The notes below the pieces were generated by a model that saw nothing but the letters and a program-made list of their open reading frames with translations, had not been told where the DNA came from and did not search any database. Position numbers and translations under genes: made by a program. A DNA stretch of 64,000 bases from Gimesia fumaroli (GTDB lineage: Bacteria; Planctomycetota; Planctomycetia; Planctomycetales; Planctomycetaceae): assembly GCF_007754425.1 (NCBI RefSeq), contig NZ_CP037452.1:496001-560000 (forward strand), read 5' to 3'. Below are positions 1-64,000 of the stretch, piece by piece; position 1 is the first letter of the stretch; each line of letters begins with the position of its first letter.

Positions 1-291
1 ACCGGTACCAACGGATTTAGCAGTTCCCCACTCTGTGTCATCCATGTTGGTCGGATTAGCCACTTCTGTTGACTCTGTGACCCGCTGGTAACCCGGCTGC
101 TCTCTTGAGTTGGTGTTTGTTAGTAAGGTATCGCTCAGGGAAGACGATTCAATTCGCGTTAGCTTTGTAGTGGTGACACAACCTGTCAACAGCAGGAGCG
201 CGCTCATACATAGGGAAACCAGAATCTGGAATCCATGCCACCGGCTTGGTGCATCTTTTGTATACAATGTCAGCGATGAATGTGATTTCAT
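1..291 (-). CDS. Partial lipoprotein, runs off the left edge
   Basis: On the minus strand an open frame of 97 codons starts with ATG at 289-291 and reaches the window edge with no stop, so only the N-terminus is visible. It reads as a short basic and hydrophilic start, a hydrophobic stretch (ILVSLCMSALLLL) and a lipobox LLTGC with the Cys at about residue 37, followed by a polar Ser/Thr-rich region. This is the usual plan of a lipoprotein anchored in the membrane after signal peptidase II cleavage. Nothing in the visible part identifies a function. No Shine-Dalgarno sequence is seen before the start. An overlapping 83-codon frame on the same strand lacks these signals and is rejected. Confidence 0.55.
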   Translation of the reverse strand, partial: MKSHSSLTLYTKDAPSRWHGFQILVSLCMSALLLLTGCVTTTKLTRIESSSLSDTLLTNTNSREQPGYQRVTESTEVANPTNMDDTEWGTAKSVGTG

Positions 292-562
292 TAATTAACA
301 GGTAGTAGAGAAGGATTGGTAAGAAGTGTAGTCGCGGAGTTGGATAAGTGGAGAGAGTTATGACAATCAGTACACTGAAACCGATTGAAAAGTTAGACAA
401 ACAGATCCCGAGAGATGAGACGTGAGTGGAATAGAGTTGTCCGAAACGATCAAGACAACGATTGTCCTTTTTTTAAATCATGTTTTTTCTAATTCTGGAT
501 ATTTAAAAGGGGCGCTCCATCAAGTTTAGAGAATCGAATCATGATTCCGAATTTTTTCAATT

Positions 563-2647
563 CTAATTCATTTTATCATCCCTCGCGGCTAATCTGTAAT
601 TGGGAAACCATCGATCTGAATAATAGAGTTCAAAGGCCGCCTGAAAATAGGACGTGGCGTTATGCTGCATTTCCAGATTTGGGGCAACCTGCTGATCAAG
701 TTGATGGCTGGCCCGATCCAGTTTGAAGCTCTCCACCGATTTTCCAAATCCGAGCACAACCATGTGATTCTTGGAATCGAGCAATGCCACATCATGATTG
801 TGCTGCATCACTGCACGCCCTTTTTTCGGATCTTTCAGAAGTGCGTCGTATCCGAAAAAGACCGAACGATAGTCACTACCCAGCCGCCCCATGATGGTCG
901 GTGCGATATCCAGCGAGCAGGCCAGCGTACTGCAGCGCGTTCCCTTTCCTTTTCCTTCCGGCTGAATCATCAAAACCGGAACTCGATAGGAACTCATTGG
1001 AAAAAGCTGACTACCGGAAACTCGGGCTCCATGATCACCCATTACAATGAAGATTGTATTGCGATAGAAATCGTGCGACTGTGCTTCACGAAAGAAATAA
1101 CCCAATGCCCAATCGGCGTACTTCACCGCATTTTCACGTGACTGTCCCTTCTCGGGAATTCTTCCTTCCGGGTATGTGTAAGGCCGATGGTTGGAAACGG
1201 TAAGAATGGTAGCAAAAAACGGACGTCCGGCTGAGTGCATATTGTCGAGTTCTCCCAGTGACTTGCGGAATAAGTCTTCATCACTGACACCCCAGGCATT
1301 CGCGAAGATGGGGTTCTGGAAATCTGACTGCTCAATGAACCGGTTGAAACCATTTGACTTCATGAACGATCGCACGCCATCGAACAGACCACGGCCTCCC
1401 GTCATAAACAGACGCTCGTAACCACGCTTGGCGAGAACGTTTGCGAGAGTAAAGACACGATTGGAATGGTCACGTTTAAGAATCGATTCGGTGGGTATTG
1501 GCGGCATGGAGGTGAGCACCGCCTCCAACGCACGCGCGGTTCGATTACCCGTAGCATAGAAATTGTCAAACAAAACCCCTTTGCGGGTTAGTTCATCAAA
1601 GTACGGAGTGAGTTTGCGGTTATCACCCAAAACACCGATAAAGTCAGAACCCAGACTCTCTTCCAGAATCAGGACCACATTGTAATCCTGTTGTGGTCTC
1701 CCCGTATCTACAATCCTGTCGACCGGATTATTCGATCCTTTATTCAGTTCGTCATGATCCCCTACTATCTGCTGTCTCAAACGTTGGTCAACTTCAGAAC
1801 TTTCAATTGTGACATAGTTTTCTTTGAAATCGAATCGACAGGTCCAGGCGTAGTACACAAAACTGTATAAACCATTCCACGTACATTCATTTGCAACACG
1901 GTCGCGAGAGATCTGGCGACTGTCTGCTCCAATAGTGGACCATAAGATCATAATTCCAGTGAGGCAACTTACCAAAAATCCATAACGCCGTTTCCAGGGC
2001 ATTGGTGTTGCGATCCTCTTATGGAAATTCTTCCGCAATAGAAACCAGAGACTTCCTCCACAAGCACCAACAATGGCTATCAGGTCAATGAGTGGATATG
2101 ACTCCCAGATGTTGCAGCACACTTCGGTAGGGTAGACTATATATTCAAAGGCAATGTAATTCAGCCGTGATTGAAACTCATCGAAAAAAATGAATTCAGC
2201 AATACATATAAATGGCAGAAACAAAAAGGCAATGATCCATGCCCCGTCCAGCAACAGGCGACTCGTTTTCCCCCTGACTCTGCGGTTCGAAAAGATGGTG
2301 ATATGAAATAACTGAGGCACCACAAAGCAAAGCGCAACGAGTACATCAAACTGCAATCCCACTGAAAACAAACTGAGACTATCCCCGAAAGAGAGTTTGT
2401 CAAAGTTTGCATAGGTCACCACCATGATGGTTCGCAAAAGCAACAGATACGAAAGAGTAATTGCAAAAATAATGGCAATCACGAAATACCGACCCGACCA
2501 TTCAGATAATACGGAATACCAGTTCCCTACGGTATAAACGAAGCCTGAATGTTCCTTCAAAGCGCCTTCTGATAATTCGCCCGATGCATTTGGACCCGGA
2601 TTGGATAATCCTGAAAGCATGTTTGATGGTAATAATTTTTTTGACAT
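563..2647 (-). CDS. LTA synthase / OpgB-like membrane phosphoglycerol transferase
   Basis: The 694-residue protein has five predicted membrane spans (about residues 54-77, 93-117, 130-155, 184-204 and 222-240), then a soluble alkaline-phosphatase/sulfatase-fold domain from about residue 320. Visible active-site signatures are LILEES (metal-binding Glu near 330), FYATGNRTAR (nucleophile Thr near 370, very like OpgB/MdoB enzymes) and MGDHGAR (late Asp-His metal ligands). Family members (COG1368) transfer phosphoglycerol or phosphoethanolamine groups from phospholipid to periplasmic glycans or polymers; the substrate here is unknown. The length is normal for the family. It stands apart from its neighbours, with about 150 bases before the next minus-strand gene, so it is probably a separate transcript. 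Confidence 0.85.
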   Translation of the reverse strand: MSKKLLPSNMLSGLSNPGPNASGELSEGALKEHSGFVYTVGNWYSVLSEWSGRYFVIAIIFAITLSYLLLLRTIMVVTYANFDKLSFGDSLSLFSVGLQFDVLVALCFVVPQLFHITIFSNRRVRGKTSRLLLDGAWIIAFLFLPFICIAEFIFFDEFQSRLNYIAFEYIVYPTEVCCNIWESYPLIDLIAIVGACGGSLWFLLRKNFHKRIATPMPWKRRYGFLVSCLTGIMILWSTIGADSRQISRDRVANECTWNGLYSFVYYAWTCRFDFKENYVTIESSEVDQRLRQQIVGDHDELNKGSNNPVDRIVDTGRPQQDYNVVLILEESLGSDFIGVLGDNRKLTPYFDELTRKGVLFDNFYATGNRTARALEAVLTSMPPIPTESILKRDHSNRVFTLANVLAKRGYERLFMTGGRGLFDGVRSFMKSNGFNRFIEQSDFQNPIFANAWGVSDEDLFRKSLGELDNMHSAGRPFFATILTVSNHRPYTYPEGRIPEKGQSRENAVKYADWALGYFFREAQSHDFYRNTIFIVMGDHGARVSGSQLFPMSSYRVPVLMIQPEGKGKGTRCSTLACSLDIAPTIMGRLGSDYRSVFFGYDALLKDPKKGRAVMQHNHDVALLDSKNHMVVLGFGKSVESFKLDRASHQLDQQVAPNLEMQHNATSYFQAAFELYYSDRWFPNYRLAARDDKMN

Positions 2648-2795
2648 GTATCGAAATTCCTTTTTCGAAAAGTCTCATGTTTGGTGTAATACTGTCAGAT
2701 AAATGATTGCCAGCGGACAGATAGGGTAGCAAAGCGTCACTTCAAACGAATAAAGAGGTGTCTTAGTCCGTAGTAAAAAAAGGGATTCAAAGAAT

Positions 2796-2999
2796 CTAAA
2801 TTTCCCGACCTTTCAAACTACGCCAGTTAATACTTCTATAAACAAGGGATATTCCGATGATGCTCAACCCTGTCAGCCAAGTCGATTCACTAACTCGAAT
2901 ATCTGTACTGGATTTTGTGTTTGTGCTTTGCATCACAAGAAGCCCACCTCCTAAGATATTAGTAATTGCGATCAAAAAAATGGGTATTTGAATTTTCAT
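2796..2999 (-). CDS. Small two-span membrane protein downstream of the M56 gene
   Basis: A 67-residue protein with two hydrophobic segments (about residues 4-24 and 42-56) and a short basic end. I do not recognise a family. It starts four bases after the stop of the M56 peptidase gene, so it is almost certainly the last gene of the BlaI-M56 operon and may be translated by coupling. A role as an accessory or target of the sensor is only an inference from position. Confidence 0.5.
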   Translation of the reverse strand: MKIQIPIFLIAITNILGGGLLVMQSTNTKSSTDIRVSESTWLTGLSIIGISLVYRSINWRSLKGREI

Positions 3000-3003
3000 T
3001 CAA

Positions 3004-4137
3004 CTAGTCGTCATCGATACTCTCAGGTGTCTGATGTTCCAACAGTTCGTGCAGTTCAATTCGGTGGTCGAAAACTTCGAAGTCACGAGCGGGAATATCA
3101 AAGTCATGTAAAATGCTTGCAGACCAAGTTGGCCAAGGCGACCAATTAGTACGAGACGATGCAAGCACATCAATTGGTAGCCACAAAAATCCAATCAAGG
3201 TTGCCAACATCACAAGGCTGAAACACGCCGCCGGACCCAAAATTCGGGCTCGACGATCGATTTTTTTTCTCTTGGCAATTTGGGTGAGGCGGCGAGCGCG
3301 TTTGGCAACGATGCTCTTTCCTCTTCCAAATGCCAGTGATGTGGGTGTCTCTTCCGCTTGCGATGCACTGTATTCCATGATTGTAAGTAATGTTTGCAAA
3401 TACATGACGATATCTGATGGTGAATCAATTGCCGCCTCATCACAGGCGAATTCCCGACTAATGGAAGACTGCTGCGATGCCCACCAAACCATTGGATGAA
3501 ACCAAAAAATCACTTCAACTACACGCTGTAGAAATAATTGCAACGGATGTCCGGTTTTGAGATGCTCTAATTCATGCCGGATGATGAAGTTTAATTTCTG
3601 ACGATCAAATCCGAGCAGATATTCCGGTACTACAATGTAAGGATAGTGGAACTGGGAGCAAAATGGAGTCGTCAACCTCGTACTTGTTAATAATCGAAGT
3701 CTTTGTTTCGATGGAAAGGATGTCAGTTCAGGAATGTCGAGTTGATTCTCTTCAGAAACAAATTCGTCGAGATCAAGAGGTTGGCAAGTATTGAGAAAGC
3801 GATTGACTTGAAAAGAGCGAAAGAAAAATACCATCAAGGAAACACTGGCTCCGGCAAGCCAAACAAAGAATAATATTTGTCCTAACTGCATTTCTATGGT
3901 TACAAGCGTTGTTGTGTGCTGCGCACCAATCGAATCCCAAGGTTGAAATAATCTCGGATGGGGTAACAATAGGGCAGCTCCGATCAGCGAAAGTAGAACC
4001 ACATAACAGACGGTCCATAATCGACACTGCATCCGTTCGCTATTTACGAGCCGTCCTAACCAATGGGCAACGATAATAACCAGTGCAACTTGCACTGAGA
4101 GTGAAACAGCCAATTCAAGGAATTGTGTTGATGTCAT
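3004..4137 (-). CDS. M56-family (BlaR1/MecR1-like) membrane metallopeptidase
   Basis: The 377-residue protein has N-terminal membrane spans (about residues 10-30, 41-60, 86-106), a cytoplasmic zinc-peptidase domain with the motif HELEH at about 188-192 and a downstream REFACDE motif (third zinc ligand Glu near 233), then a further span near 300-320. This is the BlaR1/MecR1 peptidase plan. It lacks a large C-terminal beta-lactam sensor domain: only about 50 residues follow the last span, so the signal sensed is unknown. Its ATG overlaps the stop of the upstream BlaI-type repressor gene by four bases. By analogy with BlaR1, activation would lead to removal of that repressor. BlaI/M56 pairs are very common in planctomycetes. 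Confidence 0.85.
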   Translation of the reverse strand: MTSTQFLELAVSLSVQVALVIIVAHWLGRLVNSERMQCRLWTVCYVVLLSLIGAALLLPHPRLFQPWDSIGAQHTTTLVTIEMQLGQILFFVWLAGASVSLMVFFFRSFQVNRFLNTCQPLDLDEFVSEENQLDIPELTSFPSKQRLRLLTSTRLTTPFCSQFHYPYIVVPEYLLGFDRQKLNFIIRHELEHLKTGHPLQLFLQRVVEVIFWFHPMVWWASQQSSISREFACDEAAIDSPSDIVMYLQTLLTIMEYSASQAEETPTSLAFGRGKSIVAKRARRLTQIAKRKKIDRRARILGPAACFSLVMLATLIGFLWLPIDVLASSRTNWSPWPTWSASILHDFDIPARDFEVFDHRIELHELLEHQTPESIDDD

Positions 4138-4508
4138 GAGTCTTTCTCCAAGGATTGAATTGCCTGTTTCAATTCTTTGATGTCCGACCGCGACATTGAG
4201 TCGCTTTCGACGAGGCTGAGCACAAGCGACTTCACCGATCCGCCGAACAGCCGCTGAGTGAAGTCGTCGGCCATGCTGCGGCTAATTTTTTCGCGTGAAA
4301 CCGCTGGCTCATAGACATAGGCGCGACCTTCCTTCATCCGTCGGACAACTCCGCGTGTCTCATCCAGTATCTTCAGCGTTGTCATGACGGTTGTATAAGC
4401 CAGTGGGCGTTCGAGAGTATCGACGACATCCTGCACAGTGACGCGTTTTTTCCGCCATACAACATCCATTACTTCAAGTTCGCAATTGGTCAGATGAAAT
4501 TTAGGCAT
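4134..4508 (-). CDS. BlaI/MecI/CopY-family transcriptional repressor
   Basis: A 124-residue winged-helix regulator. The N-terminal half has the BlaI pattern LTNCELEVMDVVW followed by VTVQDVVDTL and a recognition region AYTTVMTTLKILDE, with a wing containing EGRAYVYEP; the C-terminal helices would form the dimer. Such proteins repress their own operon and the paired M56 sensor gene, and are inactivated by proteolysis. The gene is first in a tight operon (four-base overlap with the peptidase gene). The upstream region at 4510-4600 is AT-rich and would hold the promoter and operator, but I could not pick out a convincing dyad. Confidence 0.88.
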   Translation of the reverse strand: MPKFHLTNCELEVMDVVWRKKRVTVQDVVDTLERPLAYTTVMTTLKILDETRGVVRRMKEGRAYVYEPAVSREKISRSMADDFTQRLFGGSVKSLVLSLVESDSMSRSDIKELKQAIQSLEKDS

Positions 4509-4609
4509 ATATAATTCCTTCCACGCGAATGGATTAATAAAAAACTATTGTTGTCATTGAATTTAAAAAAGAGAACTATATTTATTAGGGATATGAGGAA
4601 GCTTCACTA

Positions 4610-5548
4610 TCAAAATTCTGTTAACCTACGAGCCATTCCCTGGTAAGTAGAAGAATCAATGTTTTCCGAGACAATCCGAACCCGACCATCGCCCCATAAG
4701 AAATTAGCACCACCTGGATGGCGACTGGAAAATTCACACTCGTCACAGATATTGCAGTTAGGAGTAGTCATTGCCATTCCAACGAGTCGGCAGGCAGCGT
4801 CTTCGCCAGAGGAGTCTACGCCCAGCCACGTTGATGGTACTTTTGCCATCGTTCGTTCTCCCACAATGATGGTGTTGCTTAAACCACGCTGTAGGTCGGC
4901 AAAGCGAACCAGTCTGAATTCAAGGAACGTACCATCTCCAAGCGGAGCAGGAATACTATCATCGGGCTCGATCGTTCCGAATACTCCAAAATAGTTCGCA
5001 GTAGGAAGCTCGAAAAGAGGTGTCAGGGTCTCAGTTAATTTATTCTCTTCATAAAGCATAAATGTCGGATCAATGATATCTGACGGGCACAGAAAGTTTA
5101 CAATAGAAGTGCTTCGAGCAGACTGATTTAATGGGTGACTGAGAATCTGATTGCGATTAACCTGATCATAGATTGCTCGTTGTTCTAAATAAGGTAGCAG
5201 CGTCACGGCCCAGCTATAAGCAGATTGCCTCGATGCCTCCCATTGCCAGCCAGATGGCAGGCAATTATTGGTGTCGTGATAAGAATGGAGCGCGAGACCA
5301 ATTTGCTTGAGCTGATTTTTGCACTGTAATTGCCGTGCAACTTCTCGGGCAGAGCCGACAGCAGGCAGGATCAGGCCCATAAGAGTGCCGATCACCCCAA
5401 AGGTTACAAGTAATTCAAGAATCGTAAAGCCACGACGTAACTGCCGAGATCGAGACAGATTTTTGAGAGGTTTAAATCCATGAAGACTAAAACATTTCAA
5501 CTGCTGGCGTTGCGAACATTCGCTGATGCCGGTCAGCCCATTATGCAT
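4610..5548 (-). CDS. DUF1559 pseudopilin-like protein
   Basis: A 312-residue protein with a type IV pilin/pseudopilin leader: RRG-FTILELL at residues 38-46, with Glu45 at position +5 after the presumed prepilin-peptidase cut, followed by one hydrophobic helix. The rest is the planctomycete DUF1559 domain, including CKNQLKQIGLALHSYHD, VNFLCPSD and the C-terminal HPGGANFLWGDG motif (H-x9-DG type). Several Cys residues near 260-272 probably form disulfides. Hundreds of such paralogues occur per planctomycete genome; they are thought to be exported pseudopilins of unknown role. The N-terminus is about 20 residues longer than usual, so a start further in is possible. Confidence 0.85.
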   Translation of the reverse strand: MHNGLTGISECSQRQQLKCFSLHGFKPLKNLSRSRQLRRGFTILELLVTFGVIGTLMGLILPAVGSAREVARQLQCKNQLKQIGLALHSYHDTNNCLPSGWQWEASRQSAYSWAVTLLPYLEQRAIYDQVNRNQILSHPLNQSARSTSIVNFLCPSDIIDPTFMLYEENKLTETLTPLFELPTANYFGVFGTIEPDDSIPAPLGDGTFLEFRLVRFADLQRGLSNTIIVGERTMAKVPSTWLGVDSSGEDAACRLVGMAMTTPNCNICDECEFSSRHPGGANFLWGDGRVRIVSENIDSSTYQGMARRLTEF

Positions 5549-6106
5549 GAGTAGAAATCCTTTTCATCTCTTTCCATTTCATTAAGAAGTCACATTTCTA
5601 CTAATCTTTTAGTATCTTGTCAAGTGAAAAATCTGGACACTTCGATGGGGAATACTGATTCACTCATTAAGCTTCGGAAATTCTGAGCTCATTAGGATGA
5701 CAATTCAGCTTCTGTCTCTCAACACAAAGAGTATGACAACAAATCAACCATCCGCGAGCCATGAAGCGTGTAATAAAAAATCGAGATGTTTTACCTATCA
5801 GTTTCAAGCTGTTTTTCGTTTGTTTTATGGTTCATTTGATCGGACACTCCAGGAGCCGTTCTGACCAAAGTTTTTTGGTTTGCTATGAATCCGCGAATAC
5901 GCATGGCTTCCACGCACACATATTGAGTCCGCAAAATGGGTCGATTCTTCGGATTCTCAGTTACCTCACCACAGCCTCACGGGGCTCGGGATCGATGGTC
6001 AAGGACTGGGCACCGGCAAGCTCGGACAGTATAGACTGCACTGACCGCTCATGTCACGGCTAAAACACTAAGTGTAAGTAGATACCTAAGTACCGTCGGC
6101 TTGCTC
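5549..6106. other. Intergenic stretch, no supported gene
   Basis: This 558-base stretch separates the pseudopilin gene from the mercury locus. A plus-strand frame of 100 codons (5761-6063) begins with a hydrophobic run but has no ribosome binding site, no recognisable motif and low-complexity Ser-rich content, so I do not call it a gene. No convincing terminator or repeat was seen. Confidence 0.5.
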
Positions 6107-7309
6107 TTAATGCTCAGTCTGTCCACGAACGAAGGCTCCACTGAATCCTGCCTTCTCCAAAGCAGCCCTAATCTCCTTTATCGGTACGGGCTGATCAAGT
6201 TTTGTGCCGACAACGGTCTCACCTTTTTCGTAGTCAACTTTTACGGCTAGAACACCCGGCACGGTATGAATTGCCTCGGCAACAAGGGCCGAACAGCCTT
6301 CACAGGCCATCCCTTCAACTTTGATAACTGCTCGGTTCATGTTCTCAGTAACGGCCTTGCCATCACTGCCACCGATGATCGCTCCGACGTAGCTTGGAAA
6401 AAACAGGAAGGCGACCGCCATGATAGTGACCAGCCATAGCATGGCTTTGTTGAGCGTCATCATGCTGAATCGGCTTTTTGACGCAGACACACAACAGTCG
6501 TTCTCGACGGCTGCTTCGGTGGAGCAACAATCGTGCCTGCCAGCGACAACAGCGTTCTTTGGCCGATATGTGAAGTAAAACGCTGCTCCCAGAAAGCCAA
6601 ATGTGACCACCATGAACGTCGGGCGATAAGCTTCCATTGTCGAAGCGATCCCGGCACCAGAAACACCGACAGTCAACAAAACCAAGGGCAACCAACAACA
6701 ACTCGACGCCATAATGGCAGAGACGATGGTTCCGATCTTGGCAATCTTCTCACCCTTGCCAGTGGATGACTTGGCAGGAGTTGACATCTGAATGTCAGAA
6801 TCGGCCAACCTTAGCTCTTCTTGTGCAACCTTAATCCCTTTCTTCACGTTACCGAGACAGCAGGAGCCGGATGGATTCTCGTTCTCGCATCGGCATCCGG
6901 GGTCTTTCATCTTGGCTCGGATGTCTTCAAGGGCACTAGATTGTCCTTTCGACCGAAGCTCGCCCTTAATGCTGTCGACGGAATGGCCGAAACAGTAGCA
7001 CAGCGGTCTTTCGCCTTCCGTTTCCTTGATACCTACCAGAACTTTGAGTTGCGATCCTGTGAACATCGTGTTGCCTTCTTCGGAGAAGTACACGACATCA
7101 CAGGCCTTAGACTCACAGAACCGCCATCCAGTATCTCCAGCGAGTGGATTGCAGCCATCAATGTCACAACGATCATTGCCGTCCTTTACAAACTGACTGG
7201 CACATTCCTCAACAAGTAATGCTCCAAGAGTGACGGTGCTCACGCGTTTTGCTTTCTGTTCACAGGATGGGCACGTAAGTCTCTTCTTTGCCGTCGTATC
7301 CGTGGCCAT
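6107..7309 (-). CDS. CopZ-N / MerT / HMA fusion, heavy-metal (mercury) transport protein
   Basis: A 400-residue fusion of three metal-handling modules. Residues 1-155 are a CopZ-N-type domain with many cysteines: CPSC at 13-16, CYC at 104-106 and CRCENENPSGSCC at 139-151, a pattern known to bind zinc and a [2Fe-2S] centre in CopZ. Residues 190-320 are MerT-like with spans and the paired Cys204-Cys205 in SSCCWLP, plus later CC pairs. Residues 325-395 are a MerP/HMA domain with the motif GMACEGC (Cys336, Cys339). Family knowledge suggests Hg(II) is captured and passed through the membrane. It is divergent from a Hg-type merR gene and has a MerR-type promoter (7371-7402). No merA reductase is seen in the window. 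Confidence 0.8.
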   Translation of the reverse strand: MATDTTAKKRLTCPSCEQKAKRVSTVTLGALLVEECASQFVKDGNDRCDIDGCNPLAGDTGWRFCESKACDVVYFSEEGNTMFTGSQLKVLVGIKETEGERPLCYCFGHSVDSIKGELRSKGQSSALEDIRAKMKDPGCRCENENPSGSCCLGNVKKGIKVAQEELRLADSDIQMSTPAKSSTGKGEKIAKIGTIVSAIMASSCCWLPLVLLTVGVSGAGIASTMEAYRPTFMVVTFGFLGAAFYFTYRPKNAVVAGRHDCCSTEAAVENDCCVSASKSRFSMMTLNKAMLWLVTIMAVAFLFFPSYVGAIIGGSDGKAVTENMNRAVIKVEGMACEGCSALVAEAIHTVPGVLAVKVDYEKGETVVGTKLDQPVPIKEIRAALEKAGFSGAFVRGQTEH

Positions 7310-7370
7310 GGAAGATATACCTTTTTCAATTCGTTGAGATGGTTTCTTGTCGGATGCTCATTCTTTGATT

Positions 7371-7402
7371 ATTATAGAGGTTGCACCTGAGTACAATGTC
7401 AA
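7371..7402 (-). promoter_or_regulatory. MerR-type promoter/operator of the metal-transport fusion gene
   Basis: Read on the minus strand: -35 TTGACA (7397-7402), a 20-base spacer and -10 TATAAT (7371-7376). Both hexamers are perfect consensus but the spacer is 3 bases longer than optimum, the hallmark of promoters remodelled by MerR activators. The spacer holds an imperfect dyad TTGTAC-N4-GTGCAA. Transcription would start about 55 bases before the fusion gene. Confidence 0.8.
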
Positions 7403-7450
7403 GCCGATTTCATAGAAATCGGTAATTTCGCATTCGACCAAGTTTTGGGA

Positions 7451-7858
7451 ATGACAATGGACGGCCAATACACAATCAGCCAATTGGCAAAAGTTGCTGA
7501 GATTCCGACGACAACATTACGGTATTACGAACGCATAGGGCTTGTCGAACCCGAGGATCGCAGCCACGGGAACTACCGGCTATACAGTAACGAATCATTG
7601 AAAAAACTGAGATTTATCCGTGCTGCTCAGGCAACGGGCTTCACGCTAGACGACGTGAGAGCTCTGTTGTCGGACGATTCTGGTAACACACCAACGTGTG
7701 GGAGCGTCCAAGGATTAATTGAAGAGCGACTTGCAGATATTAAAACACGGCTAAAAGACCTTCAACACGTGCAAAAAGTTTTGAATTCCGCTCTGAGGAA
7801 GTGCCAGAAACAGAAGAAAAATGACTGCTGCCAAGTTGTCCAAGGTTTTTCGGACTGA
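7451..7858 (+). CDS. merR: MerR mercury-responsive regulator
   Basis: The protein of about 135 residues has the MerR winged helix (YTISQLAKVAEIPTTTLRYYERIGLVEP) and a long dimer helix. Three cysteines match the Hg(II) ligands of classical MerR (Cys82, Cys117, Cys126 in Tn501): here the first Cys (TPTCG) is followed by the next after exactly 35 residues (RKC) and by another after 9 more (NDCC), the same spacing. That supports mercury rather than copper, zinc or cadmium as the effector. Three starts are possible: TTG at 7445, ATG at 7451 and ATG at 7457; GGGA lies 6 bases before the last. The gene is divergent from its likely target. Confidence 0.85.
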   Translation: MTMDGQYTISQLAKVAEIPTTTLRYYERIGLVEPEDRSHGNYRLYSNESLKKLRFIRAAQATGFTLDDVRALLSDDSGNTPTCGSVQGLIEERLADIKTRLKDLQHVQKVLNSALRKCQKQKKNDCCQVVQGFSD

Positions 7859-8295
7859 GTCCGTCAGATAAGATAGCAGGAGTAATGTTCAGCTCAGTGC
7901 AATTCGGATTCTTCCTAGAAATCGTTCGTTTTTGTTTGATGTATCGTATTTGATGAGTTTCGCAAACAGAACTTGATGAATCGCTTGTGTTGTTTGCTTT
8001 GGCTTCGTTTCATTCCCAATCGGACTCCATCACATCTTACTGAAATAACGTGTTAGCGAAATGGGAGGTTTTAGGGCATGTCATAGCGGTTTCTTCGCAT
8101 CTAATTTCAGACCAAGCAAAACAAAATTATGAATTGGGGATGAACTAGTTTCTTGTGCTGCGATGCCTGTTAGAAGGAACCAGACGCACATTCGCAAGCA
8201 AGAGTCAAACGCAAGCTGCTGAAGTCGATTGATACTCTGCTGCCTAAAATGATTGTCAGTTGACGTAAAACAGAGAATCGCGTAAAATCCCGAAC
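7859..8295. other. Intergenic stretch after merR
   Basis: No gene is supported in these 437 bases. A long minus-strand frame (8081-8734) overlaps the region but has no family resemblance, unusual composition rich in Arg, Ser and Pro, and no start signals; it is treated as a shadow of plus-strand sequence. Confidence 0.45.
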
Positions 8296-8604
8296 ATGGT
8301 TGGTACAGTCGCAATAATTCGTCGATGTCACTGGCTGCTCGCCTTTCTGGTGGTCGGTTTGGTTGTCGCATCGCAGTTAATCGGCACAGTGAACACGTTC
8401 CTGGTGCAAGCGAAGTCCAGCGAGTTCGAGAGCGACGGTGAGGAGGTTGAACTTGACGAGTTGCCGAAGCTGTTTGCTCGGCTTTGTTGTGGGCCGAAGG
8501 TACAATCTCCGGAACACCAGGAAGGTATTGCTCACGAGTCGGCGGCCAGCATGAGCTTGGTTCTTGTCTCCATTCATCTCGAACGTGGACCTCCTCTCTG
8601 CTGA
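8296..8604 (+). CDS. Possible small membrane-anchored protein (doubtful, perhaps truncated)
   Basis: A 102-codon frame begins with a basic tip and one hydrophobic helix (WLLAFLVVGLVVASQLIG, about residues 13-30), then an acidic segment and a CC pair near residue 66. The N-terminal two thirds look like a real membrane-anchored protein; the last 20 residues look like read-through of non-coding DNA, so the gene may be a truncated remnant. No family is recognised. It sits between the mercury locus and the SulP gene, on the same strand as the latter. Confidence 0.35.
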   Translation: MVGTVAIIRRCHWLLAFLVVGLVVASQLIGTVNTFLVQAKSSEFESDGEEVELDELPKLFARLCCGPKVQSPEHQEGIAHESAASMSLVLVSIHLERGPPLC

Positions 8605-8816
8605 TACCCGTGCTGCGATGTCCCGTACTGGCAAGCTCTAACTGAGTTCTGCTAGGTAGTGAAGTTCGCGCACCCCTTTTCAAACGGCTTGACGTTCCGC
8701 CGTTTTCTCCACGGGTGTTGGTCATCCACAGCAATTGCTCTCCGTGAGTGTTTGCGAATTGTGTGATCCAGTTCCTGATCTCAACTTCAATATCAACACC
8801 ATCAGCAGGAAATTCG

Positions 8817-10631
8817 ATGTCCGATCAAACAATTAGTACGACAACCGATGGGTTTAACCCAGCAACGATCACGGAGTCTGGCAACAGTGCATCAACCAAT
8901 TCCCTGACCGGCAAACCTAAAAACGGCCTGCCTGGTCTGAAGCACTGGATCTACGATCTTCGATCGGGGATCATGGTAGCGATGATTTCGCTACCATTTT
9001 CAATGGGAATCGCGATTACGTCGGGTGCTCCGCCCGTGTGCGGAGTGATTTCTTCGATCATCGCTGGCTTTATCCTGCCGATTGCTGGTGGTTCGTATGT
9101 CACGATCAGTGGCCCAGCAGCTGGATTGGCTCCGGCACTCTTCAGTGGAATTATCGCGTTGGCTACCGCTGAGGTAGGTAAAGATGTTGCAGCCGGGAAA
9201 TCAACAGCCGAGTTACTTGAGATCGGCTATCCACTCGTGCTCGTTGCGATCGCAATCGCCGGCGTGCTTCAGACGATTCTGGCGAGATTCAAAGTTGCCC
9301 GGTTATCGGCAATCTTTCCGGCAGCCGCTATTGAAGGTATGCTGGCAGCCATTGGTATGCTGATCATCGTAAAACAGCTGCCGCTATTGCTGGGTACTAC
9401 GTTCGAGGCACACGAGTTCTGGGAGATCCTGGCTGAAGCACCACGCAGGTTCTCGGAGGCCAATGGAGCGGTGCTGGCCACGGGGCTCAGTTGCACGGCC
9501 GCACTGTTCATCCTGAACGCATTGCCGTTCAAACTCTTTAAGGTCGTGCCTCCTCCGGTTTGGGTTTTTATCGGTGGGGCGATCACGGCACAGTTGACCT
9601 TTGGCATCGATCCGATGTACTGCATACAGATCCCCGAGAATCCGCTGCAGAACGGTATGCAGATGCCAGACTTCGGTCGGATCATCTTTGCCCCGAGCAC
9701 CTGGACTGCACTGGGCTACCTTGTCTTGGTCCTGATTCTAATCGATGCCACCGAGTCTCTCGCTACAATCATGGCGGTCGACAAGCTAGATCCTTACAAA
9801 CGCCGTTCCGATCCAGACCAGACACTGCAGTCGATGGGAATCTGTAACACAGCATCGAGCATTGTGGGCGGACTGACGATCATTCCAGGTATCGTAAAAA
9901 GCACTGCGAACATCATCGGCGGTGGCCGTACACTGTGGGCTAACTTTTTCAACGCAGTCACGTTAATCGTCTTCATGAGCCTTGGCCGTGGGCTGATCAA
10001 TCAAGTTCCACTGGCTGTCCTGGCGGCGATCTTGATCTTTATTGGCTGGAAGCTCTGCGGCCCAAAAGTTTGGAAGCACATCTCCAATATCGGGCCCGAG
10101 CAGCTCGGTGTGTTTCTGCTGACTATCGTCGTCACGGTTTCAACAGATTTGTTGATCGGAATTGCGGTTGGTGTGTTTGTGAAGCTGCTGATCAACATGT
10201 CGTTAATCCGCCTGGCAAACCGCATCAGCGGAATCAATGGCAAGCGCGGTTTCTTTTCGCATTTTCTGGGCCTCTTTCGAAATCCGGTCGGGAACCGCGA
10301 ATTCCAGAACGGCGTGTGCGAACTCACGTTTGATCGGCCGTTGCACTGCTTCAATCTGCTTCACGTCATTCGTGAGATGCAGTCCGTTCACGACAACACA
10401 AAGACGCTACGGCTGCATTTTGCTCCGCTATCGAACGTCATAGACCACACGTCGGTCGAAACGATCCTCCACTACGTCCAGGAGTACAAGCTCAAAGGGG
10501 TAGAGGTGGAACTCGTCGGTTGGGACCGTTTTGTCCCATTGTCGGAACATGACGACGCCGTCCGCTTCGGCCCAGCGGAAAAGTTGTCCGAGCGACAATC
10601 TCAACAAGCTGATGAATCCGGGGGAGTGTGA
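8817..10631 (+). CDS. SulP-family inorganic anion transporter
   Basis: A transporter of 604 residues from the chosen ATG at 8817, which has AGGA 5-6 bases upstream; an in-frame start at 8748 would add 23 residues without resemblance. After a polar N-terminus of about 45 residues come the SulP signatures YDLRSGIMVAMISLPFSMGIAI and SGPAAGLAPALFSG, around ten to twelve hydrophobic spans, then a cytoplasmic STAS-like domain from about residue 490 (ELTFDRPLHCFNLLHV ... LRLHFAPLSNVIDHTSV). SulP proteins carry sulfate, bicarbonate or other anions across the inner membrane, coupled to Na+ or H+. No carbonic anhydrase gene lies beside it, so the substrate is open. Confidence 0.85.
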   Translation: MSDQTISTTTDGFNPATITESGNSASTNSLTGKPKNGLPGLKHWIYDLRSGIMVAMISLPFSMGIAITSGAPPVCGVISSIIAGFILPIAGGSYVTISGPAAGLAPALFSGIIALATAEVGKDVAAGKSTAELLEIGYPLVLVAIAIAGVLQTILARFKVARLSAIFPAAAIEGMLAAIGMLIIVKQLPLLLGTTFEAHEFWEILAEAPRRFSEANGAVLATGLSCTAALFILNALPFKLFKVVPPPVWVFIGGAITAQLTFGIDPMYCIQIPENPLQNGMQMPDFGRIIFAPSTWTALGYLVLVLILIDATESLATIMAVDKLDPYKRRSDPDQTLQSMGICNTASSIVGGLTIIPGIVKSTANIIGGGRTLWANFFNAVTLIVFMSLGRGLINQVPLAVLAAILIFIGWKLCGPKVWKHISNIGPEQLGVFLLTIVVTVSTDLLIGIAVGVFVKLLINMSLIRLANRISGINGKRGFFSHFLGLFRNPVGNREFQNGVCELTFDRPLHCFNLLHVIREMQSVHDNTKTLRLHFAPLSNVIDHTSVETILHYVQEYKLKGVEVELVGWDRFVPLSEHDDAVRFGPAEKLSERQSQQADESGGV

Positions 10632-10688
10632 ATTCACTAATCACTGAGGGGAGGTTTTCCGAATGTCTATCGAATGTCTGAATTGTCA

Positions 10689-11102
10689 TTTGATCGACAA
10701 AGGCAAAAGCACAACACGTCAGAAGCAGCAGGCAGTCAAGCGCCTGCTGCTCTGATACAAGGCCTCAAACAACGTGGCTTGCTGGAAGAGACGCTCGTTG
10801 TCTGGTGTACTGAATTTGGTCGCATGCCTTTTCTGCTGGACAACTGAGCTGGGCGAGATCACAATCCTGATGCCTTCACATGCTTTATGGTCGGAGCGGG
10901 AGTCAAGAAAGGTTTCAGTTATGGCCAGAGTGACGAATTCGGATTTAAAACGGCTATTAATCCCACATCTGTTTATGATTTCAACGCAACGATCTTGCAC
11001 CTGCTTGGACTCGACCATGAAAAATTAACCTATTACCACAACGGTCTTGAACGTCGTCTTATGTTTGTGCATGGAGAAGTGATCAAGGATGCTCTTGCAT
11101 GA
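10689..11102 (+). pseudogene. Decayed C-terminus of a DUF1501 protein
   Basis: Two frames together read as the C-terminal end of a DUF1501 (sulfatase-fold) protein. The first (10689-10848) contains [19 protein letters not shown] and TEFGRMPF, then hits a stop. The second carries [44 protein letters not shown] and [10 protein letters not shown] to the stop at 11100-11102. The shift lies between 10835 and 10858. No start codon or N-terminal three quarters are present, so this is a fragment left by deletion. DUF1501 genes in planctomycetes usually pair with a DUF1553 gene; none is seen here. Confidence 0.8.
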
Positions 11103-11215
11103 AACCATCCTTGACACCGTCATGGTGTTTAGGTTCCCTGATTTTAGAACAATTCGATGTATTCAGAGATACTGTGACGACATAGGAATAATTTATTCGG
11201 CTGAATTTTAACTAG

Positions 11216-12148
11216 AAGCAGTCTCAAAAGGTCAAAAAAGGTGAACTGTTTGGCGTGACGTTTGCATGTAATGTTCCCCGGAAAGGAGAACCTCTCATGT
11301 ATCTGACACTGGTTTGGTGGCCGAAACGACATCGGTCTTCCACAAACTCGGTGTCCAGGACGGATCGCCCGGTCGTTTTAACCGATAAACAATGGAATTT
11401 GCTGGCAGACCTGTTTCCCTGGAAGCCTCCTGCGGAAAAAGGGGGCGTCCCAAGGTCCATCCTCGTGACTGCCTCGAAGGAATCTTATGGGTACTGGTCA
11501 CGGGAGCCCGATGGAAGGATTTACCCAAAGCATATCCCTCTAAAGCAACCTGCCATCGCCGTTTCCAACAATGGACAATCGAAGGGCGGCTCATAGCTGC
11601 CTGGCAAATCATCTTAGAACGAATGGATGATGCCGGCCAAATTGATTTCTCTGAAACCTTTGCTGATGGCACATTTGCTTCGGCAAAAAAAGGGGTAGAA
11701 GAGTTGGCCCGACTCGTCGTGGCAAAGGAACTAAAGTGATGATTCAGGTGGATCGTCATGGAACCCCTATGGCGATCGACACAGCTTCGGCCAGTCGCAA
11801 TGAAGTGATTTTGATCGAGCCATTGCTTGAAAAAACGACAATGCAAAATCGACAAACCGAGCGTCTGGTCTATGACAAGGCGGCCGATTCGGACGGATTG
11901 CGTGATCGTCTTTGTGAGCAGGGAATCGATTTGATTTGTCCGCATCGCAAAGGCCGTGTGAGGCCTGTAAAACAGGATGGCCGCAAACTCAGGCGGTACA
12001 AACGGCGCTGGATCGTCGAGCGAACCATCGCCTGGCTGCACAACTACCGCCGGATTGTCACACGCTGGGAATACCATGATTATCTCTACGAAAGCTTTGT
12101 TATACTCGGATGTCTATTTACACTATTAAAACGGTTTTGAGATGACCT
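11216..12148 (+). mobile_element. IS5-family insertion sequence with CTAG target duplication
   Basis: A 933-base insertion sequence. Left end AAGCAGTCTCAAAAGG and right end (read inward) AGGTCATCTCAAAAC share a TCTCAAAA core and form short imperfect terminal inverted repeats. CTAG directly flanks both ends (11212-11215 and 12149-12152), matching the 4-base YTAR duplication of IS5-group elements. The only gene inside is the transposase. The left flank holds the decayed DUF1501 gene; the right flank is AT-rich DNA leading to the conjugative region. Confidence 0.8.
11297..12140 (+). CDS. IS5-family transposase read through three frames
   Basis: Starts at ATG 11297 behind a strong AAAGGAGAA. Frame 1 gives LTDKQWNLLADLFPWKPPAEK; the match continues in the -1 frame as RGRPKVHPRDCLEGILWVL, ARWKDLP, RRFQQW, FADGTFASAKK; then in a further -1 frame as GPTRRGKGTKVM, GTPMAIDTASAS, KAADSDGL, ERTIAWLHNYRRIV. 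The DUF4096 N-terminus and DDE core are thus both present. The shifts fall at an A5G5 run (near 11438) and an A7G4 run (near 11686), each a plausible -1 slippery site. IS427-type members of this family use one such site between two reading frames; two is unusual. If the first is a simple base loss, the element is defective unless slippage occurs. Confidence 0.75.
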
Positions 12149-12152
12149 CTAG

Positions 12153-12495
12153 AAATATTGAAGTATGTTACTATAGGTCTTTAATCAAGAGTTTTGGTTC
12201 ATCTTGAAAGCGTAAGTATATTATTCAGACAGTGCGACCCTGTAAGGTCAAAATATTCAGCCAACCCATATTTACAGAACTATCCGGCACATGAACAATT
12301 TCTAACATCCCGTAAAACGTTCGTTTTTTTTCATTAGTTCAATGTACCAAATACGATCTTCGATCGTAGCCCGCACAGTTTCGAATTGCGTTTTTTAAGC
12401 AATTATCTCAGCGTAATATCTTATAAGTTGCATATATCTTATATTGAATTCCCGTCAGCGATATCAAAATACTGAATTACCGTAAGAAAGCATGT
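12153..12495. other. AT-rich intergenic stretch
   Basis: No open frame of note. The DNA is clearly more AT-rich than its neighbours and lies between the insertion sequence and the minus-strand primase-like gene, so it may mark the left boundary of the mobile region. No attachment repeat could be identified by eye. Confidence 0.5.
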
Positions 12496-13716
12496 TTATG
12501 AAGCATGCATCAAGGCTGGAAGAATTGTCGTATCCCAATCTTCGGATGTCACCAATTCCGGTTGCCGACCATTGAATCGACCATCAACAAGATCGTTAGA
12601 CCAAGCAAGTCTCACACGGCAACGTTTTGCTAATTCCAGTATTGTTTGTTTTGCACCGTTTTGACCTTCTTGGTCAAGGTCGAACATGACTGAGACATGA
12701 CCACCGAGAATTTCGTTAACCAAGGTTGCTAACTTACCAGCCTGTGTTTCAGTGACAGTATTACTGCAAACTGCCAAAGCTGGAACGCCGAGCGTATGCA
12801 GGTTGATCACATCATTCGGTCCTTCGACGAGAATGATGCCGGTTTGCTGGAGTTGTTCGGGCGTGGAGAGTTCGTGGAATTGTGGTTCACCATAAAGTTC
12901 TTGCCCCCGATGAAAACCTTTGACGAATTTAAATTTGTGCGGCTCTTTGGAACTGTCTCCAGAGCGTTGCCATTTTTTGTGTTGGTCTTCGTAGTTCAGA
13001 TTGCGACCAAACCAGGTCAAAACATTTCCGTCTGCATCAGGATATCCGTAAACGAAATGGCCGCGCAGCAGTCCCTTTGCGTTACTAGGAAGGTAGCCAC
13101 AGTGAAACTTCTTCATGATTTCCGGAGTCATAAAGGGACGTTTCCGCACATAGGCGGCTGCTTGGGGAGACATTTCCGCGACATCGGTTATGAACTGTTC
13201 ATTGAGATTGATCAGTTCACGGGCACGTTCGTTTTCAGAGTCTTTCAAGGGGATGTTGATGAGAGGGGATTTGTCATTCATCGATTCCGTTGTGGAGGAT
13301 TGGGACGTTGATACTGTTCCAACATTCTTTTCCGGTGGTCGTCCTGCAACGAGTGCTTGCAGGTCTGCAGCGATTTCCTTGAAGTCTCGCCCTTTCAGTT
13401 TTCCATCTGCTGGTTCTGAATTGTGTTTCATCAGATACATCAGATTGAGCAGGTTTCCTCGGACCGTGCAGCCGTATTGAAAACAGCGAAACACGGCTCC
13501 GTCCTGTTTGATTTTGATCGAAATGGCACGGTCACCGGTTTCCTGTTCTTTGCCGCAGGCGAAGATACAAGCGAGTCGCGTTTCGTTCTGCGTTTTATGC
13601 AGTTCAGGTAAGGAAACGTTGTAGAAACTGGCGATGCGTTCAACGATATCACCGTCAGCAATCAGTTCCTGCTGCAGGGAATCAACGTCAATGTAGCCAC
13701 GATTTCTGTGTGCCAT
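12496..13716 (-). CDS. Primase-like protein: zinc finger plus TOPRIM domain
   Basis: A 406-residue protein with the plan of a mobile-element primase. The N-terminal module has two Cys pairs (Cys50, Cys54, Cys78, Cys83) around FRCFQYGC, resembling the DnaG CHC2 zinc ribbon although the usual His is replaced by Cys. After a Ser/Thr-rich linker (about 135-155), the core contains FHCGYLP and a TOPRIM domain with ILVEGPNDVINL (catalytic Glu near 299) and VMFDLDQEGQNGA (Asp pair near 345-347). It probably makes primers for element replication or conjugal transfer. It is divergent from the replication-relaxation gene with 55 bases between them, which must hold both promoters. Confidence 0.8.
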   Translation of the reverse strand: MAHRNRGYIDVDSLQQELIADGDIVERIASFYNVSLPELHKTQNETRLACIFACGKEQETGDRAISIKIKQDGAVFRCFQYGCTVRGNLLNLMYLMKHNSEPADGKLKGRDFKEIAADLQALVAGRPPEKNVGTVSTSQSSTTESMNDKSPLINIPLKDSENERARELINLNEQFITDVAEMSPQAAAYVRKRPFMTPEIMKKFHCGYLPSNAKGLLRGHFVYGYPDADGNVLTWFGRNLNYEDQHKKWQRSGDSSKEPHKFKFVKGFHRGQELYGEPQFHELSTPEQLQQTGIILVEGPNDVINLHTLGVPALAVCSNTVTETQAGKLATLVNEILGGHVSVMFDLDQEGQNGAKQTILELAKRCRVRLAWSNDLVDGRFNGRQPELVTSEDWDTTILPALMHAS

Positions 13717-13771
13717 GCAAGTGAGAGTGTCAGCAATGTGAGAGAGAAAATGTTACTCTGGTCGCCAACGT

Positions 13772-14659
13772 ATGACAACCAAATCACTCACGAAACTACG
13801 TTGGCAAAAAACAGCACGTGATGATGACATCCTGGCTGCGTTGGCTCGTTGCCCTTTGACGGCAGAAGAGATTCTCAAACTGAGTCAGACTTGGTCACAA
13901 CCATTTTTGAGTTTGCGGCGGGTGCAGGAGCGTATGAAAGACCTGACCACCGTAGGTCAGTTACATTCGTGGCGCTATGCCACGACTGGCCCAGGTGGTG
14001 CTCGGCTGTATTACAAACTGACATTGGCCGGTTATCGCACGGTGATGCAGGACGACCAGATTGAGCCGCCCACAAAACGGTTCTTTCACGAAATCAGTCC
14101 CGGACGGCATCGACATCAACGGGCATTGTCGCAGTTTATCGTGCAGACCTATGTTGCCGCCTATCATCGGGGAATCAAGGTCATTGATTTTCATCCGGAA
14201 AACACGTTTCGCATTGATTGCGGAGAACGCCCGCTCTGGCCGGATGCTCGATTTACCCTCGCTTTGCCGAATGGAACACAGTTCTCTTATTGTGTGGAAT
14301 TGGATAACAGTACTGAATCGGTGCTGTCGTATAAAAGTGCAGACAGTATTTCGAATAAAATGGGACGCTATCTGGTCGATATGGTTGTCATGCCTCAACC
14401 GTATCGGGTCCTCTTTGCGATTACCGGTTCACCAGATCGGTTGCAGCATATTATTGATGCTGCCGGGCAATACAAAATATCTGAACAATCCTTAGCGCCG
14501 TTTTATGTGGTGTGGCTGGATGACTATCTGGCACATCCCGATGCATTTTTTCGTCCCTGTTTTCATTCGCCCCAGAATGTGAACATTCCCCTGTTGCGAT
14601 CACAGTCACGGCAGTTTCCGGTTTCTTCACCCTTTCTGGAAAGACCGAAGGCACTGTGA
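13772..14659 (+). CDS. Replication-relaxation family protein (first copy)
   Basis: A 295-residue protein with an N-terminal winged helix (about residues 15-95: ILAALARCPLTAEEILKLS ... YYKLTLAGYRTVM) followed by a Replic_Relax-type domain with RHRHQRALSQFIV, FHPENTFR, RPLWPDARFTL, FSYCVELDNSTE and a C-terminal PYRVLFAITGS. Members are found in plasmids and integrative elements next to VirD4/TraD-like ATPases and are thought to help relax DNA at the transfer or replication origin. Here too it lies upstream of such an ATPase gene (14934). A second member lies at 35169. Confidence 0.8.
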   Translation: MTTKSLTKLRWQKTARDDDILAALARCPLTAEEILKLSQTWSQPFLSLRRVQERMKDLTTVGQLHSWRYATTGPGGARLYYKLTLAGYRTVMQDDQIEPPTKRFFHEISPGRHRHQRALSQFIVQTYVAAYHRGIKVIDFHPENTFRIDCGERPLWPDARFTLALPNGTQFSYCVELDNSTESVLSYKSADSISNKMGRYLVDMVVMPQPYRVLFAITGSPDRLQHIIDAAGQYKISEQSLAPFYVVWLDDYLAHPDAFFRPCFHSPQNVNIPLLRSQSRQFPVSSPFLERPKAL

Positions 14660-14933
14660 TAACGTGTGGCTCCTGTTGGCAGGCTCGTTGCTCCGATGGT
14701 GCTGAGTTTTTATCAAACTCGCCACTCCTGCTCGGACTGGTCAGCCACCCCCGAGCAGATTGCAAGCCACAACGAGGCAAAGCCCGCCGAGGAAACATGC
14801 AACTTCTGACGCGGGTCCTTTGTATGTCGCGAAGCGGCTTTGTTCTGAACGGTTCAAGAAATATTTCTGGTGAAGCGTCTTATTTGGTTTGATAAGGACA
14901 ACTCCGCATTGATACTGTAGTCTATCGACCAAC

Positions 14934-17228
14934 ATGTTGATTTCGATCAGTGATACGCCCACCAACGAACGGGGACCACGGCACATGCGGTCGATTCTGG
15001 CCGCCATTCATCATGCCACGTCACGAAAGCAGTCTGTTTCTTTCATCATTGGACAACACGCCAGACAAGTCGGCTTATTTTGTCGATTTCCGGGGCTTTT
15101 ACACCGGCTCATTCAAAGTCAGTTTCACGCCAAGTATCCGGATTGTTCCATTGAAGTGCTGAATGACAATACTCTGGATTGTCCCGCTGGATTTCAGACC
15201 TGGGTCATGTCACTCCATTTGCGTCCTGATCTCTTTCCGATCTTACGTTACCAGCAGTTTGAAGATGGGATTCACAACGAAGTGGATGACCCCATCGGTG
15301 GGATCTTACAGGCCGTGTCAGCGGGGGACTCTGAGATCCAGGCAAGAATCGAAATCGAAGTGATTCCTGCCCCTTCTCGACGGTGCAGACAGGCGCAGTC
15401 CGTCCTGGAACGTTTAGCAACTCCCTTTTTTCGAAGCCATCGTTCGCTGGCCCGTCAATATGCTTTCTATGCCAGTAGCCCCCAACGCTGGCAGCGAGTT
15501 TGTGCAGCGATTCTTGTTCGCTTGTTGGTGCGAACTGAAGAATCACGGTTCAGTTTTGATGACGAACTGAGCAAAACTTCGTCCCGGATGCACGATAGCG
15601 AGAAAGATTCGCAGGCTGCGTCCGTCAAGCTGGGTCAGCATCTGTTTGAAGTCCGATTGAAACTGATTGCTCAGGCACCACAGGACCAGCAGCAGGCTGC
15701 ACTCTATAAACTGCACGAACTGGCGGCTGTGTTGAACAAGTTTACGGAACCCCGTTTCGGTGCGTTTCAGCCTGCGAAAATCAGACCGTCCGAAACGGAT
15801 TTCAAGCGACCGGGGTTTCTGCTGTCTGATGAAGAACTGGCAACCATGTGGCATCTGCCCACCAGTTCGGTACGTGATGTTTCTCGCATGGCGACCCATT
15901 CACGGCGGCTGGAACCGCCTGTGGAATTACCCCTCAAGGAAAGGGAATCTTTGAGTTCCAGGGTTTGCGAACTGGGGAAAGTGGCCTTTCAGGATCAGAA
16001 TGAACGATTCGGAATTCGTGCAGAAGATCGGTTTCGTCACATTTTTATCGTCGGAAAAACAGGCAATGGGAAATCCACCGTTCTGCAAAATGCCATTCTT
16101 TCCGACATGAATTCAGGAGAGGGATTGGCTGTCGTAGATCCACACGGGGATCTGGCCGAAGCAGTCCTGGCAGCCGTGCCGAGCCAGAGGACCAACGATG
16201 TCATCCTGATCGATCCGAGTGATCTGGCGTTTCCCGTCAGTATCAATCCGCTGGATGTCCCCCCGTTTATGGTGGATGTTGCCTGTGATGGAGTGGTCAG
16301 CACGTTTCGGAAAGTCTTCGGAACGGGGACCCATACGCCCCGTCTGGAGGATATTCTGTGGAACACGGTTCTGGCTTTGATGCTGGCAGGGGACTGTACG
16401 ATTCTCGATATGCTGCGAATGTTTGCCGTTGATGATACGTTTCGCCGGGACATTCTTGTCAGGGTGGCAGACCCAGTGGTCCGCAACTGGTGGATGACCA
16501 CATTTCCCAAGTTGCGTTCTCTGAGAGGGGAAGACCCGTTCGCTTCGGTCGAGAACAAGCTAAGGCAATTACTGACGAATTCCGTAATCCGTAATATGGT
16601 TTCACAACCAAAGAGCAGAATCGATTTCCGGAAGGCGATGGATGAAGGAAAGATCATTATCATCAATCTTTCGAAGGGCAAACTAGGGGAGAGGACCTCT
16701 TCGTTTCTTGGTTCTTTATTCGTGACTCAACTGCAACTGGCGACCATGACACGTGCGGCGATTCCGGAACAGGATCGCAGGCCGTTTTATCTGTATTGTG
16801 ACGAATTTCAGCACATCGCAACAACGAGCTTTTCCGTATTTCTCTCAGAAGCACGCAAGTACAAAGTGGGCCTCTGTCTGGCGACCCAGTTTCTGGATCA
16901 GGTGGACCAACAGACTCTGCAGGCCGTGTTTGGGAATGTGGGGAGCCTATTAGTGTTCGCTGTAGGCCCCAATGATGCGGACATCCTGGCTGAACAGCTG
17001 ACTGGTCCTGTCAACGCAGCTGACCTCATTGCCCTCCCTAAATACCGAGCCTGTATTCGCTTGATGATCGATGGTATGAGCCGCCCCGCATTCACAATGA
17101 ACACAATCAAGCCTGAATTGACCTCTGTCGATCGTTCCGAATTCGTTCGTGAGCAATCCCGCAGACGGTACGCCCAACCGGTGGAGATCATCCAGGACCA
17201 GATTATCCGATCTTTCACTTCGGTTTGA
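14934..17228 (+). CDS. VirD4/TraD-like conjugative coupling ATPase (first copy)
   Basis: A 764-residue protein. The first 340 residues are element-specific, without predicted membrane spans. The motor domain has Walker A GKTGNGKST at 374-382, VVDPHGDLAE just after, ILIDPSD, and Walker B FYLYCDEFQH with Asp623-Glu624, followed by SEARKYKVGLCLATQF, the usual sensor and Gln motif of coupling proteins. It probably pumps the relaxed DNA strand to a secretion channel. No membrane anchor is visible, unlike VirD4 itself, so it may use a partner for docking. The 274 bases before it hold no supported gene. Confidence 0.82.
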   Translation: MLISISDTPTNERGPRHMRSILAAIHHATSRKQSVSFIIGQHARQVGLFCRFPGLLHRLIQSQFHAKYPDCSIEVLNDNTLDCPAGFQTWVMSLHLRPDLFPILRYQQFEDGIHNEVDDPIGGILQAVSAGDSEIQARIEIEVIPAPSRRCRQAQSVLERLATPFFRSHRSLARQYAFYASSPQRWQRVCAAILVRLLVRTEESRFSFDDELSKTSSRMHDSEKDSQAASVKLGQHLFEVRLKLIAQAPQDQQQAALYKLHELAAVLNKFTEPRFGAFQPAKIRPSETDFKRPGFLLSDEELATMWHLPTSSVRDVSRMATHSRRLEPPVELPLKERESLSSRVCELGKVAFQDQNERFGIRAEDRFRHIFIVGKTGNGKSTVLQNAILSDMNSGEGLAVVDPHGDLAEAVLAAVPSQRTNDVILIDPSDLAFPVSINPLDVPPFMVDVACDGVVSTFRKVFGTGTHTPRLEDILWNTVLALMLAGDCTILDMLRMFAVDDTFRRDILVRVADPVVRNWWMTTFPKLRSLRGEDPFASVENKLRQLLTNSVIRNMVSQPKSRIDFRKAMDEGKIIIINLSKGKLGERTSSFLGSLFVTQLQLATMTRAAIPEQDRRPFYLYCDEFQHIATTSFSVFLSEARKYKVGLCLATQFLDQVDQQTLQAVFGNVGSLLVFAVGPNDADILAEQLTGPVNAADLIALPKYRACIRLMIDGMSRPAFTMNTIKPELTSVDRSEFVREQSRRRYAQPVEIIQDQIIRSFTSV

Positions 17229-17262
17229 CGGAGTTCCATTTCGATGGCAGTCTGCAACACTG

Positions 17263-17475
17263 ATGGCAGACTTATTGACCAACACCGATCTCGAAGCTAG
17301 AAATCAATTGATTCTCGATTTCCTAACCGCTGCCAAAGGAGTAGAGGTGTTTTATACGGACCTTGCCTACTTCTTGAAGATGGAACCTTATGATACTAAC
17401 TGCTGGATGCGGAAATATGGCAACGAACGCTGGAAGAATGGCCAAAATGGACTCTGGTGGCGACTGGTTTCGTAG
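17263..17475 (+). CDS. Small hypothetical protein after the coupling ATPase
   Basis: A 70-residue protein from the ATG at 17263; the same frame extends upstream but only as overlap with the ATPase gene. It contains NQLILDFLTAAKGVEVFYTDLAYFL and a Trp-rich C-terminus (WMRKYGNERW ... LWWRLVS), suggesting a small winged-helix or helical DNA-associated protein. It lies 34 bases after the ATPase stop on the same strand. No family is recognised. Confidence 0.45.
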   Translation: MADLLTNTDLEARNQLILDFLTAAKGVEVFYTDLAYFLKMEPYDTNCWMRKYGNERWKNGQNGLWWRLVS

Positions 17476-17548
17476 CTCTTTTACGGTGATTTTGGGGATT
17501 TTAAAGGGGGATACGAAGGTCTCATTCTAAAGGATTCCCGTGATGTAG

Positions 17549-17560
17549 TATAATAATAGC
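17549..17560 (+). promoter_or_regulatory. -10 box six bases before ATG (decayed copy)
   Basis: TATAAT at 17549-17554 followed by exactly six bases and the ATG at 17561. The same spacing is seen before 17861, 18559 and 18848, implying leaderless mRNAs. No Shine-Dalgarno sequence is present. Confidence 0.5.
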
Positions 17561-17777
17561 ATGAAAGACTTTGGAACAGGTAAGACATTACGAGAAGCGT
17601 CACCATTTTACGTGACGATGCCATGCGTTGATTCTGGAAGTTGCAGAACGAAATAGTGTCATTGAAGGGCTACCTCCGTTTACTGAGGCGTTCCGAAATC
17701 AGCTCAGGCAGCAGTTAGAAGCAATGGTAGCCTCGAAGGCTGCATTGTCAAAATATGAGGATTGTCCTCTCTTTTAG
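17561..17777 (+). pseudogene. Decayed paralogue of the 18559 gene
   Basis: Reads MKDFGTGKTLREASPFYVT then loses frame near 17610-17630; after the shift it resumes with HALILEVAERNSVIEGLPPFTEAF and QQLEAMVASKAALS. It aligns along its length with the intact 67-residue gene at 18559, including the promoter region before the ATG, so it is a diverged tandem duplicate inactivated by a small deletion. Confidence 0.7.
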
Positions 17778-17848
17778 TGGCTTACTTCAGATTCTTCTGA
17801 CCTGTGAAAGACCTGATTTTCTTGATGACAAAACACTGTTCTTCCTGC

Positions 17849-17860
17849 TATACTGACACC
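17849..17860 (+). promoter_or_regulatory. -10 box six bases before the antitoxin ATG
   Basis: TATACT at 17849-17854, then six bases and ATG 17861. A TGACAA lies about 17 bases further upstream as a possible -35. Predicted transcription would start at or next to the A of the ATG. Confidence 0.5.
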
Positions 17861-18109
17861 ATGCTAAAACCACGACTCACCGAAGAACAGCGGAATGCCC
17901 TCGACCAACACCACGGACTGGTGGAAGTGGACGAGGAAGGGCGAAAGTACATCCTTATGTCGATTGAGATCTATCGCGACATGTTGGGGGTTGGTACGGA
18001 TGAGGAGTTGGCCGCTTCCCTCAAAGCATTAGACGAAGGGCTGGCTGACGTCGATGCCGGGCGGACTCGTCCATTCCGTGATGTCCTGTCCGAACTTGAC
18101 GAAGCATGA
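17861..18109 (+). CDS. Antitoxin of a type II toxin-antitoxin pair
   Basis: An 82-residue acidic protein beginning MLKPRLTEEQRNALDQHHGLVEV, with SIEIYRDMLGV and a C-terminal helix ALDEGLADVDAGRTRPFRDVLSEL. The LTEEQ..AL start and the C-terminal pattern are shared with the second antitoxin at 18848. Such proteins bind and neutralise the partner toxin and repress the operon. The stop TGA overlaps the toxin ATG (ATGA). An in-frame upstream start at 17804 is less likely because the -10 box lies within it. Confidence 0.75.
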   Translation: MLKPRLTEEQRNALDQHHGLVEVDEEGRKYILMSIEIYRDMLGVGTDEELAASLKALDEGLADVDAGRTRPFRDVLSELDEA

Positions 18110-18423
18110 CTTTTCAGGTGGAACTTTCACGCCGGGCAGAAGCGGATATTAAAGGTGCCTACGCTTACATCCGCAAACATGGACCAGCAGATCCGAGTGC
18201 CTGGAAAGCTGGTCTTGAGGAAAAACTGACCTGCCTCGAAACCTTTCCGGAAGCCTGTGGTTTGGCTCCCGAGAACGAGTTTGTAAAAGCTGAAATCCGC
18301 CAGGCCCTTTACGGGCCGTTTCGGATTGTTTTTACCATTCGCGAGCAAATCGTGTTTGTGCTTACCGTTCGCCATGCAGCCCGTCTTTCAATGCAGCGTG
18401 ATGATTTAGATAAAATCAATTAG
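18106..18423 (+). CDS. RelE/ParE-family toxin
   Basis: A 105-residue basic protein with the ParE/RelE beta-sheet plan: FQVELSRRAEADIKGAYAYI at the N-terminus, a helical hairpin with a conserved Leu-rich face, then RQALYGPFRIVFTI and VFVLTVRHAAR, the usual C-terminal strand and basic end. ParE members poison DNA gyrase; RelE members cut mRNA on the ribosome. I cannot separate the two from sequence alone. Overlaps the antitoxin by four bases. Confidence 0.8.
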   Translation: MTFQVELSRRAEADIKGAYAYIRKHGPADPSAWKAGLEEKLTCLETFPEACGLAPENEFVKAEIRQALYGPFRIVFTIREQIVFVLTVRHAARLSMQRDDLDKIN

Positions 18424-18546
18424 CTGCCACTTCGCGGCGAAAGTTCTTGCCTCTGTCTTCGGCTGATTTCGTAATCGTTTCACAGTGTTTTGAGGAGCTT
18501 GAAGGAAAAATCCAAGCCCTCATTTTGGAGAATTCCCGTAGCATAG

Positions 18547-18558
18547 TATAATAGTGGC
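18547..18558 (+). promoter_or_regulatory. -35/-10 promoter directly abutting ATG 18559
   Basis: TTGGAG, a 16-base spacer and TATAAT at 18547-18552, followed by six bases and the ATG. The layout predicts a leaderless transcript. Confidence 0.55.
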
Positions 18559-18762
18559 ATGAACAACTTCGGAACAGGACCGACATTACGGGAGGCGTCA
18601 CCCTATTTGTGTGACGCAGCAGAGCGACATGCGCATATTCTTGAAGTCGTAGAGCGGAATAGCGTGATCGAGGGATTGCCGCCGTTTACTGACGAGTTTC
18701 GTGCCCGACTTAAAAAACAACTGGAAGCAATGGCTTGTTCCGAACCGAGGGGCTTTCAATAA
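18559..18762 (+). CDS. Small hypothetical protein in the toxin-antitoxin array
   Basis: A 67-residue protein beginning MNNFGTGPTLREASPYLCD with a C-terminal helix LPPFTDEFRARLKKQLEAMA. No family is recognised. Its tandem decayed copy at 17561 and its placement among antitoxin genes suggest an orphan antitoxin or regulator. Its promoter abuts the start codon, as for the neighbouring antitoxins. No toxin gene is directly attached. Confidence 0.5.
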   Translation: MNNFGTGPTLREASPYLCDAAERHAHILEVVERNSVIEGLPPFTDEFRARLKKQLEAMACSEPRGFQ

Positions 18763-18835
18763 GAGGAGCCCAGTTTCACCTATTTCACACCGGATCGAAC
18801 GGAGGAAAGCGGTAGACTTGCCGACTGCAGAATGA

Positions 18836-18847
18836 TAAAATAGCAGC
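18836..18847 (+). promoter_or_regulatory. -10 box six bases before the second antitoxin ATG
   Basis: TAAAAT at 18836-18841, then six bases and ATG 18848; fourth example of this arrangement in 1.3 kb. Confidence 0.45.
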
Positions 18848-19105
18848 ATGAAGAAATCTGATATTCCCAATCTGACCGAAGAACAGCAGCACGCCCTTGA
18901 TGAGGGAGAGGGTGTTGTGCAGGGAGCTTCGTTTATCCTGATGCGAACGGATGTCGTTCTGGATTGGTTCGGGTATTCGGAAGAAGATCTGCGTCGCAGA
19001 TTACAACCCGGCCTGGATCAGATCGAAACAGGGGATGTTGCCGAGTGGAGTCTGGACGACTTTCTGGCTGAAATGCACAAACAGCGTGCCTCAGAAACGA
19101 GCTGA
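18848..19105 (+). CDS. Antitoxin of a second type II pair
   Basis: An 85-residue acidic protein, MKKSDIPNLTEEQQHALDEGEGVVQ, with a middle segment FILMRTDVVLDWFGYS and C-terminal SLDDFLAEMHKQR. It shares its N-terminal pattern with the antitoxin at 17861 but is clearly diverged. Its TGA shares one base with the start of the toxin gene, so translation is coupled. Confidence 0.72.
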   Translation: MKKSDIPNLTEEQQHALDEGEGVVQGASFILMRTDVVLDWFGYSEEDLRRRLQPGLDQIETGDVAEWSLDDFLAEMHKQRASETS

Positions 19106-19401
19106 TGGCCAGGATTATTCTCACTGCGGCGGCGAAGAATGATCTCGCTACGATCTGGTCATACATCGCAAACGATAACCCAACGGCAGCTGACAAACTT
19201 CTCGCTCAGATCGATGCCACGTTTGATCTCATCAGGAAATCATCTGACATTGGTTTTTCTGTCGAGAATATTAGTCCCGGCCTCCGGTGTAAGCCGGTAA
19301 AGCGAAATTACCTCATTTTCTATAAAGTGAGTGACAGTGATATCTACATTGTGCATGTACTTCACGCAGCACGTGATTACGAACGATTGTTCCCATCATG
19401 A
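19105..19401 (+). CDS. RelE/ParE-family toxin, second pair
   Basis: A 98-residue protein with ParE-type features: IILTAAAKNDLATIWSYIANDNPTAADKLL at the N-terminus, then SPGLRCKPVKRNYLIFYKV and IYIVHVLHAARDYERLF at the C-terminus, where the Arg and the HAARDYE tail are typical of ParE. Translationally coupled to the antitoxin. It is distinct from the toxin at 18106, so the two pairs are unlikely to be simple recent duplicates. Confidence 0.82.
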   Translation: MARIILTAAAKNDLATIWSYIANDNPTAADKLLAQIDATFDLIRKSSDIGFSVENISPGLRCKPVKRNYLIFYKVSDSDIYIVHVLHAARDYERLFPS

Positions 19402-19478
19402 ACCATCGAGTAGAACTCTCAAGTCGGGCAGAAAAGGATCTTGAAAGTACCTATGCCTATATCCGCTTTACATACTGA
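19398..19478 (+). pseudogene. Truncated ParE toxin start
   Basis: A 26-codon frame, MNHRVELSSRAEKDLESTYAYI then a stop, whose ATG overlaps the stop of the preceding toxin gene. It matches the first 22 residues of the toxin at 18106 (FQVELSRRAEADIKGAYAYI) and then ends, so it is the stump of a third toxin gene lost by deletion. Confidence 0.7.
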
Positions 19479-19575
19479 CTACAAAATCTCTTTGTTGTCA
19501 AACTGGGACGCAATTCACAATTCTATCCAGACACTCCAATGGTTGGCATTTCTCAGACACAAAATCATCATCTGA

Positions 19576-19794
19576 CTAAAAAAAAGATTTTATATATTGA
19601 AGACAGAAATATTCTCTTGTGAGAAATAGAAGTGGCTTCTTTAAGCCAAGAAAGAACGATGTGGTTATCATAATTCGCGTTATGTTTAATCGGACAGATA
19701 ACAAGCAAGTGGGCTCCCCTTTTCGAATGACATCTTCAATGAAACGGGCGGCAAACCATTGCTGATTCACCGCCCTTATCTCTTTAGTTTTCAC
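19576..19794 (-). CDS. Doubtful small protein coupled to the 41-residue gene
   Basis: A 72-codon frame with a GTG start directly after the stop of the small gene at 19795-19920 (TAAGTG). The N-terminal half (EIRAVNQQWFAARFIEDVIRKGEP) looks protein-like; the C-terminus is hydrophobic and AT-biased. No family is recognised. Kept only because of the stop-start junction. Confidence 0.25.
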   Translation of the reverse strand: MKTKEIRAVNQQWFAARFIEDVIRKGEPTCLLSVRLNITRIMITTSFFLGLKKPLLFLTREYFCLQYIKSFF

Positions 19795-19920
19795 TTACTT
19801 TTGAGGCTGGTTCTCCTCTTTCTCTGGAGAGGTTGAAGCCGAGGGCTTTTGCTGTGCTCCCTGTTCTTTCAGCTTTGTTCCTTCTGACGTTTTGTGATCG
19901 TGTGATTTGCCATTGGTCAT
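19795..19920 (-). CDS. 41-residue hydrophilic protein
   Basis: Starts at ATG 19918-19920 on the minus strand, seven bases after a good AAGGAG. The product is Lys, Gln, Ser and Glu rich (MTNGKSHDHKTSEGTKLKEQ then PEKEENQPQK) and likely unstructured. The longer frame that extends upstream to 20220 reads through the structured element and is not credible. Function unknown. Confidence 0.5.
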   Translation of the reverse strand: MTNGKSHDHKTSEGTKLKEQGAQQKPSASTSPEKEENQPQK

Positions 19921-20072
19921 GACTCTACTCCTTCTGACATAATGAGCAGAAAATCTGCTCGGAATTTCGAAAGTGACCATCACTTTCGGTGATTCAGACA
20001 GACACACGAGTAAGAACCAATTGTGGTTTTCAGTTGCGAAAGCGCAAAAAAGGAGCGCCGTACCACAGCCAC

Positions 20073-20220
20073 TCACGACACCCTCGCCAAAGGGTACACG
20101 AAACAGCACATGGCCGACGCCCCATACGGGGCGCGGCTTCAAGTGACTGCTTTCGTGTTCAAGGGCTAAAGCCCAGGTTGGCGATTTGTCGTGAAGCAGT
20201 TCTTGACGCTCGCGCGTCAA
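20073..20220. ncRNA. Multi-stem structured element, candidate ncRNA or cruciform
   Basis: Nested perfect stems are visible: TCACGACA (20073-20080) with TGTCGTGA (20187-20194); TCGCCAA (20084-20090) with TTGGCGA (20178-20184); ACACGAAA (20096-20103) with TTTCGTGT (20151-20158), extended by CAG/CTG; GCCG-a-CGCCCC (20113-20123) with GGGGCG-CGGC (20128-20137); and GGGCT/AGCCC (20163-20174). Together they fold as a closed outer helix opening into a junction with two arms. A separate 7-base hairpin TTGACGC/GCGTCAA follows at 20203-20220. The strand is unknown because stems read the same on both. It could be a non-coding RNA, a protein-binding cruciform or a mobile palindromic repeat. Confidence 0.6.
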
Positions 20221-20331
20221 TTCAAATTGTGATTGTGGCGTTTCTTACCACAAAGTAATTTATTGGTCTCCTTAGGACAAAAATCTATTTTTCTACCTAT
20301 TACATAAGTTTATTCCGGATGGGCCCAATAT

Positions 20332-20901
20332 TCAATCTCTACTTGATGAAGATTCATCTGGAAAGGTCTCGGGCGGGCAGACCGAAGAAGTGTTCTCTTT
20401 CAGTAATACTTCGCCCTGTGAATAATATTTTCTTAAGTTATCCCGTGCTCCGAGCCAAAATAACCATTCGAGAAAGAGAAACCCGATGATTACCCAGAGC
20501 GGGAGTGTATTATGGCATAACAGACGGGACGCCATGAGAATTGCAAACGAGATCATCATATTGCTGTGAAATTTGTAGTAGTTGTAATGAGTCAGTACCA
20601 GGTATTGATAAGCAGTCAGGTTTTCCTGCAGCCGACCGAAATTCTGTTGCGGTTCCGGAATTCCGGTGCGATGGTGAACCCGGTCTAGGATCAACCACCG
20701 CAATGTTGAAATCGTAAGCCCAGCTGCTAAGGAAAATACAGTCACATATAAGAATCCCCCGACTGTTGCACTTTGATCTGAGGGCGCCCAAATCCAGACT
20801 CGAACTGTTTCTGAAAGAAAGCTGATACCAATCATCGCAATGAACCCGGGCAAAATGTAGGAAATAAGAATGCCAAAGTTACTGGAATCGGGATCTCTCA
20901 T
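20332..20901 (-). CDS. Integral membrane protein of unknown function
   Basis: A 189-residue protein from the ATG at 20899-20901 (MRDPDSSNFGILISYILPGFIAM); the frame also opens 32 codons earlier but that extension is not membrane-like. Four hydrophobic spans are apparent (about residues 9-28, 44-64, 120-135, 137-155), separated by a hydrophilic middle (RVHHRTGIPEPQQN) and ending in a Ser-rich cytoplasmic tail. No family is recognised. It lies 118 bases downstream of the methyltransferase-like gene on the same strand, so they could be cotranscribed. Confidence 0.6.
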   Translation of the reverse strand: MRDPDSSNFGILISYILPGFIAMIGISFLSETVRVWIWAPSDQSATVGGFLYVTVFSLAAGLTISTLRWLILDRVHHRTGIPEPQQNFGRLQENLTAYQYLVLTHYNYYKFHSNMMISFAILMASRLLCHNTLPLWVIIGFLFLEWLFWLGARDNLRKYYSQGEVLLKENTSSVCPPETFPDESSSSRD

Positions 20902-21018
20902 TGAGAGCAAGTAAACCACATCTTGACTTATCGCGCAAGTGATTTGTTTTTCATTCTGTGCTCCTTGGCTGATGCTGAAGAAAAAGCGGCTTCGCACGAT
21001 TGCTGTGAGGGAAACACT

Positions 21019-21999
21019 TTAAAAGAGCGTTTGCTGCGTCTTGGGAGGATCATCGTCATCTCCAGGAGATGGCTTCTGTGACTTCGCTGGCCCCTTTTGT
21101 GAGTCCCTTTCCGCACGATTTTCTTCAGATATATGTATCGGTGATTTCTGCCGATCTTCAGACTGCTCTCGTTGTAGATAGCATTGTTCTAAACGCAATA
21201 CCCAATCGGGAATCTCAATAATCTGTGGAAGGCTTTGCTCTGGTACAGGGACGAGAGAGGACTCCTCATCCAATGTATCGAGTAAATATCGTTTAATGCG
21301 TTGTTGTAATTCGGGAAGTACGGGACATTGCTCCGGTGGGACTTCACGAATAACACCTCGCCGACGTCCCTGCGCGCCTTCATGAAAGAAACTACCAATA
21401 CGATATACAAATTGCACTTCACGGGTTAACGTATTACCGCAAATGACCCAACCATATTTCTGTCGCAAACCTAGATTTAAAGCTGTGAGCCGAGCACATC
21501 TGGCATCAATATCTTGCCCGATAAGTTCAGCTTGTGGATGGAGTTTACCCGCCTCGATGAGAGGAATTCCCGATCCACAGCACGGGTCGGATATCAAAGT
21601 CTCACGGCCGTCACCATCCTCGGTTTCATCACTTGTCATGCTTGCCATCATTTGAGCGACGGATGGCGGTGTGAGATAAAGACTGTGTTCGCCATAGCTG
21701 ATACTTCCTTGGAAAAGATCTCCCAGCACATCGTTGTCTGTACGACTCATGGCATCGATCGTCTGTGCCAGGAACACCGGCATCAGATCGACTCCCCTCT
21801 CCCCTATCTCTCCCTTCGTATGAGCCTTAATCGCATCGAAATACTCCGACTCCATCGTCTCTGCAGCCAGGGCAGCAACAGAAGCACGAATGGTGTCTTC
21901 AAATGCTTGTGCGCGGCTGACCTTTGAGCGTCGAGTGATCTCTTCAAGAGTTTGAAACAGTTGCTGGGTCTCAGGATATGAGAAAAATTCCTTTGCCAT
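21019..21999 (-). CDS. N6-adenine-methylase-like protein lacking the catalytic motif
   Basis: A 326-residue protein from the ATG at 21997-21999. An N-terminal helical part (1-70) precedes a Rossmann fold with SAM-binding motif I ISDPCCGSGIPLIEA (residues 136-150), resembling the DPACGSG of type I N6 DNA methylases, then LIGQDIDARCARLTALNLGL and WVICGNTL. The NPPY/F motif expected shortly after is absent; the sequence continues EVQFVYRIGSFFHEG and a charged, low-complexity tail. It may bind SAM or DNA without methylating, or use another motif. The frame extends upstream to 22137 only by reading through tRNA/tmRNA-like sequence, which is artefactual. Confidence 0.65.
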   Translation of the reverse strand: MAKEFFSYPETQQLFQTLEEITRRSKVSRAQAFEDTIRASVAALAAETMESEYFDAIKAHTKGEIGERGVDLMPVFLAQTIDAMSRTDNDVLGDLFQGSISYGEHSLYLTPPSVAQMMASMTSDETEDGDGRETLISDPCCGSGIPLIEAGKLHPQAELIGQDIDARCARLTALNLGLRQKYGWVICGNTLTREVQFVYRIGSFFHEGAQGRRRGVIREVPPEQCPVLPELQQRIKRYLLDTLDEESSLVPVPEQSLPQIIEIPDWVLRLEQCYLQREQSEDRQKSPIHISEENRAERDSQKGPAKSQKPSPGDDDDPPKTQQTLF

Positions 22000-22040
22000 A
22001 GAGGGAGTATAAATAGTGCCTGAAAGTGGGAGCAAAGGCA

Positions 22041-22070
22041 AAAAGAAACCCCGCTCATGAGAGCGGGGTT
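22041..22070 (-). terminator. Rho-independent terminator on the minus strand
   Basis: A perfect 10-base hairpin AACCCCGCTC / GAGCGGGGTT (22047-22056 and 22061-22070, 4-base loop), followed on the minus strand by TCTTTTT. It could end the CHAT operon transcript (stop at 22445) and insulate the methyltransferase-like gene that starts 40 bases further on. Confidence 0.65.
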
Positions 22071-22095
22071 CGAGACCCGGTTGGATCTCCAAAGG

Positions 22096-22139
22096 ATTGT
22101 CAGCCTCTGGACGGGGTTCGATTCCCCCACACTCCACCA
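22096..22139 (+). other. 3'-end fragment of a tmRNA or tRNA, candidate attachment site
   Basis: CTCTGGACGGGGTTCGATTC-CCCCACACTCCACCA forms a T-arm with GGTTCGATTC, a 7-base acceptor strand and a CCA end. The GGACGGGGTTCGA start resembles tmRNA 3' ends. No matching 5' half (about GGAGTGT) precedes it, so it is a fragment, the usual trace of an integrase that targets RNA gene 3' ends. A second T-arm-like sequence GGGGTTCGAGACCC lies just upstream (22064-22077). Confidence 0.55.
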
Positions 22140-22444
22140 GCGGTTTTCATAATTGCATTGTCAGATGCTTACTGGAGGGTATTCCTAATGGTGATGCACC
22201 CTCTTACTGTTTGAGTACAATGTCTCAAGTTTGTTGCAAGCAATGTTAAAAATGAAATTCACCCCATTTTCTCTGGCCAATGAGATAGCAACACCGCGGT
22301 CTTTGAAATGCAACGGAAAATCAACGCACCAGCGATTGGCATTCTTCTCTTTCCAGCAAGCGACAAGTGAGGATGAACATCGTGGAGAGGATTTCGCATT
22401 GACGCATGCAAATATACTGTGTGGTTTTAGCTAAGCCGGAATCA
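22140..22444. other. Intergenic stretch between RNA-gene fragment and CHAT gene
   Basis: About 300 bases with only short frames lacking start signals. No repeat, terminator or promoter stood out. Confidence 0.5.
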
Positions 22445-25400
22445 TCACCCTACACCGTATAATTCGAAGGCTGCTGCAACATGCATCGAAACGCCTTGTG
22501 ACAACGCTGTTTTACGAGCTTGATTTAATGCACGTGCTCTCATAAAAGGATGGTGTTTATTTTCGATCTTGGACAATTCTCGACCAAACTCCGAAATGAG
22601 ATGGGCCGATTCTATGTCCGCAACGTTCCACCTGGCAGCCACAATTGTTCTTCCTCCATTTCCAGCAATGGTTGCACACAATCCCTGTGCATCCTCGCCA
22701 GGATTCTGTGATAATCGGCCAACGCTACAGGACATAAGGGTAAGTACATCAACTTGAGAAAAATCACAATCACTTGCTCTCCAGATCCCTTCGTGTGCAT
22801 CTCCAGCAAGCTTGACTCCAGATTCCTCAAATAGCCCGTGTGCTCCTATATAAACATACCCAAATCTTCCACTAGAGATTGCATGGGAAACATTTTCTGG
22901 AGTTGCCAGTGGATCGTCAGATAAAGTCCATATCTCACAGTTTGATTCTTGTGCCAACTGGTGCAGTTTTTTATGAAGCATCGGCAGTCCTACACAGTTT
23001 CTCCGTTTGTGTTCTTCCTCCCATTGCACGGACAGTATTCGAGGCACATCGATTTGTTGCTGTTGTTGCTCCTGTTCAGTAACATGGCGTAAGGCCAAGT
23101 TCAATATGGTGCTTGTTGAAGCGACCTGTTCAAAAAGCGGCTTTCCGCCAAAATCAATCGCACATAAAGGCAATGTGAACATTGAACCCTGCACTTGAAA
23201 AACAACATCCGTTTCTGACCAGGAAAATTGCCTTTCAGTTTGTTTCCAGAGTTCCGATAGATCAAAATGCTCTGACAGCATAAAGATGATGTCATTCAAG
23301 AGTTCATCGAATTTTTTTCTCCGGCTATTTTCCGTAGCTAGTCCATTGGTTGCTAGCAATGATGCAACAACATATTGCCACAGACCCACGCTTGCTTTGA
23401 TGGATTGTAAAGATAAACGGTGCTCCAACCCTTCTAATAAATTTACACCAAAACGACACACGATTGGGCTGATATGCTTTAAGGAAAATAGGCTGGTTTT
23501 TAATAGATCTATTTTTGCCGAAGGTATATCGGAAGCATGTCCGCATTCGCCTTCTTCAAGCGTTGCCAAAACCAGTTTGGTGATATCGTGTAGTGTTTTC
23601 TCCAAGTTCAAATCGACATGTTCTAGATCTAACCCGTGATGCCGATTCCATTCTAGCTCTGTAAACAAGTCATTGAGATATCCTACATACATCAGATGCA
23701 TAGAAGGGTTTGTATCGACATCTTGGGTTATATCTGAATTGTAAACGGAACTATCACATATTGTTGAAACCAGTTTTTCCAACACCCCTTCTGATGTTTT
23801 TCGCCAGGCCCACCAGCGAATATTTCCATCTGAATCAGTAAGGGTACGGATCCAAACAGTATTTGATGGAATCAGCTCCTCAAGTGTTGTTGGAGAATCC
23901 ATGATTGATTGTAATAACTTCGGCCGTTGCTCTGCTATTGTATTCCCATTACTTAGCGTTACATCTTTTCTAGTATCATCTACACAAACACTTCCCAGGC
24001 AAACGCTATATTCATTCAAGTCTCCCTCTTTTAACGTCTTTTCATCCCATGGACTCCTCATGCCCCATGCATTTGGTTTCCAGTTGGGAATCGCTGTAGG
24101 TATTAGACCCCGCCTGTCTATTAATCGTTCCAATAACAAGCGATTTTCAAACTGTTCAATCCACTCAAGCAACGTCTTTTCAAATGCCTGCTTTTCTTCA
24201 TGCATCCCCCTCTCTGCCAGAGAGTCAAACCTCTGCCATCCTTTGTTTTTGATCTCATTCATAAGTCCACGTACTGATTCATAGAACTCTATCCGTTGGG
24301 TGACAGTACGTAAAACGTCATGACGATGCTCTCGCACAAATTTCACGACTGATTCAGCTAATACAAGATAACGAGAATCCATCGGAGACATCAGACGCAA
24401 TCTGAGATGCAGTGCTTCCAACCATTCTCTAGATCCTGATTTGACAAGAAGTGGACGGTGAGCGATGCAATGTGCCCTATCTCCCATAGCAGCCTCCAAA
24501 AGATTTGTAGCACATTTGTTGTCCCCCACTGCTTCAAGTGTGCGGGCAATCAGAAGCATTTCCTTGTGTGATAACGCTTTCTCTACAGAACTTTCGAGTA
24601 TTTCCTGTATTTCGTAAACGCTCTCGCGAAATGATATACCCGCCCAAGATTGTAATGCTTCGACTGCTTGATCTGGGCAATTGTCACGAAGACACATGTC
24701 AGCCAAAGAAAAGACTGCATGTCTGATCAGGTCTTCCGATAAACCTGACTCTTGCGAAACGCGGTCTGTGCAATGCCCCCCTTTTTTGTCTTGCAGTACT
24801 TGACACAATAGGTCTGCCATTGCCCTAATCGCCCGGCTGGAATCTCCTGCATATGCGATGGAACGACATAATACTATACGCAACTTTTCCACCCCCCAAT
24901 GGACATTGCCGGAAATAACAAATTCTGAACGAGGGAACGAGTTTGATTGCATTTCCGAAGATATAATCGTGCTCGCGACATCGGAATCAAGCATTCGATG
25001 AAAAGAGTCCGCCCCCATCCCTGCAAGTGTTGCTTCGCTTTGCCAGTATTTCTCCAGAAGGCAGTATGGAGCAATCTTCGGCTTTACTCCCGTCTCGATC
25101 CATAATTCTGCCAGTTGGCATACAAAGCGTACCCGATCTGCAAACGCCCCCGACGTAAAAAAGTCGGGCAACGACACCTTCTCCAAATCTTGCGTGCTAA
25201 TTGATACCGGGTCAACTTGTAAGACCGCTTCTCCCAAAGCCGATGCATATTTAGCGCCTCGGCTATCAGAGTTATCAACAGCCACCATGAACTTTCGGAT
25301 TTGCTGGACAGCAACTTTGTCACAGATGCTCCAAAACTCCGAACGGGCTATCTTTTCTCGCAATGCTGTTTGGCTTTCGTAATCTTCAACACATATCCCA

Positions 25401-27409
25401 AAAAGCAGCTGTTCGTAGAGTATCACACTTGCGACTTGGATACTGTGTGCACTGTATTCCTGAAGGCTATTCATGAGCATGCCGAGAGAGAAAGATGTTT
25501 CATCACGGATAAAACCATTGTCATCTGGTGGAATAGGAATGCTTACTCCATTGCCATTACAGCGAGCTAGTAGGGATGACCTTGATATGTCCGAAACCAG
25601 CGAGTCTTCGTTGTCGTAGAAATCAACCGCGATTTTTTCCCATGCCATTAAAATTGGCACTGCTGTGTCCCCATGGTTCGGCACCAGCGAACTTATTTGT
25701 GCAACCCAGTGGCTACCGTTGTGGTATATTGCCCCAATGTTCTTTGTCCTATTAACTAGTACTGCAGGTATAGGCCCACCGGCCATGTCCCACCCTTCAC
25801 GCTTCGCCAACTCTGTAACTGCATTGGACATTACCTTTGAGATATTGTCTATGTCATCGCTGTTGTCTATATCATTGTCATCATTTTCATAGATATTGAT
25901 GACATCACTATCGTCACTATGATGCCGGATAACAACACGGAAGTGCCATGCGTCGAGCAAATATCGAGCGGCAATACTTCCCCCGTTGTCGCTCGTTTTT
26001 TGTAACGCACTGCCCCAGGAAGCAAGCAGTTCGTAAACAGCCACGGGGTCGTTTAGTAATATCGCAATCAGCGGTGGGAGAATTTCAGTGCCGTAGTGCT
26101 CGCCAACTGTTGTTATGGCACATTCTGCGGAGATGTCATCAACAGGGAGCCCCAACTCCTTGTTCAACAGATTGAGGGCTTTTTTGGGATACCCAAGTTC
26201 TGTCAACGCCATCGACGCCATTGCGAACGCGACGGCATCGAGATAAGCAACATCAGAGTTTTTTCTCCAAGCAACCTCGGCTGTGGCAGCATGTCCTGTG
26301 TGAGGATCAATAATTACCATGGACAATGCCCAATACAACCCAACACAATAGAGTCGGCCTGTAGGATTGCTATCAAGAGTTCTTGCCCAGTCAAGAAACA
26401 CTCCCTCGTTGATTGCATTTTCGTCTTCGACGACTATTCCTAAGGTGTTTGCCACTTCAGTGACCCTCGTTGCCGAAATGCATTTGTCGCACAACTCTGC
26501 AAAAGTTGGACAATCAAAATACAGTTGCTCCAAGTTCTCTGCTATTAATTGGTCTCTTGGTAACCAAAAATCACTAGGAGTACCTGCCTTTTTTGATTCA
26601 TTGACAATACGAGAATGTGCAATATCCTTTGCAAAACGAGGTAGAAATACGCTTCCTACAAGAGGATGGGTTGTCAGGATAACTAGATCTTGTGCAGTTT
26701 CAGAAGATGCTTGGCAGTGTCCCCACGTCTCCTCCCACCAACATGAGTACAATTCTGACTTGAGAAATTCTCCATCTTTGCCTGCATGCTCGCACATAGC
26801 CAATAGGCTGCCACCTACACATGCCCACACTCTCCATTCAACTGTCTTTTCTGCAAGAGAGCGTGTCACGCTTGCGAGGAAATCTGCCTCATTTTTTTGT
26901 TCATATTTTATGCCAAGCCACTCGGATAAGAATGAAAGACCAATATCGAGAGAACGAAGCTGTGTCAGTGACTGTGAAATCAATGCCGAAACAGTCGGAC
27001 ACAAATGGCTCCCTTTCTTCGTGTCGTCCCCATCACCGGGATGTGCCCAAGCATTCACAGCACAGTACAAGCTCAAAGCTGGATTCTGGCCGCAAACACC
27101 GGCTGCTCTTTCGTACCAGTCCTGCTGTGTCTGGACAATCCTTCCAAGCTGCTTCCGAGCACGCTTGCAATCGCCAACATCGGACAGTTCTTCGCAAAGA
27201 TGTGCAAAGAAGGGATGCTGTGTGTCGTCTTCCAGCAAAGGTGCGGTGTATTTTACTAAAGGGAGAAGACGATGCGTGTAGTGGTGCTCCACCCACGACT
27301 CAGGTTTCTCAGCAAGTGCTTCTTTGACAGCCTGCTTCCAGAATGCCGGGATGATGGCACACCCTTCTTCTGTGTCTAGCAGGCGTTTGACCGCTTCGCT
27401 TACACTCAT
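22445..27409 (-). CDS. Giant CHAT-domain (caspase-like) protease with long helical N-terminus
   Basis: A 1654-residue protein. About 1350 N-terminal residues are alpha-helical with no clear motif, probably a superhelical repeat scaffold of the TPR type; an acidic, Asp/Asn-rich loop (DNDIDNSDDIDN) lies near 520. The C-terminal 250 residues are a CHAT domain: FGYVYIGAHGLFEESG (catalytic His near 1524), VLTLMSCSVG (catalytic Cys near 1561) and GGRTIVAARWNVAD, with both residues of the dyad intact. CHAT proteins are clostripain/caspase-fold cysteine proteases used in defence and signalling. Its start overlaps the stop of the anti-sigma-like gene by four bases, so it is the last gene of an operon with an ECF sigma factor. 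Confidence 0.85.
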   Translation of the reverse strand: MSVSEAVKRLLDTEEGCAIIPAFWKQAVKEALAEKPESWVEHHYTHRLLPLVKYTAPLLEDDTQHPFFAHLCEELSDVGDCKRARKQLGRIVQTQQDWYERAAGVCGQNPALSLYCAVNAWAHPGDGDDTKKGSHLCPTVSALISQSLTQLRSLDIGLSFLSEWLGIKYEQKNEADFLASVTRSLAEKTVEWRVWACVGGSLLAMCEHAGKDGEFLKSELYSCWWEETWGHCQASSETAQDLVILTTHPLVGSVFLPRFAKDIAHSRIVNESKKAGTPSDFWLPRDQLIAENLEQLYFDCPTFAELCDKCISATRVTEVANTLGIVVEDENAINEGVFLDWARTLDSNPTGRLYCVGLYWALSMVIIDPHTGHAATAEVAWRKNSDVAYLDAVAFAMASMALTELGYPKKALNLLNKELGLPVDDISAECAITTVGEHYGTEILPPLIAILLNDPVAVYELLASWGSALQKTSDNGGSIAARYLLDAWHFRVVIRHHSDDSDVINIYENDDNDIDNSDDIDNISKVMSNAVTELAKREGWDMAGGPIPAVLVNRTKNIGAIYHNGSHWVAQISSLVPNHGDTAVPILMAWEKIAVDFYDNEDSLVSDISRSSLLARCNGNGVSIPIPPDDNGFIRDETSFSLGMLMNSLQEYSAHSIQVASVILYEQLLFGICVEDYESQTALREKIARSEFWSICDKVAVQQIRKFMVAVDNSDSRGAKYASALGEAVLQVDPVSISTQDLEKVSLPDFFTSGAFADRVRFVCQLAELWIETGVKPKIAPYCLLEKYWQSEATLAGMGADSFHRMLDSDVASTIISSEMQSNSFPRSEFVISGNVHWGVEKLRIVLCRSIAYAGDSSRAIRAMADLLCQVLQDKKGGHCTDRVSQESGLSEDLIRHAVFSLADMCLRDNCPDQAVEALQSWAGISFRESVYEIQEILESSVEKALSHKEMLLIARTLEAVGDNKCATNLLEAAMGDRAHCIAHRPLLVKSGSREWLEALHLRLRLMSPMDSRYLVLAESVVKFVREHRHDVLRTVTQRIEFYESVRGLMNEIKNKGWQRFDSLAERGMHEEKQAFEKTLLEWIEQFENRLLLERLIDRRGLIPTAIPNWKPNAWGMRSPWDEKTLKEGDLNEYSVCLGSVCVDDTRKDVTLSNGNTIAEQRPKLLQSIMDSPTTLEELIPSNTVWIRTLTDSDGNIRWWAWRKTSEGVLEKLVSTICDSSVYNSDITQDVDTNPSMHLMYVGYLNDLFTELEWNRHHGLDLEHVDLNLEKTLHDITKLVLATLEEGECGHASDIPSAKIDLLKTSLFSLKHISPIVCRFGVNLLEGLEHRLSLQSIKASVGLWQYVVASLLATNGLATENSRRKKFDELLNDIIFMLSEHFDLSELWKQTERQFSWSETDVVFQVQGSMFTLPLCAIDFGGKPLFEQVASTSTILNLALRHVTEQEQQQQQIDVPRILSVQWEEEHKRRNCVGLPMLHKKLHQLAQESNCEIWTLSDDPLATPENVSHAISSGRFGYVYIGAHGLFEESGVKLAGDAHEGIWRASDCDFSQVDVLTLMSCSVGRLSQNPGEDAQGLCATIAGNGGRTIVAARWNVADIESAHLISEFGRELSKIENKHHPFMRARALNQARKTALSQGVSMHVAAAFELYGVG

Positions 27410-28227
27410 CGCATATCGCCCTCCACTGCTGGAACTTGTACCTCAACACAAACACCCCACGTCCTCTTCTCGGATTTCCATTTATGCTGGATCTGAATGT
27501 AATCCTTCGGTTGAGGCACGCGATTATCCGGCACAGCCAGCTTGACAACGTTTCCTTCCTCTAGCTTTCCCTCGGCAAGTCGTGTGCCGTCACTGCTGTG
27601 CCAGCCAATATGTATGATGCTTTTCTCGCCAGGTTCCAGGAACCCCTCAAGGCGAACCTGCATTTCTCTGGTAGACTTCCAGAGCAATGTTACCATGGCT
27701 GGTTCTGTCGTGTCAGGTGGACTTCCTTGGTGCCACAGGCAATCTGTTGGCTGCACTTCTGCTGCCAGCAACACAGTATCCGGTGTTCCTTCATTATGAC
27801 TGAGGGCAGTTGCTGCAATGTGCCCTGATTGCCGTTGCTGCGTCTTCACACGAAATACTGGTCGATTAGGCAGGGAACTCCCCTCGTCTTTGCCCATCGT
27901 CGAGCGACTGCGAAAAATCGCATGCAGCACTTTTCCCGTAAGTCCTTGACGTCTTGGTGGTGCTTGCTCTGGGTGAGGGGCGTTAGGTGCTGTTGCCTCG
28001 GCAATCTCCCGAAACTCTTCGTATGCACGTTTCCAGCGAATGTCGTTCTCAATCAAGAACTGGACATCCTGCCTCACTTCTTCATTTGGCAGCGCTCCGT
28101 CAATGTAGTCAATAACTACGCCGATATCGAGTTCCGGAATTCCTTTTGCTCGTCGGTAATCTTCGTACAACCGAAGTAGTTCTGGCGGTACTTCTGGTGT
28201 GTCATCGAAATTGTTATTCATTGCCAT
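27406..28227 (-). CDS. Anti-sigma-like regulator between the sigma factor and CHAT genes
   Basis: A protein of about 273 residues (ATG at 28227 or 28221; a start at 28254 would overlap the sigma gene further). The N-terminal 75 residues, with IDYIDGALPNEEVRQDVQFL and DIRWKRAYEEFREI, resemble the helical sigma-binding domain of anti-sigma factors but lack the zinc HxxxCxxC motif. A Pro/Ser/Gln linker follows, then a beta-rich C-terminal domain (residues 175-270; MQVRLEGFLEPGEKSIIHIGW, DYIQIQHKWKSE). No membrane span is present. Genes on both sides overlap it, so sigma, regulator and CHAT protein are made together; it is the obvious candidate link between protease and sigma factor. Confidence 0.6.
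   Translation of the reverse strand: MAMNNNFDDTPEVPPELLRLYEDYRRAKGIPELDIGVVIDYIDGALPNEEVRQDVQFLIENDIRWKRAYEEFREIAEATAPNAPHPEQAPPRRQGLTGKVLHAIFRSRSTMGKDEGSSLPNRPVFRVKTQQRQSGHIAATALSHNEGTPDTVLLAAEVQPTDCLWHQGSPPDTTEPAMVTLLWKSTREMQVRLEGFLEPGEKSIIHIGWHSSDGTRLAEGKLEEGNVVKLAVPDNRVPQPKDYIQIQHKWKSEKRTWGVCVEVQVPAVEGDMR
28010..28210. repeat. Direct repeat copy A (anti-sigma-like domain)
   Basis: This 201-base block inside the anti-sigma-like gene recurs at 28760-28960, offset by exactly 750 bases, with about seven base differences by eye. Confidence 0.9.
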
Positions 28228-28720
28228 ACCCGTTCTTGCTAAGAAAGGATGCAAGTGCTGTTTTCATCCTGTGGATGCATCTGCCTATTGCAGAGCTGCT
28301 ACTATTTGTTTTTCGTGCAATCTCACTGTACGAGACCCCTTCGACCCACAGTCCAAGGATCTCTTTCTCCTGGTCTTCAAGGCCTGATTGGAAGATGGCA
28401 AGGTCGTGAAAGAAATCGGACTGACAAGAGTTCATGCAAGCAATGCGAAACGCATGATATTCTGAATATTTATCTTTGTAGTTTCTTCGTTTTCTTTCAC
28501 GCCTGTGTTCATCTACCACCTTGTTTTTGGCGATTTTTATAGACCACGCTTCCAGGCTATCGATGCCCTTCCATTGGCTCCTATTCACATACAAGGTCAG
28601 CAATACGTCCTGACAAAGGCCTTCAGTATCCATGTAGGAAGGGCACGTTGCGTCAAGATACCGTAACAGGGCCGGTCCCAGTGCAGTTAGCTGCTCGATG
28701 CAAAGATCATCACTGGACAT
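28214..28720 (-). CDS. ECF-type RNA polymerase sigma factor
   Basis: A 168-residue sigma-70 family protein with region 2 (CQDVLLTLYVNRSQWKGI, LEAWSIKIAKNKVVDEHRRE) and region 4 (QEKEILGLWVEGVSYSEIARKTNSSSSAIGRCIHRMKTAL at about 117-155; split here for length: DQEKEILGLWVEG, YSEIARKTNSSS, IGRCIHRMKTAL). It would redirect RNA polymerase to its own regulon. It lies between a short anti-sigma-like gene (6 bases upstream) and the full-length one (overlapping). No promoter of the usual ECF form was identified by eye. Confidence 0.82.
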   Translation of the reverse strand: MSSDDLCIEQLTALGPALLRYLDATCPSYMDTEGLCQDVLLTLYVNRSQWKGIDSLEAWSIKIAKNKVVDEHRRERKRRNYKDKYSEYHAFRIACMNSCQSDFFHDLAIFQSGLEDQEKEILGLWVEGVSYSEIARKTNSSSSAIGRCIHRMKTALASFLSKNGYGNE

Positions 28721-28725
28721 TGATG

Positions 28726-28977
28726 CTAACCATCCTCTCTCTCTTCATGGCACACTTCTCGAAACTCTTCGTATGCACATTTCCAGCGAATGTCGTTCTC
28801 AATCAAGAACTGGACATCCTGCCTCACTTCTTCATTTGGCAGCGCTCCATCAATGTAGTCAATAACTACGCCGATATCGAGTTCCGGAATTCCTTTTGCT
28901 CGTCGGTAATCATCATACAACCGATGTAGTTCTGGCGGTACTTCTGGTGTGTCGTCGAAAGTGGAGTCGTTTTCCAT
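28726..28977 (-). CDS. Short duplicate of the anti-sigma-like domain
   Basis: An 83-residue protein almost identical over about 68 residues to the N-terminus of the gene at 27406 (EVPPELHRLYDDYRRAKG, IDYIDGALPNEEVRQDVQFL), then a different tail CHEEREDG. It is the first gene of the sigma/CHAT operon and ends 5 bases before the sigma start. It carries the putative sigma-binding domain without the linker and beta-rich domain, so it could be a second, protease-insensitive inhibitor or a decoy. It could equally be a duplication scar, although its reading frame is intact. Confidence 0.6.
   Translation of the reverse strand: MENDSTFDDTPEVPPELHRLYDDYRRAKGIPELDIGVVIDYIDGALPNEEVRQDVQFLIENDIRWKCAYEEFREVCHEEREDG
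28760..28960. repeat. Direct repeat copy B (anti-sigma-like domain)
   Basis: Second copy of the 201-base block, within the short first gene of the operon. The high identity with copy A indicates a recent duplication or gene conversion. Confidence 0.9.
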
Positions 28978-29296
28978 ACATCAGGGAGGATAACAATAAA
29001 ATGATTGATACTACTCTGCCTGAGGATATGGGAAATTGTCAAGTAAACTTACCGAAATTCTATTTGTATATCGCCGCAATGCTATCGAAAGACAGTTCAT
29101 CCTCTATCTGACCAAGAAGGAGTCTCTACAGACGTAGTCGCATGAGCCACTACGCTTGTCCCGGTAAAAATGAGAAATCCCAAATTTTCTTGCGAAGTAA
29201 TGATTCCGGAGGAATGAGCGGGACAGATCGGTGCTGTAATAAGACTACCTTTGTGAAACACGTAAAAAAGTCACGTCCATTAAAGGAGAAAAACAG
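28978..29296. other. Divergent intergenic region
   Basis: This 319-base region separates the minus-strand sigma/CHAT operon from the plus-strand conjugative genes and must contain promoters for both. AT-rich DNA lies at 28985-29060. No clear hexamer pair, repeat or gene is seen. Confidence 0.45.
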
Positions 29297-29440
29297 ATGC
29301 CAGACAAATGGAAAAAGACCGACAGCGGAACGTGGGAGAAATGGGAGAAGGTTGATGACGACCTGGGAATTTTCGCCATCATCGGTGGAGCGTTCATCTG
29401 GTTCATCGTAATCGCCATCACGATGCTGGGGTGTTCATAA
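29297..29440 (+). CDS. 47-residue single-span membrane protein
   Basis: Starts at ATG 29297 after a good AAAGGAG. The product has a charged, Trp-rich N-terminus (MPDKWKKTDSGTWEKWEKVD) and one membrane helix (FAIIGGAFIWFIVIAITML) ending in Cys-Ser. The stop TAA is followed directly by the ATG of the next gene. A small membrane partner of the transfer apparatus is a guess from context. Confidence 0.6.
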   Translation: MPDKWKKTDSGTWEKWEKVDDDLGIFAIIGGAFIWFIVIAITMLGCS

Positions 29441-29680
29441 ATGGTCAGTCAAACAAACAAACTGACTGGCGTGACCGCTTCGGTGACGGAGTTTGCTGGA
29501 TACGCCAGTGTGACATTAGGTGTCGCTCTCTACGAAGGAGCTACGTTGATTGGTGCCGTTCCTGTGGTGTTGGTTGCCTCCACCTTCAAATTTTTGTGGG
29601 CGAGGACATGCAGGAAACTATTTCCCGACCACCACAGGGAAAATGGATTGCACAATCCATGTCAGGAGCCCTTGCCATGA
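29441..29680 (+). CDS. 79-residue membrane protein
   Basis: Begins at the base after the previous stop and ends in an ATGA overlap with the SprT-like remnant, so translation is coupled on both sides. Two hydrophobic segments (YASVTLGVALYEGATLIGAV and PVVLVASTFKFLW) are followed by a basic tail. No family is recognised. Confidence 0.55.
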   Translation: MVSQTNKLTGVTASVTEFAGYASVTLGVALYEGATLIGAVPVVLVASTFKFLWARTCRKLFPDHHRENGLHNPCQEPLP

Positions 29681-29930
29681 ACATTTCCGTACTGATAAAG
29701 GATGCGTACCAAGGCTTTCAGGATGCCTACACATACCTTAACGACAGGCTTTTCGGAAAGGAACTCCCCCGATTGTCTGATTATCCTTCAACGAAAGGCA
29801 AATCCCTTGTGGAGATTGCTGAAGAACAACATCGCTTCAGGAGTGACCACTGCATCGCTCAAAATACCTTTCGTGTTGATCCATCAATGGCTCTGGTCAA
29901 AGATCAAAGAAATTACAACAAACCAATAGT
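29677..29930 (+). pseudogene. SprT-like domain remnant
   Basis: Begins MNISVLIKDAYQGFQDAYTY then LNDRLFGKELP, and after a shift at a run of five C (near 29766-29770) continues as PDCLIILQRKANPLW. This is the N-terminal signature of the SprT-like proteins carried by mobile elements. The downstream HExxH region expected in that family is not found in either frame, so the gene is broken or a fragment. Overlaps the preceding gene by four bases. Confidence 0.55.
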
Positions 29931-29970
29931 TTTACTGTTCCCATCTCAAACGAGAAAGGTCTGATAAACG

Positions 29971-30180
29971 ATGTATACCATCCACAGTTACCACAAAAAA
30001 GCGAAGTGTGAATATGCAGGACGCGAAGGGGAAGCGGTCGAAATTTCGTCTGCCGATGGAACTATCGATCATGCGATTCTTTGTTTCCAGGAACTACAAA
30101 AACTGCTTCGATTTCGTCAGTCACAAACTGAAAAGAAAAACGGTTTTGTCCCGAAAGCGAGTTCAGTTTCATCGAAATAA
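29971..30180 (+). CDS. 69-residue hypothetical protein
   Basis: A small protein, MYTIHSYHKKAKCEYAGREG followed by AVEISSADGTIDHAILCF and a basic C-terminus. Its predicted strand-strand-helix order and length invite comparison with beta-grasp modifiers, but it has no terminal Gly-Gly and ends in a Ser/Lys tail, so I do not call it ubiquitin-like. It lies just upstream of the E2-like gene. No clear ribosome binding site. Confidence 0.45.
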   Translation: MYTIHSYHKKAKCEYAGREGEAVEISSADGTIDHAILCFQELQKLLRFRQSQTEKKNGFVPKASSVSSK

Positions 30181-30257
30181 TATTTTACCGTTCGAGTTCA
30201 ATCCCGTTTTCGGGTTTCACTATAACAGGTTTCCTATGAAGAAGGAGCATTAACACA

Positions 30258-30551
30258 ATGGCTGTTACCAAACATTACCGGGTCAACGGAAGTGATAACT
30301 ATACCGTCACGTACAGGCAAAAATGGAATGGGACGTATGAGATCAGTTGTTCCCAACATCCGCATAATCCACAGAGCACTAACGTGAATGACTGTCATCT
30401 GTATTCCGATGGGAGAGTCTGCGTCGCCAAAGGAAAGGAACCGCGTACGCTTTCAAAAGCGATGGCCATCGGAATGGCCTTTTGTGAAGGGTATAGTTCA
30501 TATGTGCAGTCAGGATTTTTCCCCAATGGCCGCAAGCGTGTAAACGTTTAA
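30258..30551 (+). CDS. Compact E2 (ubiquitin-conjugating enzyme)-like protein
   Basis: A 97-residue protein whose core has the E2 order: strands NYTVTYRQKWNGTYEISC, a HPHNPQ turn (residues 34-39), HLYSDGRVC (47-55) and a C-terminal helix LSKAMAIGMAFCEGYSSYV. HLYSDGRVC corresponds to the H-x-G-x-[IV]-C stretch before the active-site Cys of E2 enzymes, making Cys55 the likely thioester residue. At 97 residues it is smaller than eukaryotic E2s (about 150). It precedes JAB and E1-like genes, the bacterial ubiquitin-type arrangement. AAGGAG lies near the start (AAGAAGGAGC, about 10 bases before ATG). The assignment rests on the motif plus context. Confidence 0.6.
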   Translation: MAVTKHYRVNGSDNYTVTYRQKWNGTYEISCSQHPHNPQSTNVNDCHLYSDGRVCVAKGKEPRTLSKAMAIGMAFCEGYSSYVQSGFFPNGRKRVNV

Positions 30552-30834
30552 CGGCTGTGTTTTCCTGAGGTCGTTACCACAGCGGGCTTCGTTCCAACGT
30601 TGTGATGACGACAGGTTACCAGGTGGAACGACATTCAAAGAAGGACTTCGTCATGAAATATGTTGTATATGGCATTGAAGAACTGGAAGACGGAACGTTG
30701 CACACTGGCAGATAGTAACCGTTATTAAAGACTATCTGTAGTGCCTGAGCATTGCCGGGATCGACACCAATATGATCGATCCCCGGCATGCCTTAATTAC
30801 CATTTATTGTTTCACATTTAACCGGAGAATAATC

Positions 30835-31509
30835 ATGTTTAGTCCCCCACTCCTATTTCTCGATGACCTACCAGGTCTTTGGCGTAGAAGATTGGATACG
30901 CTGCAAAATGCGTGTTGTAATGGCCTACCCATCGGATCGGAAATCATTCATGAAAAATCTGATCCGGAAACCCAGATGCAACCAAATCCGAAGCCTCTCA
31001 TTGATCGTCGAAAGAAACATAAAGGAAGCTACCGTGGCGTAATTTTAGATCACAAAGTGACCGGTCTCGGTCCGGTTCTGAAAATGACACAGTCGGCTTA
31101 TCAGCAAATTCTGGATGATCTGGTTGAGCATCCTTTTCGCAAAGAGAAGGCCGGTATCTTACTGGGGCCGACGGCAGAGGATGATCTTGTAACCCACTAT
31201 GTCCCTGACGAAAACGGTCAAGCGACGTACTCTTCGTTTACCCTGGATGCCGCAAGTCTCAATCGAACTCTGAAACATCGAAAAGGTGTTGGATTGAATT
31301 GCAAAGGAGTAGTCCACGTCCATCCGCCCGGAGCGTTGCACCCTTCGTTTGGGGACCTGGAGTATGTCGCCAAACTGTTTGCCAATCCTAAGAACACGGA
31401 AGCAACACAAGTGATGCTCCCGATTGTTGCCGATGGTCGGCTCTACCCCTACCAAATCGATGCTAGTAATCCCCGTGAAGTCCTGATTCCCCGCTTGATT
31501 TTGATCTGA
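30835..31509 (+). CDS. JAB/JAMM-family metallopeptidase (deconjugase-like)
   Basis: A 224-residue protein from the ATG at 30835, which has GGAGA 5-7 bases upstream; an in-frame start 21 codons earlier is less likely. After an N-terminal extension of about 65 residues, the JAB domain shows KAGILLG preceded by Glu104 and HVHPPGALHPSFGD: His161-x-His163-x7-Ser171-x2-Asp174, a complete JAMM zinc motif. JAMM enzymes cut isopeptide bonds or process ubiquitin-like precursors. Located between the E2-like gene and the E1-like gene. An imperfect hairpin TGCCGGGATCGA / TCGATCCCCGGCA lies just upstream (about 30754-30793). Confidence 0.82.
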   Translation: MFSPPLLFLDDLPGLWRRRLDTLQNACCNGLPIGSEIIHEKSDPETQMQPNPKPLIDRRKKHKGSYRGVILDHKVTGLGPVLKMTQSAYQQILDDLVEHPFRKEKAGILLGPTAEDDLVTHYVPDENGQATYSSFTLDAASLNRTLKHRKGVGLNCKGVVHVHPPGALHPSFGDLEYVAKLFANPKNTEATQVMLPIVADGRLYPYQIDASNPREVLIPRLILI

Positions 31510-31583
31510 CGACATTGGCGGGATTCATCCAGGAGCATCAAACAATATTTACAACGTAATTCATTAAAGAAAGGCACGAAACC

Positions 31584-32531
31584 ATGCAATTTGAGCGAAT
31601 CAAAGATGTGATTGATATTCCAACCATCCAGTCCAAGGTAGTGACAATTATCGGTGCTGGTGGATCTGCGCCGTTGATTGAGAATCTCACTCGATGCGGT
31701 GTGCAACATTGGAAGCTAGATGACCCGGATATTATCGAGAACGTGAACATTGCCCGGCAGGGGCATTCTCCGGCCGATATCGGGATGCCGAAGGTGCATG
31801 CGGTGGCCAATAAGATCTGGGCAATCAATCCCGCAGCGACTGTGGATTGTTATCCGGAGGACTTTACGAAACTGAGTGATGAGGAAATACGTGAAACCTT
31901 CGGCAACAGTGATCTGTTGATTTTTGCGACCGATTCCTTTGCCGCCCAGTCTCGGGGCAATGAGGTTGCTCTGCTTCTAAATACCTCGGCCATCTGGATC
32001 GGCCTGTATCCGGGCGGGGCGGGAGGCGAAGTCGTCTTTTGGCATCCAGATCGTGAATGCTGTTTTCGCTGCCTCTGCAGCGGCCGCTATCAGGCACAAC
32101 AGCAGGCTGCTCAGCAGGGGCGTTCGCTCGATCCTCCGAGTGACGGCGCAACAATTTTCGATATCCAATTGCTCGACTCCATTGCCGGTCACATCTGCCT
32201 GGGCCTTCTTACCCGAGGTTGTGAGAATCGCTTTGGCCAATTGATTGACCAGCTGGGGGATCGGCAATTTATTCAGGTCGGCATTCGTCCCGATTTTCGC
32301 ATCAAAGGAAAAGATGTGATCCGCAAGCATTTGGGGGTCGATGCAAATTGCCGATCGCTGTTTGCCTGGAACTCCATTGCTTTGAGCGATCCGGATAAAG
32401 GGAACGCCTACTGTTCCGATTGTAAGAGGTATCGTGGAATCACGTTTTCGCGTTCGGCAGAAGGAAGCTCTGGTTCTGTTCGGGTACGAACGGAGCAAGA
32501 CCGTCAGAAAAAATCAACGGCCGTCAATTAA
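31584..32531 (+). CDS. ThiF/E1-like activating enzyme
   Basis: A 315-residue adenylating enzyme. The Rossmann ATP site GAGGSAPLIENL (24-35) is followed by DDPDIIENVNIARQ (46-59; the Asn and Arg-Gln correspond to the SNLNRQ motif), IGMPKVHAV (Lys70) and LLIFATDS (Asp117). Two Cys pairs, CFRC (160-163) and CSDC (near 277-280), are placed as the structural zinc site of ThiF/MoeB/E1 proteins; Cys165 or Cys159 could serve as a thioester acceptor. It would adenylate the C-terminus of a ubiquitin-like modifier and pass it to the E2-like protein. A purine-rich AAAGAAAGG precedes the start by 8 bases. Confidence 0.82.
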   Translation: MQFERIKDVIDIPTIQSKVVTIIGAGGSAPLIENLTRCGVQHWKLDDPDIIENVNIARQGHSPADIGMPKVHAVANKIWAINPAATVDCYPEDFTKLSDEEIRETFGNSDLLIFATDSFAAQSRGNEVALLLNTSAIWIGLYPGGAGGEVVFWHPDRECCFRCLCSGRYQAQQQAAQQGRSLDPPSDGATIFDIQLLDSIAGHICLGLLTRGCENRFGQLIDQLGDRQFIQVGIRPDFRIKGKDVIRKHLGVDANCRSLFAWNSIALSDPDKGNAYCSDCKRYRGITFSRSAEGSSGSVRVRTEQDRQKKSTAVN

Positions 32532-32582
32532 TCGGGGCGGTTAGTACTTTAGATATGTTTTCTTCTAAGAGGGAAATATCAC

Positions 32583-33257
32583 ATGGAAATACTTCTGATA
32601 CTCGGGATAATGGCTGGTGGAGGCTGGTGGCTGTGTAAGCGGTTTTATCACGTGATTCAGTCTGCTCACAGGCAGAACCAATGGCAACGACAGAACGATG
32701 CGGTCTCAATGGGACGCCAGCAACAGCAGCAGCGGCAAATGTATGAACGCCGCCGTCGGCAACAAGTGCTCAATCAAAAATATCGTGCACTCCAGGTCGC
32801 TTTATTGCAGCTGCAGCAGGCGCCTGATTTTCTACGGGCGGCCTCTCGGGCAGAGGCTGCCAGTGAGGTTCCACTGGCTTTGCGGCAACGGCAGTATCGC
32901 CGCTTTCGGCCAAAACTGATCAGACATTTCGTACGCCGTCTGCGGATGGGGACTGATACCCAGGTTCTGCTCGATTCTCTCACGACACTGGTCGAAGCAC
33001 TCGGCGTTGCCGGTTTTGAGGCGAGTTATATTGAACAGGCAGCCTCGCGGCAGTTGCAAAACAGAACCAGGAGACCAGTGGAAAATTTCTCTGCCACGTT
33101 AGAGCGAGTACAACGGGAGCATGCTGACCGGAAGGCCGCACTGAATCAGGCGAACCTGGAACCGGATACGAAGCAGCAATTACAGGAAGCACAGGACCAG
33201 CAGTTAGTGGAATCCTTGATGGAAATGACGCTTAGTAATCGGGGAGAAGAGACATGA
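32583..33257 (+). CDS. Membrane-anchored, Gln/Arg-rich coiled-coil protein
   Basis: A 224-residue protein with an N-terminal membrane helix (EILLILGIMAGGGWWLC) and a long, highly charged helical body rich in Gln and Arg (for example RQQQQQRQMYERRRRQQ near 45-61). Its stop overlaps the ATG of the second coupling ATPase by four bases, so the two are made together. An inner-membrane adaptor or anchor for that ATPase, which has no membrane span of its own, is a reasonable inference. No family is recognised. Confidence 0.6.
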   Translation: MEILLILGIMAGGGWWLCKRFYHVIQSAHRQNQWQRQNDAVSMGRQQQQQRQMYERRRRQQVLNQKYRALQVALLQLQQAPDFLRAASRAEAASEVPLALRQRQYRRFRPKLIRHFVRRLRMGTDTQVLLDSLTTLVEALGVAGFEASYIEQAASRQLQNRTRRPVENFSATLERVQREHADRKAALNQANLEPDTKQQLQEAQDQQLVESLMEMTLSNRGEET

Positions 33258-35155
33258 ATGGGCTTTCCAGAACTATCAAACCGAACCGACTATCCCGAAC
33301 CAGACGGCATTCGTTTTTCTCGGCGAAACAGCTCTTTGCTGAGAGTCAGGCGGGCATCTTCATCTCCGGCGATTCTGGTTTCGGAAAGAGCAATGCGATG
33401 AAAGTGCTGATGCAGCTCCTGGCGATCTTGGGATACGGCTTTCTGTTCATAAGTCCGCACGGTTCTGATCCGAGAGACATACTGAGTTGGTGCATGGCTC
33501 AGAAAGCATCGATCCGCAATCGGGTCGTGTATATCGATCCGGCTGAGACATCACGTACGACCTGTATCAATCCCCTCGCAGTCGAACCGACCCGTGATCC
33601 GATCCAATACCGCGCTCGGCTGGTCAGTAAAATCGGCCATGTCTGTCGAATTCTGCTCTCTGCCTGGGGAGAGGAAGATTTTGACAGTCGCCCCCGGCTC
33701 TTTACCTGGACAATGAGAATTTTGAAGACGCTTGCAGAACTCGGTTTACCGCTGGCGGATGCGAAGCATTTTCTGGATGTCGGTTCGGACATCTACAACG
33801 CTCTGGTACAAGCGGTTCCTGACGTCATGGCACGCCATTTCTTTGAGAACCTGGCCGCCGGTCGTCCGCAGGAGATCCGGGAAGAGATTGAATCGACGCG
33901 TAATCGTATTTTGGGGTTCTTCAGCAATCCGATTATCGAAGCCATGCTTTCCCGGACAAGCGGGGTGCTCGATTTTGGTCAGCTGCGACGAAAAAACGCG
34001 ATCGTGATCGTCAATCTCAGACAGGGGGGCGTTTTACGAGAGGAAGATCAACAAATATTAGCGAATCTGTTTCTGGCCGAGTTATTACACGATGTTTTTA
34101 ATAGTGATACTCCTACGCCGTACTTTGCCTTTCTGGATGAGCTTCCTGTCTTTGCCAGGGGATCAGGCCCAGAACTGACTGCTGCAGCCGGCCAAATCCG
34201 CAAGTTTTTATTACGTCTGGTTTGTGCCACGCAAGGGGCGAATCCTTTTCCGGATCGTATGGATGATCGTTTACTGAATGCCCTGATTGGGCAGTGTGGT
34301 CTGCATTTTCTCTTTCGCCATAAGCATCCGTATGATGCGAAGTTTTTTGGTGAGATCATCGGATTCCCGACCTATGACCCCCAGCGAGTGAAGCATCAGA
34401 CAGTGCAGTCGCAGCAGTATCAGGCGGGCCATGATTTAGTCACCCTGATGGATTTCAGTGAAAGCGAGTCGGAAACCAGGGGGACGGGAGGTTCTGAATC
34501 AAACGGTATTACGGAGTCCGAGCAGTGGAGTGATACCCAGAGCCATTCGGTAGGTTCATCCACCAGTCGTTCGGAATCAAGCTCACAAACAACGGGGACC
34601 AGTCAGAATCCCTACGACATACAATTGCAACAGATACGACAGGCGGTCAGTGATACTCGGTCTTCTACAACAGGGCAATCCGAAAACCGTACTGATGGTC
34701 GTTCTTCAACGACGGGAGGATCGCAGGGACACTCTCATCAAACCAGCCAGAGCTGGTCGCAATCTGTGGGAAAAACGACGGGAAGAACTTTTAAACAGTC
34801 ATTGGTTCCTCGGCTACTTTGGAGAGACGTTGTGACCGGCGTCACATTTTATTCGCCACAAGAACACCAGATGATGAATGCGGCCCGGCTGGCATCACTG
34901 CAGATTGGAGAAGCGATTGTCTACGGTCCGGGAAAGCCGATGCAGATTCATTTCCCATTGGCACAAAATCCTGCTCGCTGGTCTCCGAGATTTGTCGCGC
35001 GGCGTATGGAACATTACTTGGAACTGTTAGCACAGGTATTTCCTTCTCCACAGCAGGTCTTAGCCGAACGTCAACAGGAACTGGAAGCAATCATTCACAA
35101 TCTGGGCCTGGCATTACCTGAACAGGATGCTGGCGATGATCCGTTTCCCAGTTAG
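33254..35155 (+). CDS. VirD4/TraD-like ATPase with Ser-rich insert (second copy)
   Basis: A 633-residue motor protein. Walker A GDSGFGKSN lies at 39-47, SPHGSDPRD and VVYIDPAE follow, and Walker B YFAFLDELPVF has Asp295-Glu296. A low-complexity segment at about 400-515, dominated by Ser, Thr, Gly and Gln (SESESETRGTGGSESNG), separates the motor from a C-terminal domain of about 120 residues (YSPQEHQMMNAARLASL ... VYGPGKPMQIHFP). It is only distantly related to the ATPase at 14934. It may drive DNA or protein export at the membrane through the protein encoded upstream. The linker resembles those of similar element ATPases and may be a flexible tether. Confidence 0.78.
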   Translation: MNGLSRTIKPNRLSRTRRHSFFSAKQLFAESQAGIFISGDSGFGKSNAMKVLMQLLAILGYGFLFISPHGSDPRDILSWCMAQKASIRNRVVYIDPAETSRTTCINPLAVEPTRDPIQYRARLVSKIGHVCRILLSAWGEEDFDSRPRLFTWTMRILKTLAELGLPLADAKHFLDVGSDIYNALVQAVPDVMARHFFENLAAGRPQEIREEIESTRNRILGFFSNPIIEAMLSRTSGVLDFGQLRRKNAIVIVNLRQGGVLREEDQQILANLFLAELLHDVFNSDTPTPYFAFLDELPVFARGSGPELTAAAGQIRKFLLRLVCATQGANPFPDRMDDRLLNALIGQCGLHFLFRHKHPYDAKFFGEIIGFPTYDPQRVKHQTVQSQQYQAGHDLVTLMDFSESESETRGTGGSESNGITESEQWSDTQSHSVGSSTSRSESSSQTTGTSQNPYDIQLQQIRQAVSDTRSSTTGQSENRTDGRSSTTGGSQGHSHQTSQSWSQSVGKTTGRTFKQSLVPRLLWRDVVTGVTFYSPQEHQMMNAARLASLQIGEAIVYGPGKPMQIHFPLAQNPARWSPRFVARRMEHYLELLAQVFPSPQQVLAERQQELEAIIHNLGLALPEQDAGDDPFPS

Positions 35156-35168
35156 AGGTAGACAGACG

Positions 35169-36104
35169 ATGATTACCACAAGAGACATTCCGGTATTCGA
35201 GAAGCTGGCCCGGTATTTTTTGATGAATCGCCGTATGGTGCAGCAGGAGTGCTATCCGACCGACCGAGATGGTCGCCTCTCCCGCCGCCGCCTTTCGGCT
35301 CTGTTGCACGACGGCTATATCAGCAAACAGCGGATGCTGGTCGTGAACCCGCGCGATGAGACCCCAGCGCCCGTCTATCATCTGGCGAAGCAAGGTTGCC
35401 AGTTTTTAGCGGAGCATTTTGAAGACGATCGGTATTTAATGAAGCCGACCAGCATTGCGCAGCCGATGCACCTTTATCATTATCTGGCCGTGGCCAACAC
35501 ACATATGCTGCTCGACAAAGCCATTGCCCAAAGTCCTGTCAAATTGGTGGCCTGGTGCAATGAGCAGGAATATCTCAATCCGGAGAACCCCGATCCCAAG
35601 CAACGAATTCGGTTGTATGCCGAACTGAAGACGGCCCCTAAAAAAATCATCTGTGCTCCCGACTCCGGTTTTCTGCTGGAAGTAGACGGGCACCGTGGTG
35701 TCTTTTACCTGGAGCAGGACCGAGACCGTGACAACTACAGTCACAATCGTGTCGCGGCATTGAAGTCTCCCGGCTATACGGAACTCCATCGCCAACAACG
35801 ACATCGAAAACATTTCCCGGAAACAACTCTCAATCGGTTTACCGTAGTGATGGTTGCACCGAGTGTAAAACGGCGTGATGCCCTCCGTCGCGCTTTTCAT
35901 AAAAAAGCAGGCGCGGATTTTTGGCGGTTTGCATCACTGACAGAATTAACGCCAAAAACATTTCTGCATGAACGGGTCTGGTATCGGACGGATGCTGACG
36001 AGCCACAACCGTTGGTCAAGCCAACGACATCATCAACCGTCACATCAGAATTAGTTCGAAATAGCGAGGAGACAGACAATGCGTTGGCAGTCTCAAAATC
36101 TTGA
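35169..36104 (+). CDS. Replication-relaxation family protein (second copy)
   Basis: A 311-residue protein from ATG 35169 (an upstream in-frame start at 35127 lies inside the ATPase gene). The N-terminal winged helix (DIPVFEKLARYFLMNRRMV ... RLSALLHDGYISKQRM) is followed by PVYHLAKQGCQFL, HLYHYLAVANTHMLL, a core with GFLLEVDGHRGVFYLEQDRD, and a late FTVVMVAPSVKRRDALRRAF. It has the same domain order as the protein at 13772. The gene is tightly linked to the second ATPase, repeating the relaxation protein/ATPase pairing of the first module in the opposite order. Confidence 0.72.
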   Translation: MITTRDIPVFEKLARYFLMNRRMVQQECYPTDRDGRLSRRRLSALLHDGYISKQRMLVVNPRDETPAPVYHLAKQGCQFLAEHFEDDRYLMKPTSIAQPMHLYHYLAVANTHMLLDKAIAQSPVKLVAWCNEQEYLNPENPDPKQRIRLYAELKTAPKKIICAPDSGFLLEVDGHRGVFYLEQDRDRDNYSHNRVAALKSPGYTELHRQQRHRKHFPETTLNRFTVVMVAPSVKRRDALRRAFHKKAGADFWRFASLTELTPKTFLHERVWYRTDADEPQPLVKPTTSSTVTSELVRNSEETDNALAVSKS

Positions 36105-36663
36105 ACGATTTACCTATATCGGGGCCTCCGGGCAGGTCTCCGCCCCGACATATGCTGGTTGTTTTGTGGGTTGTTTGTGTATTTGTTTGCCCACCAACGA
36201 CTTACGGGTGTCGTGGCTGTCATTCGGCAAGCTCAATCCAGCCCCGACCTCACAGCTTTCCAGGGGGGTAACGAGTCAACCTGTGAGGTCGGGGCTAGAT
36301 CGCCCCCGACACCCCCGGAAAACCATCCGTCAGCTCCCGGCCATATGCCTGCCGCTGTCAGATTGTTTTCCACTCTTCTTCCTCTGGTCAGAAGAGCATA
36401 AGTCGTACTCCCTCCCATGTATGTTGTTTTGTTTTTTACGAACCGGCAATGCCGGGCTGTTTTTGTTTGGCCGACAGCACGCAAAATTGCATAGCAATAC
36501 ATTGCATGCCTCCCATGAAAATAAATTCCGGCATGAACGGATTGAATACATCCAGGAAGTTCGAGATCTTTCGTACACGCTGACACGGCAGCGTTTTACG
36601 GGAGCGAACTTTTTCGATGTCCGCCTACGGGCGGTTTTTGTACCCCATTTCACCCCTAATTGT
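36105..36663. other. Palindrome-rich non-coding stretch, possible transfer origin
   Basis: Contains a perfect 16-base inverted repeat (36240-36296) and a smaller CGGGGC/GCCCCG pair (36120-36125 and 36142-36147). An open frame spanning it (from 36079) has Cys- and Leu-rich content unlike its downstream part and is not credible here. Placement right after the relaxation-protein gene fits an origin of transfer or replication. Confidence 0.45.
36240..36296. repeat. Perfect 16-base inverted repeat, 25-base loop
   Basis: AGCCCCGACCTCACAG (36240-36255) pairs with CTGTGAGGTCGGGGCT (36281-36296). It is not followed by a T-run on either strand, so a simple terminator is unlikely. Confidence 0.85.
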
Positions 36664-37053
36664 ATGGAACACGTACCAACCACAGTTCGACACGATGTCG
36701 ATTCTAAAATGAGGACACCGATTGTCATTGCGAAACCACATTGGTTTCAGTTTTGGAAACAGCCCACGCTTGTCAATATGCAATTGCTCGCCCGCCAGGT
36801 CGACCTTGCAAATGACTGGAATCGGTTGACTGAACAGAGGCGAAAACTTCTCGAAGACCTAAGTAGTTTTCAGAAGCAGACAACCCAGTTCAAAAAACAG
36901 GAAGGAAAGTGGCGAAACCTGTTTCAGACCATCGAGTGGGCTTCACAGCCAACTCGAAAAACCAACAAGCCCCGTGTCCTCCCGGGCATGGGACTTGAAT
37001 TGAGCCTCCTGGCTCTGCATTTGGTGGTAGGAATCGCATTTATGATGGTCTGA
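36664..37053 (+). CDS. Hypothetical coiled-coil protein with C-terminal membrane helix
   Basis: A protein of about 129 residues from ATG 36664 (ATG 36709, MRTPIVIAKPHWFQFWKQP, is an equally good start). A helical, charged middle (NDWNRLTEQRRKLLEDLSSF) leads to a C-terminal hydrophobic helix (LELSLLALHLVVGIAFMMV), a tail-anchor arrangement. The frame extends far upstream through palindromic DNA but that part does not look coding. No family is recognised; the job is unknown. Confidence 0.4.
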   Translation: MEHVPTTVRHDVDSKMRTPIVIAKPHWFQFWKQPTLVNMQLLARQVDLANDWNRLTEQRRKLLEDLSSFQKQTTQFKKQEGKWRNLFQTIEWASQPTRKTNKPRVLPGMGLELSLLALHLVVGIAFMMV

Positions 37054-37096
37054 CCATCATGACGGAAGCGATTCCGAAGGAGTGAGAACAGTGTGT

Positions 37097-37129
37097 CATA
37101 CGGAAGTTGCCGTTGTCAACTTCCGTATG
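37097..37129. terminator. Perfect 13-base hairpin
   Basis: CATACGGAAGTTG (37097-37109) pairs with CAACTTCCGTATG (37117-37129), loop of 7. It lies 43 bases after the preceding stop. No T-run follows, so it may stabilise or end the upstream message, or act as a protein site. Confidence 0.55.
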
Positions 37130-37215
37130 CAGGCTCGCGGATGTGTTGAGTGTCGTTTTCGAACGTACCAGACGCTTTCTAAAGCTGACCATGATTCCCA
37201 TCAGGAATCCAACTC

Positions 37216-37244
37216 GATGAGCAGGCGATTCTCCCTCGCTCATC
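37216..37244. repeat. Hairpin GATGAGC/GCTCATC upstream of the first paralogue
   Basis: Stem 37216-37222 with 37238-37244, followed by AACTTTTATT. A related hairpin lies at 37919-37947 before the paralogous gene, so the leader was duplicated together with the gene. Confidence 0.6.
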
Positions 37245-37372
37245 AACTTTTATTGGATGCAACGACCGGTTTCAACTTCACCGACCAGAGAGGGTTGGTT
37301 TGGTATTTGGTTGGGACAGGTCTTTCATCCCGTCAATTTGACGGATTTCAATTTCTTTACTCCCTCATCATT

Positions 37373-37693
37373 ATGGAAAATGAAAAGAAAACAACACCGG
37401 CAAAAGTTTCTAACGCCACTAACAAGGTTAAGGAATCAAAACAGCCACCCATTTGTCGTGTGGAATTCAGCGGCATCAGCGCTGCTGTCTGGCCCAAGCA
37501 GATTCCTTCTGCCGACGGTCAATCACGCGAAACGTGGATGGTCAGTCTCACCCGTTCCTATCGGGACGGGAATGAGACAAAGCGAACGCACGTTCTATTT
37601 CCGGAACATTTACTGCCCGCTTCAATGGCGCTCATCAAAGCATGGGAATTTATTGAAAACGGCGGCAAACCCGAGGAGCAGAATGATGCATAA
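37373..37693 (+). CDS. Small conserved-looking protein, paralogue of the 38154 gene
   Basis: A 106-residue protein from ATG 37373 (the frame extends 97 codons upstream through hairpin DNA, which is not credible). After a Lys-rich start of about 28 residues it has ICRVEFSGISAAVWPKQI, ETWMVSLTRSYRDGNETKRT and a C-terminal helix LLPASMALIKAWEFIENG. The plan, strands then one helix, and the pattern R.(Y)(K/R)DG match the gene at 38154. It might be a small ssDNA-binding or regulatory protein of the element, but that is a guess. Confidence 0.6.
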   Translation: MENEKKTTPAKVSNATNKVKESKQPPICRVEFSGISAAVWPKQIPSADGQSRETWMVSLTRSYRDGNETKRTHVLFPEHLLPASMALIKAWEFIENGGKPEEQNDA

Positions 37694-38153
37694 GGACGCA
37701 ATCGCAACGGTGAAGGATTTCGTTGGTTGCTAAGAGCTTGCTCAATCCAACGAGACTGGAGTGAGAATCAAAGCATTTCGGAACGGTTGCCCTCTCAATC
37801 GTTCCGGAAACAAACCTGCCCTCTGTGGCAGGAGGCTGGACAACTTCGTCGAGTGTCATCTGTGGATGTACCAGGCATTTTGACTGGCTGAAATCGATTC
37901 ACTTTTTGAATCTCATTCGATGAGCGGAACATCCTCTCCCGCTCATCACCCTTTGTTCGGTTTCAAACGACCGCCAAACTCTTGTCGAAAATGTTCACGA
38001 TCTCCTTGCGCACTTTGCAAACTCGTGTCATGGTCGCGGTCTGTCTGCTCGATTTGATGTTTTTCCATGTAGACAGGTAAACGAATCTCACGGGTTGCTG
38101 ATTAACTATGAGAGGCAATTCAGAACTGTTCCTTCCACAGAAAGGTTGAACCA
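37694..38153. other. Long leader between the paralogues, with hairpins
   Basis: No gene is supported. Two hairpins are visible: TTTCGGAACGGTTG with CAATCGTTCCGGAAA (about 37785-37813, imperfect), and a perfect 9-base GATGAGCGG/CCGCTCATC (37919-37927 and 37939-37947) followed by ACCCTTTGTT. They mirror the two hairpins ahead of the first paralogue. Confidence 0.5.
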
Positions 38154-38429
38154 ATGGCTAAAAAAAGTGCAAAACGAAACAGTAATAATCCTCCGGAAAA
38201 AGTGTTCCGAATTGGATTCATCACGGCTTCCGTTTTCGGACATGAAATTGAAACTGACGAAGGTCCCATTACAGTTCGTAGCGTCAACGTGCAGAAACGG
38301 TATAAGGATGGAGAGGACGTTAAATATACGTCGTCCTTTAATCTGGCGGAATTGCCACAGGCGATTCGCGTGCTGCAGATGGCACAGGGCTACGTCGAAC
38401 GGGCTGAAGCCGAAATCTTTCTGGACTAG
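38154..38429 (+). CDS. Small basic-start protein, paralogue of the 37373 gene
   Basis: A 91-residue protein: MAKKSAKRNSNNPPEKVFRI, then GFITASVFGHEI, TVRSVNVQKRYKDGEDVKYTS and a helix LPQAIRVLQMAQGYVERA. It matches the gene at 37373 in length, order and key residues. The beta-strand run with alternating basic residues and the single C-terminal helix would suit nucleic-acid binding. A terminator follows within 25 bases. Confidence 0.65.
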   Translation: MAKKSAKRNSNNPPEKVFRIGFITASVFGHEIETDEGPITVRSVNVQKRYKDGEDVKYTSSFNLAELPQAIRVLQMAQGYVERAEAEIFLD

Positions 38430-38450
38430 AACTTCGGCAGATTCGTTTCT

Positions 38451-38490
38451 GGACGGTGATTGAAACTTCGATCACCGTCCCCTCTTTCTT
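38451..38490 (+). terminator. Rho-independent-type terminator
   Basis: A perfect 10-base hairpin GGACGGTGAT / ATCACCGTCC (38451-38460 and 38471-38480, 10-base loop) followed by CCTCTTTCTT. It lies between the 38154 gene and the excisionase-like gene and probably ends the former transcript. Confidence 0.7.
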
Positions 38491-38510
38491 AAAACTTGAA
38501 AGGTATGAAG

Positions 38511-38783
38511 ATGAACGTACCAGAAATTGAGAATCGACTCGAAAAGATCGAAACGCTTCTCTCTGAACTGATCCAACAAAAAACTCAGAAGGAATGGTAT
38601 AGCACAGCGGATCTCGCAGAACTCACAGGTCGGGCCGAATTTACAGTTCGTGAATGGTGCCGCCTCGGTCGTGTCACGGCAGAAAAAGAGGTTGATGGAC
38701 GGAAACATGAATGGCGAGTCAGTCATGCAGAAGTCCAACGTATTCTAAATCATGGTCCAAGACCACTCATCCTTCGAAATTGA
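38511..38783 (+). CDS. HTH excisionase-like DNA-binding protein
   Basis: A 90-residue protein. ATG 38511 is chosen because AAAGG lies 7-8 bases upstream; TTG 38496 and ATG 38505 are alternatives. An N-terminal coiled coil (ENRLEKIETLLSELIQQK) leads to a MerR-like helix-turn-helix of the HTH_17/Xis class: EWYSTADLAELTGRAEFTV then REWCRLGRVTAEK and the short wing HEWRVSHAEVQRIL. Directly upstream of an integrase gene, this is the expected place for an excisionase or recombination directionality factor. Confidence 0.75.
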   Translation: MNVPEIENRLEKIETLLSELIQQKTQKEWYSTADLAELTGRAEFTVREWCRLGRVTAEKEVDGRKHEWRVSHAEVQRILNHGPRPLILRN

Positions 38784-38851
38784 AAGCTGCGCCCTCAAAA
38801 GGGCTGATCTGGACTTCACAATGTTTTTCCTGCAAGGTGCTATCGTCTCTC

Positions 38852-40105
38852 ATGGCCTCACTTGAGAACCGCACTGGCTATTTCAACGTCGTGTTTCGGT
38901 TCGGTGGCAAGAAGTATACTCGGTCGCTTCATACCGATGACGAGTCAGAAGCCAATCGATTACTGGCAAATCTTGAACAGACCGTTCGAGACGTTAAGAG
39001 TGGTCGTATTTCTTTGCCACCGGACGCCGATATTCCAACGTTTTTGCTGTCTGATGGGAAACTAACAACTCCTCATGTTAGTGACAGCGATTCTATTTCT
39101 GAAACTCGGCTTTCTCTTCACGAGCTTTTCGAATCGTTTTTTGTTTCCTTACCAGATGATTCTCTGGAAGAATCAACGATCTCGTTAATAAAAACGCATC
39201 GGAATAACTTACTCCGTATACTGGGAAAAGATGTATTCATCGAAGATATCGATTTGAACGCTCTTGATCTCTACAGCAAGAAACGTCGGAGAGAAAATGG
39301 TCGCCGGAAAGGAAAAGTTAGCTCATATACAATTAAAAAGGAACTTGTGACATTGCGACGCGTACTTCAGTGGGGTAAGAAGCGTGGCAAACATGAGTCT
39401 GAGATTCCTGCAATTCGGGATGTACAACTTCCAAAGTCAACCGAACGACCTATATTTCAAACATTCGATGAAATCACAGTCCAGGTCGAACAGGGTGATC
39501 TAACTGAGGAACAGCAAAGCGAGCTCTGGGAATGCTTGTATCTGAGAACAGATGAGATTGATCAATTGATTCAACATGTGCGTAAGAATGCATTGCACAC
39601 GTTTCTTTACCCAATGGTTGTTGCGGCAGCGCATACAGGAGCCCGCCGTAGTGAACTCATGCGATCACAGCTTACCGACATTCGGGATGATGTACTCATA
39701 ATTCGTGAGAAAAAACGTCGCCGTGGGCAAGAGTCGACACGCAGGGTTCCAATGTCCACACTCCTGAATGAAACGCTGCATGAATGGAAAGGTGAGCATC
39801 CGGGTGGAAAATACACGTTTGCCGTAAAAGAAATATCGAATCGAAAACATGCTGAAATAGGCCGGGCTATTTCGCGTGACGAGGCACACAGCAGTTTTAA
39901 AAGAGTGTTGAAAGATAGTAAATGGAGTGTCATTCCAGGATGGCATTGCCTGCGGCATTCCTTCATCAGTAATCTCGCATCCAATTCGATCGACCAAAGG
40001 CTGATCGATGAATTCGTCGGACACACGACTGAAGAAATGCGCCGTCGTTACCGTCATCTGTTTCCCGAAGTGAAACAGGCAGCTATTCGGTCAGTGTTTC
40101 ATTGA
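38852..40105 (+). CDS. Tyrosine recombinase (integrase)
   Basis: A 417-residue integrase from ATG 38852; the frame begins earlier but overlaps the excisionase gene. An AP2-like or arm-binding start (GYFNVVFRFGGKKYTRSL) and a SAM-like core-binding domain (about 90-180) precede the catalytic domain. Catalytic residues visible are Arg in AHTGARRSELMR (near 265), His-x-x-Arg in WHCLRHSF (near 364-367), His in VGHTTEEM (near 391) and the nucleophile Tyr in RRRYRHLFP (near 400). It should insert and excise the element, with the attachment site probably in the non-coding DNA just after 40105. Confidence 0.88.
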   Translation: MASLENRTGYFNVVFRFGGKKYTRSLHTDDESEANRLLANLEQTVRDVKSGRISLPPDADIPTFLLSDGKLTTPHVSDSDSISETRLSLHELFESFFVSLPDDSLEESTISLIKTHRNNLLRILGKDVFIEDIDLNALDLYSKKRRRENGRRKGKVSSYTIKKELVTLRRVLQWGKKRGKHESEIPAIRDVQLPKSTERPIFQTFDEITVQVEQGDLTEEQQSELWECLYLRTDEIDQLIQHVRKNALHTFLYPMVVAAAHTGARRSELMRSQLTDIRDDVLIIREKKRRRGQESTRRVPMSTLLNETLHEWKGEHPGGKYTFAVKEISNRKHAEIGRAISRDEAHSSFKRVLKDSKWSVIPGWHCLRHSFISNLASNSIDQRLIDEFVGHTTEEMRRRYRHLFPEVKQAAIRSVFH

Positions 40106-40625
40106 AGGCTCCCCCATAATGGTATCTATAGAATCCAATGTAATTCCAATCTCATTGAAACTGTGTCTGTGATTTGTCCACTGTAGCTACTAGTTATTGT
40201 CCCTCAAACTCAAATCTGTCTGGTACCCTTCGTACAAATTACAAAATGAGCGAGGTCTCGAATCGTTTTTGTGTTTTAACACAGTCAGATTTCCAGTACT
40301 CGATAAGTTCAACCTCATCTCAGCGGTAAACACAACACTTGGACCACAAATCAAAGAAAATGATCACACCACAATAGTGCATGTTTAATCACATCTGATG
40401 TATATTAAAATAAAAATAATAACTTGATATTACAGTATAGGAACGTAACATAAAATCACAATAAACGTGTGGGCAGATCTATTGTTTCCTTTAATCCTGA
40501 CCTGGAAATAAATTTCGAGTTTATAACACAAAACTCGTTGATCACTCTTAACGCAATAAATCATACTCCATTCTCTTTTCAGGTTTGCATTCCCTGAGTT
40601 GAGATGTATAGCGTCTGGAATATAA
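40106..40625. other. AT-rich non-coding stretch after the integrase, likely element boundary
   Basis: 520 bases, strongly AT-rich, with no supported gene. Base composition and gene content change here from conjugative genes to glycosyltransferases, so the right end of the element is probably inside it. No repeat of another site in the window was recognised. Confidence 0.5.
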
Positions 40626-42893
40626 ATGACTGAGTTACGCTCCCACATTGGTATTGGTCCTGTTTATTCTGGTATTGGATCCTGGGACTGGATCGGTAAT
40701 GAGATGGGAGAGGAACTGTCGAAGAACTTTGAAATCGAATTCTTTACTGACTTTCTTCCCCAATGTGACCTGGCCATTATTGTTAAGTATGACTTTCCGC
40801 AGTTGATGGAGACAAGACCTGCAGATATCCCGATTATTTACTGCCCTGTAGATTGCTACGGATCTGTACGTGATATCGACCAAGACGGAAAGAGACTTTT
40901 TCAGTGCCAACAGATCATCACACACTCGGAATCGCTCCGAAAATATTTCAACGCATATGCTCCTGTTGAATATCTTGATCATCACCTTCGATTCATTTCT
41001 AGATCCCTGGACACCAAGCCAGAAGAAGGGCCGATTCTATGGACAGGTATTTTTTCGAACCTCTCGCCTTTAATTGAGTGGGTTAACCAGAATCCCTTAC
41101 CGCGAGACTTATGGATTCTTACGAATCTGGATCAGGAATCAATAACAGTCTCTCCGGCCAAACTAGGGTTCAGTCGAGCTTCTACAGTTCGCATTGAGAA
41201 CTGGACACCTGAAAAACATATTAAGTGGGCTGAACTTGCCAGTAGTGCCATCGATATCAAGGGAACTGATTTTCGGGCCAGACACAAACCCCCAACTAAA
41301 GCCATTGAATGCCTCGCATCCGGTTTGCCTCTGGCTATGAACTCAGACAGTTCCAGCGTCAGACATTTAGCCAAACAAGGGTTTCGAGTAGCTTCAGTCG
41401 ACGATCATGAATATTGGTTTTCTGATGAATATCGTGAACGAACGCTTGAATTTGGAGCTGAGTTACGAGAGTCACTTTCACGGAAGAACATCAGCAAGCG
41501 TTTCAAAACGATTATTGATCGCATATTGACTGGTGTATCTGCCAGGCAGACAGTGTCGCAGGGATTCTCAGTTCCCTCAGTGAATTCTGTAGCCACGTTG
41601 ACTGAATCTAACGGTTCCATCTCTCAACCACTTGATTCTGATGGTAACCAGAAAATCGCAATCGTCAGTTTTTTATATAACTGGCCATCGACGGGTGGTG
41701 GGAATATCCATACCACGGAACTGGTTCAATTTCTGGAACAATTCGGCTACGAAGTGCAACATTTCTGTGTCCGCCATGATCCCTGGCAGATCGGCCAGAT
41801 TGAATCTGGTGCTCCTATTCAAAGTCAAATCTTGAATTTTTCACCAGAAGAATGGAAAGCAAATACAATTCGGGATCGTATTCGAATGGCAGTTCGTGAG
41901 TGGGGGCCAGACTGTGTGCTCATCACAGACAGTTGGAATTTCAAACCCCATCTGGCAGATGCCGTCAATGAGTTTCCCTACTTTCTGCGAATGCAGGCCT
42001 TGGAGTGTCTTTGCCCCCTGAATAATTTGCAGATACTCCCAGGACCTCAAAGTATTATTACCTGTGAAAACAATCAATTTATCAACCCGGAGACGTGTTT
42101 TAACTGCCTGGTCAAAAATCGATCCGGTCAGCTTCACCAGTTAGAACGACAGCTTAGCGGAGTCGGATCGACTGAATACAATGAACTCCTACAGCAATCA
42201 TTTCAAAATGCGGAAGCAGTGTTGGTATTGAATCCCTCGATTGCATCGCAATATGAATCTTTTTGTGATCGTGTTGAAGTCGTCACCTGGGGAATGGATG
42301 ACTCCCGATTCCCCTGGCCACTGCCTGCATACGAACAGTGCCCCTCAGAAATCAGTAAATCCAAAGTTTCCATCATCTTTGCCGGGCTCATCCATGAACC
42401 AATCAAAGGGTTCCCTGTTTTACTGGCAGCCTGTGAACAGCTCTGGAAGACAAGGCAGGACTTCGAATTGATTGTTACCTCTGATCCCCCTCAGGAACAA
42501 CATGAATTTGTGAAGTATGTGGGCTGGAAGTCACAGGCAGAACTTCCCCATTGGTATCGGCACTCTGATGTCTGTGCCGTACCGACGGTCGTTCCTGATG
42601 GTCTGAGTCGAACATCAGTTGAAGCCATGGCCAGTGGTTTAGCCGTAATCGCCAGCAATCTTGGGGGACTTCCTTTTAGTGTTTCAGACCAGAAAACAGG
42701 GCTGCTCTGTCAACCAGGAGGTATCAGAGACTGGACTTCGAAGCTGAATCAACTGCTCGATCACCCAGAGCAACTATATGCCTATGGAGAAAATGGAAGA
42801 AGGCAATTTGAAGAACGATTTCGATGGAAGGGTGTCATCCAACGCGATTATCAACGACTTTTCAATAAGACAAGACAGCCTTTATTTAAATAA
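40626..42893 (+). CDS. Two-domain GT-B glycosyltransferase
   Basis: A 755-residue protein with two glycosyltransferase halves. Residues 1-300 resemble a degenerate GT-B fold (SHIGIGPVYSGIGSWDW, IIYCPVDCYGS, a late TKAIECLASGLPLAMNS). Residues 340-750 are a GT4-type enzyme: IAIVSFLYNWPSTGGGNIHTTEL with the Gly-rich acceptor loop, VITDSWNFKPHLAD, IIFAGLIHEPIKGF, and the sugar-nucleotide site WYRHSDVCAVPTVVPDGLSRTSVEAMASG, where SVEAMASG is the GT4 E-x7-E type signature. It is cytoplasmic and probably builds a surface glycan or decorates a protein. ATG 40626 has no Shine-Dalgarno sequence. First gene of a plus-strand run. Confidence 0.8.
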   Translation: MTELRSHIGIGPVYSGIGSWDWIGNEMGEELSKNFEIEFFTDFLPQCDLAIIVKYDFPQLMETRPADIPIIYCPVDCYGSVRDIDQDGKRLFQCQQIITHSESLRKYFNAYAPVEYLDHHLRFISRSLDTKPEEGPILWTGIFSNLSPLIEWVNQNPLPRDLWILTNLDQESITVSPAKLGFSRASTVRIENWTPEKHIKWAELASSAIDIKGTDFRARHKPPTKAIECLASGLPLAMNSDSSSVRHLAKQGFRVASVDDHEYWFSDEYRERTLEFGAELRESLSRKNISKRFKTIIDRILTGVSARQTVSQGFSVPSVNSVATLTESNGSISQPLDSDGNQKIAIVSFLYNWPSTGGGNIHTTELVQFLEQFGYEVQHFCVRHDPWQIGQIESGAPIQSQILNFSPEEWKANTIRDRIRMAVREWGPDCVLITDSWNFKPHLADAVNEFPYFLRMQALECLCPLNNLQILPGPQSIITCENNQFINPETCFNCLVKNRSGQLHQLERQLSGVGSTEYNELLQQSFQNAEAVLVLNPSIASQYESFCDRVEVVTWGMDDSRFPWPLPAYEQCPSEISKSKVSIIFAGLIHEPIKGFPVLLAACEQLWKTRQDFELIVTSDPPQEQHEFVKYVGWKSQAELPHWYRHSDVCAVPTVVPDGLSRTSVEAMASGLAVIASNLGGLPFSVSDQKTGLLCQPGGIRDWTSKLNQLLDHPEQLYAYGENGRRQFEERFRWKGVIQRDYQRLFNKTRQPLFK

Positions 42894-42915
42894 TCATGAC
42901 TTGGAAAGGATCTCC

Positions 42916-43437
42916 ATGGCGCATCCAGCACAACAAGAATTTTGTCACGAAGTAAAACAACGATTTTCGAACTTTTTTGAGGGGACACGAGTTCTGGAAG
43001 TCGGTTCACGCAACATTAATGGCTCTGTGCGTGACGAATTTATTAATTCAGATTACACCGGAATTGATGCAGAGGCAGGCCCTGATGTCGACCAGATTTG
43101 CTTAGGACATGAATTCCAGTCCGATCCGGGATCATTCGATGTCGTCTGTTCGAATGAAACTTTTGAGCATGATCCGTATGCTGCTCAGACTGTTTCTCAT
43201 ATGTTAACACTCCTGCGTCCTGGTGGCCTTTTCTTCATGACATGCGCAGGTGAAGGGCGAAAGGAGCATGGGACTACGCGCACCGGGACCCGCTATGGTC
43301 CTGATGCCAACTTCTATCAAAATGTCAGCCTGCCACTGTTTCTCTCCTGGATCCAAGAAACGATCTTTGAGGAACTCTATCTAAAACATAATCGACAGGC
43401 TAGCGACTTATATTGTTATGCCATCAAAGCACAATAG
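42916..43437 (+). CDS. SAM-dependent methyltransferase (class I)
   Basis: A 173-residue enzyme from ATG 42916, preceded by AAAGGA. Motif I is degenerate but recognisable (TRVLEVGSRNINGS), then YTGIDAEAGPDVD (acidic SAM-ribose residue), SFDVVCSNETFEHD and LRPGGLFFMTCAGEG, the usual class I series. It overlaps the next gene by 20 bases in another frame. With glycosyltransferases on both sides it probably methylates a sugar or nucleotide-sugar, but the substrate cannot be read from sequence. Confidence 0.8.
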   Translation: MAHPAQQEFCHEVKQRFSNFFEGTRVLEVGSRNINGSVRDEFINSDYTGIDAEAGPDVDQICLGHEFQSDPGSFDVVCSNETFEHDPYAAQTVSHMLTLLRPGGLFFMTCAGEGRKEHGTTRTGTRYGPDANFYQNVSLPLFLSWIQETIFEELYLKHNRQASDLYCYAIKAQ

Positions 43438-46400
43438 CTTCAAATCAGTGAGGAACACCGTGAATTTCAAGCGTATCGCTCTCATTTTTGACAATCAGAC
43501 ACGTCCCGAAACGACTGGATTTTACTGTCGTCGTGCATTAGGAAAATTAGTGGAAGTAGAACACTTTTTGCCAGAAGAAATTCCAGAAATTCCCGCTGAT
43601 CAGTTTGATCTGTTTCTCAATATTGATGATGGTTTTCGATATCACTTACCTGAGCATCTCAGACCAGCAGCTTGTTGGGTGATTGATACACACATGGATT
43701 TTCCTTGGTGTCTGGAAAAAGCATCTCATTACGATTATGTGTTTGCTGCGCAGCAAGATGGTGCCCGAAAACTGCAAAACGAAGGCATTTCATCCTCGCT
43801 ATGGTTGCCTTTAGCCTGTGATCCAGAAATTCACCGTCCCTATCAGGTAGAGAAACAGTATGACTTTTCTTTTGTAGGAAATCTGATTGGCCAGGAGCGG
43901 TGTGACTTACTTAATACGCTCGTTCAAAAATATCCGGATCACTTTATTGGCCAGAAATATTTTGAAGAGATGGCCCGCATCTATTCTGCCTCCCGCCTGA
44001 TCTTCAATCGCAGTGTCAAAAATGACATCAACATGCGCGTGTTCGAAGCATTAGGTTGTGGCAGTCTATTGCTCACCAACGATCTGGCTGAGAACGGACA
44101 GTCTGAACTGTTTTTAGAGGGGCAGCATCTTGCCACCTATACTTGTCCTGAAGAAATGCTCGACAAAGTGGACTATTACCTGAAACATGAGTCAGAACGG
44201 GAAAAACTTGCTCGGCAGGGACACGAGTTGGCGTTCGCTCAGCACACGTATCAGCAACGTATGCAAGCGTTACTAACATCGATTGAAGAGCGACAATCAA
44301 AAACCAGCGTTTCAATGAACGTGCTGACATCCTCTCGGGTGAATTCTTGGTCTGAAGAATCAAATCACATAAATCACCATATTCCCCTACCGGAGAAATC
44401 CGTTTCAGCCTGTCTGCTTTCCTGGAAACGTCCTGACAATCTCGGTCAAATCATTTCCCATCTGCGGCAGTACGCGTTCATTGATGACATCCTGATCTGG
44501 AACAACAATCCGGAAATACATCTGGAAATCGACATCGCGGGCGTACGCGTCATTCAAGCCGATCAAAATCTAGTTACTTATGGACGGTTTTTATGTGCTC
44601 AACAAGCGCAACATCCAATTATTTTCACGCAGGACGATGATTGTATCGTCCACAACATTCCTGAACTGTACGAAGCCTTTCTTGCATCACCCGATCGGAT
44701 TGCCCATGGACTCAAGCGTCCCCATCTGTTTGCGAATGTAGAGAACTATTTCGGAAAGGCACAGATGTCTCTGGTGGGCTGGGGAGCCTTTTTTCGAAAA
44801 GAATGGGTAAATGCATTCGATGCGTACAAAGGGAAATATGGGGTTGACGAACTTCTGGTTCGAAAAGCGGATCGTATCTTTTCGTTGTTGCTAAATCGCC
44901 GACACCAATCAATGTTAGCGGAAGTCACCGATCTGGAAGGGGCCAGTGGAGACGAAGCACTCTCGGTTCGTGAGGACCACATGGACCTGAGCAAGAAAGC
45001 CGTGAAACGAGCGCTCTCCCTATTGGAAAGTAGTTCCGATCACCAGATTATAAAACCTGATGTTGGAGATAGAATCATTCCCACACTTCCTCAAAGTTCA
45101 TCCAAACAGGATCGTCCTTATTTCGAATTCCCTCGTCCAGAAGTCGTGGCTTTAATTCCGTCAACAGCACAAACAATACTCGACCTAGGATGCGGTACGG
45201 GACGCTTGGGTGAATTACTCAAACAGCGCCAATCAGCACAGGTTGCAGGAGTTGAATTAGATCCACTGGCAGCACAGGACGCCCGTAATCGTCTGGACCG
45301 AGTCGTTCAACACGATATCGAAATACTCTCCAATGAATTTTCTGAAGCAGAATTTGATTGTGTGGTTTGTGCGGATGTGCTTGAGCATTTGAAGTCTCCG
45401 GATCAGACTTTAAAGCAAATTGCCCATTGGCTGACTCCAGACGGAACGATTGTTGCCAGTATCCCCAATGTCAGAAATCAAAGTGTTCTCGCTGGGCTGA
45501 TTGAAGGAAACTGGACTTACGAACGTGCTGGGTTGCTTGATCAAACACATTACCGATTTTTCACCAGGCGCGAGATCGAAAAACTGTTCTTCCGCGCCGG
45601 TTACCAGATCGACCAACTCCAGATTGTGCCAGGACCGGGATACCAGCAATGGCAAAAACAGGGATACCCGGGTAAAGTTCAAATCGGCAGTCTGCACATT
45701 GATGGTCTCCCTCCTGAGGAAGTCGAAGAATTCTACGCCTATCAGTATTTGATTACCGCTACCAAACACCCTCAACCGGATTATGGCCTGACTTCGATTA
45801 TCATTGTGACGCATAATCAACTGCCCTATACACAGCAGTGCATCGACAGTTTAAGAATGCGAACCGATGAGCCGTATGAACTCATCCTGGTCGACAATGG
45901 CTCCACCGATGGTACTCCCGAATATCTTAACTCACTAGCTGACGCCCAAGTGATCCTGAATTCCGACAATCGAGGATTCCCCGCAGCGGTCAATCAGGGT
46001 ATCGCGGCTGCTTCAGGAGACAATCTTCTGCTTCTGAATAATGACACATTGATGACCACGGGTTGGTTACATCGCCTGCTGGCACGATTACATTCTTCTG
46101 AAGATATTGGAATTGTGGGCCCCGTTTCCAATAATATCAGCGGACCTCAGCAGATCCCCGTGACTTATACCGATTTATCCAGCCTGGATGGTTTCGCCTG
46201 GGATTGGGGAAAACGACATGATCAGCAGTCGCTGGATGAATCCAGGCTGGTTGGTTTTTGCATGCTCTTCAAACGAACGTTGGTTGACAAAATTGGAACA
46301 CTGGATGAACGCTTCGGGATTGGATGCTTTGAAGACGACGATTATTGTCGCAGGGCCAACGCTGCAGGATACCGTACCGTGATTGCTGCCGACTCGTTCG

Positions 46401-48154
46401 TGCATCACTTCGGTAGTCGCTCTTTCATTGGATCAAATGCAGATTTCACAGGAATCATGCAAGAAAATGAGCAGAAATATCAAGAGAAATGGCAAGCACC
46501 AGTCGAACAAAAAGAACCGTCTCAAGACACAATGGAAGCTGACAAAGTCGATTTTCCACATACGCTCTCACTCTGCATGATTGTCCGCGACAATGAAGAT
46601 ACCATCGGTCCTTGCCTGGAAAGCATTCGCTCCTGGGTGGATGAAATTATCATTGTTGACACCGGTTCAAAAGATCGTACACCTGACATCTGCCGTGAAT
46701 ACGGTGCCCGCATGTTCGAATTCCCCTGGTGTGATGATTTTTCAGCTGCACGTAATGAGTCTATCAAGCATGCTCTAGGAAAATGGATATTCTGGATGGA
46801 CTCCGATGATACCATCACGGAAGAATGCGGTCGAAAGCTAAAAGAACTGGCGGCACAAGATCATCCGGATCATCTGCTGGGTTTCATCATGCAAGTTCAT
46901 TGTCCGGGACCGGAAGGTGACGTCAGCATGACGGCCGTGGATCATGTGAAGCTGTTCCGGAATTACCCGGACTTGCAGTTCGAGCATCGGATTCATGAGC
47001 AGATTATTCCCGCCATCCGTAGGAGAGGAGGCGATGTATCCTGGACCGATCTGTATGTTGTGCATTCAGGATCTGATCACAGTGTCGAAGGACGAAAGCG
47101 AAAGCTGGAACGCGATTATCGGCTCCTCGAACTGGATAATGCGGAACGTCCCAACCATCCCTTTGTGCTCTTCAATCTGGGAATGACTTATGCAGATGAT
47201 GAGAAATACCCAGAGGCCATCAAGTATCTGAAACAATGTCTGGATGTCTCTCATCCCAGTGAATCCCAGGTTCGCAAGGCCTATGCATTGTTGGTCAATG
47301 CCCTTTCTCAAAACGAGCAACACCAGGAGGCCTGGGACTATTGTTGCCAGGGGCTGACCCACTTTCCCGGTGACAAGGAGCTTTTGTTTCGGCAAGCGAT
47401 GTTACACCACCACTTTGGTCGGTTAATTGATGCAGAAAAAACATATCTGCGAGTCCTGAATGAACAAACCGATCGCCACTTTACCAGTATCGATGTCGGT
47501 CTGTGTGGTTACAAAACTCGGCATAACCTCGCCGTTGTTTATGATGACATGGGCAAGCACGAACAGGCGGAAGAACAATGGCGTCTCATCATCGAAGAAG
47601 TTCCAACCTATACCACTGCCTGGAAATGTCTGGGAGAAACTCTACTCAAAGCCAATAAACTGGATCAGGTCGAACAGCTGACAATGACGATGCGAGGGCA
47701 GGTTGAAACCCACATTGATGGCTTCATTCTCTCTGCACGACTATTGGAGCAGCAAGGTGGTCCAAATCAAGCGATAGAATTGTTGCAAAACAAGCTCGCA
47801 CAGAAACCACAGGAACTTGATTTGTTGAGAGAGCTTTGCCGTTTACATTTCGAACAATCCGCGCCAGAGGACTCACTAAATGTCCTGCAAAAATTAGCCG
47901 AACTGGATCCTAGTGATGCTTCAGCCTTTCATAATTTGGGAACGGCCTTCCTGCAGCTCAATCAATTTGAAGAAGCAGTTGCAAACTACAAAAAATCGCT
48001 AGAGCTTCGACCTCAATCACCAGAAACCTGGAACCTTCTTGGTCATGCTTATCAAAACCAGGGAGATTCACAAAATGCTCAAAGTGCCTGGCAGGAGACA
48101 TTACGGCTTTTTCCAGACCATCAGGAAGCGGCACAATTGCTAAATTCGATCTGA
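43418..48154 (+). CDS. Giant fusion: CgeB-like, methyltransferase, two GT2 domains and TPRs
   Basis: A 1578-residue protein with at least five modules. Residues 1-290 are CgeB-like (FVGNLIGQERCDLL, VFEALGCGSLLLTND). Residues 325-540 resemble a GT-A domain (SACLLSWKRPDNLG, ILIWNNNPE, IFTQDDDCIVH). Residues 580-730 are a class I methyltransferase (ILDLGCGTGRLGEL, FDCVVCADVLEHL). A GT2 domain starts near 790 (TSIIIVTHNQLPYTQQC, LVDNGSTDG) and a second near 1048 (LSLCMIVRDNEDTIGPCL, IVDTGSKDRTPD, WMDSDDT). TPR repeats fill about 1260-1575. It could assemble and methylate an oligosaccharide in one polypeptide. It starts inside the methyltransferase gene end, so translation may be coupled. Confidence 0.82.
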   Translation: MPSKHNSFKSVRNTVNFKRIALIFDNQTRPETTGFYCRRALGKLVEVEHFLPEEIPEIPADQFDLFLNIDDGFRYHLPEHLRPAACWVIDTHMDFPWCLEKASHYDYVFAAQQDGARKLQNEGISSSLWLPLACDPEIHRPYQVEKQYDFSFVGNLIGQERCDLLNTLVQKYPDHFIGQKYFEEMARIYSASRLIFNRSVKNDINMRVFEALGCGSLLLTNDLAENGQSELFLEGQHLATYTCPEEMLDKVDYYLKHESEREKLARQGHELAFAQHTYQQRMQALLTSIEERQSKTSVSMNVLTSSRVNSWSEESNHINHHIPLPEKSVSACLLSWKRPDNLGQIISHLRQYAFIDDILIWNNNPEIHLEIDIAGVRVIQADQNLVTYGRFLCAQQAQHPIIFTQDDDCIVHNIPELYEAFLASPDRIAHGLKRPHLFANVENYFGKAQMSLVGWGAFFRKEWVNAFDAYKGKYGVDELLVRKADRIFSLLLNRRHQSMLAEVTDLEGASGDEALSVREDHMDLSKKAVKRALSLLESSSDHQIIKPDVGDRIIPTLPQSSSKQDRPYFEFPRPEVVALIPSTAQTILDLGCGTGRLGELLKQRQSAQVAGVELDPLAAQDARNRLDRVVQHDIEILSNEFSEAEFDCVVCADVLEHLKSPDQTLKQIAHWLTPDGTIVASIPNVRNQSVLAGLIEGNWTYERAGLLDQTHYRFFTRREIEKLFFRAGYQIDQLQIVPGPGYQQWQKQGYPGKVQIGSLHIDGLPPEEVEEFYAYQYLITATKHPQPDYGLTSIIIVTHNQLPYTQQCIDSLRMRTDEPYELILVDNGSTDGTPEYLNSLADAQVILNSDNRGFPAAVNQGIAAASGDNLLLLNNDTLMTTGWLHRLLARLHSSEDIGIVGPVSNNISGPQQIPVTYTDLSSLDGFAWDWGKRHDQQSLDESRLVGFCMLFKRTLVDKIGTLDERFGIGCFEDDDYCRRANAAGYRTVIAADSFVHHFGSRSFIGSNADFTGIMQENEQKYQEKWQAPVEQKEPSQDTMEADKVDFPHTLSLCMIVRDNEDTIGPCLESIRSWVDEIIIVDTGSKDRTPDICREYGARMFEFPWCDDFSAARNESIKHALGKWIFWMDSDDTITEECGRKLKELAAQDHPDHLLGFIMQVHCPGPEGDVSMTAVDHVKLFRNYPDLQFEHRIHEQIIPAIRRRGGDVSWTDLYVVHSGSDHSVEGRKRKLERDYRLLELDNAERPNHPFVLFNLGMTYADDEKYPEAIKYLKQCLDVSHPSESQVRKAYALLVNALSQNEQHQEAWDYCCQGLTHFPGDKELLFRQAMLHHHFGRLIDAEKTYLRVLNEQTDRHFTSIDVGLCGYKTRHNLAVVYDDMGKHEQAEEQWRLIIEEVPTYTTAWKCLGETLLKANKLDQVEQLTMTMRGQVETHIDGFILSARLLEQQGGPNQAIELLQNKLAQKPQELDLLRELCRLHFEQSAPEDSLNVLQKLAELDPSDASAFHNLGTAFLQLNQFEEAVANYKKSLELRPQSPETWNLLGHAYQNQGDSQNAQSAWQETLRLFPDHQEAAQLLNSI

Positions 48155-48210
48155 ATTTACATCTGGAATGTGAACTAACATAACTCTGAAAAAGTAGAAA
48201 AGAAATTTCT

Positions 48211-48549
48211 ATGCCAAACTCTAACCCTGTTTGTGTTCCAGCAACCCCTCAAGATTGTAAAGACTTGAATATCACAGAACTAGGTACAACAACTCCATTT
48301 CTCTGTCTGTCAGGTGCTACACGGGATAAAAACGGACCTATTGGCAGTATTACACTGAAATTTGATCTCGCTGCTGCTTGGGAATGGGATGATGGGACTT
48401 CTGATACGATTTGGACTTTCTATTGCTCAAGTACTGGTTGGAGAATCCAGTGGCTTATTAATGGAATTCCCGGTTTCGAGGAGGCAACTGGCGGTAATTT
48501 TCCCAATATTATTTTTCCAAACTTTGGCACAACAGGGGGATGGTGCTGA
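48211..48549 (+). CDS. Small protein with MPNSNP start, body type A
   Basis: A 112-residue protein. It begins MPNSNPVCVP, a start shared with the genes at 48927 and 63169. The body aligns with the 48927 product: FLCLSGATRDKNGP, a Trp-rich middle (AWEWDD, GWRIQWL), EATGGNFPNIIFPNF and a final Cys. It has no hydrophobic signal sequence. The spacing of Cys and Trp suggests a small beta-rich, probably disulfide-bonded domain. No known family is recognised. It follows the giant glycosyltransferase by 56 bases. Confidence 0.65.
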   Translation: MPNSNPVCVPATPQDCKDLNITELGTTTPFLCLSGATRDKNGPIGSITLKFDLAAAWEWDDGTSDTIWTFYCSSTGWRIQWLINGIPGFEEATGGNFPNIIFPNFGTTGGWC

Positions 48550-48926
48550 TGGCTTCACATCACACTATCAACCAAACCTACTGTGTCGATCAGGAATTGT
48601 TATGCCGAATTTCAATTCAGCCAGGAAATCTAATGCCGAGCAGGTCCTCGAGCCTCCAAAATTCCAGCATCTTTTATGGATGGGGCACCAACAGAAAAAA
48701 ACAAAAAAGAATGCACTGAATACACTTGCATACAAAATTTCACCATTCTCAGGAAAACAAATTGACAAATTGACGCCTCCGTTTATCATAAAACTCATAA
48801 CAAATCAGTACAGTACATGAACAATATAAATTATTAATAATATGTTTAATTGTTTATGTTTACGATAACAGATATGAAAGTCCACTAAACTATACAGTTT
48901 TGTTCATTTGATCAAAAGGAGGGGAA
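48550..48926. other. Stretch between small-protein genes, possible decayed copy
   Basis: Plus-strand codons from ATG 48602 read MPNFNSARKSNAEQVL and run to 48820 without resembling the neighbours, so this may be a decayed MPNSNP gene or chance. The rest (48820-48920) is AT-rich leader with a strong AAAGGAGGGG just before the next gene. Confidence 0.4.
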
Positions 48927-49262
48927 GTGCCTAACTCCAACCCATTTTGTGAAACCAAAAGTCAGTGTAGTGATAGTGAAGCTGCTTCCCTTGTAGCTCA
49001 GTATCCACAGTTATGCGTTTCAGGTGACTTTGCGGATGATCAGGGGCCGGTTGCCGGACCAGTCACTTTTGAAGGCTCGGGGTCGGCATGGTTCGCACCA
49101 CTAGGCGGTGTCACCTACCATCTTTTATGCAAAGATTCTGTCTGGCATATGAATTGGGGAGGGTGGCCTGGAGTTTCAGGAGATGAGGATGCGACAGGAG
49201 GTTCAATTCCATACGTGAGTTTCTCGAGTTTTTCTACTGCCCCAGGTGCTTGTCAGTCATGA
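48927..49262 (+). CDS. Small protein with MPNSNP start, body type A (second copy)
   Basis: A 111-residue protein using a GTG start behind AAAGGAGGGG. It begins with the same six residues, MPNSNPFCET, and its body matches the 48211 gene: LCVSGDFADDQGPV, WHMNWGGWPG, DEDATGGSIPYVSF and a late Cys. Sequence identity is modest, so the pair is not a recent duplication, while the start is held constant. Function unknown; perhaps a secreted or surface protein with an N-terminal recognition tag. Confidence 0.68.
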   Translation: MPNSNPFCETKSQCSDSEAASLVAQYPQLCVSGDFADDQGPVAGPVTFEGSGSAWFAPLGGVTYHLLCKDSVWHMNWGGWPGVSGDEDATGGSIPYVSFSSFSTAPGACQS

Positions 49263-49357
49263 TAACGGGATGTTGTAAAGTCCATTAGACCTTCCCATTG
49301 ATCCATTTGAGTTTTGGTACAAAAGGTTGATTTAAAAAAAGGAGTTTCTAAACAACC

Positions 49358-49789
49358 ATGTCGCTGAAAGACAAACTTATGCAACGGCTTGATCCGGAAG
49401 GGCTCAAGTCCAAAAACTTCGGCTGCTGTACCGGAGCGACCATGCCTTCCCGTCGATTAACAGCGACTTTGATCGATGTCAGTTCCGGTGGCTGCGAATG
49501 TCTGGACGGCATTTCTTTCTCATTGAACTTTGCGGGCCACAGTAGCTGGTTTGGAGAGTACGAATCAGACGTCTGTGGAACGCAGAAAATTGCGGCAGGC
49601 TTGATTTGTTTACGTGACCAGACAGGCTTTCATTGGCGTGGGGGCGTCATTTGTGGGGATGGGCATTTTATCGGTATCGAAGATCTTGATTCCTGCGATC
49701 CCTTTTTGCTCGAATTCCCAGCCCTACCATTAAGAAAATCTCAGTGCTGCAGCGAGAGTCAACACTTGATCCTAACTATTACAGCTTAA
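49358..49789 (+). CDS. Small Cys-rich protein, body type B
   Basis: A 143-residue protein without the MPNSNP start (MSLKDKLMQRLDPEGLKSKN). Its body has nine or more Cys, beginning FGCCTGA, and the order CC ... TLIDVSSGGCECLDGISF ... CG ... DSCDPFLLEF ... QCC ... LTITA, which follows the gene at 63169. A ribosome binding site (AAAGGAG) lies 13 bases before the ATG. It precedes a glycosyltransferase gene with its own Cys-rich repeats. Probably an extracytoplasmic disulfide-rich domain, although no signal peptide is visible. Confidence 0.6.
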   Translation: MSLKDKLMQRLDPEGLKSKNFGCCTGATMPSRRLTATLIDVSSGGCECLDGISFSLNFAGHSSWFGEYESDVCGTQKIAAGLICLRDQTGFHWRGGVICGDGHFIGIEDLDSCDPFLLEFPALPLRKSQCCSESQHLILTITA

Positions 49790-49817
49790 CGGAATTTGGA
49801 TTGGACAAAGAAAAAGC

Positions 49818-51848
49818 ATGGCAACAGGATGTGAATGTAGTCAATCAGGGTGGTGTCAGCGGCATAATTGTAAGAAACCAAAGCACTTTTTCCATTTGTG
49901 CCAGACAAGATCAGACTATTTTAAAATGTGGGAAAGAGGCGTTGGTCCTGGACAATTAAATCCAAATGGAAAAGCAAAATCTCAATCTCGGAAAAGACGG
50001 CTCAAGGATTTCTCTGTTGCAGTCGTCATCATCTCACATAACTATGGTGAATTTCTGGGTGAGGCAATCGAAAGTGTGCTTGCCCAAACCTACCAGTCAC
50101 AAGAAATTCTTGTCGTAGACGACCGCTCCACAGACAACACTAGAGAAATTGCCTTAGCGTACCAACAACAGGGGGTGAAATATTTATCTGTGGATGTCGG
50201 CAATGTTCACGCGGCACGTGGTGCTGGATTTAAAGCAACCAATTGCGATATTACCTGCTTCCTCGATGCCGATGACAAACTGTCTGCAGACTATATCGAA
50301 AACGGCTTAGAACAGTTTGACCACTATCAGGTGGCAGTCGTTTATTCTGATACCAAATTCTTTGGGAAACGGCAGGGTTGTTCGAACTATCCCGAAAAGT
50401 ATTCTGCCGACAAACTTCAATATGACAACTTTATTCATGCTGGAAGTCTGGTATTAAGCGAAGCAATACAAATCAGCCGTGTCTTTGAAAAACAATTCGA
50501 CCCCCTGCTCACACAAGGCGACTGGTTCCTCTGGCGCGAAGTATTGGGAAGAACATGGACTGCTAAAAAACAGAAATCACTCTATCTATACCGTATTCAC
50601 CAGTCGAACTGGACGCAGAAAATGCAAGAGGCAAAACAGCGTAGTTATTTTGAATACGCCGGTTTAGCCTATCAAAAAATAACCCTGTTTATCCCGCTCT
50701 CAGGCAGAGCCGATCATTGGCCACAAACAGCCCAGTTTCTGGAGCAACAATCCTGGCCCCACGATCAGATTTCGCTGATATTGATGGATACCAGCCAGTC
50801 TGATGCGTTTTCAAAAACCATCAAAGACTGGATTCAGGATTGCGATTACTCTGACGTACGCTACCTGAAGTTTGATGCAGGATTCTCCGGACTCGCTGAT
50901 GAAAACCGCCGGCTCCCAGACATTCGTGATCAGGTCAGAATTGCCATGGCTCGCATCTATAATCGCATGGCAAAAATGATCGATACGGAATTTGTCTGGA
51001 TACTGGAAGATGATATTACTCCCCCCAAAGATGTCTGCCAGCAACTGCTATCTGGATTCGATTTTGAAACCGTCTCTGTAGCCGCCCCCTATCCTTCTCG
51101 TTTCTATGAAGGATTTGTTGTCTGGAACCAGGCGGGAACCTTCCATGAAAAACCTGGCTATAAACAGGAAGTCGTCGGTGGAAACGGATTTGGATGCACA
51201 ATCTTAAGAACCTCAAGCATTCGGGGTAACGTATTCACCGCATTACACGAGATCCCCGATTTTGATATCGCCTTTTATCAACGTCTGAAAACATCAGATC
51301 TTCTCGCAAAAGTTGACTGGTCCTGTATCTCACAGCATTCTGGTGCAATGGAACCGAACGATATGAAACCGAAACAATCCTCAAAAACAGACTGCGAATG
51401 CGCATCTCCTGGCTGGTGTGAGCGTCATCAATGCAAAAAACATCCCCACTTTCACAAGCTCTGTCAAACCAGGACTGATTATTTTGAGCTCTGGGAAAAA
51501 GGAGCCGGGCCCGGCCAAAACTTGCAGCAGGCAACTGATATTTCTGTGGAATCATCAGAACCCGGCCTCATGCGAAAAGCCTTTAACTTCACTAAAGCGG
51601 TCGCCCGTCATGTGACTAATGGAAGTAAACATGTTGACGAAGCAACCTACAACGCTCGACTTTCCACCTGTCAGACATGTGAAATGTGCAATAGCAGCCG
51701 AATGGTTTGTAAACACAAACAGTGCGGCTGCACTCTCAAAGTGAAGGCACTCTGGGAATCGGAACGTTGTCCTCTCAAGAAATGGGCAGACAACTCAGAA
51801 AATTCTTCTGAGAATCAAGACACAAAGGAACTTGTCGGGAAAAAATAG
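49818..51848 (+). CDS. Glycosyltransferase with a duplicated Cys-rich domain
   Basis: A 676-residue protein. Residues 4-46 (CECSQSGWCQRHNCKK, HLCQTRSDYFKMWE, GPGQ) recur at about 524-566 (CECASPGWCERHQCKK, HKLCQTRTDYFELWE, GPGQ), likely a small zinc-binding module. Between them are a GT2 domain (VAVVIISHNYGEFLGEA, VVDDRSTDN, CFLDADDKLS, near 65-280) and a second GT-A-like domain (LFIPLSGRADHWPQ, FVWILEDDITPP, near 290-510). The C-terminus has another Cys cluster (CQTCEMCNSSRMVCKHKQCGC split as CQTCEMC, VCKHKQCGC). It may modify the neighbouring small Cys-rich proteins. Start chosen at ATG 49818, which overlaps no gene. Confidence 0.75.
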   Translation: MATGCECSQSGWCQRHNCKKPKHFFHLCQTRSDYFKMWERGVGPGQLNPNGKAKSQSRKRRLKDFSVAVVIISHNYGEFLGEAIESVLAQTYQSQEILVVDDRSTDNTREIALAYQQQGVKYLSVDVGNVHAARGAGFKATNCDITCFLDADDKLSADYIENGLEQFDHYQVAVVYSDTKFFGKRQGCSNYPEKYSADKLQYDNFIHAGSLVLSEAIQISRVFEKQFDPLLTQGDWFLWREVLGRTWTAKKQKSLYLYRIHQSNWTQKMQEAKQRSYFEYAGLAYQKITLFIPLSGRADHWPQTAQFLEQQSWPHDQISLILMDTSQSDAFSKTIKDWIQDCDYSDVRYLKFDAGFSGLADENRRLPDIRDQVRIAMARIYNRMAKMIDTEFVWILEDDITPPKDVCQQLLSGFDFETVSVAAPYPSRFYEGFVVWNQAGTFHEKPGYKQEVVGGNGFGCTILRTSSIRGNVFTALHEIPDFDIAFYQRLKTSDLLAKVDWSCISQHSGAMEPNDMKPKQSSKTDCECASPGWCERHQCKKHPHFHKLCQTRTDYFELWEKGAGPGQNLQQATDISVESSEPGLMRKAFNFTKAVARHVTNGSKHVDEATYNARLSTCQTCEMCNSSRMVCKHKQCGCTLKVKALWESERCPLKKWADNSENSSENQDTKELVGKK

Positions 51849-51915
51849 AATCGAAAACTCATTTATAACGCCCCACGGCCTCAAGAAATAACATTTGGGC
51901 AAAAGGAAGTTCATT

Positions 51916-54900
51916 ATGCCAGATAATTGTTGTTCTGAACCAATTGTTACTACTGTTAATCCAGATTTAATCTGCTGTTGTGCGAACTGTGGAGAACCAG
52001 TGGCTTCAAGTACGTGTTCTGATGGTGGTAAAAAAGGGGTGACTCCTGGTGACCCTGGCGATTGTAGTTGTTGTGAAACCGAGAAAGATCCTCGTGAAGA
52101 CACAACTACCAGCGGGTGTAATGTAACAATCACAAAAACTTGTAAAGATATTTGTCAGCCCCAAAGCTGTGGCGGTGGAGGAAGTGGTGGAGGTTGTGGA
52201 TGTGGTGGCAAAGGTGGTGGCGGATGTGGATGTGGAGGTAAATGTGTAAGTAGTAACTCTGGATCTGGTTTTGGGAGTGGTGTTGCTGAAGGTTCAGGCA
52301 GTGACCCAATTGCTTCTGCCAACAATATGGTCGAATTAATCCAGAACTCAGCGTCACCAAACATTTCTAATCCGGGTCCCGGTGTTATCAATAATGCCAC
52401 TGGGAATCTGAAGTTCAACCTTGCTCCGCCAGACACAGGGGCCTTCTCACCAAGTCTCAATCTAACATATAACTCATCAGCAGCAACTTCCTCAATCCAA
52501 TTTGGGTATGGCTGGGCAGACCTTTTCAATCCAACAGTTTCATCTCTTGATAGCGATACTGTACTTGTCGTAACAGGAGGAGGGTCCAGTTTTGAATATG
52601 ACAACAAAGATGGCAACGGTTTGTATGCACCTCCCAGTGGGACTAATAATTCACTGAAGCAAAACTCTGATAACACTTGGACAGAGACTCAACCCAACGG
52701 GATGCAATTTAAATATGATTCATCGGGAATGCTTGCCAAGAAAATATCACCTACTGGAGATATCTGGACAGTGTTACGCGATGGTAATTTACTCTCTTCG
52801 ATCATCAACCCCAAAAATGAACGTACCACTTACGCCTATGATACTAACAGCAAATTAAAAAACATCTCTGATCCCAGTGGTCGAATTACAACATACACGA
52901 TTGACTCCAATGGAAATTTAACGAGGACTATCGCTCCCTCCGGGAACATTACGACCTTTGCATACCATAGCAATCATCTTGTCAAGGCGTATCAAAATCC
53001 TGAAGGAAACACGACCTCATACACCTATGACTCATCCAATCGTGTGAGGACAATCGAAGAACCATCAGGAGCCATTACGAGTTATGGTTATTCACTCTTT
53101 GAAAATACGATCACGGATCCAGCTGGTAACGTAACAACTTTCTTATACGATACAGGGTTTATCCCAATAGGAGTGATTAATCCACTAGGAAATCGTTCTA
53201 CGTTGCTTTGGAACAATGGTGAGTTGAACGCCATCATTGATGCCAGCGGAAATCGTACTTCCTTAAGTCATACTACTGTAGGTAATCGAACCAGGCGTCT
53301 AAAAAATATTACCCAACCGGATGGAGGTATTTTCACCTATCTATATGATTCAGATGGATATACGCGTGCCACAATCGATCAACTGAGAAATCGTACTTCG
53401 CTCATTTGGAATTCTGAACATAAACGAATTGCCGTTGTGAATGATTTAGGTTACCGAACATCAACACTTTATAACAGTGCTGGTCAAGTAGCGGGAACAA
53501 TTAACCCTCTCGGTAACCGCACTACAAAAATATATGATGGCACCGGAAACAAAGTAGTAAGTGTTGATGCATTAGGTCATAGAACAAGTTTTACATACAA
53601 CTCACATAACCAATATATCGCTGTCATAAATCCACTGAATGAAATCACGACTTACGTTAGAAATGCCTTGAATCAAATCACGGCTGTCGTAGATCCAGAA
53701 AATAATCGAACAACCTATGTATACAACACATTGGGGCAGCGAGTGGCTACCGTCAATCCGCTAGGCTATCGATTATCTGCTGTTTATGACTCTGATGGAG
53801 ATATTATTGCCAATGTCGATGCATTAGGAAACCGCACTTCTTATGCTTTTGATTCACGTGGAAATCAAATTCGGACAATCAATCCACTCGGTTTTATTTC
53901 AACCAATATCTACAATTCATCAAATCAATTAACAGCAGTAATCAATGCTGAAAACTCTCGAACGAGCTTTTCCTATAATGTTAATGGTCAACGAATCGCA
54001 GTGACGAATGCTCTGGGTGATGTCGTAACTTCAGTTTTTGACAGCACGAAACGTCTTATTGCAGAAATTGATGCATTAGGCAACCGTACGTCTTACACAT
54101 ACGATCTAGCCGGAAATATGATCTCAACTGAAAATGCAATCGGTGCCAGGAATACGTATGTGTTCGATTCATTGAATAGAAATACAAGTAACATTGACGC
54201 ACTTGGTAGTCGAACCACAACGCTATATAACATTGCAAATCAAGCTATCGCCTTTATTAGTCCTCTAAATAGTCGTAGCACTTCTGTGTTTGATGCGAAC
54301 GGGCAACCGATTTCTCAAATCGACCCTTTGAATAACCGCACAACATTTATTTATGATTCTCTCGGAAGAAACATTGCAACTGTAAACGCGATTGGAGCTC
54401 GTGTTACCGAGGTTTATAATTCGACTGGTCAAAGAGTTTCTCAGATCAATCCTCTCGGCTTTGCAAACACCTCAATTTATGACAAGGGAGGAAGACGAAT
54501 TGCCGAAATAAATTCATTGGGATATCGCAGCAGCTTTCTTTACGATGAGAATGATAATGTGATTGCTTTCGTCGACCCACTTCTCAATCGCTCAACATCA
54601 GTCTATGACATGGCCGGTAGACAAATTGCTGCTGTCAATCCACTAGGCTATCGAACGACGAATAGTTTCAATTCACTTGGTAATTTAATTGCTACTCAAA
54701 ATGCGATCGGGGCCATCTCTACTACTATCTACGATCCTATTTCTCAAAATATTGCATCCATAGATCCACTCGGTTTTAGAAACTCGATCATCTACGATGC
54801 AAACGGAAGAACTCAATCAACAGTCGACCCATTAGGGAATCGAACTACAACTCTTTATAATTCGATCAATCTCCCAATTTCTAATATTGACGCACAAAAT

Positions 54901-56733
54901 AATCGAACCACGACGATTTATAATCTTGCTGGTAACAATATCGCGTTTATTAACCCTAGAGGGGCAAGAAGTACAACAATTTATAATGTTGCCAATCAAA
55001 CAATTGCCGTGGTTGATGCTTTGGGCTATCGTACTTCAACGGTTTATGACAGCGCATCACGGCCGGTCGCTACGATTTCTCCCAATAATACTCGATTTAC
55101 TCAAATATATAACGCCATCAGTGAGCAAGTCGCAGTTATTGATCCAGCAAATAATCGCACATCATACACGTATGATTTATCGGGCCAGGAAATTGAAACA
55201 ATTAACGCCTTAGGTGCGATTTCGACAACGTCCTATAATGCTTTAGGACTAGTGGATGTAGAAATCAATGCGTTAAATGAAAGTTCTACGACCATCTATG
55301 ATGCCTTGAATCGGCCTGTTGTGACCATTTCTCCTAACGGAAGTCGTGAGACTTTCGTCTATAACCCAGTTGGAGATAGTGTTGCGGATATAGATCCTCT
55401 GGGAAACCGTACTACAACGATTTATGACAGTGTCAGTCGGCCGACGGCAATCGAGAACGCATTAAATAATCGAGCGACTTCGATTTATGATCTAAATGAT
55501 AACATCATTGCAACTGTTAATCCTTTGGGGTTCCGATCTTCGTCGACATTTAATGGTAACTCTCAACTAGTCCGCACTACAGATCCTGAGAATAGAATTA
55601 CCACATTCTTCTACGATGGTCTTGGAAGACGCATTTCCGAAGTAAATGCTCTAAATTATCGAGCGACAAACGTCTATGATTCTGTTGGCAACCTGATTAG
55701 TGTAGTTGATCAAAATGGAAATCGTGTCACATCCATTTATGATCTGGCAAATAAAAAAACAGTTCAAACAGATCCCTTAATGAGAAGCATGACCTATGCC
55801 TATGATTCAACTGGCAGACAAATTCTGAGAATTGATGCCAGAGGCTATCGAACAACGTACGTCTATGATGTGCTTGACCAGCAAACACAACGTATTTACC
55901 CAAATGGAACGTGTGTGACCTTCAGCTACGATGTAGTCGGTAATCGCACTTTGATGGCAGATTCCTCAGGCCGTTATACGACTTCATATGATACTTTGGA
56001 TAGAATCTCAGTAGCTGAAAATCCGGACAATAAGACAATTACCTATGCCTATAATCCAGCAGGCCTCAACTCCATACTGATTGCTCCCAATGGAGGGCGT
56101 TTTACCTATCAATACAATCTCAATGATCAAATCACATCTGTTGTTAATCCTCAATCCGAACGGACTTCCTATGCCTATGATTCAACAGGCAGGCGGATCG
56201 TTAAGAAACTGGCCAATGGAACTCGCGCTTCATTTACTTATGATGCGGCTGATCAGCAAACAGTCATTGCCAATTTAAAATCAGACTCAACCACCATTAG
56301 CAGTTTTCAATACTTTTATGACAAGGCAGGTAACCGGATACGCGTCATTGATGAAACTGGTATCTCTACCACTTGGACTTACGATAATATCTCTCAATTA
56401 ACGAGAGAGGAACGTTCGGGTGCCAATAGTTATGATAACTCTTACATATACGATCCTGCCGGTAATCGCTTAGTAAAAGTGGAATCTGGTTCCCGGACTT
56501 CTACGACCTATGACGTCGCCAATCAAATTCGTTATTCCGAAGATACAACGGGTCGAACGACTTACACGTTCGATGCGAATGGGAATCAAGAACTTGTAGA
56601 AACGCCCAGTAACGAAAGAACAACCAATATCTGGGGTTATGAAAATCAGACCGTTCTGATCAAAAAACCTGATGCAAGTCGCATTACTTACACATATAAT
56701 GCAGATAATCGCCGGGTACGAAAGGAAGTTTGA
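51916..56733 (+). CDS. YD-repeat (RHS-like) giant protein body
   Basis: A protein of about 1605 residues from ATG 51916, preceded by AAAGGAAG. The N-terminus (MPDNCCSEPIVTTVNPDLIC) and the first 120 residues are Cys- and Gly-rich with GGGCGCGGKG blocks. From about 280 to 1600 it is a long array of YD-like repeats, each about 21 residues, of the form NRTT-x-IYD-x5-IA-x-I-x-PLG. Such arrays form a cocoon shell in RHS/Tc-toxin proteins. The frame stops just where the conserved core would continue (ADNRRVRKEV); the rest is in the next gene. No classical signal peptide is seen. Confidence 0.82.
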   Translation: MPDNCCSEPIVTTVNPDLICCCANCGEPVASSTCSDGGKKGVTPGDPGDCSCCETEKDPREDTTTSGCNVTITKTCKDICQPQSCGGGGSGGGCGCGGKGGGGCGCGGKCVSSNSGSGFGSGVAEGSGSDPIASANNMVELIQNSASPNISNPGPGVINNATGNLKFNLAPPDTGAFSPSLNLTYNSSAATSSIQFGYGWADLFNPTVSSLDSDTVLVVTGGGSSFEYDNKDGNGLYAPPSGTNNSLKQNSDNTWTETQPNGMQFKYDSSGMLAKKISPTGDIWTVLRDGNLLSSIINPKNERTTYAYDTNSKLKNISDPSGRITTYTIDSNGNLTRTIAPSGNITTFAYHSNHLVKAYQNPEGNTTSYTYDSSNRVRTIEEPSGAITSYGYSLFENTITDPAGNVTTFLYDTGFIPIGVINPLGNRSTLLWNNGELNAIIDASGNRTSLSHTTVGNRTRRLKNITQPDGGIFTYLYDSDGYTRATIDQLRNRTSLIWNSEHKRIAVVNDLGYRTSTLYNSAGQVAGTINPLGNRTTKIYDGTGNKVVSVDALGHRTSFTYNSHNQYIAVINPLNEITTYVRNALNQITAVVDPENNRTTYVYNTLGQRVATVNPLGYRLSAVYDSDGDIIANVDALGNRTSYAFDSRGNQIRTINPLGFISTNIYNSSNQLTAVINAENSRTSFSYNVNGQRIAVTNALGDVVTSVFDSTKRLIAEIDALGNRTSYTYDLAGNMISTENAIGARNTYVFDSLNRNTSNIDALGSRTTTLYNIANQAIAFISPLNSRSTSVFDANGQPISQIDPLNNRTTFIYDSLGRNIATVNAIGARVTEVYNSTGQRVSQINPLGFANTSIYDKGGRRIAEINSLGYRSSFLYDENDNVIAFVDPLLNRSTSVYDMAGRQIAAVNPLGYRTTNSFNSLGNLIATQNAIGAISTTIYDPISQNIASIDPLGFRNSIIYDANGRTQSTVDPLGNRTTTLYNSINLPISNIDAQNNRTTTIYNLAGNNIAFINPRGARSTTIYNVANQTIAVVDALGYRTSTVYDSASRPVATISPNNTRFTQIYNAISEQVAVIDPANNRTSYTYDLSGQEIETINALGAISTTSYNALGLVDVEINALNESSTTIYDALNRPVVTISPNGSRETFVYNPVGDSVADIDPLGNRTTTIYDSVSRPTAIENALNNRATSIYDLNDNIIATVNPLGFRSSSTFNGNSQLVRTTDPENRITTFFYDGLGRRISEVNALNYRATNVYDSVGNLISVVDQNGNRVTSIYDLANKKTVQTDPLMRSMTYAYDSTGRQILRIDARGYRTTYVYDVLDQQTQRIYPNGTCVTFSYDVVGNRTLMADSSGRYTTSYDTLDRISVAENPDNKTITYAYNPAGLNSILIAPNGGRFTYQYNLNDQITSVVNPQSERTSYAYDSTGRRIVKKLANGTRASFTYDAADQQTVIANLKSDSTTISSFQYFYDKAGNRIRVIDETGISTTWTYDNISQLTREERSGANSYDNSYIYDPAGNRLVKVESGSRTSTTYDVANQIRYSEDTTGRTTYTFDANGNQELVETPSNERTTNIWGYENQTVLIKKPDASRITYTYNADNRRVRKEV
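52790..56600 (+). repeat. Tandem array of about 63-base YD-like repeats
   Basis: Codons for NRTT-x-IYD...PLG recur about every 63 bases across 3.8 kb. DNA identity between units is moderate, meaning the array is old or constrained at protein level. Confidence 0.75.
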
Positions 56734-56735
56734 AA

Positions 56736-57998
56736 ATGGCAGTAATCAATTACCTTTGGAGCGAAGACAGCTACCTGGAAGAGTATGATGAAGCAGGTAC
56801 TCCATTGATTTCCTATACCAATGAGCCTGTTGCATTTGGCAGTCTTATCAGTCAGTATAAGGACAATCAGACAAAATATTTTCAATTTGATGCGCAGGGT
56901 TCAACACATCAATTAACTGATTCCAGTGCGAATATTACTGACACGTTTTCATATGATGCCTGGGGGAATCAGCTTACACGCACGGGCACGTCTGATGTTT
57001 ATTTTCAATTCATCGGCGAAGCAGGTTATTATTATGATAGCGAAGTCGATTCGTATTATGTCAGACGCCGGTCCTATTCTCCGATCACAGCAAACTGGTT
57101 ATCAGTAGATCCTCTTAAATATGCAATTGCATTTTCAGGATTGATCCCATCCTATCATTATGCTTCAAATTCACCACTGCAAAACTATGACTCTACAGGT
57201 CTTGCGGAAATACCGTTAGGCCCAGAAGTTCCCCTGCCTGGAGGAAAGTGTTCTCCATTACCAATTTCAGATGATAAAGCTTTATATAAATGGTTTACGA
57301 AGTTTAAAATGAAAGATTTCCTTTCAGATGCCCAAAGAAAAACGCTGTTAGATGCAGCTAATGCCAGGAAAAAAAATTCGAAAAAAAGGTGGCAACTAGG
57401 ATTTGTTCAACAAGTATCCATTAAAGTTTCTTTTCAAGCTGGAGCATCAAAAGAGCTCAATGCTGCTTGCTGCAGTAAAGGTGGCGGGGCAGCTTGTCCT
57501 TGTACTACATGCTCAATTGATTACTTATGGGAATTTATGGAAACCTTCAATAACAATACATCAAAGAAAGATAGTCATCCACTTCTCATGATAAAAGCTC
57601 CAATCGATACATTGACAAATAGTTGTAAACAATGCAAAGACTTAAATGACTGTTGTGCAGCAAAATATGAACTGCAAATAACGAAGATTGTAACGCCAGC
57701 AATTACATGGGGGCATAGAACCACTATGGTGAAGAAGTCTGCTAAAGTAGCTTGTGCTGGAAATACAGGTACTAAGGTAGCGCAAGATAACATCAAAAGA
57801 CCAGGGGTTATGCCAAAGGATGAACGTTTAACTCCTGCAAATGAATCATATGAAATTGTTGAAAATGCTTCCTTATATAAAAAATTTGACAGTAAACTTG
57901 TAGTAACACGTACAAAGTGCGGGGGAGCAAGTATAAAGGGGGGGCGTATAGATTATGAAAAAACAGATAAACCACCAAAATTTGGGCCACCCACTTAA
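56736..57998 (+). CDS. Separate RHS C-terminal tip, first copy
   Basis: A protein of about 420 residues. Residues 1-130 are the end of an RHS core: INYLWSEDSYLEEYDEAG, FDAQGSTHQLTDSSANITD, AWGNQLTRTG, YYDSEVDSYYV and the LSVDPL boundary after which toxin tips start. The remaining 290 residues are variable: Lys- and Cys-rich (CCSKGGGAACPCTTC, CKQCKDLNDCC), of no known toxin family. ATG 56736 lies inside a frame change from the body gene and has AAGGAAG about 6 bases upstream, within the end of that gene. This is either a frameshifted single gene or a deliberately separate, coupled tip. Confidence 0.65.
   Translation: MAVINYLWSEDSYLEEYDEAGTPLISYTNEPVAFGSLISQYKDNQTKYFQFDAQGSTHQLTDSSANITDTFSYDAWGNQLTRTGTSDVYFQFIGEAGYYYDSEVDSYYVRRRSYSPITANWLSVDPLKYAIAFSGLIPSYHYASNSPLQNYDSTGLAEIPLGPEVPLPGGKCSPLPISDDKALYKWFTKFKMKDFLSDAQRKTLLDAANARKKNSKKRWQLGFVQQVSIKVSFQAGASKELNAACCSKGGGAACPCTTCSIDYLWEFMETFNNNTSKKDSHPLLMIKAPIDTLTNSCKQCKDLNDCCAAKYELQITKIVTPAITWGHRTTMVKKSAKVACAGNTGTKVAQDNIKRPGVMPKDERLTPANESYEIVENASLYKKFDSKLVVTRTKCGGASIKGGRIDYEKTDKPPKFGPPT
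56889..57060 (+). repeat. Near-identical RHS core block, copy 1
   Basis: 172 bases repeated at 60857-61028 with about six differences by eye, while the sequences downstream are unrelated. Confidence 0.9.
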
Positions 57999-58094
57999 TA
58001 TCTGTTATCAAATTTGCTGTAAGACTTGGTATAAATCTATAAATGCCCGCATATTGCATTTGCTAACGAAAATGACAAGATAGTGAGGTAAACG

Positions 58095-60530
58095 ATGGTT
58101 GCTAATATTTTAGGTTTTCACTTTGTTTCCAATATTACCTTCAAAGTCTCAATCTGTCTGTTGTTACTTCTTATTACCAAGCCGGTCTCTGCAATTGAAG
58201 CACGGAAACCAGAAGTCAGTCTGGCAGACCTTATCCTGATGGAAAAAAAAATTCATAGAGAGCAATTTTATGGTGACGTCAGATTACTGCATAGCCCAAA
58301 TCCGATGAACATACTTTTTTCTGCTGATGGTACTGTCTTGTTTTCCTTAGCAGAAACAGTCCGACTCTGGCAAAGTGACACAGGTGAGTATTTAGGAAGT
58401 ATCGCAGGACCAGCTAGGTTCAGACAATTCGCGTTGCTTAACAATTCCCGCTGGATCGTCACCATTGATGATCTAGAGGAGCCCTGGCTGAGCAACGGGC
58501 TTTACATTATTCCACAAGTCGTCCCTCATCTGAGAATCTGGGATGTGACTAAAGGAACCTGTCTGGGGATCCGCCGCTTGAAGATTCCTGTGAATTCCAC
58601 AAAAATCTGGTTTCCTGCAATAGAAACTGCTAATCAGCTTCAAATGACCTTTCTCATAGTCCATTATGATGATGATAGTCCAAATACTCAACGGAAATTA
58701 GTGGGCTATCACGGGCGGAATCTGGTTCCGATACTCGAATTTGCATTAGAAGACGAATTTGATTCATTAACTTGGGACCCTCATACCAGGCAGCTTTATC
58801 TCTATAACGATTACAAATTCGCAAGTTATGATCCTGCATCCAACAAAATTGTGTGGACGTCAAACAGGAATATTTTTAACTTAACAGACATAAAAATTGA
58901 ACAATTAATTGTGATCGATCAGCCGCTTCAATTCAAAGAAAAAATGTCTGGTCATAAAAAACTTGCTAGTTCAATACTTCTCACATTTGAACCAGAACTA
59001 ACTCAGGGATTTGATAAAGATATTTTACTGCAATGGGGATTAGTCAATCCTCTTTCTGGTAATCCTATCAAAAGTGGATTTGTTACCAGAAATTTTAGAC
59101 CGATCGATAAGCAGACAAATAAAGGCAAAGCGGAAAATCTCATTTACTGGTTTCGTGATGATAATGACCATTCAATCAGAGCAGTAAATATTCTCAAAAA
59201 TCAATTGCTACTGAAGATTCCTTGCGACCATGATGAAGTGGTTTCCACTTCACGATATAAAGCAGGGCTTCAGAAATGGTATTTAGAGCGGGAAGATTAT
59301 AGAGCCGAGGCAGACAAGATATTATGGAGTCGAGCAGCAAATCGCATTTGTTCTATTAGAGGACTTATGGAAGAGATCAAACTATTTGATTCAAGTACCG
59401 GGAAACCTGTAGCATCTGCTTCGGGGACAGTCAATGCCCTGTCAAATATCTTAGCTGGTCGAATTTCTGCTTCATTTGACTGGAATAATATCTCCGTATT
59501 TGAATTCAATGCAGATAAGAATTTCATGAACATTTTTAACACAAAAGTGCTTCAAAATTCCTGTGTTGCACTGTCTTCAGATGCATCGAATCTGCTGGTG
59601 GGAGAAACTTCGGGATATGCTCATCTATGGAACCTTCCCAAGCATGAAAAAATTGCCACATTAGCTGGTGGAACAAATAAACTACTTGGTCTGGGAGCAA
59701 ACACAGCCCAAAAAATAATTATCTCCTGTGACAATACAGGCACGTTCAGGTGGTGGAAGCTTCCAACTCAACTATCAGAGATACAGGGAAGAGTTCAAAC
59801 ACTCAAAGCCGAACGAAATAATAAACCAACGGTACCATCTCTTTCATTCTATAAGAAATTAAGATCATCGTACCATCTACCCAATTCACTGTGTGACATG
59901 TCTACTGATGCGTTGCATGCCTTGTCCTTTAAGCCATTTTCGCCTTTGACAGAAAGTATGGATGGAGAATTATGGCTGGTACCAGGTGATAGTTTAATTG
60001 CAAAAATAAATGAGAATCCAGTAGAGGGAGGATTCGCTTCGTTAGAACCAAAGCTTGGTGTGATTATTTTCACCGAAGTTGGTAAAAATCCTAAAAGACT
60101 CACCCCGGCTGTCCACGAAGAATCTATTTTATTGCAGATTAAACTCTCTACGGACGGACGTTTTGCTCTGTTTGTGTTTGATACTGGTCAGGTGACGATT
60201 GTAAATCTTCAAGAGGGAGTGCTGGAATCGATCATTCAAACCAATAATCGGGAAATCGTTGATGTAAACTATCACCATAAACGAAAAACTCTTCTAGTAG
60301 CATCATACCGTGGAACTATTAGAACTTGGAATTCAGAGACATTTCTAAAAACAGGATCACTACAAATTCAGGATGCACGACTGGAGTTTTTAAGTTCACG
60401 TGTTGCTAAGATAGGCTTTGACCTAGTCTTGGGAACATGGGACACTGGTTTGATCGTCAAATGCGGCACTTTTCCAAAATCAGAACAAAAACCGCAGCGG
60501 CCGGTTGGACTTACATTTCCCTTTGAATAG
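58095..60530 (+). CDS. Secreted WD40-like beta-propeller protein
   Basis: An 811-residue protein with an N-terminal hydrophobic signal (ISICLLLLLITKPVSA-type, cleavage after VSA near residue 32). The rest shows WD40-like blades: ILFSADGTVLFSLAETVRLWQ, HLRIWDVTKGTCLG, SSDASNLLVGETSGYAHLWN, IISCDNTGTFRWWKL, VASYRGTIRTWNS. The two halves probably form two propellers. No catalytic motif is present, so it is likely a periplasmic binding or scaffold protein. It lies between the two RHS tip genes and may be an accessory or immunity-related protein, but that rests only on position. Confidence 0.65.
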   Translation: MVANILGFHFVSNITFKVSICLLLLLITKPVSAIEARKPEVSLADLILMEKKIHREQFYGDVRLLHSPNPMNILFSADGTVLFSLAETVRLWQSDTGEYLGSIAGPARFRQFALLNNSRWIVTIDDLEEPWLSNGLYIIPQVVPHLRIWDVTKGTCLGIRRLKIPVNSTKIWFPAIETANQLQMTFLIVHYDDDSPNTQRKLVGYHGRNLVPILEFALEDEFDSLTWDPHTRQLYLYNDYKFASYDPASNKIVWTSNRNIFNLTDIKIEQLIVIDQPLQFKEKMSGHKKLASSILLTFEPELTQGFDKDILLQWGLVNPLSGNPIKSGFVTRNFRPIDKQTNKGKAENLIYWFRDDNDHSIRAVNILKNQLLLKIPCDHDEVVSTSRYKAGLQKWYLEREDYRAEADKILWSRAANRICSIRGLMEEIKLFDSSTGKPVASASGTVNALSNILAGRISASFDWNNISVFEFNADKNFMNIFNTKVLQNSCVALSSDASNLLVGETSGYAHLWNLPKHEKIATLAGGTNKLLGLGANTAQKIIISCDNTGTFRWWKLPTQLSEIQGRVQTLKAERNNKPTVPSLSFYKKLRSSYHLPNSLCDMSTDALHALSFKPFSPLTESMDGELWLVPGDSLIAKINENPVEGGFASLEPKLGVIIFTEVGKNPKRLTPAVHEESILLQIKLSTDGRFALFVFDTGQVTIVNLQEGVLESIIQTNNREIVDVNYHHKRKTLLVASYRGTIRTWNSETFLKTGSLQIQDARLEFLSSRVAKIGFDLVLGTWDTGLIVKCGTFPKSEQKPQRPVGLTFPFE

Positions 60531-60703
60531 TTTCCCCAATTCAAACCAATCAGCGGGTGAAAAAGTATAAAAATTAGTATATAGGACTGACAAACATACT
60601 AACCATTGCGTCTTTAAAAACAAGTTGAATTATTCGGTCAAATTAGTCGGACAAGTATTTCGAAATGTTAAAACGAATTGATCTGAAGTAGGTAAGTTAT
60701 CAG

Positions 60704-61744
60704 ATGACAGTAACCAATTATCTGTGGAGCTTAGACAGCTATCTGGAAGAGTTTGATGAATTTGGACAACAAATTATTTCCTATACCAACGAGCCTGCTG
60801 CATTTGGTAGCCTTATCAGCCAAAATAAAGACAATCAGTCGGCATATTTTCACTTTGATGCACAGGGTTCAACACATCAATTAACTGATTCCAGTGCGAA
60901 TATTACTGACACGTTTTCATATGATGCCTGGGGGAATCAGCTTACACGCACGGGCACGTCTGATGTCTATTTTCAATACATCGGCGAAGCAGGTTATTAT
61001 TATGACTCCGAAGTCGATTCGTATTATGTGCGAGTGCGAATCTATAATCCGGCTACATCCCGATGGGACAGCACTGACCCATTCGGGTTTGTTGATGGGC
61101 TGAATTCATACCTATATTCTCATAACTCTCCTACTCAATATTTCGATCCCAGTGGGGCTATTACAATTATCAGAACTGTCTCAAGACTCAACCCAACCTG
61201 TAAGAATTTATTCGCATACGTACGTTGGACATTTAGGCTAGATAAGTGGCCATGCCGTGGGAGTGAAGGCATCTTTGTGCAACGAGTGACAGTTAATTGT
61301 ATGGTTTGTGATTGTGATCCCAAAGTGCCTTGTGTTCAAAACAATTTTAAATACTGGGAGGCATGGCATGTCACAAAATCAAAATCTAAATCTAAATACA
61401 CCGTCGTCCATGACAACGCTGGATTTGGTGCTTCAGGTGGAAGAGGCCATTATCGGCAATCTGGTAGAGTTAAATTTTACTGTATCGCTCCAGAGGGAGC
61501 CCCTGCACAAGATGATGAGTTTAGTAAGAATGAACTGCCACGAATATCTTCAGGTAGTGCCGGAGAAGGTCCTTGTACTACATCTTCAATAAACCTCCCG
61601 ATCGTTCCTGAGGAAGAGATGGATAAGAAAAAACGTGAGCTATTAGATAGGAATCCTGCAGATGGACCAAGCAAACGTGTTTTCAATATGCAGTGGAATT
61701 GTTGCTGCTGCGAAAAATGGGCTTCAGCAAATGCACGCCCTTAG
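60704..61744 (+). CDS. Orphan RHS C-terminal tip, second copy
   Basis: A 346-residue protein that begins at the same core point as the 56736 gene: TNYLWSLDSYLEEFDEFG, DAQGSTHQLTDSSANITD, YYDSEVDSYYVRVRIYNPAT, STDPFGFVDG and YLYSHNSPTQYFDPSG, the complete RHS end motif. The C-terminal 200 residues are different from the first tip: CMVCDCDPKVPC, a Lys-Ser tract (SKSKSKYTV), GASGGRGHYRQSG and a final CCCCEKW. No YD body precedes it, so it is an orphan tip, as expected for a stored cassette in RHS loci. No known nuclease or protease motif is recognised. Confidence 0.7.
   Translation: MTVTNYLWSLDSYLEEFDEFGQQIISYTNEPAAFGSLISQNKDNQSAYFHFDAQGSTHQLTDSSANITDTFSYDAWGNQLTRTGTSDVYFQYIGEAGYYYDSEVDSYYVRVRIYNPATSRWDSTDPFGFVDGLNSYLYSHNSPTQYFDPSGAITIIRTVSRLNPTCKNLFAYVRWTFRLDKWPCRGSEGIFVQRVTVNCMVCDCDPKVPCVQNNFKYWEAWHVTKSKSKSKYTVVHDNAGFGASGGRGHYRQSGRVKFYCIAPEGAPAQDDEFSKNELPRISSGSAGEGPCTTSSINLPIVPEEEMDKKKRELLDRNPADGPSKRVFNMQWNCCCCEKWASANARP
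60857..61028 (+). repeat. Near-identical RHS core block, copy 2
   Basis: Second copy of the 172-base block at 56889-57060; the homology could allow recombination that swaps tips. Confidence 0.9.
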
Positions 61745-61823
61745 TCCTATGGTCATTAAGGATCAATAGATCAGTTTATTGAAATGAAGCGCGTCTATTT
61801 GAATAGAGATAGCCGACAGTACT

Positions 61824-62867
61824 ATGAAAAAGAATGAAATAATCAAAAGAGAGCACGTTGAATTGGGTAATAATTACCTTACATCGGCATTAGTGTTTTG
61901 TTTTATTGTATTCAGCTTTTGTTGGATGAATAATCTATCTCCCGCAGAACAAGATCAGGCACCCTCACATTCAGGCTCTACTTCCAAAAAATATCTAACG
62001 CAGAAAGAAAAATTGCGAGCTGCCTTTATAGCTGCAAGTCCGGGAGAGAAAAAAGGAGAAGCCGCGCGAAGATTTTTTGAAAATCTCTCAGCACAGGATA
62101 TTAACAGGTTATGCTTTGACAACGACAATTCTGTAGCACTATATGCTGCGTGGAGAAAACTTGAACTTCAACTGACAGCAAGACTCTTGGGACCGGAACG
62201 GGGAGCAAATATTATTTATATTCCACCAGGGGTTTCTCATGAATTTCTGGGATTTGTGGAAGGTCGACTACAAGTACCAGTTCCCAATAATTGGTGTCAC
62301 AATCTACTCTCAGCCAGATACGGAAGGTGGGGGGCTACTCTGTTTTCAATGAAACACTCTCCTCACTATAGGCCTGAAGGCGAGATTAAATATCGTCAGG
62401 GTGAAGGCGAATCGGCTTTACCAAATGTTTATTTACACTTAAATGATAAAGACCCTTCTATCACATTTATCGGACGAGGCCTGGATGAGGGAATAGACGC
62501 TGGAGCTAAATTACCAAAAGAGGTAGAAGAAAAAATTAAGAATCAACTTTCCAGAGATACGGTAACTGGAATTGCAATTAAGGGCCGTGCTGTTATAGCA
62601 CTAGAAGGAAAAGGTCCTGATTTTGAACAGCTCATTTGCATTGCAACTAGAGGAAGTAAAGATCACCCCAAAGTTCTTTGGCAGTGTCAGATGGATTCGT
62701 ATTGGGCAAGATATTTTCAAGGACAGCATTGGTTCACAGAGTTTCGGGTCAAGGATGACCATATTTATCTTTTTCATTGCACGCATACTTCTATTGGCAT
62801 TGAATGTATTTCATTTAAAGACGGATCACGAATCTTTTCTTTTAACTCACGCTTGCCAACACATTAG
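61824..62867 (+). CDS. Membrane-anchored or secreted hypothetical protein after the second tip
   Basis: A 347-residue protein. A polar start of about 18 residues precedes one hydrophobic helix (LTSALVFCFIVFSFCWM, about 19-35), then Gln/Ser-rich sequence and a globular part with IIYIPPGVSHEFLGFVEG, YLHLNDKDPSITFIGRGLDEG and DDHIYLFHCTHTSIGIECISF. The last blade-like segments resemble propeller or beta-sandwich strands. No family is recognised. Position directly after an RHS tip gene is where an immunity protein would be expected, but such proteins are usually smaller and cytoplasmic. Confidence 0.55.
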   Translation: MKKNEIIKREHVELGNNYLTSALVFCFIVFSFCWMNNLSPAEQDQAPSHSGSTSKKYLTQKEKLRAAFIAASPGEKKGEAARRFFENLSAQDINRLCFDNDNSVALYAAWRKLELQLTARLLGPERGANIIYIPPGVSHEFLGFVEGRLQVPVPNNWCHNLLSARYGRWGATLFSMKHSPHYRPEGEIKYRQGEGESALPNVYLHLNDKDPSITFIGRGLDEGIDAGAKLPKEVEEKIKNQLSRDTVTGIAIKGRAVIALEGKGPDFEQLICIATRGSKDHPKVLWQCQMDSYWARYFQGQHWFTEFRVKDDHIYLFHCTHTSIGIECISFKDGSRIFSFNSRLPTH

Positions 62868-63168
62868 TTTGATATATCGATAGGTGGCCTTCCTTCCAAC
62901 AAATTATGGAGACGATGAAAGCTTAAGTGGTCGAAGCGTGAGGTGCCACGATTATTTGCGAGATAGTATTTGTGCTCACTAGCTTTTGACACGATCAAAA
63001 CAAAGTGGACTTCCCCAGAAATAGTGGGCGCTCAAATAAGAGTGTAAACTATTTTTAGGAGGAAGTTCATCAATAACGGTTAGTTCGTTGGGGCATTCCA
63101 AATAACACATAATAAGAAGAGTATTTTTCTACAAATCTTCTAGAAACTACTTTGGTAAGGAGAATTTA
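62868..63168. other. Intergenic stretch
   Basis: No open frame with start signals. AT-rich DNA increases toward the next gene, which has AAGGAGAA before its ATG. No repeat or hairpin was seen. Confidence 0.45.
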
Positions 63169-63660
63169 ATGCCAAATTCTAATCCTGTTTGTGAGCCACC
63201 TTTTGATCCAGTCACAACTCCTTGCTGCAACGTCGCAGTACCCACATATTTAAACGTAACATTGAAAAATGTTACGGGGTGTGGTGTTCTGGAAGGTGTC
63301 AAATTAACATTAAAGTCACAAGACGATGGCGGGCATACTTGGACTTCTATTCCGGTAGGTGGCTGGCCTTTTGCAGGCACTTACGTTTATTGCGGAAATG
63401 GTGGCCTGCTTATCAGCTCACTTCTTGAATGCACCTCTTTCAGTAATTCTTGGTCTTTGGATATTATCATTAGTCCATTTCAAAGTTGCCCTGTACATTC
63501 CGGAGAACAAAGCATATCGGCTTTATATATAGGTACGTGCAACCCTATCAATTTAGAGTTTACTGGCTTTTCCTTTCCACAGAGTGGTTCTCCTACATTT
63601 AATACGTGCAATTGTTGTGCATCCCAAGTGATCACTCTCGATGCTAAAGTCGGGAGTTAG
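63169..63660 (+). CDS. Small protein with MPNSNP start and body type B
   Basis: A 163-residue protein. It begins MPNSNPVCEPP, the shared start of the 48211 and 48927 genes, but the body follows the other type, like the 49358 gene: TPCCNVAV, VTLKNVTGCGVLEGVKLTL, an interior CG, GTCNPINLEFTGF, CNCCASQVITLDAKV. It has about ten Cys. The same start on two different bodies indicates a functional tag rather than shared ancestry of the whole protein. AAGGAGAA lies 5 bases before the ATG. Confidence 0.68.
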   Translation: MPNSNPVCEPPFDPVTTPCCNVAVPTYLNVTLKNVTGCGVLEGVKLTLKSQDDGGHTWTSIPVGGWPFAGTYVYCGNGGLLISSLLECTSFSNSWSLDIIISPFQSCPVHSGEQSISALYIGTCNPINLEFTGFSFPQSGSPTFNTCNCCASQVITLDAKVGS

Positions 63661-63739
63661 ACTATTAACATGAAATAATCGAAAAAGTGATCTTTGAGTT
63701 ATTTAAGATTTTTCTCATCATTGCTGGAACTTCAAAGTC

Positions 63740-64000
63740 ATGCTTATATCAGAAAGGAATGAAATAAGCTCTCAACCTAACTATCGGGAAAGTGGTCATT
63801 GTATTTGCATAGATAACCCCGATATTTCTCAACTGAAATATTCTGAATCCTGTAGAAAATGTAATCGAAAATACTTCTCCAACACTTCCAGAGCCAGAGT
63901 ATGTATGAACGATTCTTCGCAGACTAAAGTAAAGAATAAATCTGTCGCGATCATCATCACCAGCCACAACTATGCTTGCTATCTGACAACAGCCGTCGAC
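63740..64000 (+). CDS. Partial GT2 glycosyltransferase, runs off the right edge
   Basis: An open frame of 87 codons from ATG 63740 (after AAAG in TTCAAAGTC; ribosome binding site weak) to the window edge. The first 60 residues hold a Cys cluster (CICIDNP, CRKCNRKYF, RVCMND), followed by the start of a GT2 domain, VAIIITSHNYACYLTTAVD. This matches the domain order of the enzyme at 49818 (Cys module, then VAVVIISHNYGEFLGEA), again next to a small MPNSNP gene. The Cys module itself is different. Confidence 0.7.
   Translation, partial: MLISERNEISSQPNYRESGHCICIDNPDISQLKYSESCRKCNRKYFSNTSRARVCMNDSSQTKVKNKSVAIIITSHNYACYLTTAVD

Follow-up and report, generated by a model that had tools for sequence, protein, structure and literature searches.

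The window, by which we mean the whole 64-kb stretch of DNA analysed here and to whose positions all coordinates refer, contains separate genes for an E2-like protein, a JAB/JAMM peptidase and an E1/ThiF-like enzyme, together with several neighbours belonging to a mobile element (Table 1). The open reading frames of the preliminary description, i.e. those of the 69-residue protein s69, the E2-like protein, JAB and E1, were found where it had placed them. The JAB frame itself opens at 30772, and the inner ATG at 30835 is the start that yields the earlier residue numbering.

Table 1. Features of the cassette and its surroundings in the window
Feature	Position	Strand	Evidence
s69, small protein, 69 aa, first gene of the conserved module	29971..30180	+	homologues upstream of E2
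E2-like protein, 97 aa, His47, candidate Cys55	30258..30551	+	conservation; structure model with weak E2 matches
Micropeptide gene, 20 aa, MKYVVYGIEELEDGTLHTGR	30653..30715	+	conserved in 11/11 cassettes; profile test; synonymous-change test
Conserved micropeptide core GIEELEDGTLH, 11 residues	30671..30703	+	pattern found once in the window
Hairpin 3' of the micropeptide stop codon, either terminator-like or a processing site	30749..30791	+	-22.7 kcal/mol
JAB/JAMM peptidase, 224 aa from likely start	30835..31509	+	catalytic motif, Prok-JAB, JAMM1
E1/ThiF-like adenylating enzyme, 315 aa, without RRE-sized N-terminal domain	31584..32531	+	Pfam ThiF, motifs
p224, N-terminus hydrophobic as judged by eye, followed by a charged region rich in Q/R	32583..33257	+	homologues in place
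TrwB/TraD-like (HerA/VirD4 class) ATPase, Ser/Thr-rich insertion	33254..35155	+	T4SS-DNA_transf, homologues
Replic_Relax-like protein, 325 aa	35127..36104	+	similarity to L032 protein
Small HTH protein, excisionase-like	38496..38783	+	HTH_17 1.4e-5, just under cut-off
Tyrosine integrase	38711..40105	+	Phage_integrase 1.6e-19

The E2-JAB-E1 cassette and its distribution

The cassette is real. Eleven such cassettes were found in nine planctomycete genomes, the window's own included (comparison loci are named L011, L012 and so on), and the gene order E2, JAB, E1, p224, TrwB/TraD-like ATPase, Replic_Relax protein is kept in every one of them. The joint conservation of E1 and JAB, on which the preliminary description had made its reading depend, is seen in 11 of 11 cassettes. 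Since the loci are partly close kin (the peptides of the window and L012 are 95% identical), the number of independent lineages is lower than eleven.

The assignment of E1, previously made from its Rossmann motif, N-x-x-x-R-Q, Asp117 and two zinc Cys pairs, is borne out by a single Pfam ThiF match (E 2.6e-25, residues 15-170) and by the presence of Asn55, Arg58, Lys70, Asp117, Cys160, Cys163, Cys277 and Cys280 in 12 of 12 sequences, the distant locus L015 included. An invariant catalytic cysteine is missing, as Cys165 is replaced by Val in L030 and by Met in L033. The E1 profile resembles Uba5, MoeB, ThiF and MccB, with matches to MccB at 1.1e-14 and to PaaA at 7.7e-13. These two alignments begin at residue 12-13 of E1 but only at residue 110-128 of MccB and PaaA, and by them the N-terminal RRE domain is absent from E1. 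With the PRTRC_ThiF model (TIGR03736), whose cut-off is 144.75, the protein scores 23 bits.

JAB carries the complete motif claimed for it (Glu plus H-x-H-x7-S-x2-D), and its Glu, His, His, Ser and Asp are invariant in all eleven cassettes; its profile matches JAMM1 in the PDB at 4.3e-5, and the Pfam Prok-JAB match (9e-5) lies under that family's cut-off. The E2 call had been made from the motif HLYSDGRVC with Cys55 as candidate active site. The motif is present, and the conservation supports the call: all 13 E2 copies have His47 and 12 of them Cys55, the single copy with Ser at this position belonging to a locus that holds a second E2 with Cys. Neither the E2-like protein nor s69 matches a Pfam family at E ≤ 1, and the E2 matches of the structure model are weak. 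The E2 C-terminus, GRKRVNV, is retained among close kin only.

Further downstream, p224 (no Pfam family above cut-off) and the TrwB/TraD-like ATPase have homologues in all ten other cassettes, in agreement with the previously noted setting among transfer ATPases. The window's ATPase matches T4SS-DNA_transf at 0.0022, under cut-off, and its L033 homologue passes TrwB_AAD_bind. The Replic_Relax-like protein has no Pfam match of its own; it shares 24% identity (E 8e-14) with an L032 protein that is Pfam Replic_Relax. The window contains no tRNA genes.

Outside these eleven loci, L015 (genome G309) represents a distant sister set with the order E2, E1, JAB and no close relative among 23 genomes of its class. 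In viral contigs, the E2 alignment gave pattern matches in 45 stretches and the E1 alignment in 48, none of which is a relative. Among plasmids, 22 records match E1, none covering more than 80% of it, and PHROGs gave weak matches only. The Genome_contigs search yielded 37 pattern stretches with two relatives, L016 and L017, which add no new locus beyond G744 C49 and G033 C866. The conserved class and family hits (203 of 203) are bounded by the samples drawn, namely 8 of 397 class genomes, 8 of 170 family genomes, 1 of 95 genomes of the family of G512 and, with a looser query, 3 of 392 genomes of the phylum.

A conserved micropeptide gene between E2 and JAB

Gene callers usually pass over open reading frames of about 20 codons. 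The preliminary description was right about the enzyme cassette, but it regarded s69 as the only small candidate for a modifier and missed the 20-codon frame between E2 and JAB, which a neighbourhood survey for a conserved small gene, as it had suggested, recovers in 11 of 11 cassettes. The encoded micropeptides are 17-33 residues long, and an SD-like stretch, judged by eye, precedes the ATG. Their core, G[IV]EE[LIV]xxGTLH, ends 0-3 residues from the C-terminus in all eleven cassettes. What follows it is mutually unrelated (TGR, SDN, QPQ, RD, A, R or nothing), and in four of the eleven His is the last residue. The pattern has a single match in the window and none in 100 shuffles.

The coding nature of the conserved 33 bases is apparent from differences of 0.234, 0.110 and 0.586 per site at codon positions 1, 2 and 3. 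Since third positions vary most, we rejected the alternative of a noncoding DNA site. There are 13 core units across the 11 loci, as two lineages, L013 and L031, carry the 11-residue unit in exact duplicate at the protein level. The tandem units differ by eight and seven bases, respectively, and by no residue, an outcome reached by 0 and 1 of 200000 random placements.

A profile built from six loci and run against 18 whole genomes gave 13 matches at E < 0.01, all of them at cassettes and distributed over nine of nine cassette genomes. The five loci outside the profile were recovered at 1.1e-7 to 5.1e-4, their peptides having already been spotted by pattern. In the nine genomes without this cassette family (eight with no cassette, plus G309 with its distant set) no match fell below 0.55. 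The pattern is likewise absent from L015 and from the viral contigs (0 matches).

Possible functions of the micropeptide

Judged from sequence, the chances seem evenly balanced that the locus is a ubiquitin-type conjugation cassette on an integrative element with the micropeptide as its modifier. What the data show is that the micropeptide gene is conserved, linked to the cassette, under coding selection and followed by a hairpin. A more detailed version, which we put forward tentatively, is that the 11-residue G[IV]EE[LIV]xxGTLH may be a complete ubiquitin-type modifier, produced either as one unit with a short tail or in tandem within a precursor, and processed by the JAMM peptidase; an E1 lacking an RRE would activate it at its C-terminal His, and a minimal E2 of 97 residues would carry it to DNA-transfer proteins of the mobile element, to which it would be attached. 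The 17-33-residue precursor would be translated, and JAB would trim the tail of 0-3 residues and split the two tandem versions to leave ...GTLH-COOH. E1, despite having no invariant catalytic Cys, would adenylate this carboxylate; Cys55 of E2 would accept the micropeptide as a thioester and pass it to an amine on the target, perhaps the neighbouring DNA-transfer complex, a bond that JAB might also reverse. The hairpin would leave s69, E2 and micropeptide more abundant than JAB and E1. According to passages of PMC13255007, enzymes of the MccB type have short-peptide substrates, and C-terminal thioesters are possible.

Several findings count against the modifier reading. The micropeptide lacks the C-terminal Gly or Ala used by the known systems compared, and we know of no precedent for JAB cleavage after His. 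E1 has no conserved catalytic Cys and does not possess the RRE with which enzymes of the MccB type bind their peptides; in one E2 copy the Cys is replaced by Ser, and L015 has no peptide by pattern.

An attenuator would likewise look like a short peptide with a hairpin behind it. The micropeptide could be a cis-acting leader or arrest peptide, with ribosome behaviour on GxEExxxGTLH gating transcription through the hairpin into JAB-E1, although we consider this unlikely. Directly after the micropeptide of each of the 11 loci lies a hairpin that exceeds all of its 12 shuffles in stability, the structure of the whole gap has z-values of -1.8 to -4.9, T-runs are evident in L011, L013 and L014, and the conserved residues lie close to the end of a short frame. 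However, the micropeptide region was not found to pair with the 5' arm as in an antiterminator: the mean z is -0.21, and L016 alone reaches the 0.05 level. The free variation of synonymous codons speaks against codon-run sensing, and two tandem units that are both conserved as protein in two lineages are hard to square with a first copy that stalls the ribosome. A terminator scan does not list the window's hairpin, Rfam gives no match at E ≤ 1 for 29800-31000, and no structure recurs consistently upstream of the micropeptide (z -2.1 to 1.2). In L016, the best hairpin upstream of the micropeptide is stronger than the downstream one.

The resemblance of E1 to MccB and PaaA raises a further alternative, to which we assign a low probability: the micropeptide might be a RiPP-like precursor from which E1 (and E2) make a small cyclic or adenylated product, serving the element as signal or toxin and not as a protein tag. 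ThiF-like enzymes do act on short precursors in the microcin C7, pantocin, GRC and enterofaecin pathways (PMC12250964). Yet the RRE domain of such enzymes is absent here, DNA-transfer genes adjoin the cassette in 11 of 11 cases, and the cassette adds E2 and JAB, neither of which is mentioned in that review's passages.

A role of the micropeptide in trans, as regulator or binding partner of E1, E2, JAB or the ATPase, is improbable; the conjugated substrate would then be the C-terminus of another protein, like cGAS in type II CBASS. This precedent, and the avidity that a twice-repeated short linear motif could provide, are in its favour, but a mere binding motif need not lie as close to the C-terminus as this one does in all eleven cassettes, three residues away at most, and the C-terminus of E2 is retained among close kin only.

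The earlier suggestion that s69 is the modifier is hardly credible: the gene is small, lies immediately upstream of E2 and is conserved (81-99% identity in L011, L012 and L013, 62% in L031, 35% in L030, weakly similar small frames in L016, L029, L032 and L033, position interrupted by the contig end in L014), yet its C-terminus drifts among the homologues, which makes it a poor modifier.

Comparison with known conjugation and peptide-modifying systems

Why some E1/E2/JAB sets have no recognisable ubiquitin-like protein is a puzzle. If the micropeptide were the tag, it would be far smaller than usual ubiquitin-like tags, and ubiquitin-type chemistry would be possible without any beta-grasp protein; it would then pay to re-read other orphan cassettes with micro-ORFs in mind, and a minimal toolkit for peptide ligation might result. 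If it is a leader or RiPP peptide instead, a ubiquitin-type cassette is still tied to a strictly conserved micropeptide. In the titles and abstracts covered, with preprints and most subscription papers outside reach, no description of a micropeptide with E1/E2/JAB was found.

Pup and UBact are small non-beta-grasp protein tags of about 60 residues with a GGE/GGQ-type tail, and they use PafA-type ligases rather than E1/E2; such a tail was not found in the cassette micropeptides. As described in the passages of PMC11354881, the genes for E1, E2 and JAB/JAMM are separate members of a single operon in BilABCD, where JAB reportedly makes the C-terminus of the modifier accessible. In contrast, BilA is a ubiquitin-like protein of two domains with a C-terminal Gly, whereas no such gene was found here among the scanned proteins or between the cassette genes, and BilD combines an inactive and an active adenylation domain with a Cys domain, where the present E1 has one ThiF domain.

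Type II CBASS (Cap2/Cap3) shares the E1/E2/JAB chemistry and a substrate that is not of the beta-grasp type, and its JAB cuts tandem fusions. However, Cap2 is an E1-E2 fusion acting on a CD-NTase that ends in Gly or Ala, while E1 and E2 are separate here and no CD-NTase occurs among the scanned neighbours. Iyer et al. 2006 (PMC1779556) described operon types 6a-6e, which are similar in their neighbouring E1 and JAB, their E2-like genes and, for some, their location on integrative elements; type 6d combines a stand-alone E2-like gene with genes for a JAB and a small beta-grasp protein. By that paper's description of them, these types contain no micropeptide gene, whereas the present JAB and E1 are separate and stand alongside the ATPase and Replic_Relax genes. 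In microcin C7 (MccA/MccB) and the related systems of PaaA, GrcB and EnfB, a ThiF-like enzyme stands beside a very short peptide gene, as it does in all our cassettes. According to the review's passages on them (PMC12250964), MccB-type enzymes bear an RRE; the present E1 has none, but is accompanied by E2 and JAB.

Distribution and conservation of the cassette

The three neighbouring genes named in the preliminary description (E2-like, JAB and E1) were found as ORFs with the motifs reported there. In Pfam, the E1 matched ThiF at 2.6e-25 and the JAB matched Prok-JAB at 9e-5, which is under the family cut-off, while the E2-like protein and the 69-aa protein of the window had no match. The window spans positions 496001-560000 of the source genome, a single contig of 7.7 Mb. 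This genome carries a second copy of the module about 89 kb away, and genome G014 from the same genus has two further copies. Wider searches added the genomes G033, G512, G553, G599, G664, G670 and G744, as well as a distant set in G309 (locus L015). Next to this distant set, there are 11 cassettes of the E2-JAB-E1 family in nine genomes, and E1 and JAB occur together in all of them. The cassette is rare, being present in 8/397 genomes sampled in the class, 8/170 in the family and 1/95 in the family of G512.

Glu, His-x-His, Ser and Asp of the JAB are unchanged in 11/11 loci, and Asn55, Arg58, Lys70, Asp117 and the four zinc cysteines of the E1 in 12/12, with L015 counted. Cys165, the candidate catalytic cysteine of the E1, is replaced by Val in L030 and by Met in L033. 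L032 and L033 each possess two E2 genes. Of the 13 E2 copies compared, every one has His47 and 12 have the candidate Cys55; in the remaining copy, the additional E2 from L032, Ser takes its place. Both second E2 proteins begin with a hydrophobic stretch, as judged by eye, and if translation of the only E2 of L016 is taken to begin at an ATG further upstream, this protein gains a similar one; these hydrophobic starts suggest membrane-bound E2s.

Downstream of the cassette, 11/11 loci encode p224, a TrwB/TraD-like ATPase and a Replic_Relax protein. Pfam assigned the latter label to all five proteins scanned (L029-L033), one of them exactly at the cut-off; the window protein had no Pfam match but aligns with one of these five (E 8e-14). 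Among the ATPases of three relatives scanned, that of L033 alone passed the TrwB_AAD_bind cut-off. The window ATPase matches PADLOC mad8 at 6e-11 and contains a long Ser/Thr/Gly-rich insertion, with a similar one in its L014 homolog. When window positions 29971-40105 were compared with L011, L012 and L013 by blastn, the downstream transfer part showed 84-88% DNA similarity in L011 and L013, more than the approximately 74% of JAB-E1, with E2 hardly or not aligned. The 69-aa gene reaches 85% in L011.

Coordinates of the cassette, its surroundings and related features
Feature	Position	Strand	Remark
CHAT-domain protein (1654 aa), 282-aa ORF, ECF-type sigma factor	window 22445-28720	minus	adjoining one another, just upstream of cassette
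ORF	window 28726-28977		contains a near copy of part of the 282-aa ORF
69-aa protein	window 29971-30180		upstream of E2
E2	window 30258-30551
E2-micropeptide gap	window 30552-30652		GTCGTT...AACGAC common to four closest copies
Micropeptide	window 30653-30715	plus	20 aa
p224	window 32583-33257		downstream of E1
TrwB/TraD-like ATPase	window 33254-35155
Replic_Relax-like protein	window 35127-36104
Second module copy (contig C1 of the source genome)	615-617 kb
Second E2	L032:7596-8045
Second E2	L033:10910-11284	minus
Only E2 of L016	L016:4066-4437

A micropeptide ORF between E2 and JAB

In the earlier statement that no modifier is visible, a micro-ORF between E2 and JAB had been overlooked. It surfaced from an alignment of the inter-gene DNA, at first in four copies, and was then also found in G033, L016 and five further loci (window, MKYVVYGIEELEDGTLHTGR; L012, MKYVVFGIEELEDGTLHTGR; L011, MKIVLFGIEELDGGTLHSDN; L013, MKFVLNGIEELDSGTLHGIEELDSGTLHA; L014, MADVLKGVEELPSGTLH; L016, MTRKPVVRGVEELPAGTLHQPQ; L029, MTRKLVVRGVEELPPGTLHRD; L030, MFKHVPGVEELPDGTLH; L031, MTEILPGVLFGIEEIDDGTLHGIEEIDDGTLHR; L032, MRRQCMGIEEIPDGTLH; L033, MQSVRMGIEEVDSGTLH). 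The start codons are our choice, with possible alternative starts in several frames. By eye, a GA-rich Shine-Dalgarno-like stretch precedes every ATG, the weakest being that of L016. The distance from the E2 stop to this ATG is about 100 bases in 9/11 loci (88-111 nt in 10/11; 48 in L031), and in L032 the micropeptide adjoins the second E2 gene downstream and not JAB.

Three observations mark the ORF as a gene: the specificity of its profile, the uniqueness of its pattern and its codon-wise variation. When 18 whole genomes were searched with a profile built on six peptides, 13 matches had E < 0.01. All of them lie in cassettes and comprise the six model loci, five outside loci (1.1e-7, 5.8e-7, 8.4e-6, 3.6e-4 and 5.1e-4) and the second unit of each of the two tandem versions. 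The next-best match anywhere was 0.08, and the nine genomes without the cassette family had none below 0.55. Since a pattern search had shown those five peptides earlier, this is a test of specificity and not a blind discovery. The loose pattern had no second match in the five later loci, nor in the six earlier loci and the 64-kb window.

Compared over the 13 units, the difference per site is 0.234 at first, 0.110 at second and 0.586 at third codon positions. Both duplications (L013 and L031) comprise exactly the unit G[IV]EE[LIV]xxGTLH, G through H, and the tandem units differ by eight bases in L013 and seven in L031 without any residue change. When equal numbers of changes were placed at random 200000 times, this outcome arose never for L013 and once for L031. 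The two loci lie in separate parts of the E1 tree. However, since its deeper forks are poorly supported (1/9 inner branches well supported), independent duplication is only the simplest reading and unproven.

Modifier or leader peptide

The conserved core forms the C-terminal end in 4/11 micropeptides, and one to three unrelated residues follow in the other seven. This fixed core, the removable tail, the tandem precursors and the location within an E2-JAB-E1 set make the short peptide look like the missing modifier. There are analogies for such a role in known systems. In Bil, JAB exposes the C-terminus of the modifier (PMC11354881); in CBASS, E1/E2 can act on a non-beta-grasp C-terminus and JAB cleaves tandem fusions (PMC10097602). 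The ThiF-like MccB activates a heptapeptide and, with a changed last residue, gives C-terminal thioesters, and E2-based lysine acylation uses ubiquitin-derived peptide thioesters as substrates (PMC13255007). All chemical steps of the modifier scheme are ones that we infer.

Against a modifier speak the absence of a C-terminal Gly from the micropeptide, an E1 without RRE and the lack of a conserved E1 Cys. In addition, a hairpin lies directly 3' of the micropeptide stop in each locus and beats 12/12 shuffles (-17.9 to -34.8 kcal/mol), with a narrow margin in L012 and L016, and it is compatible with a leader peptide as well. The stems show no visible relation between lineages, T-runs follow clearly in L011, L013 and L014 alone, and the window hairpin is missing from the terminator scan listing. 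Antiterminator-type pairing, sought across the 11 loci, was not found (mean z -0.21).

Comparison with known systems

The cassette would work like an E1-E2-JAB conjugation cassette. The features tested set it outside Bil, CBASS, PRTRC and the RRE-bearing ThiF-like RiPP enzymes. L015 differs from the cassette family in a 198-aa E2-like protein with HLYDDGRIC, for which there is no Pfam match, an additional N-terminal domain of the E1 and a C-terminal extension of the JAB, and the pattern detected no micropeptide there. If conjugation of the micropeptide were demonstrated, the cassette would be categorically new.
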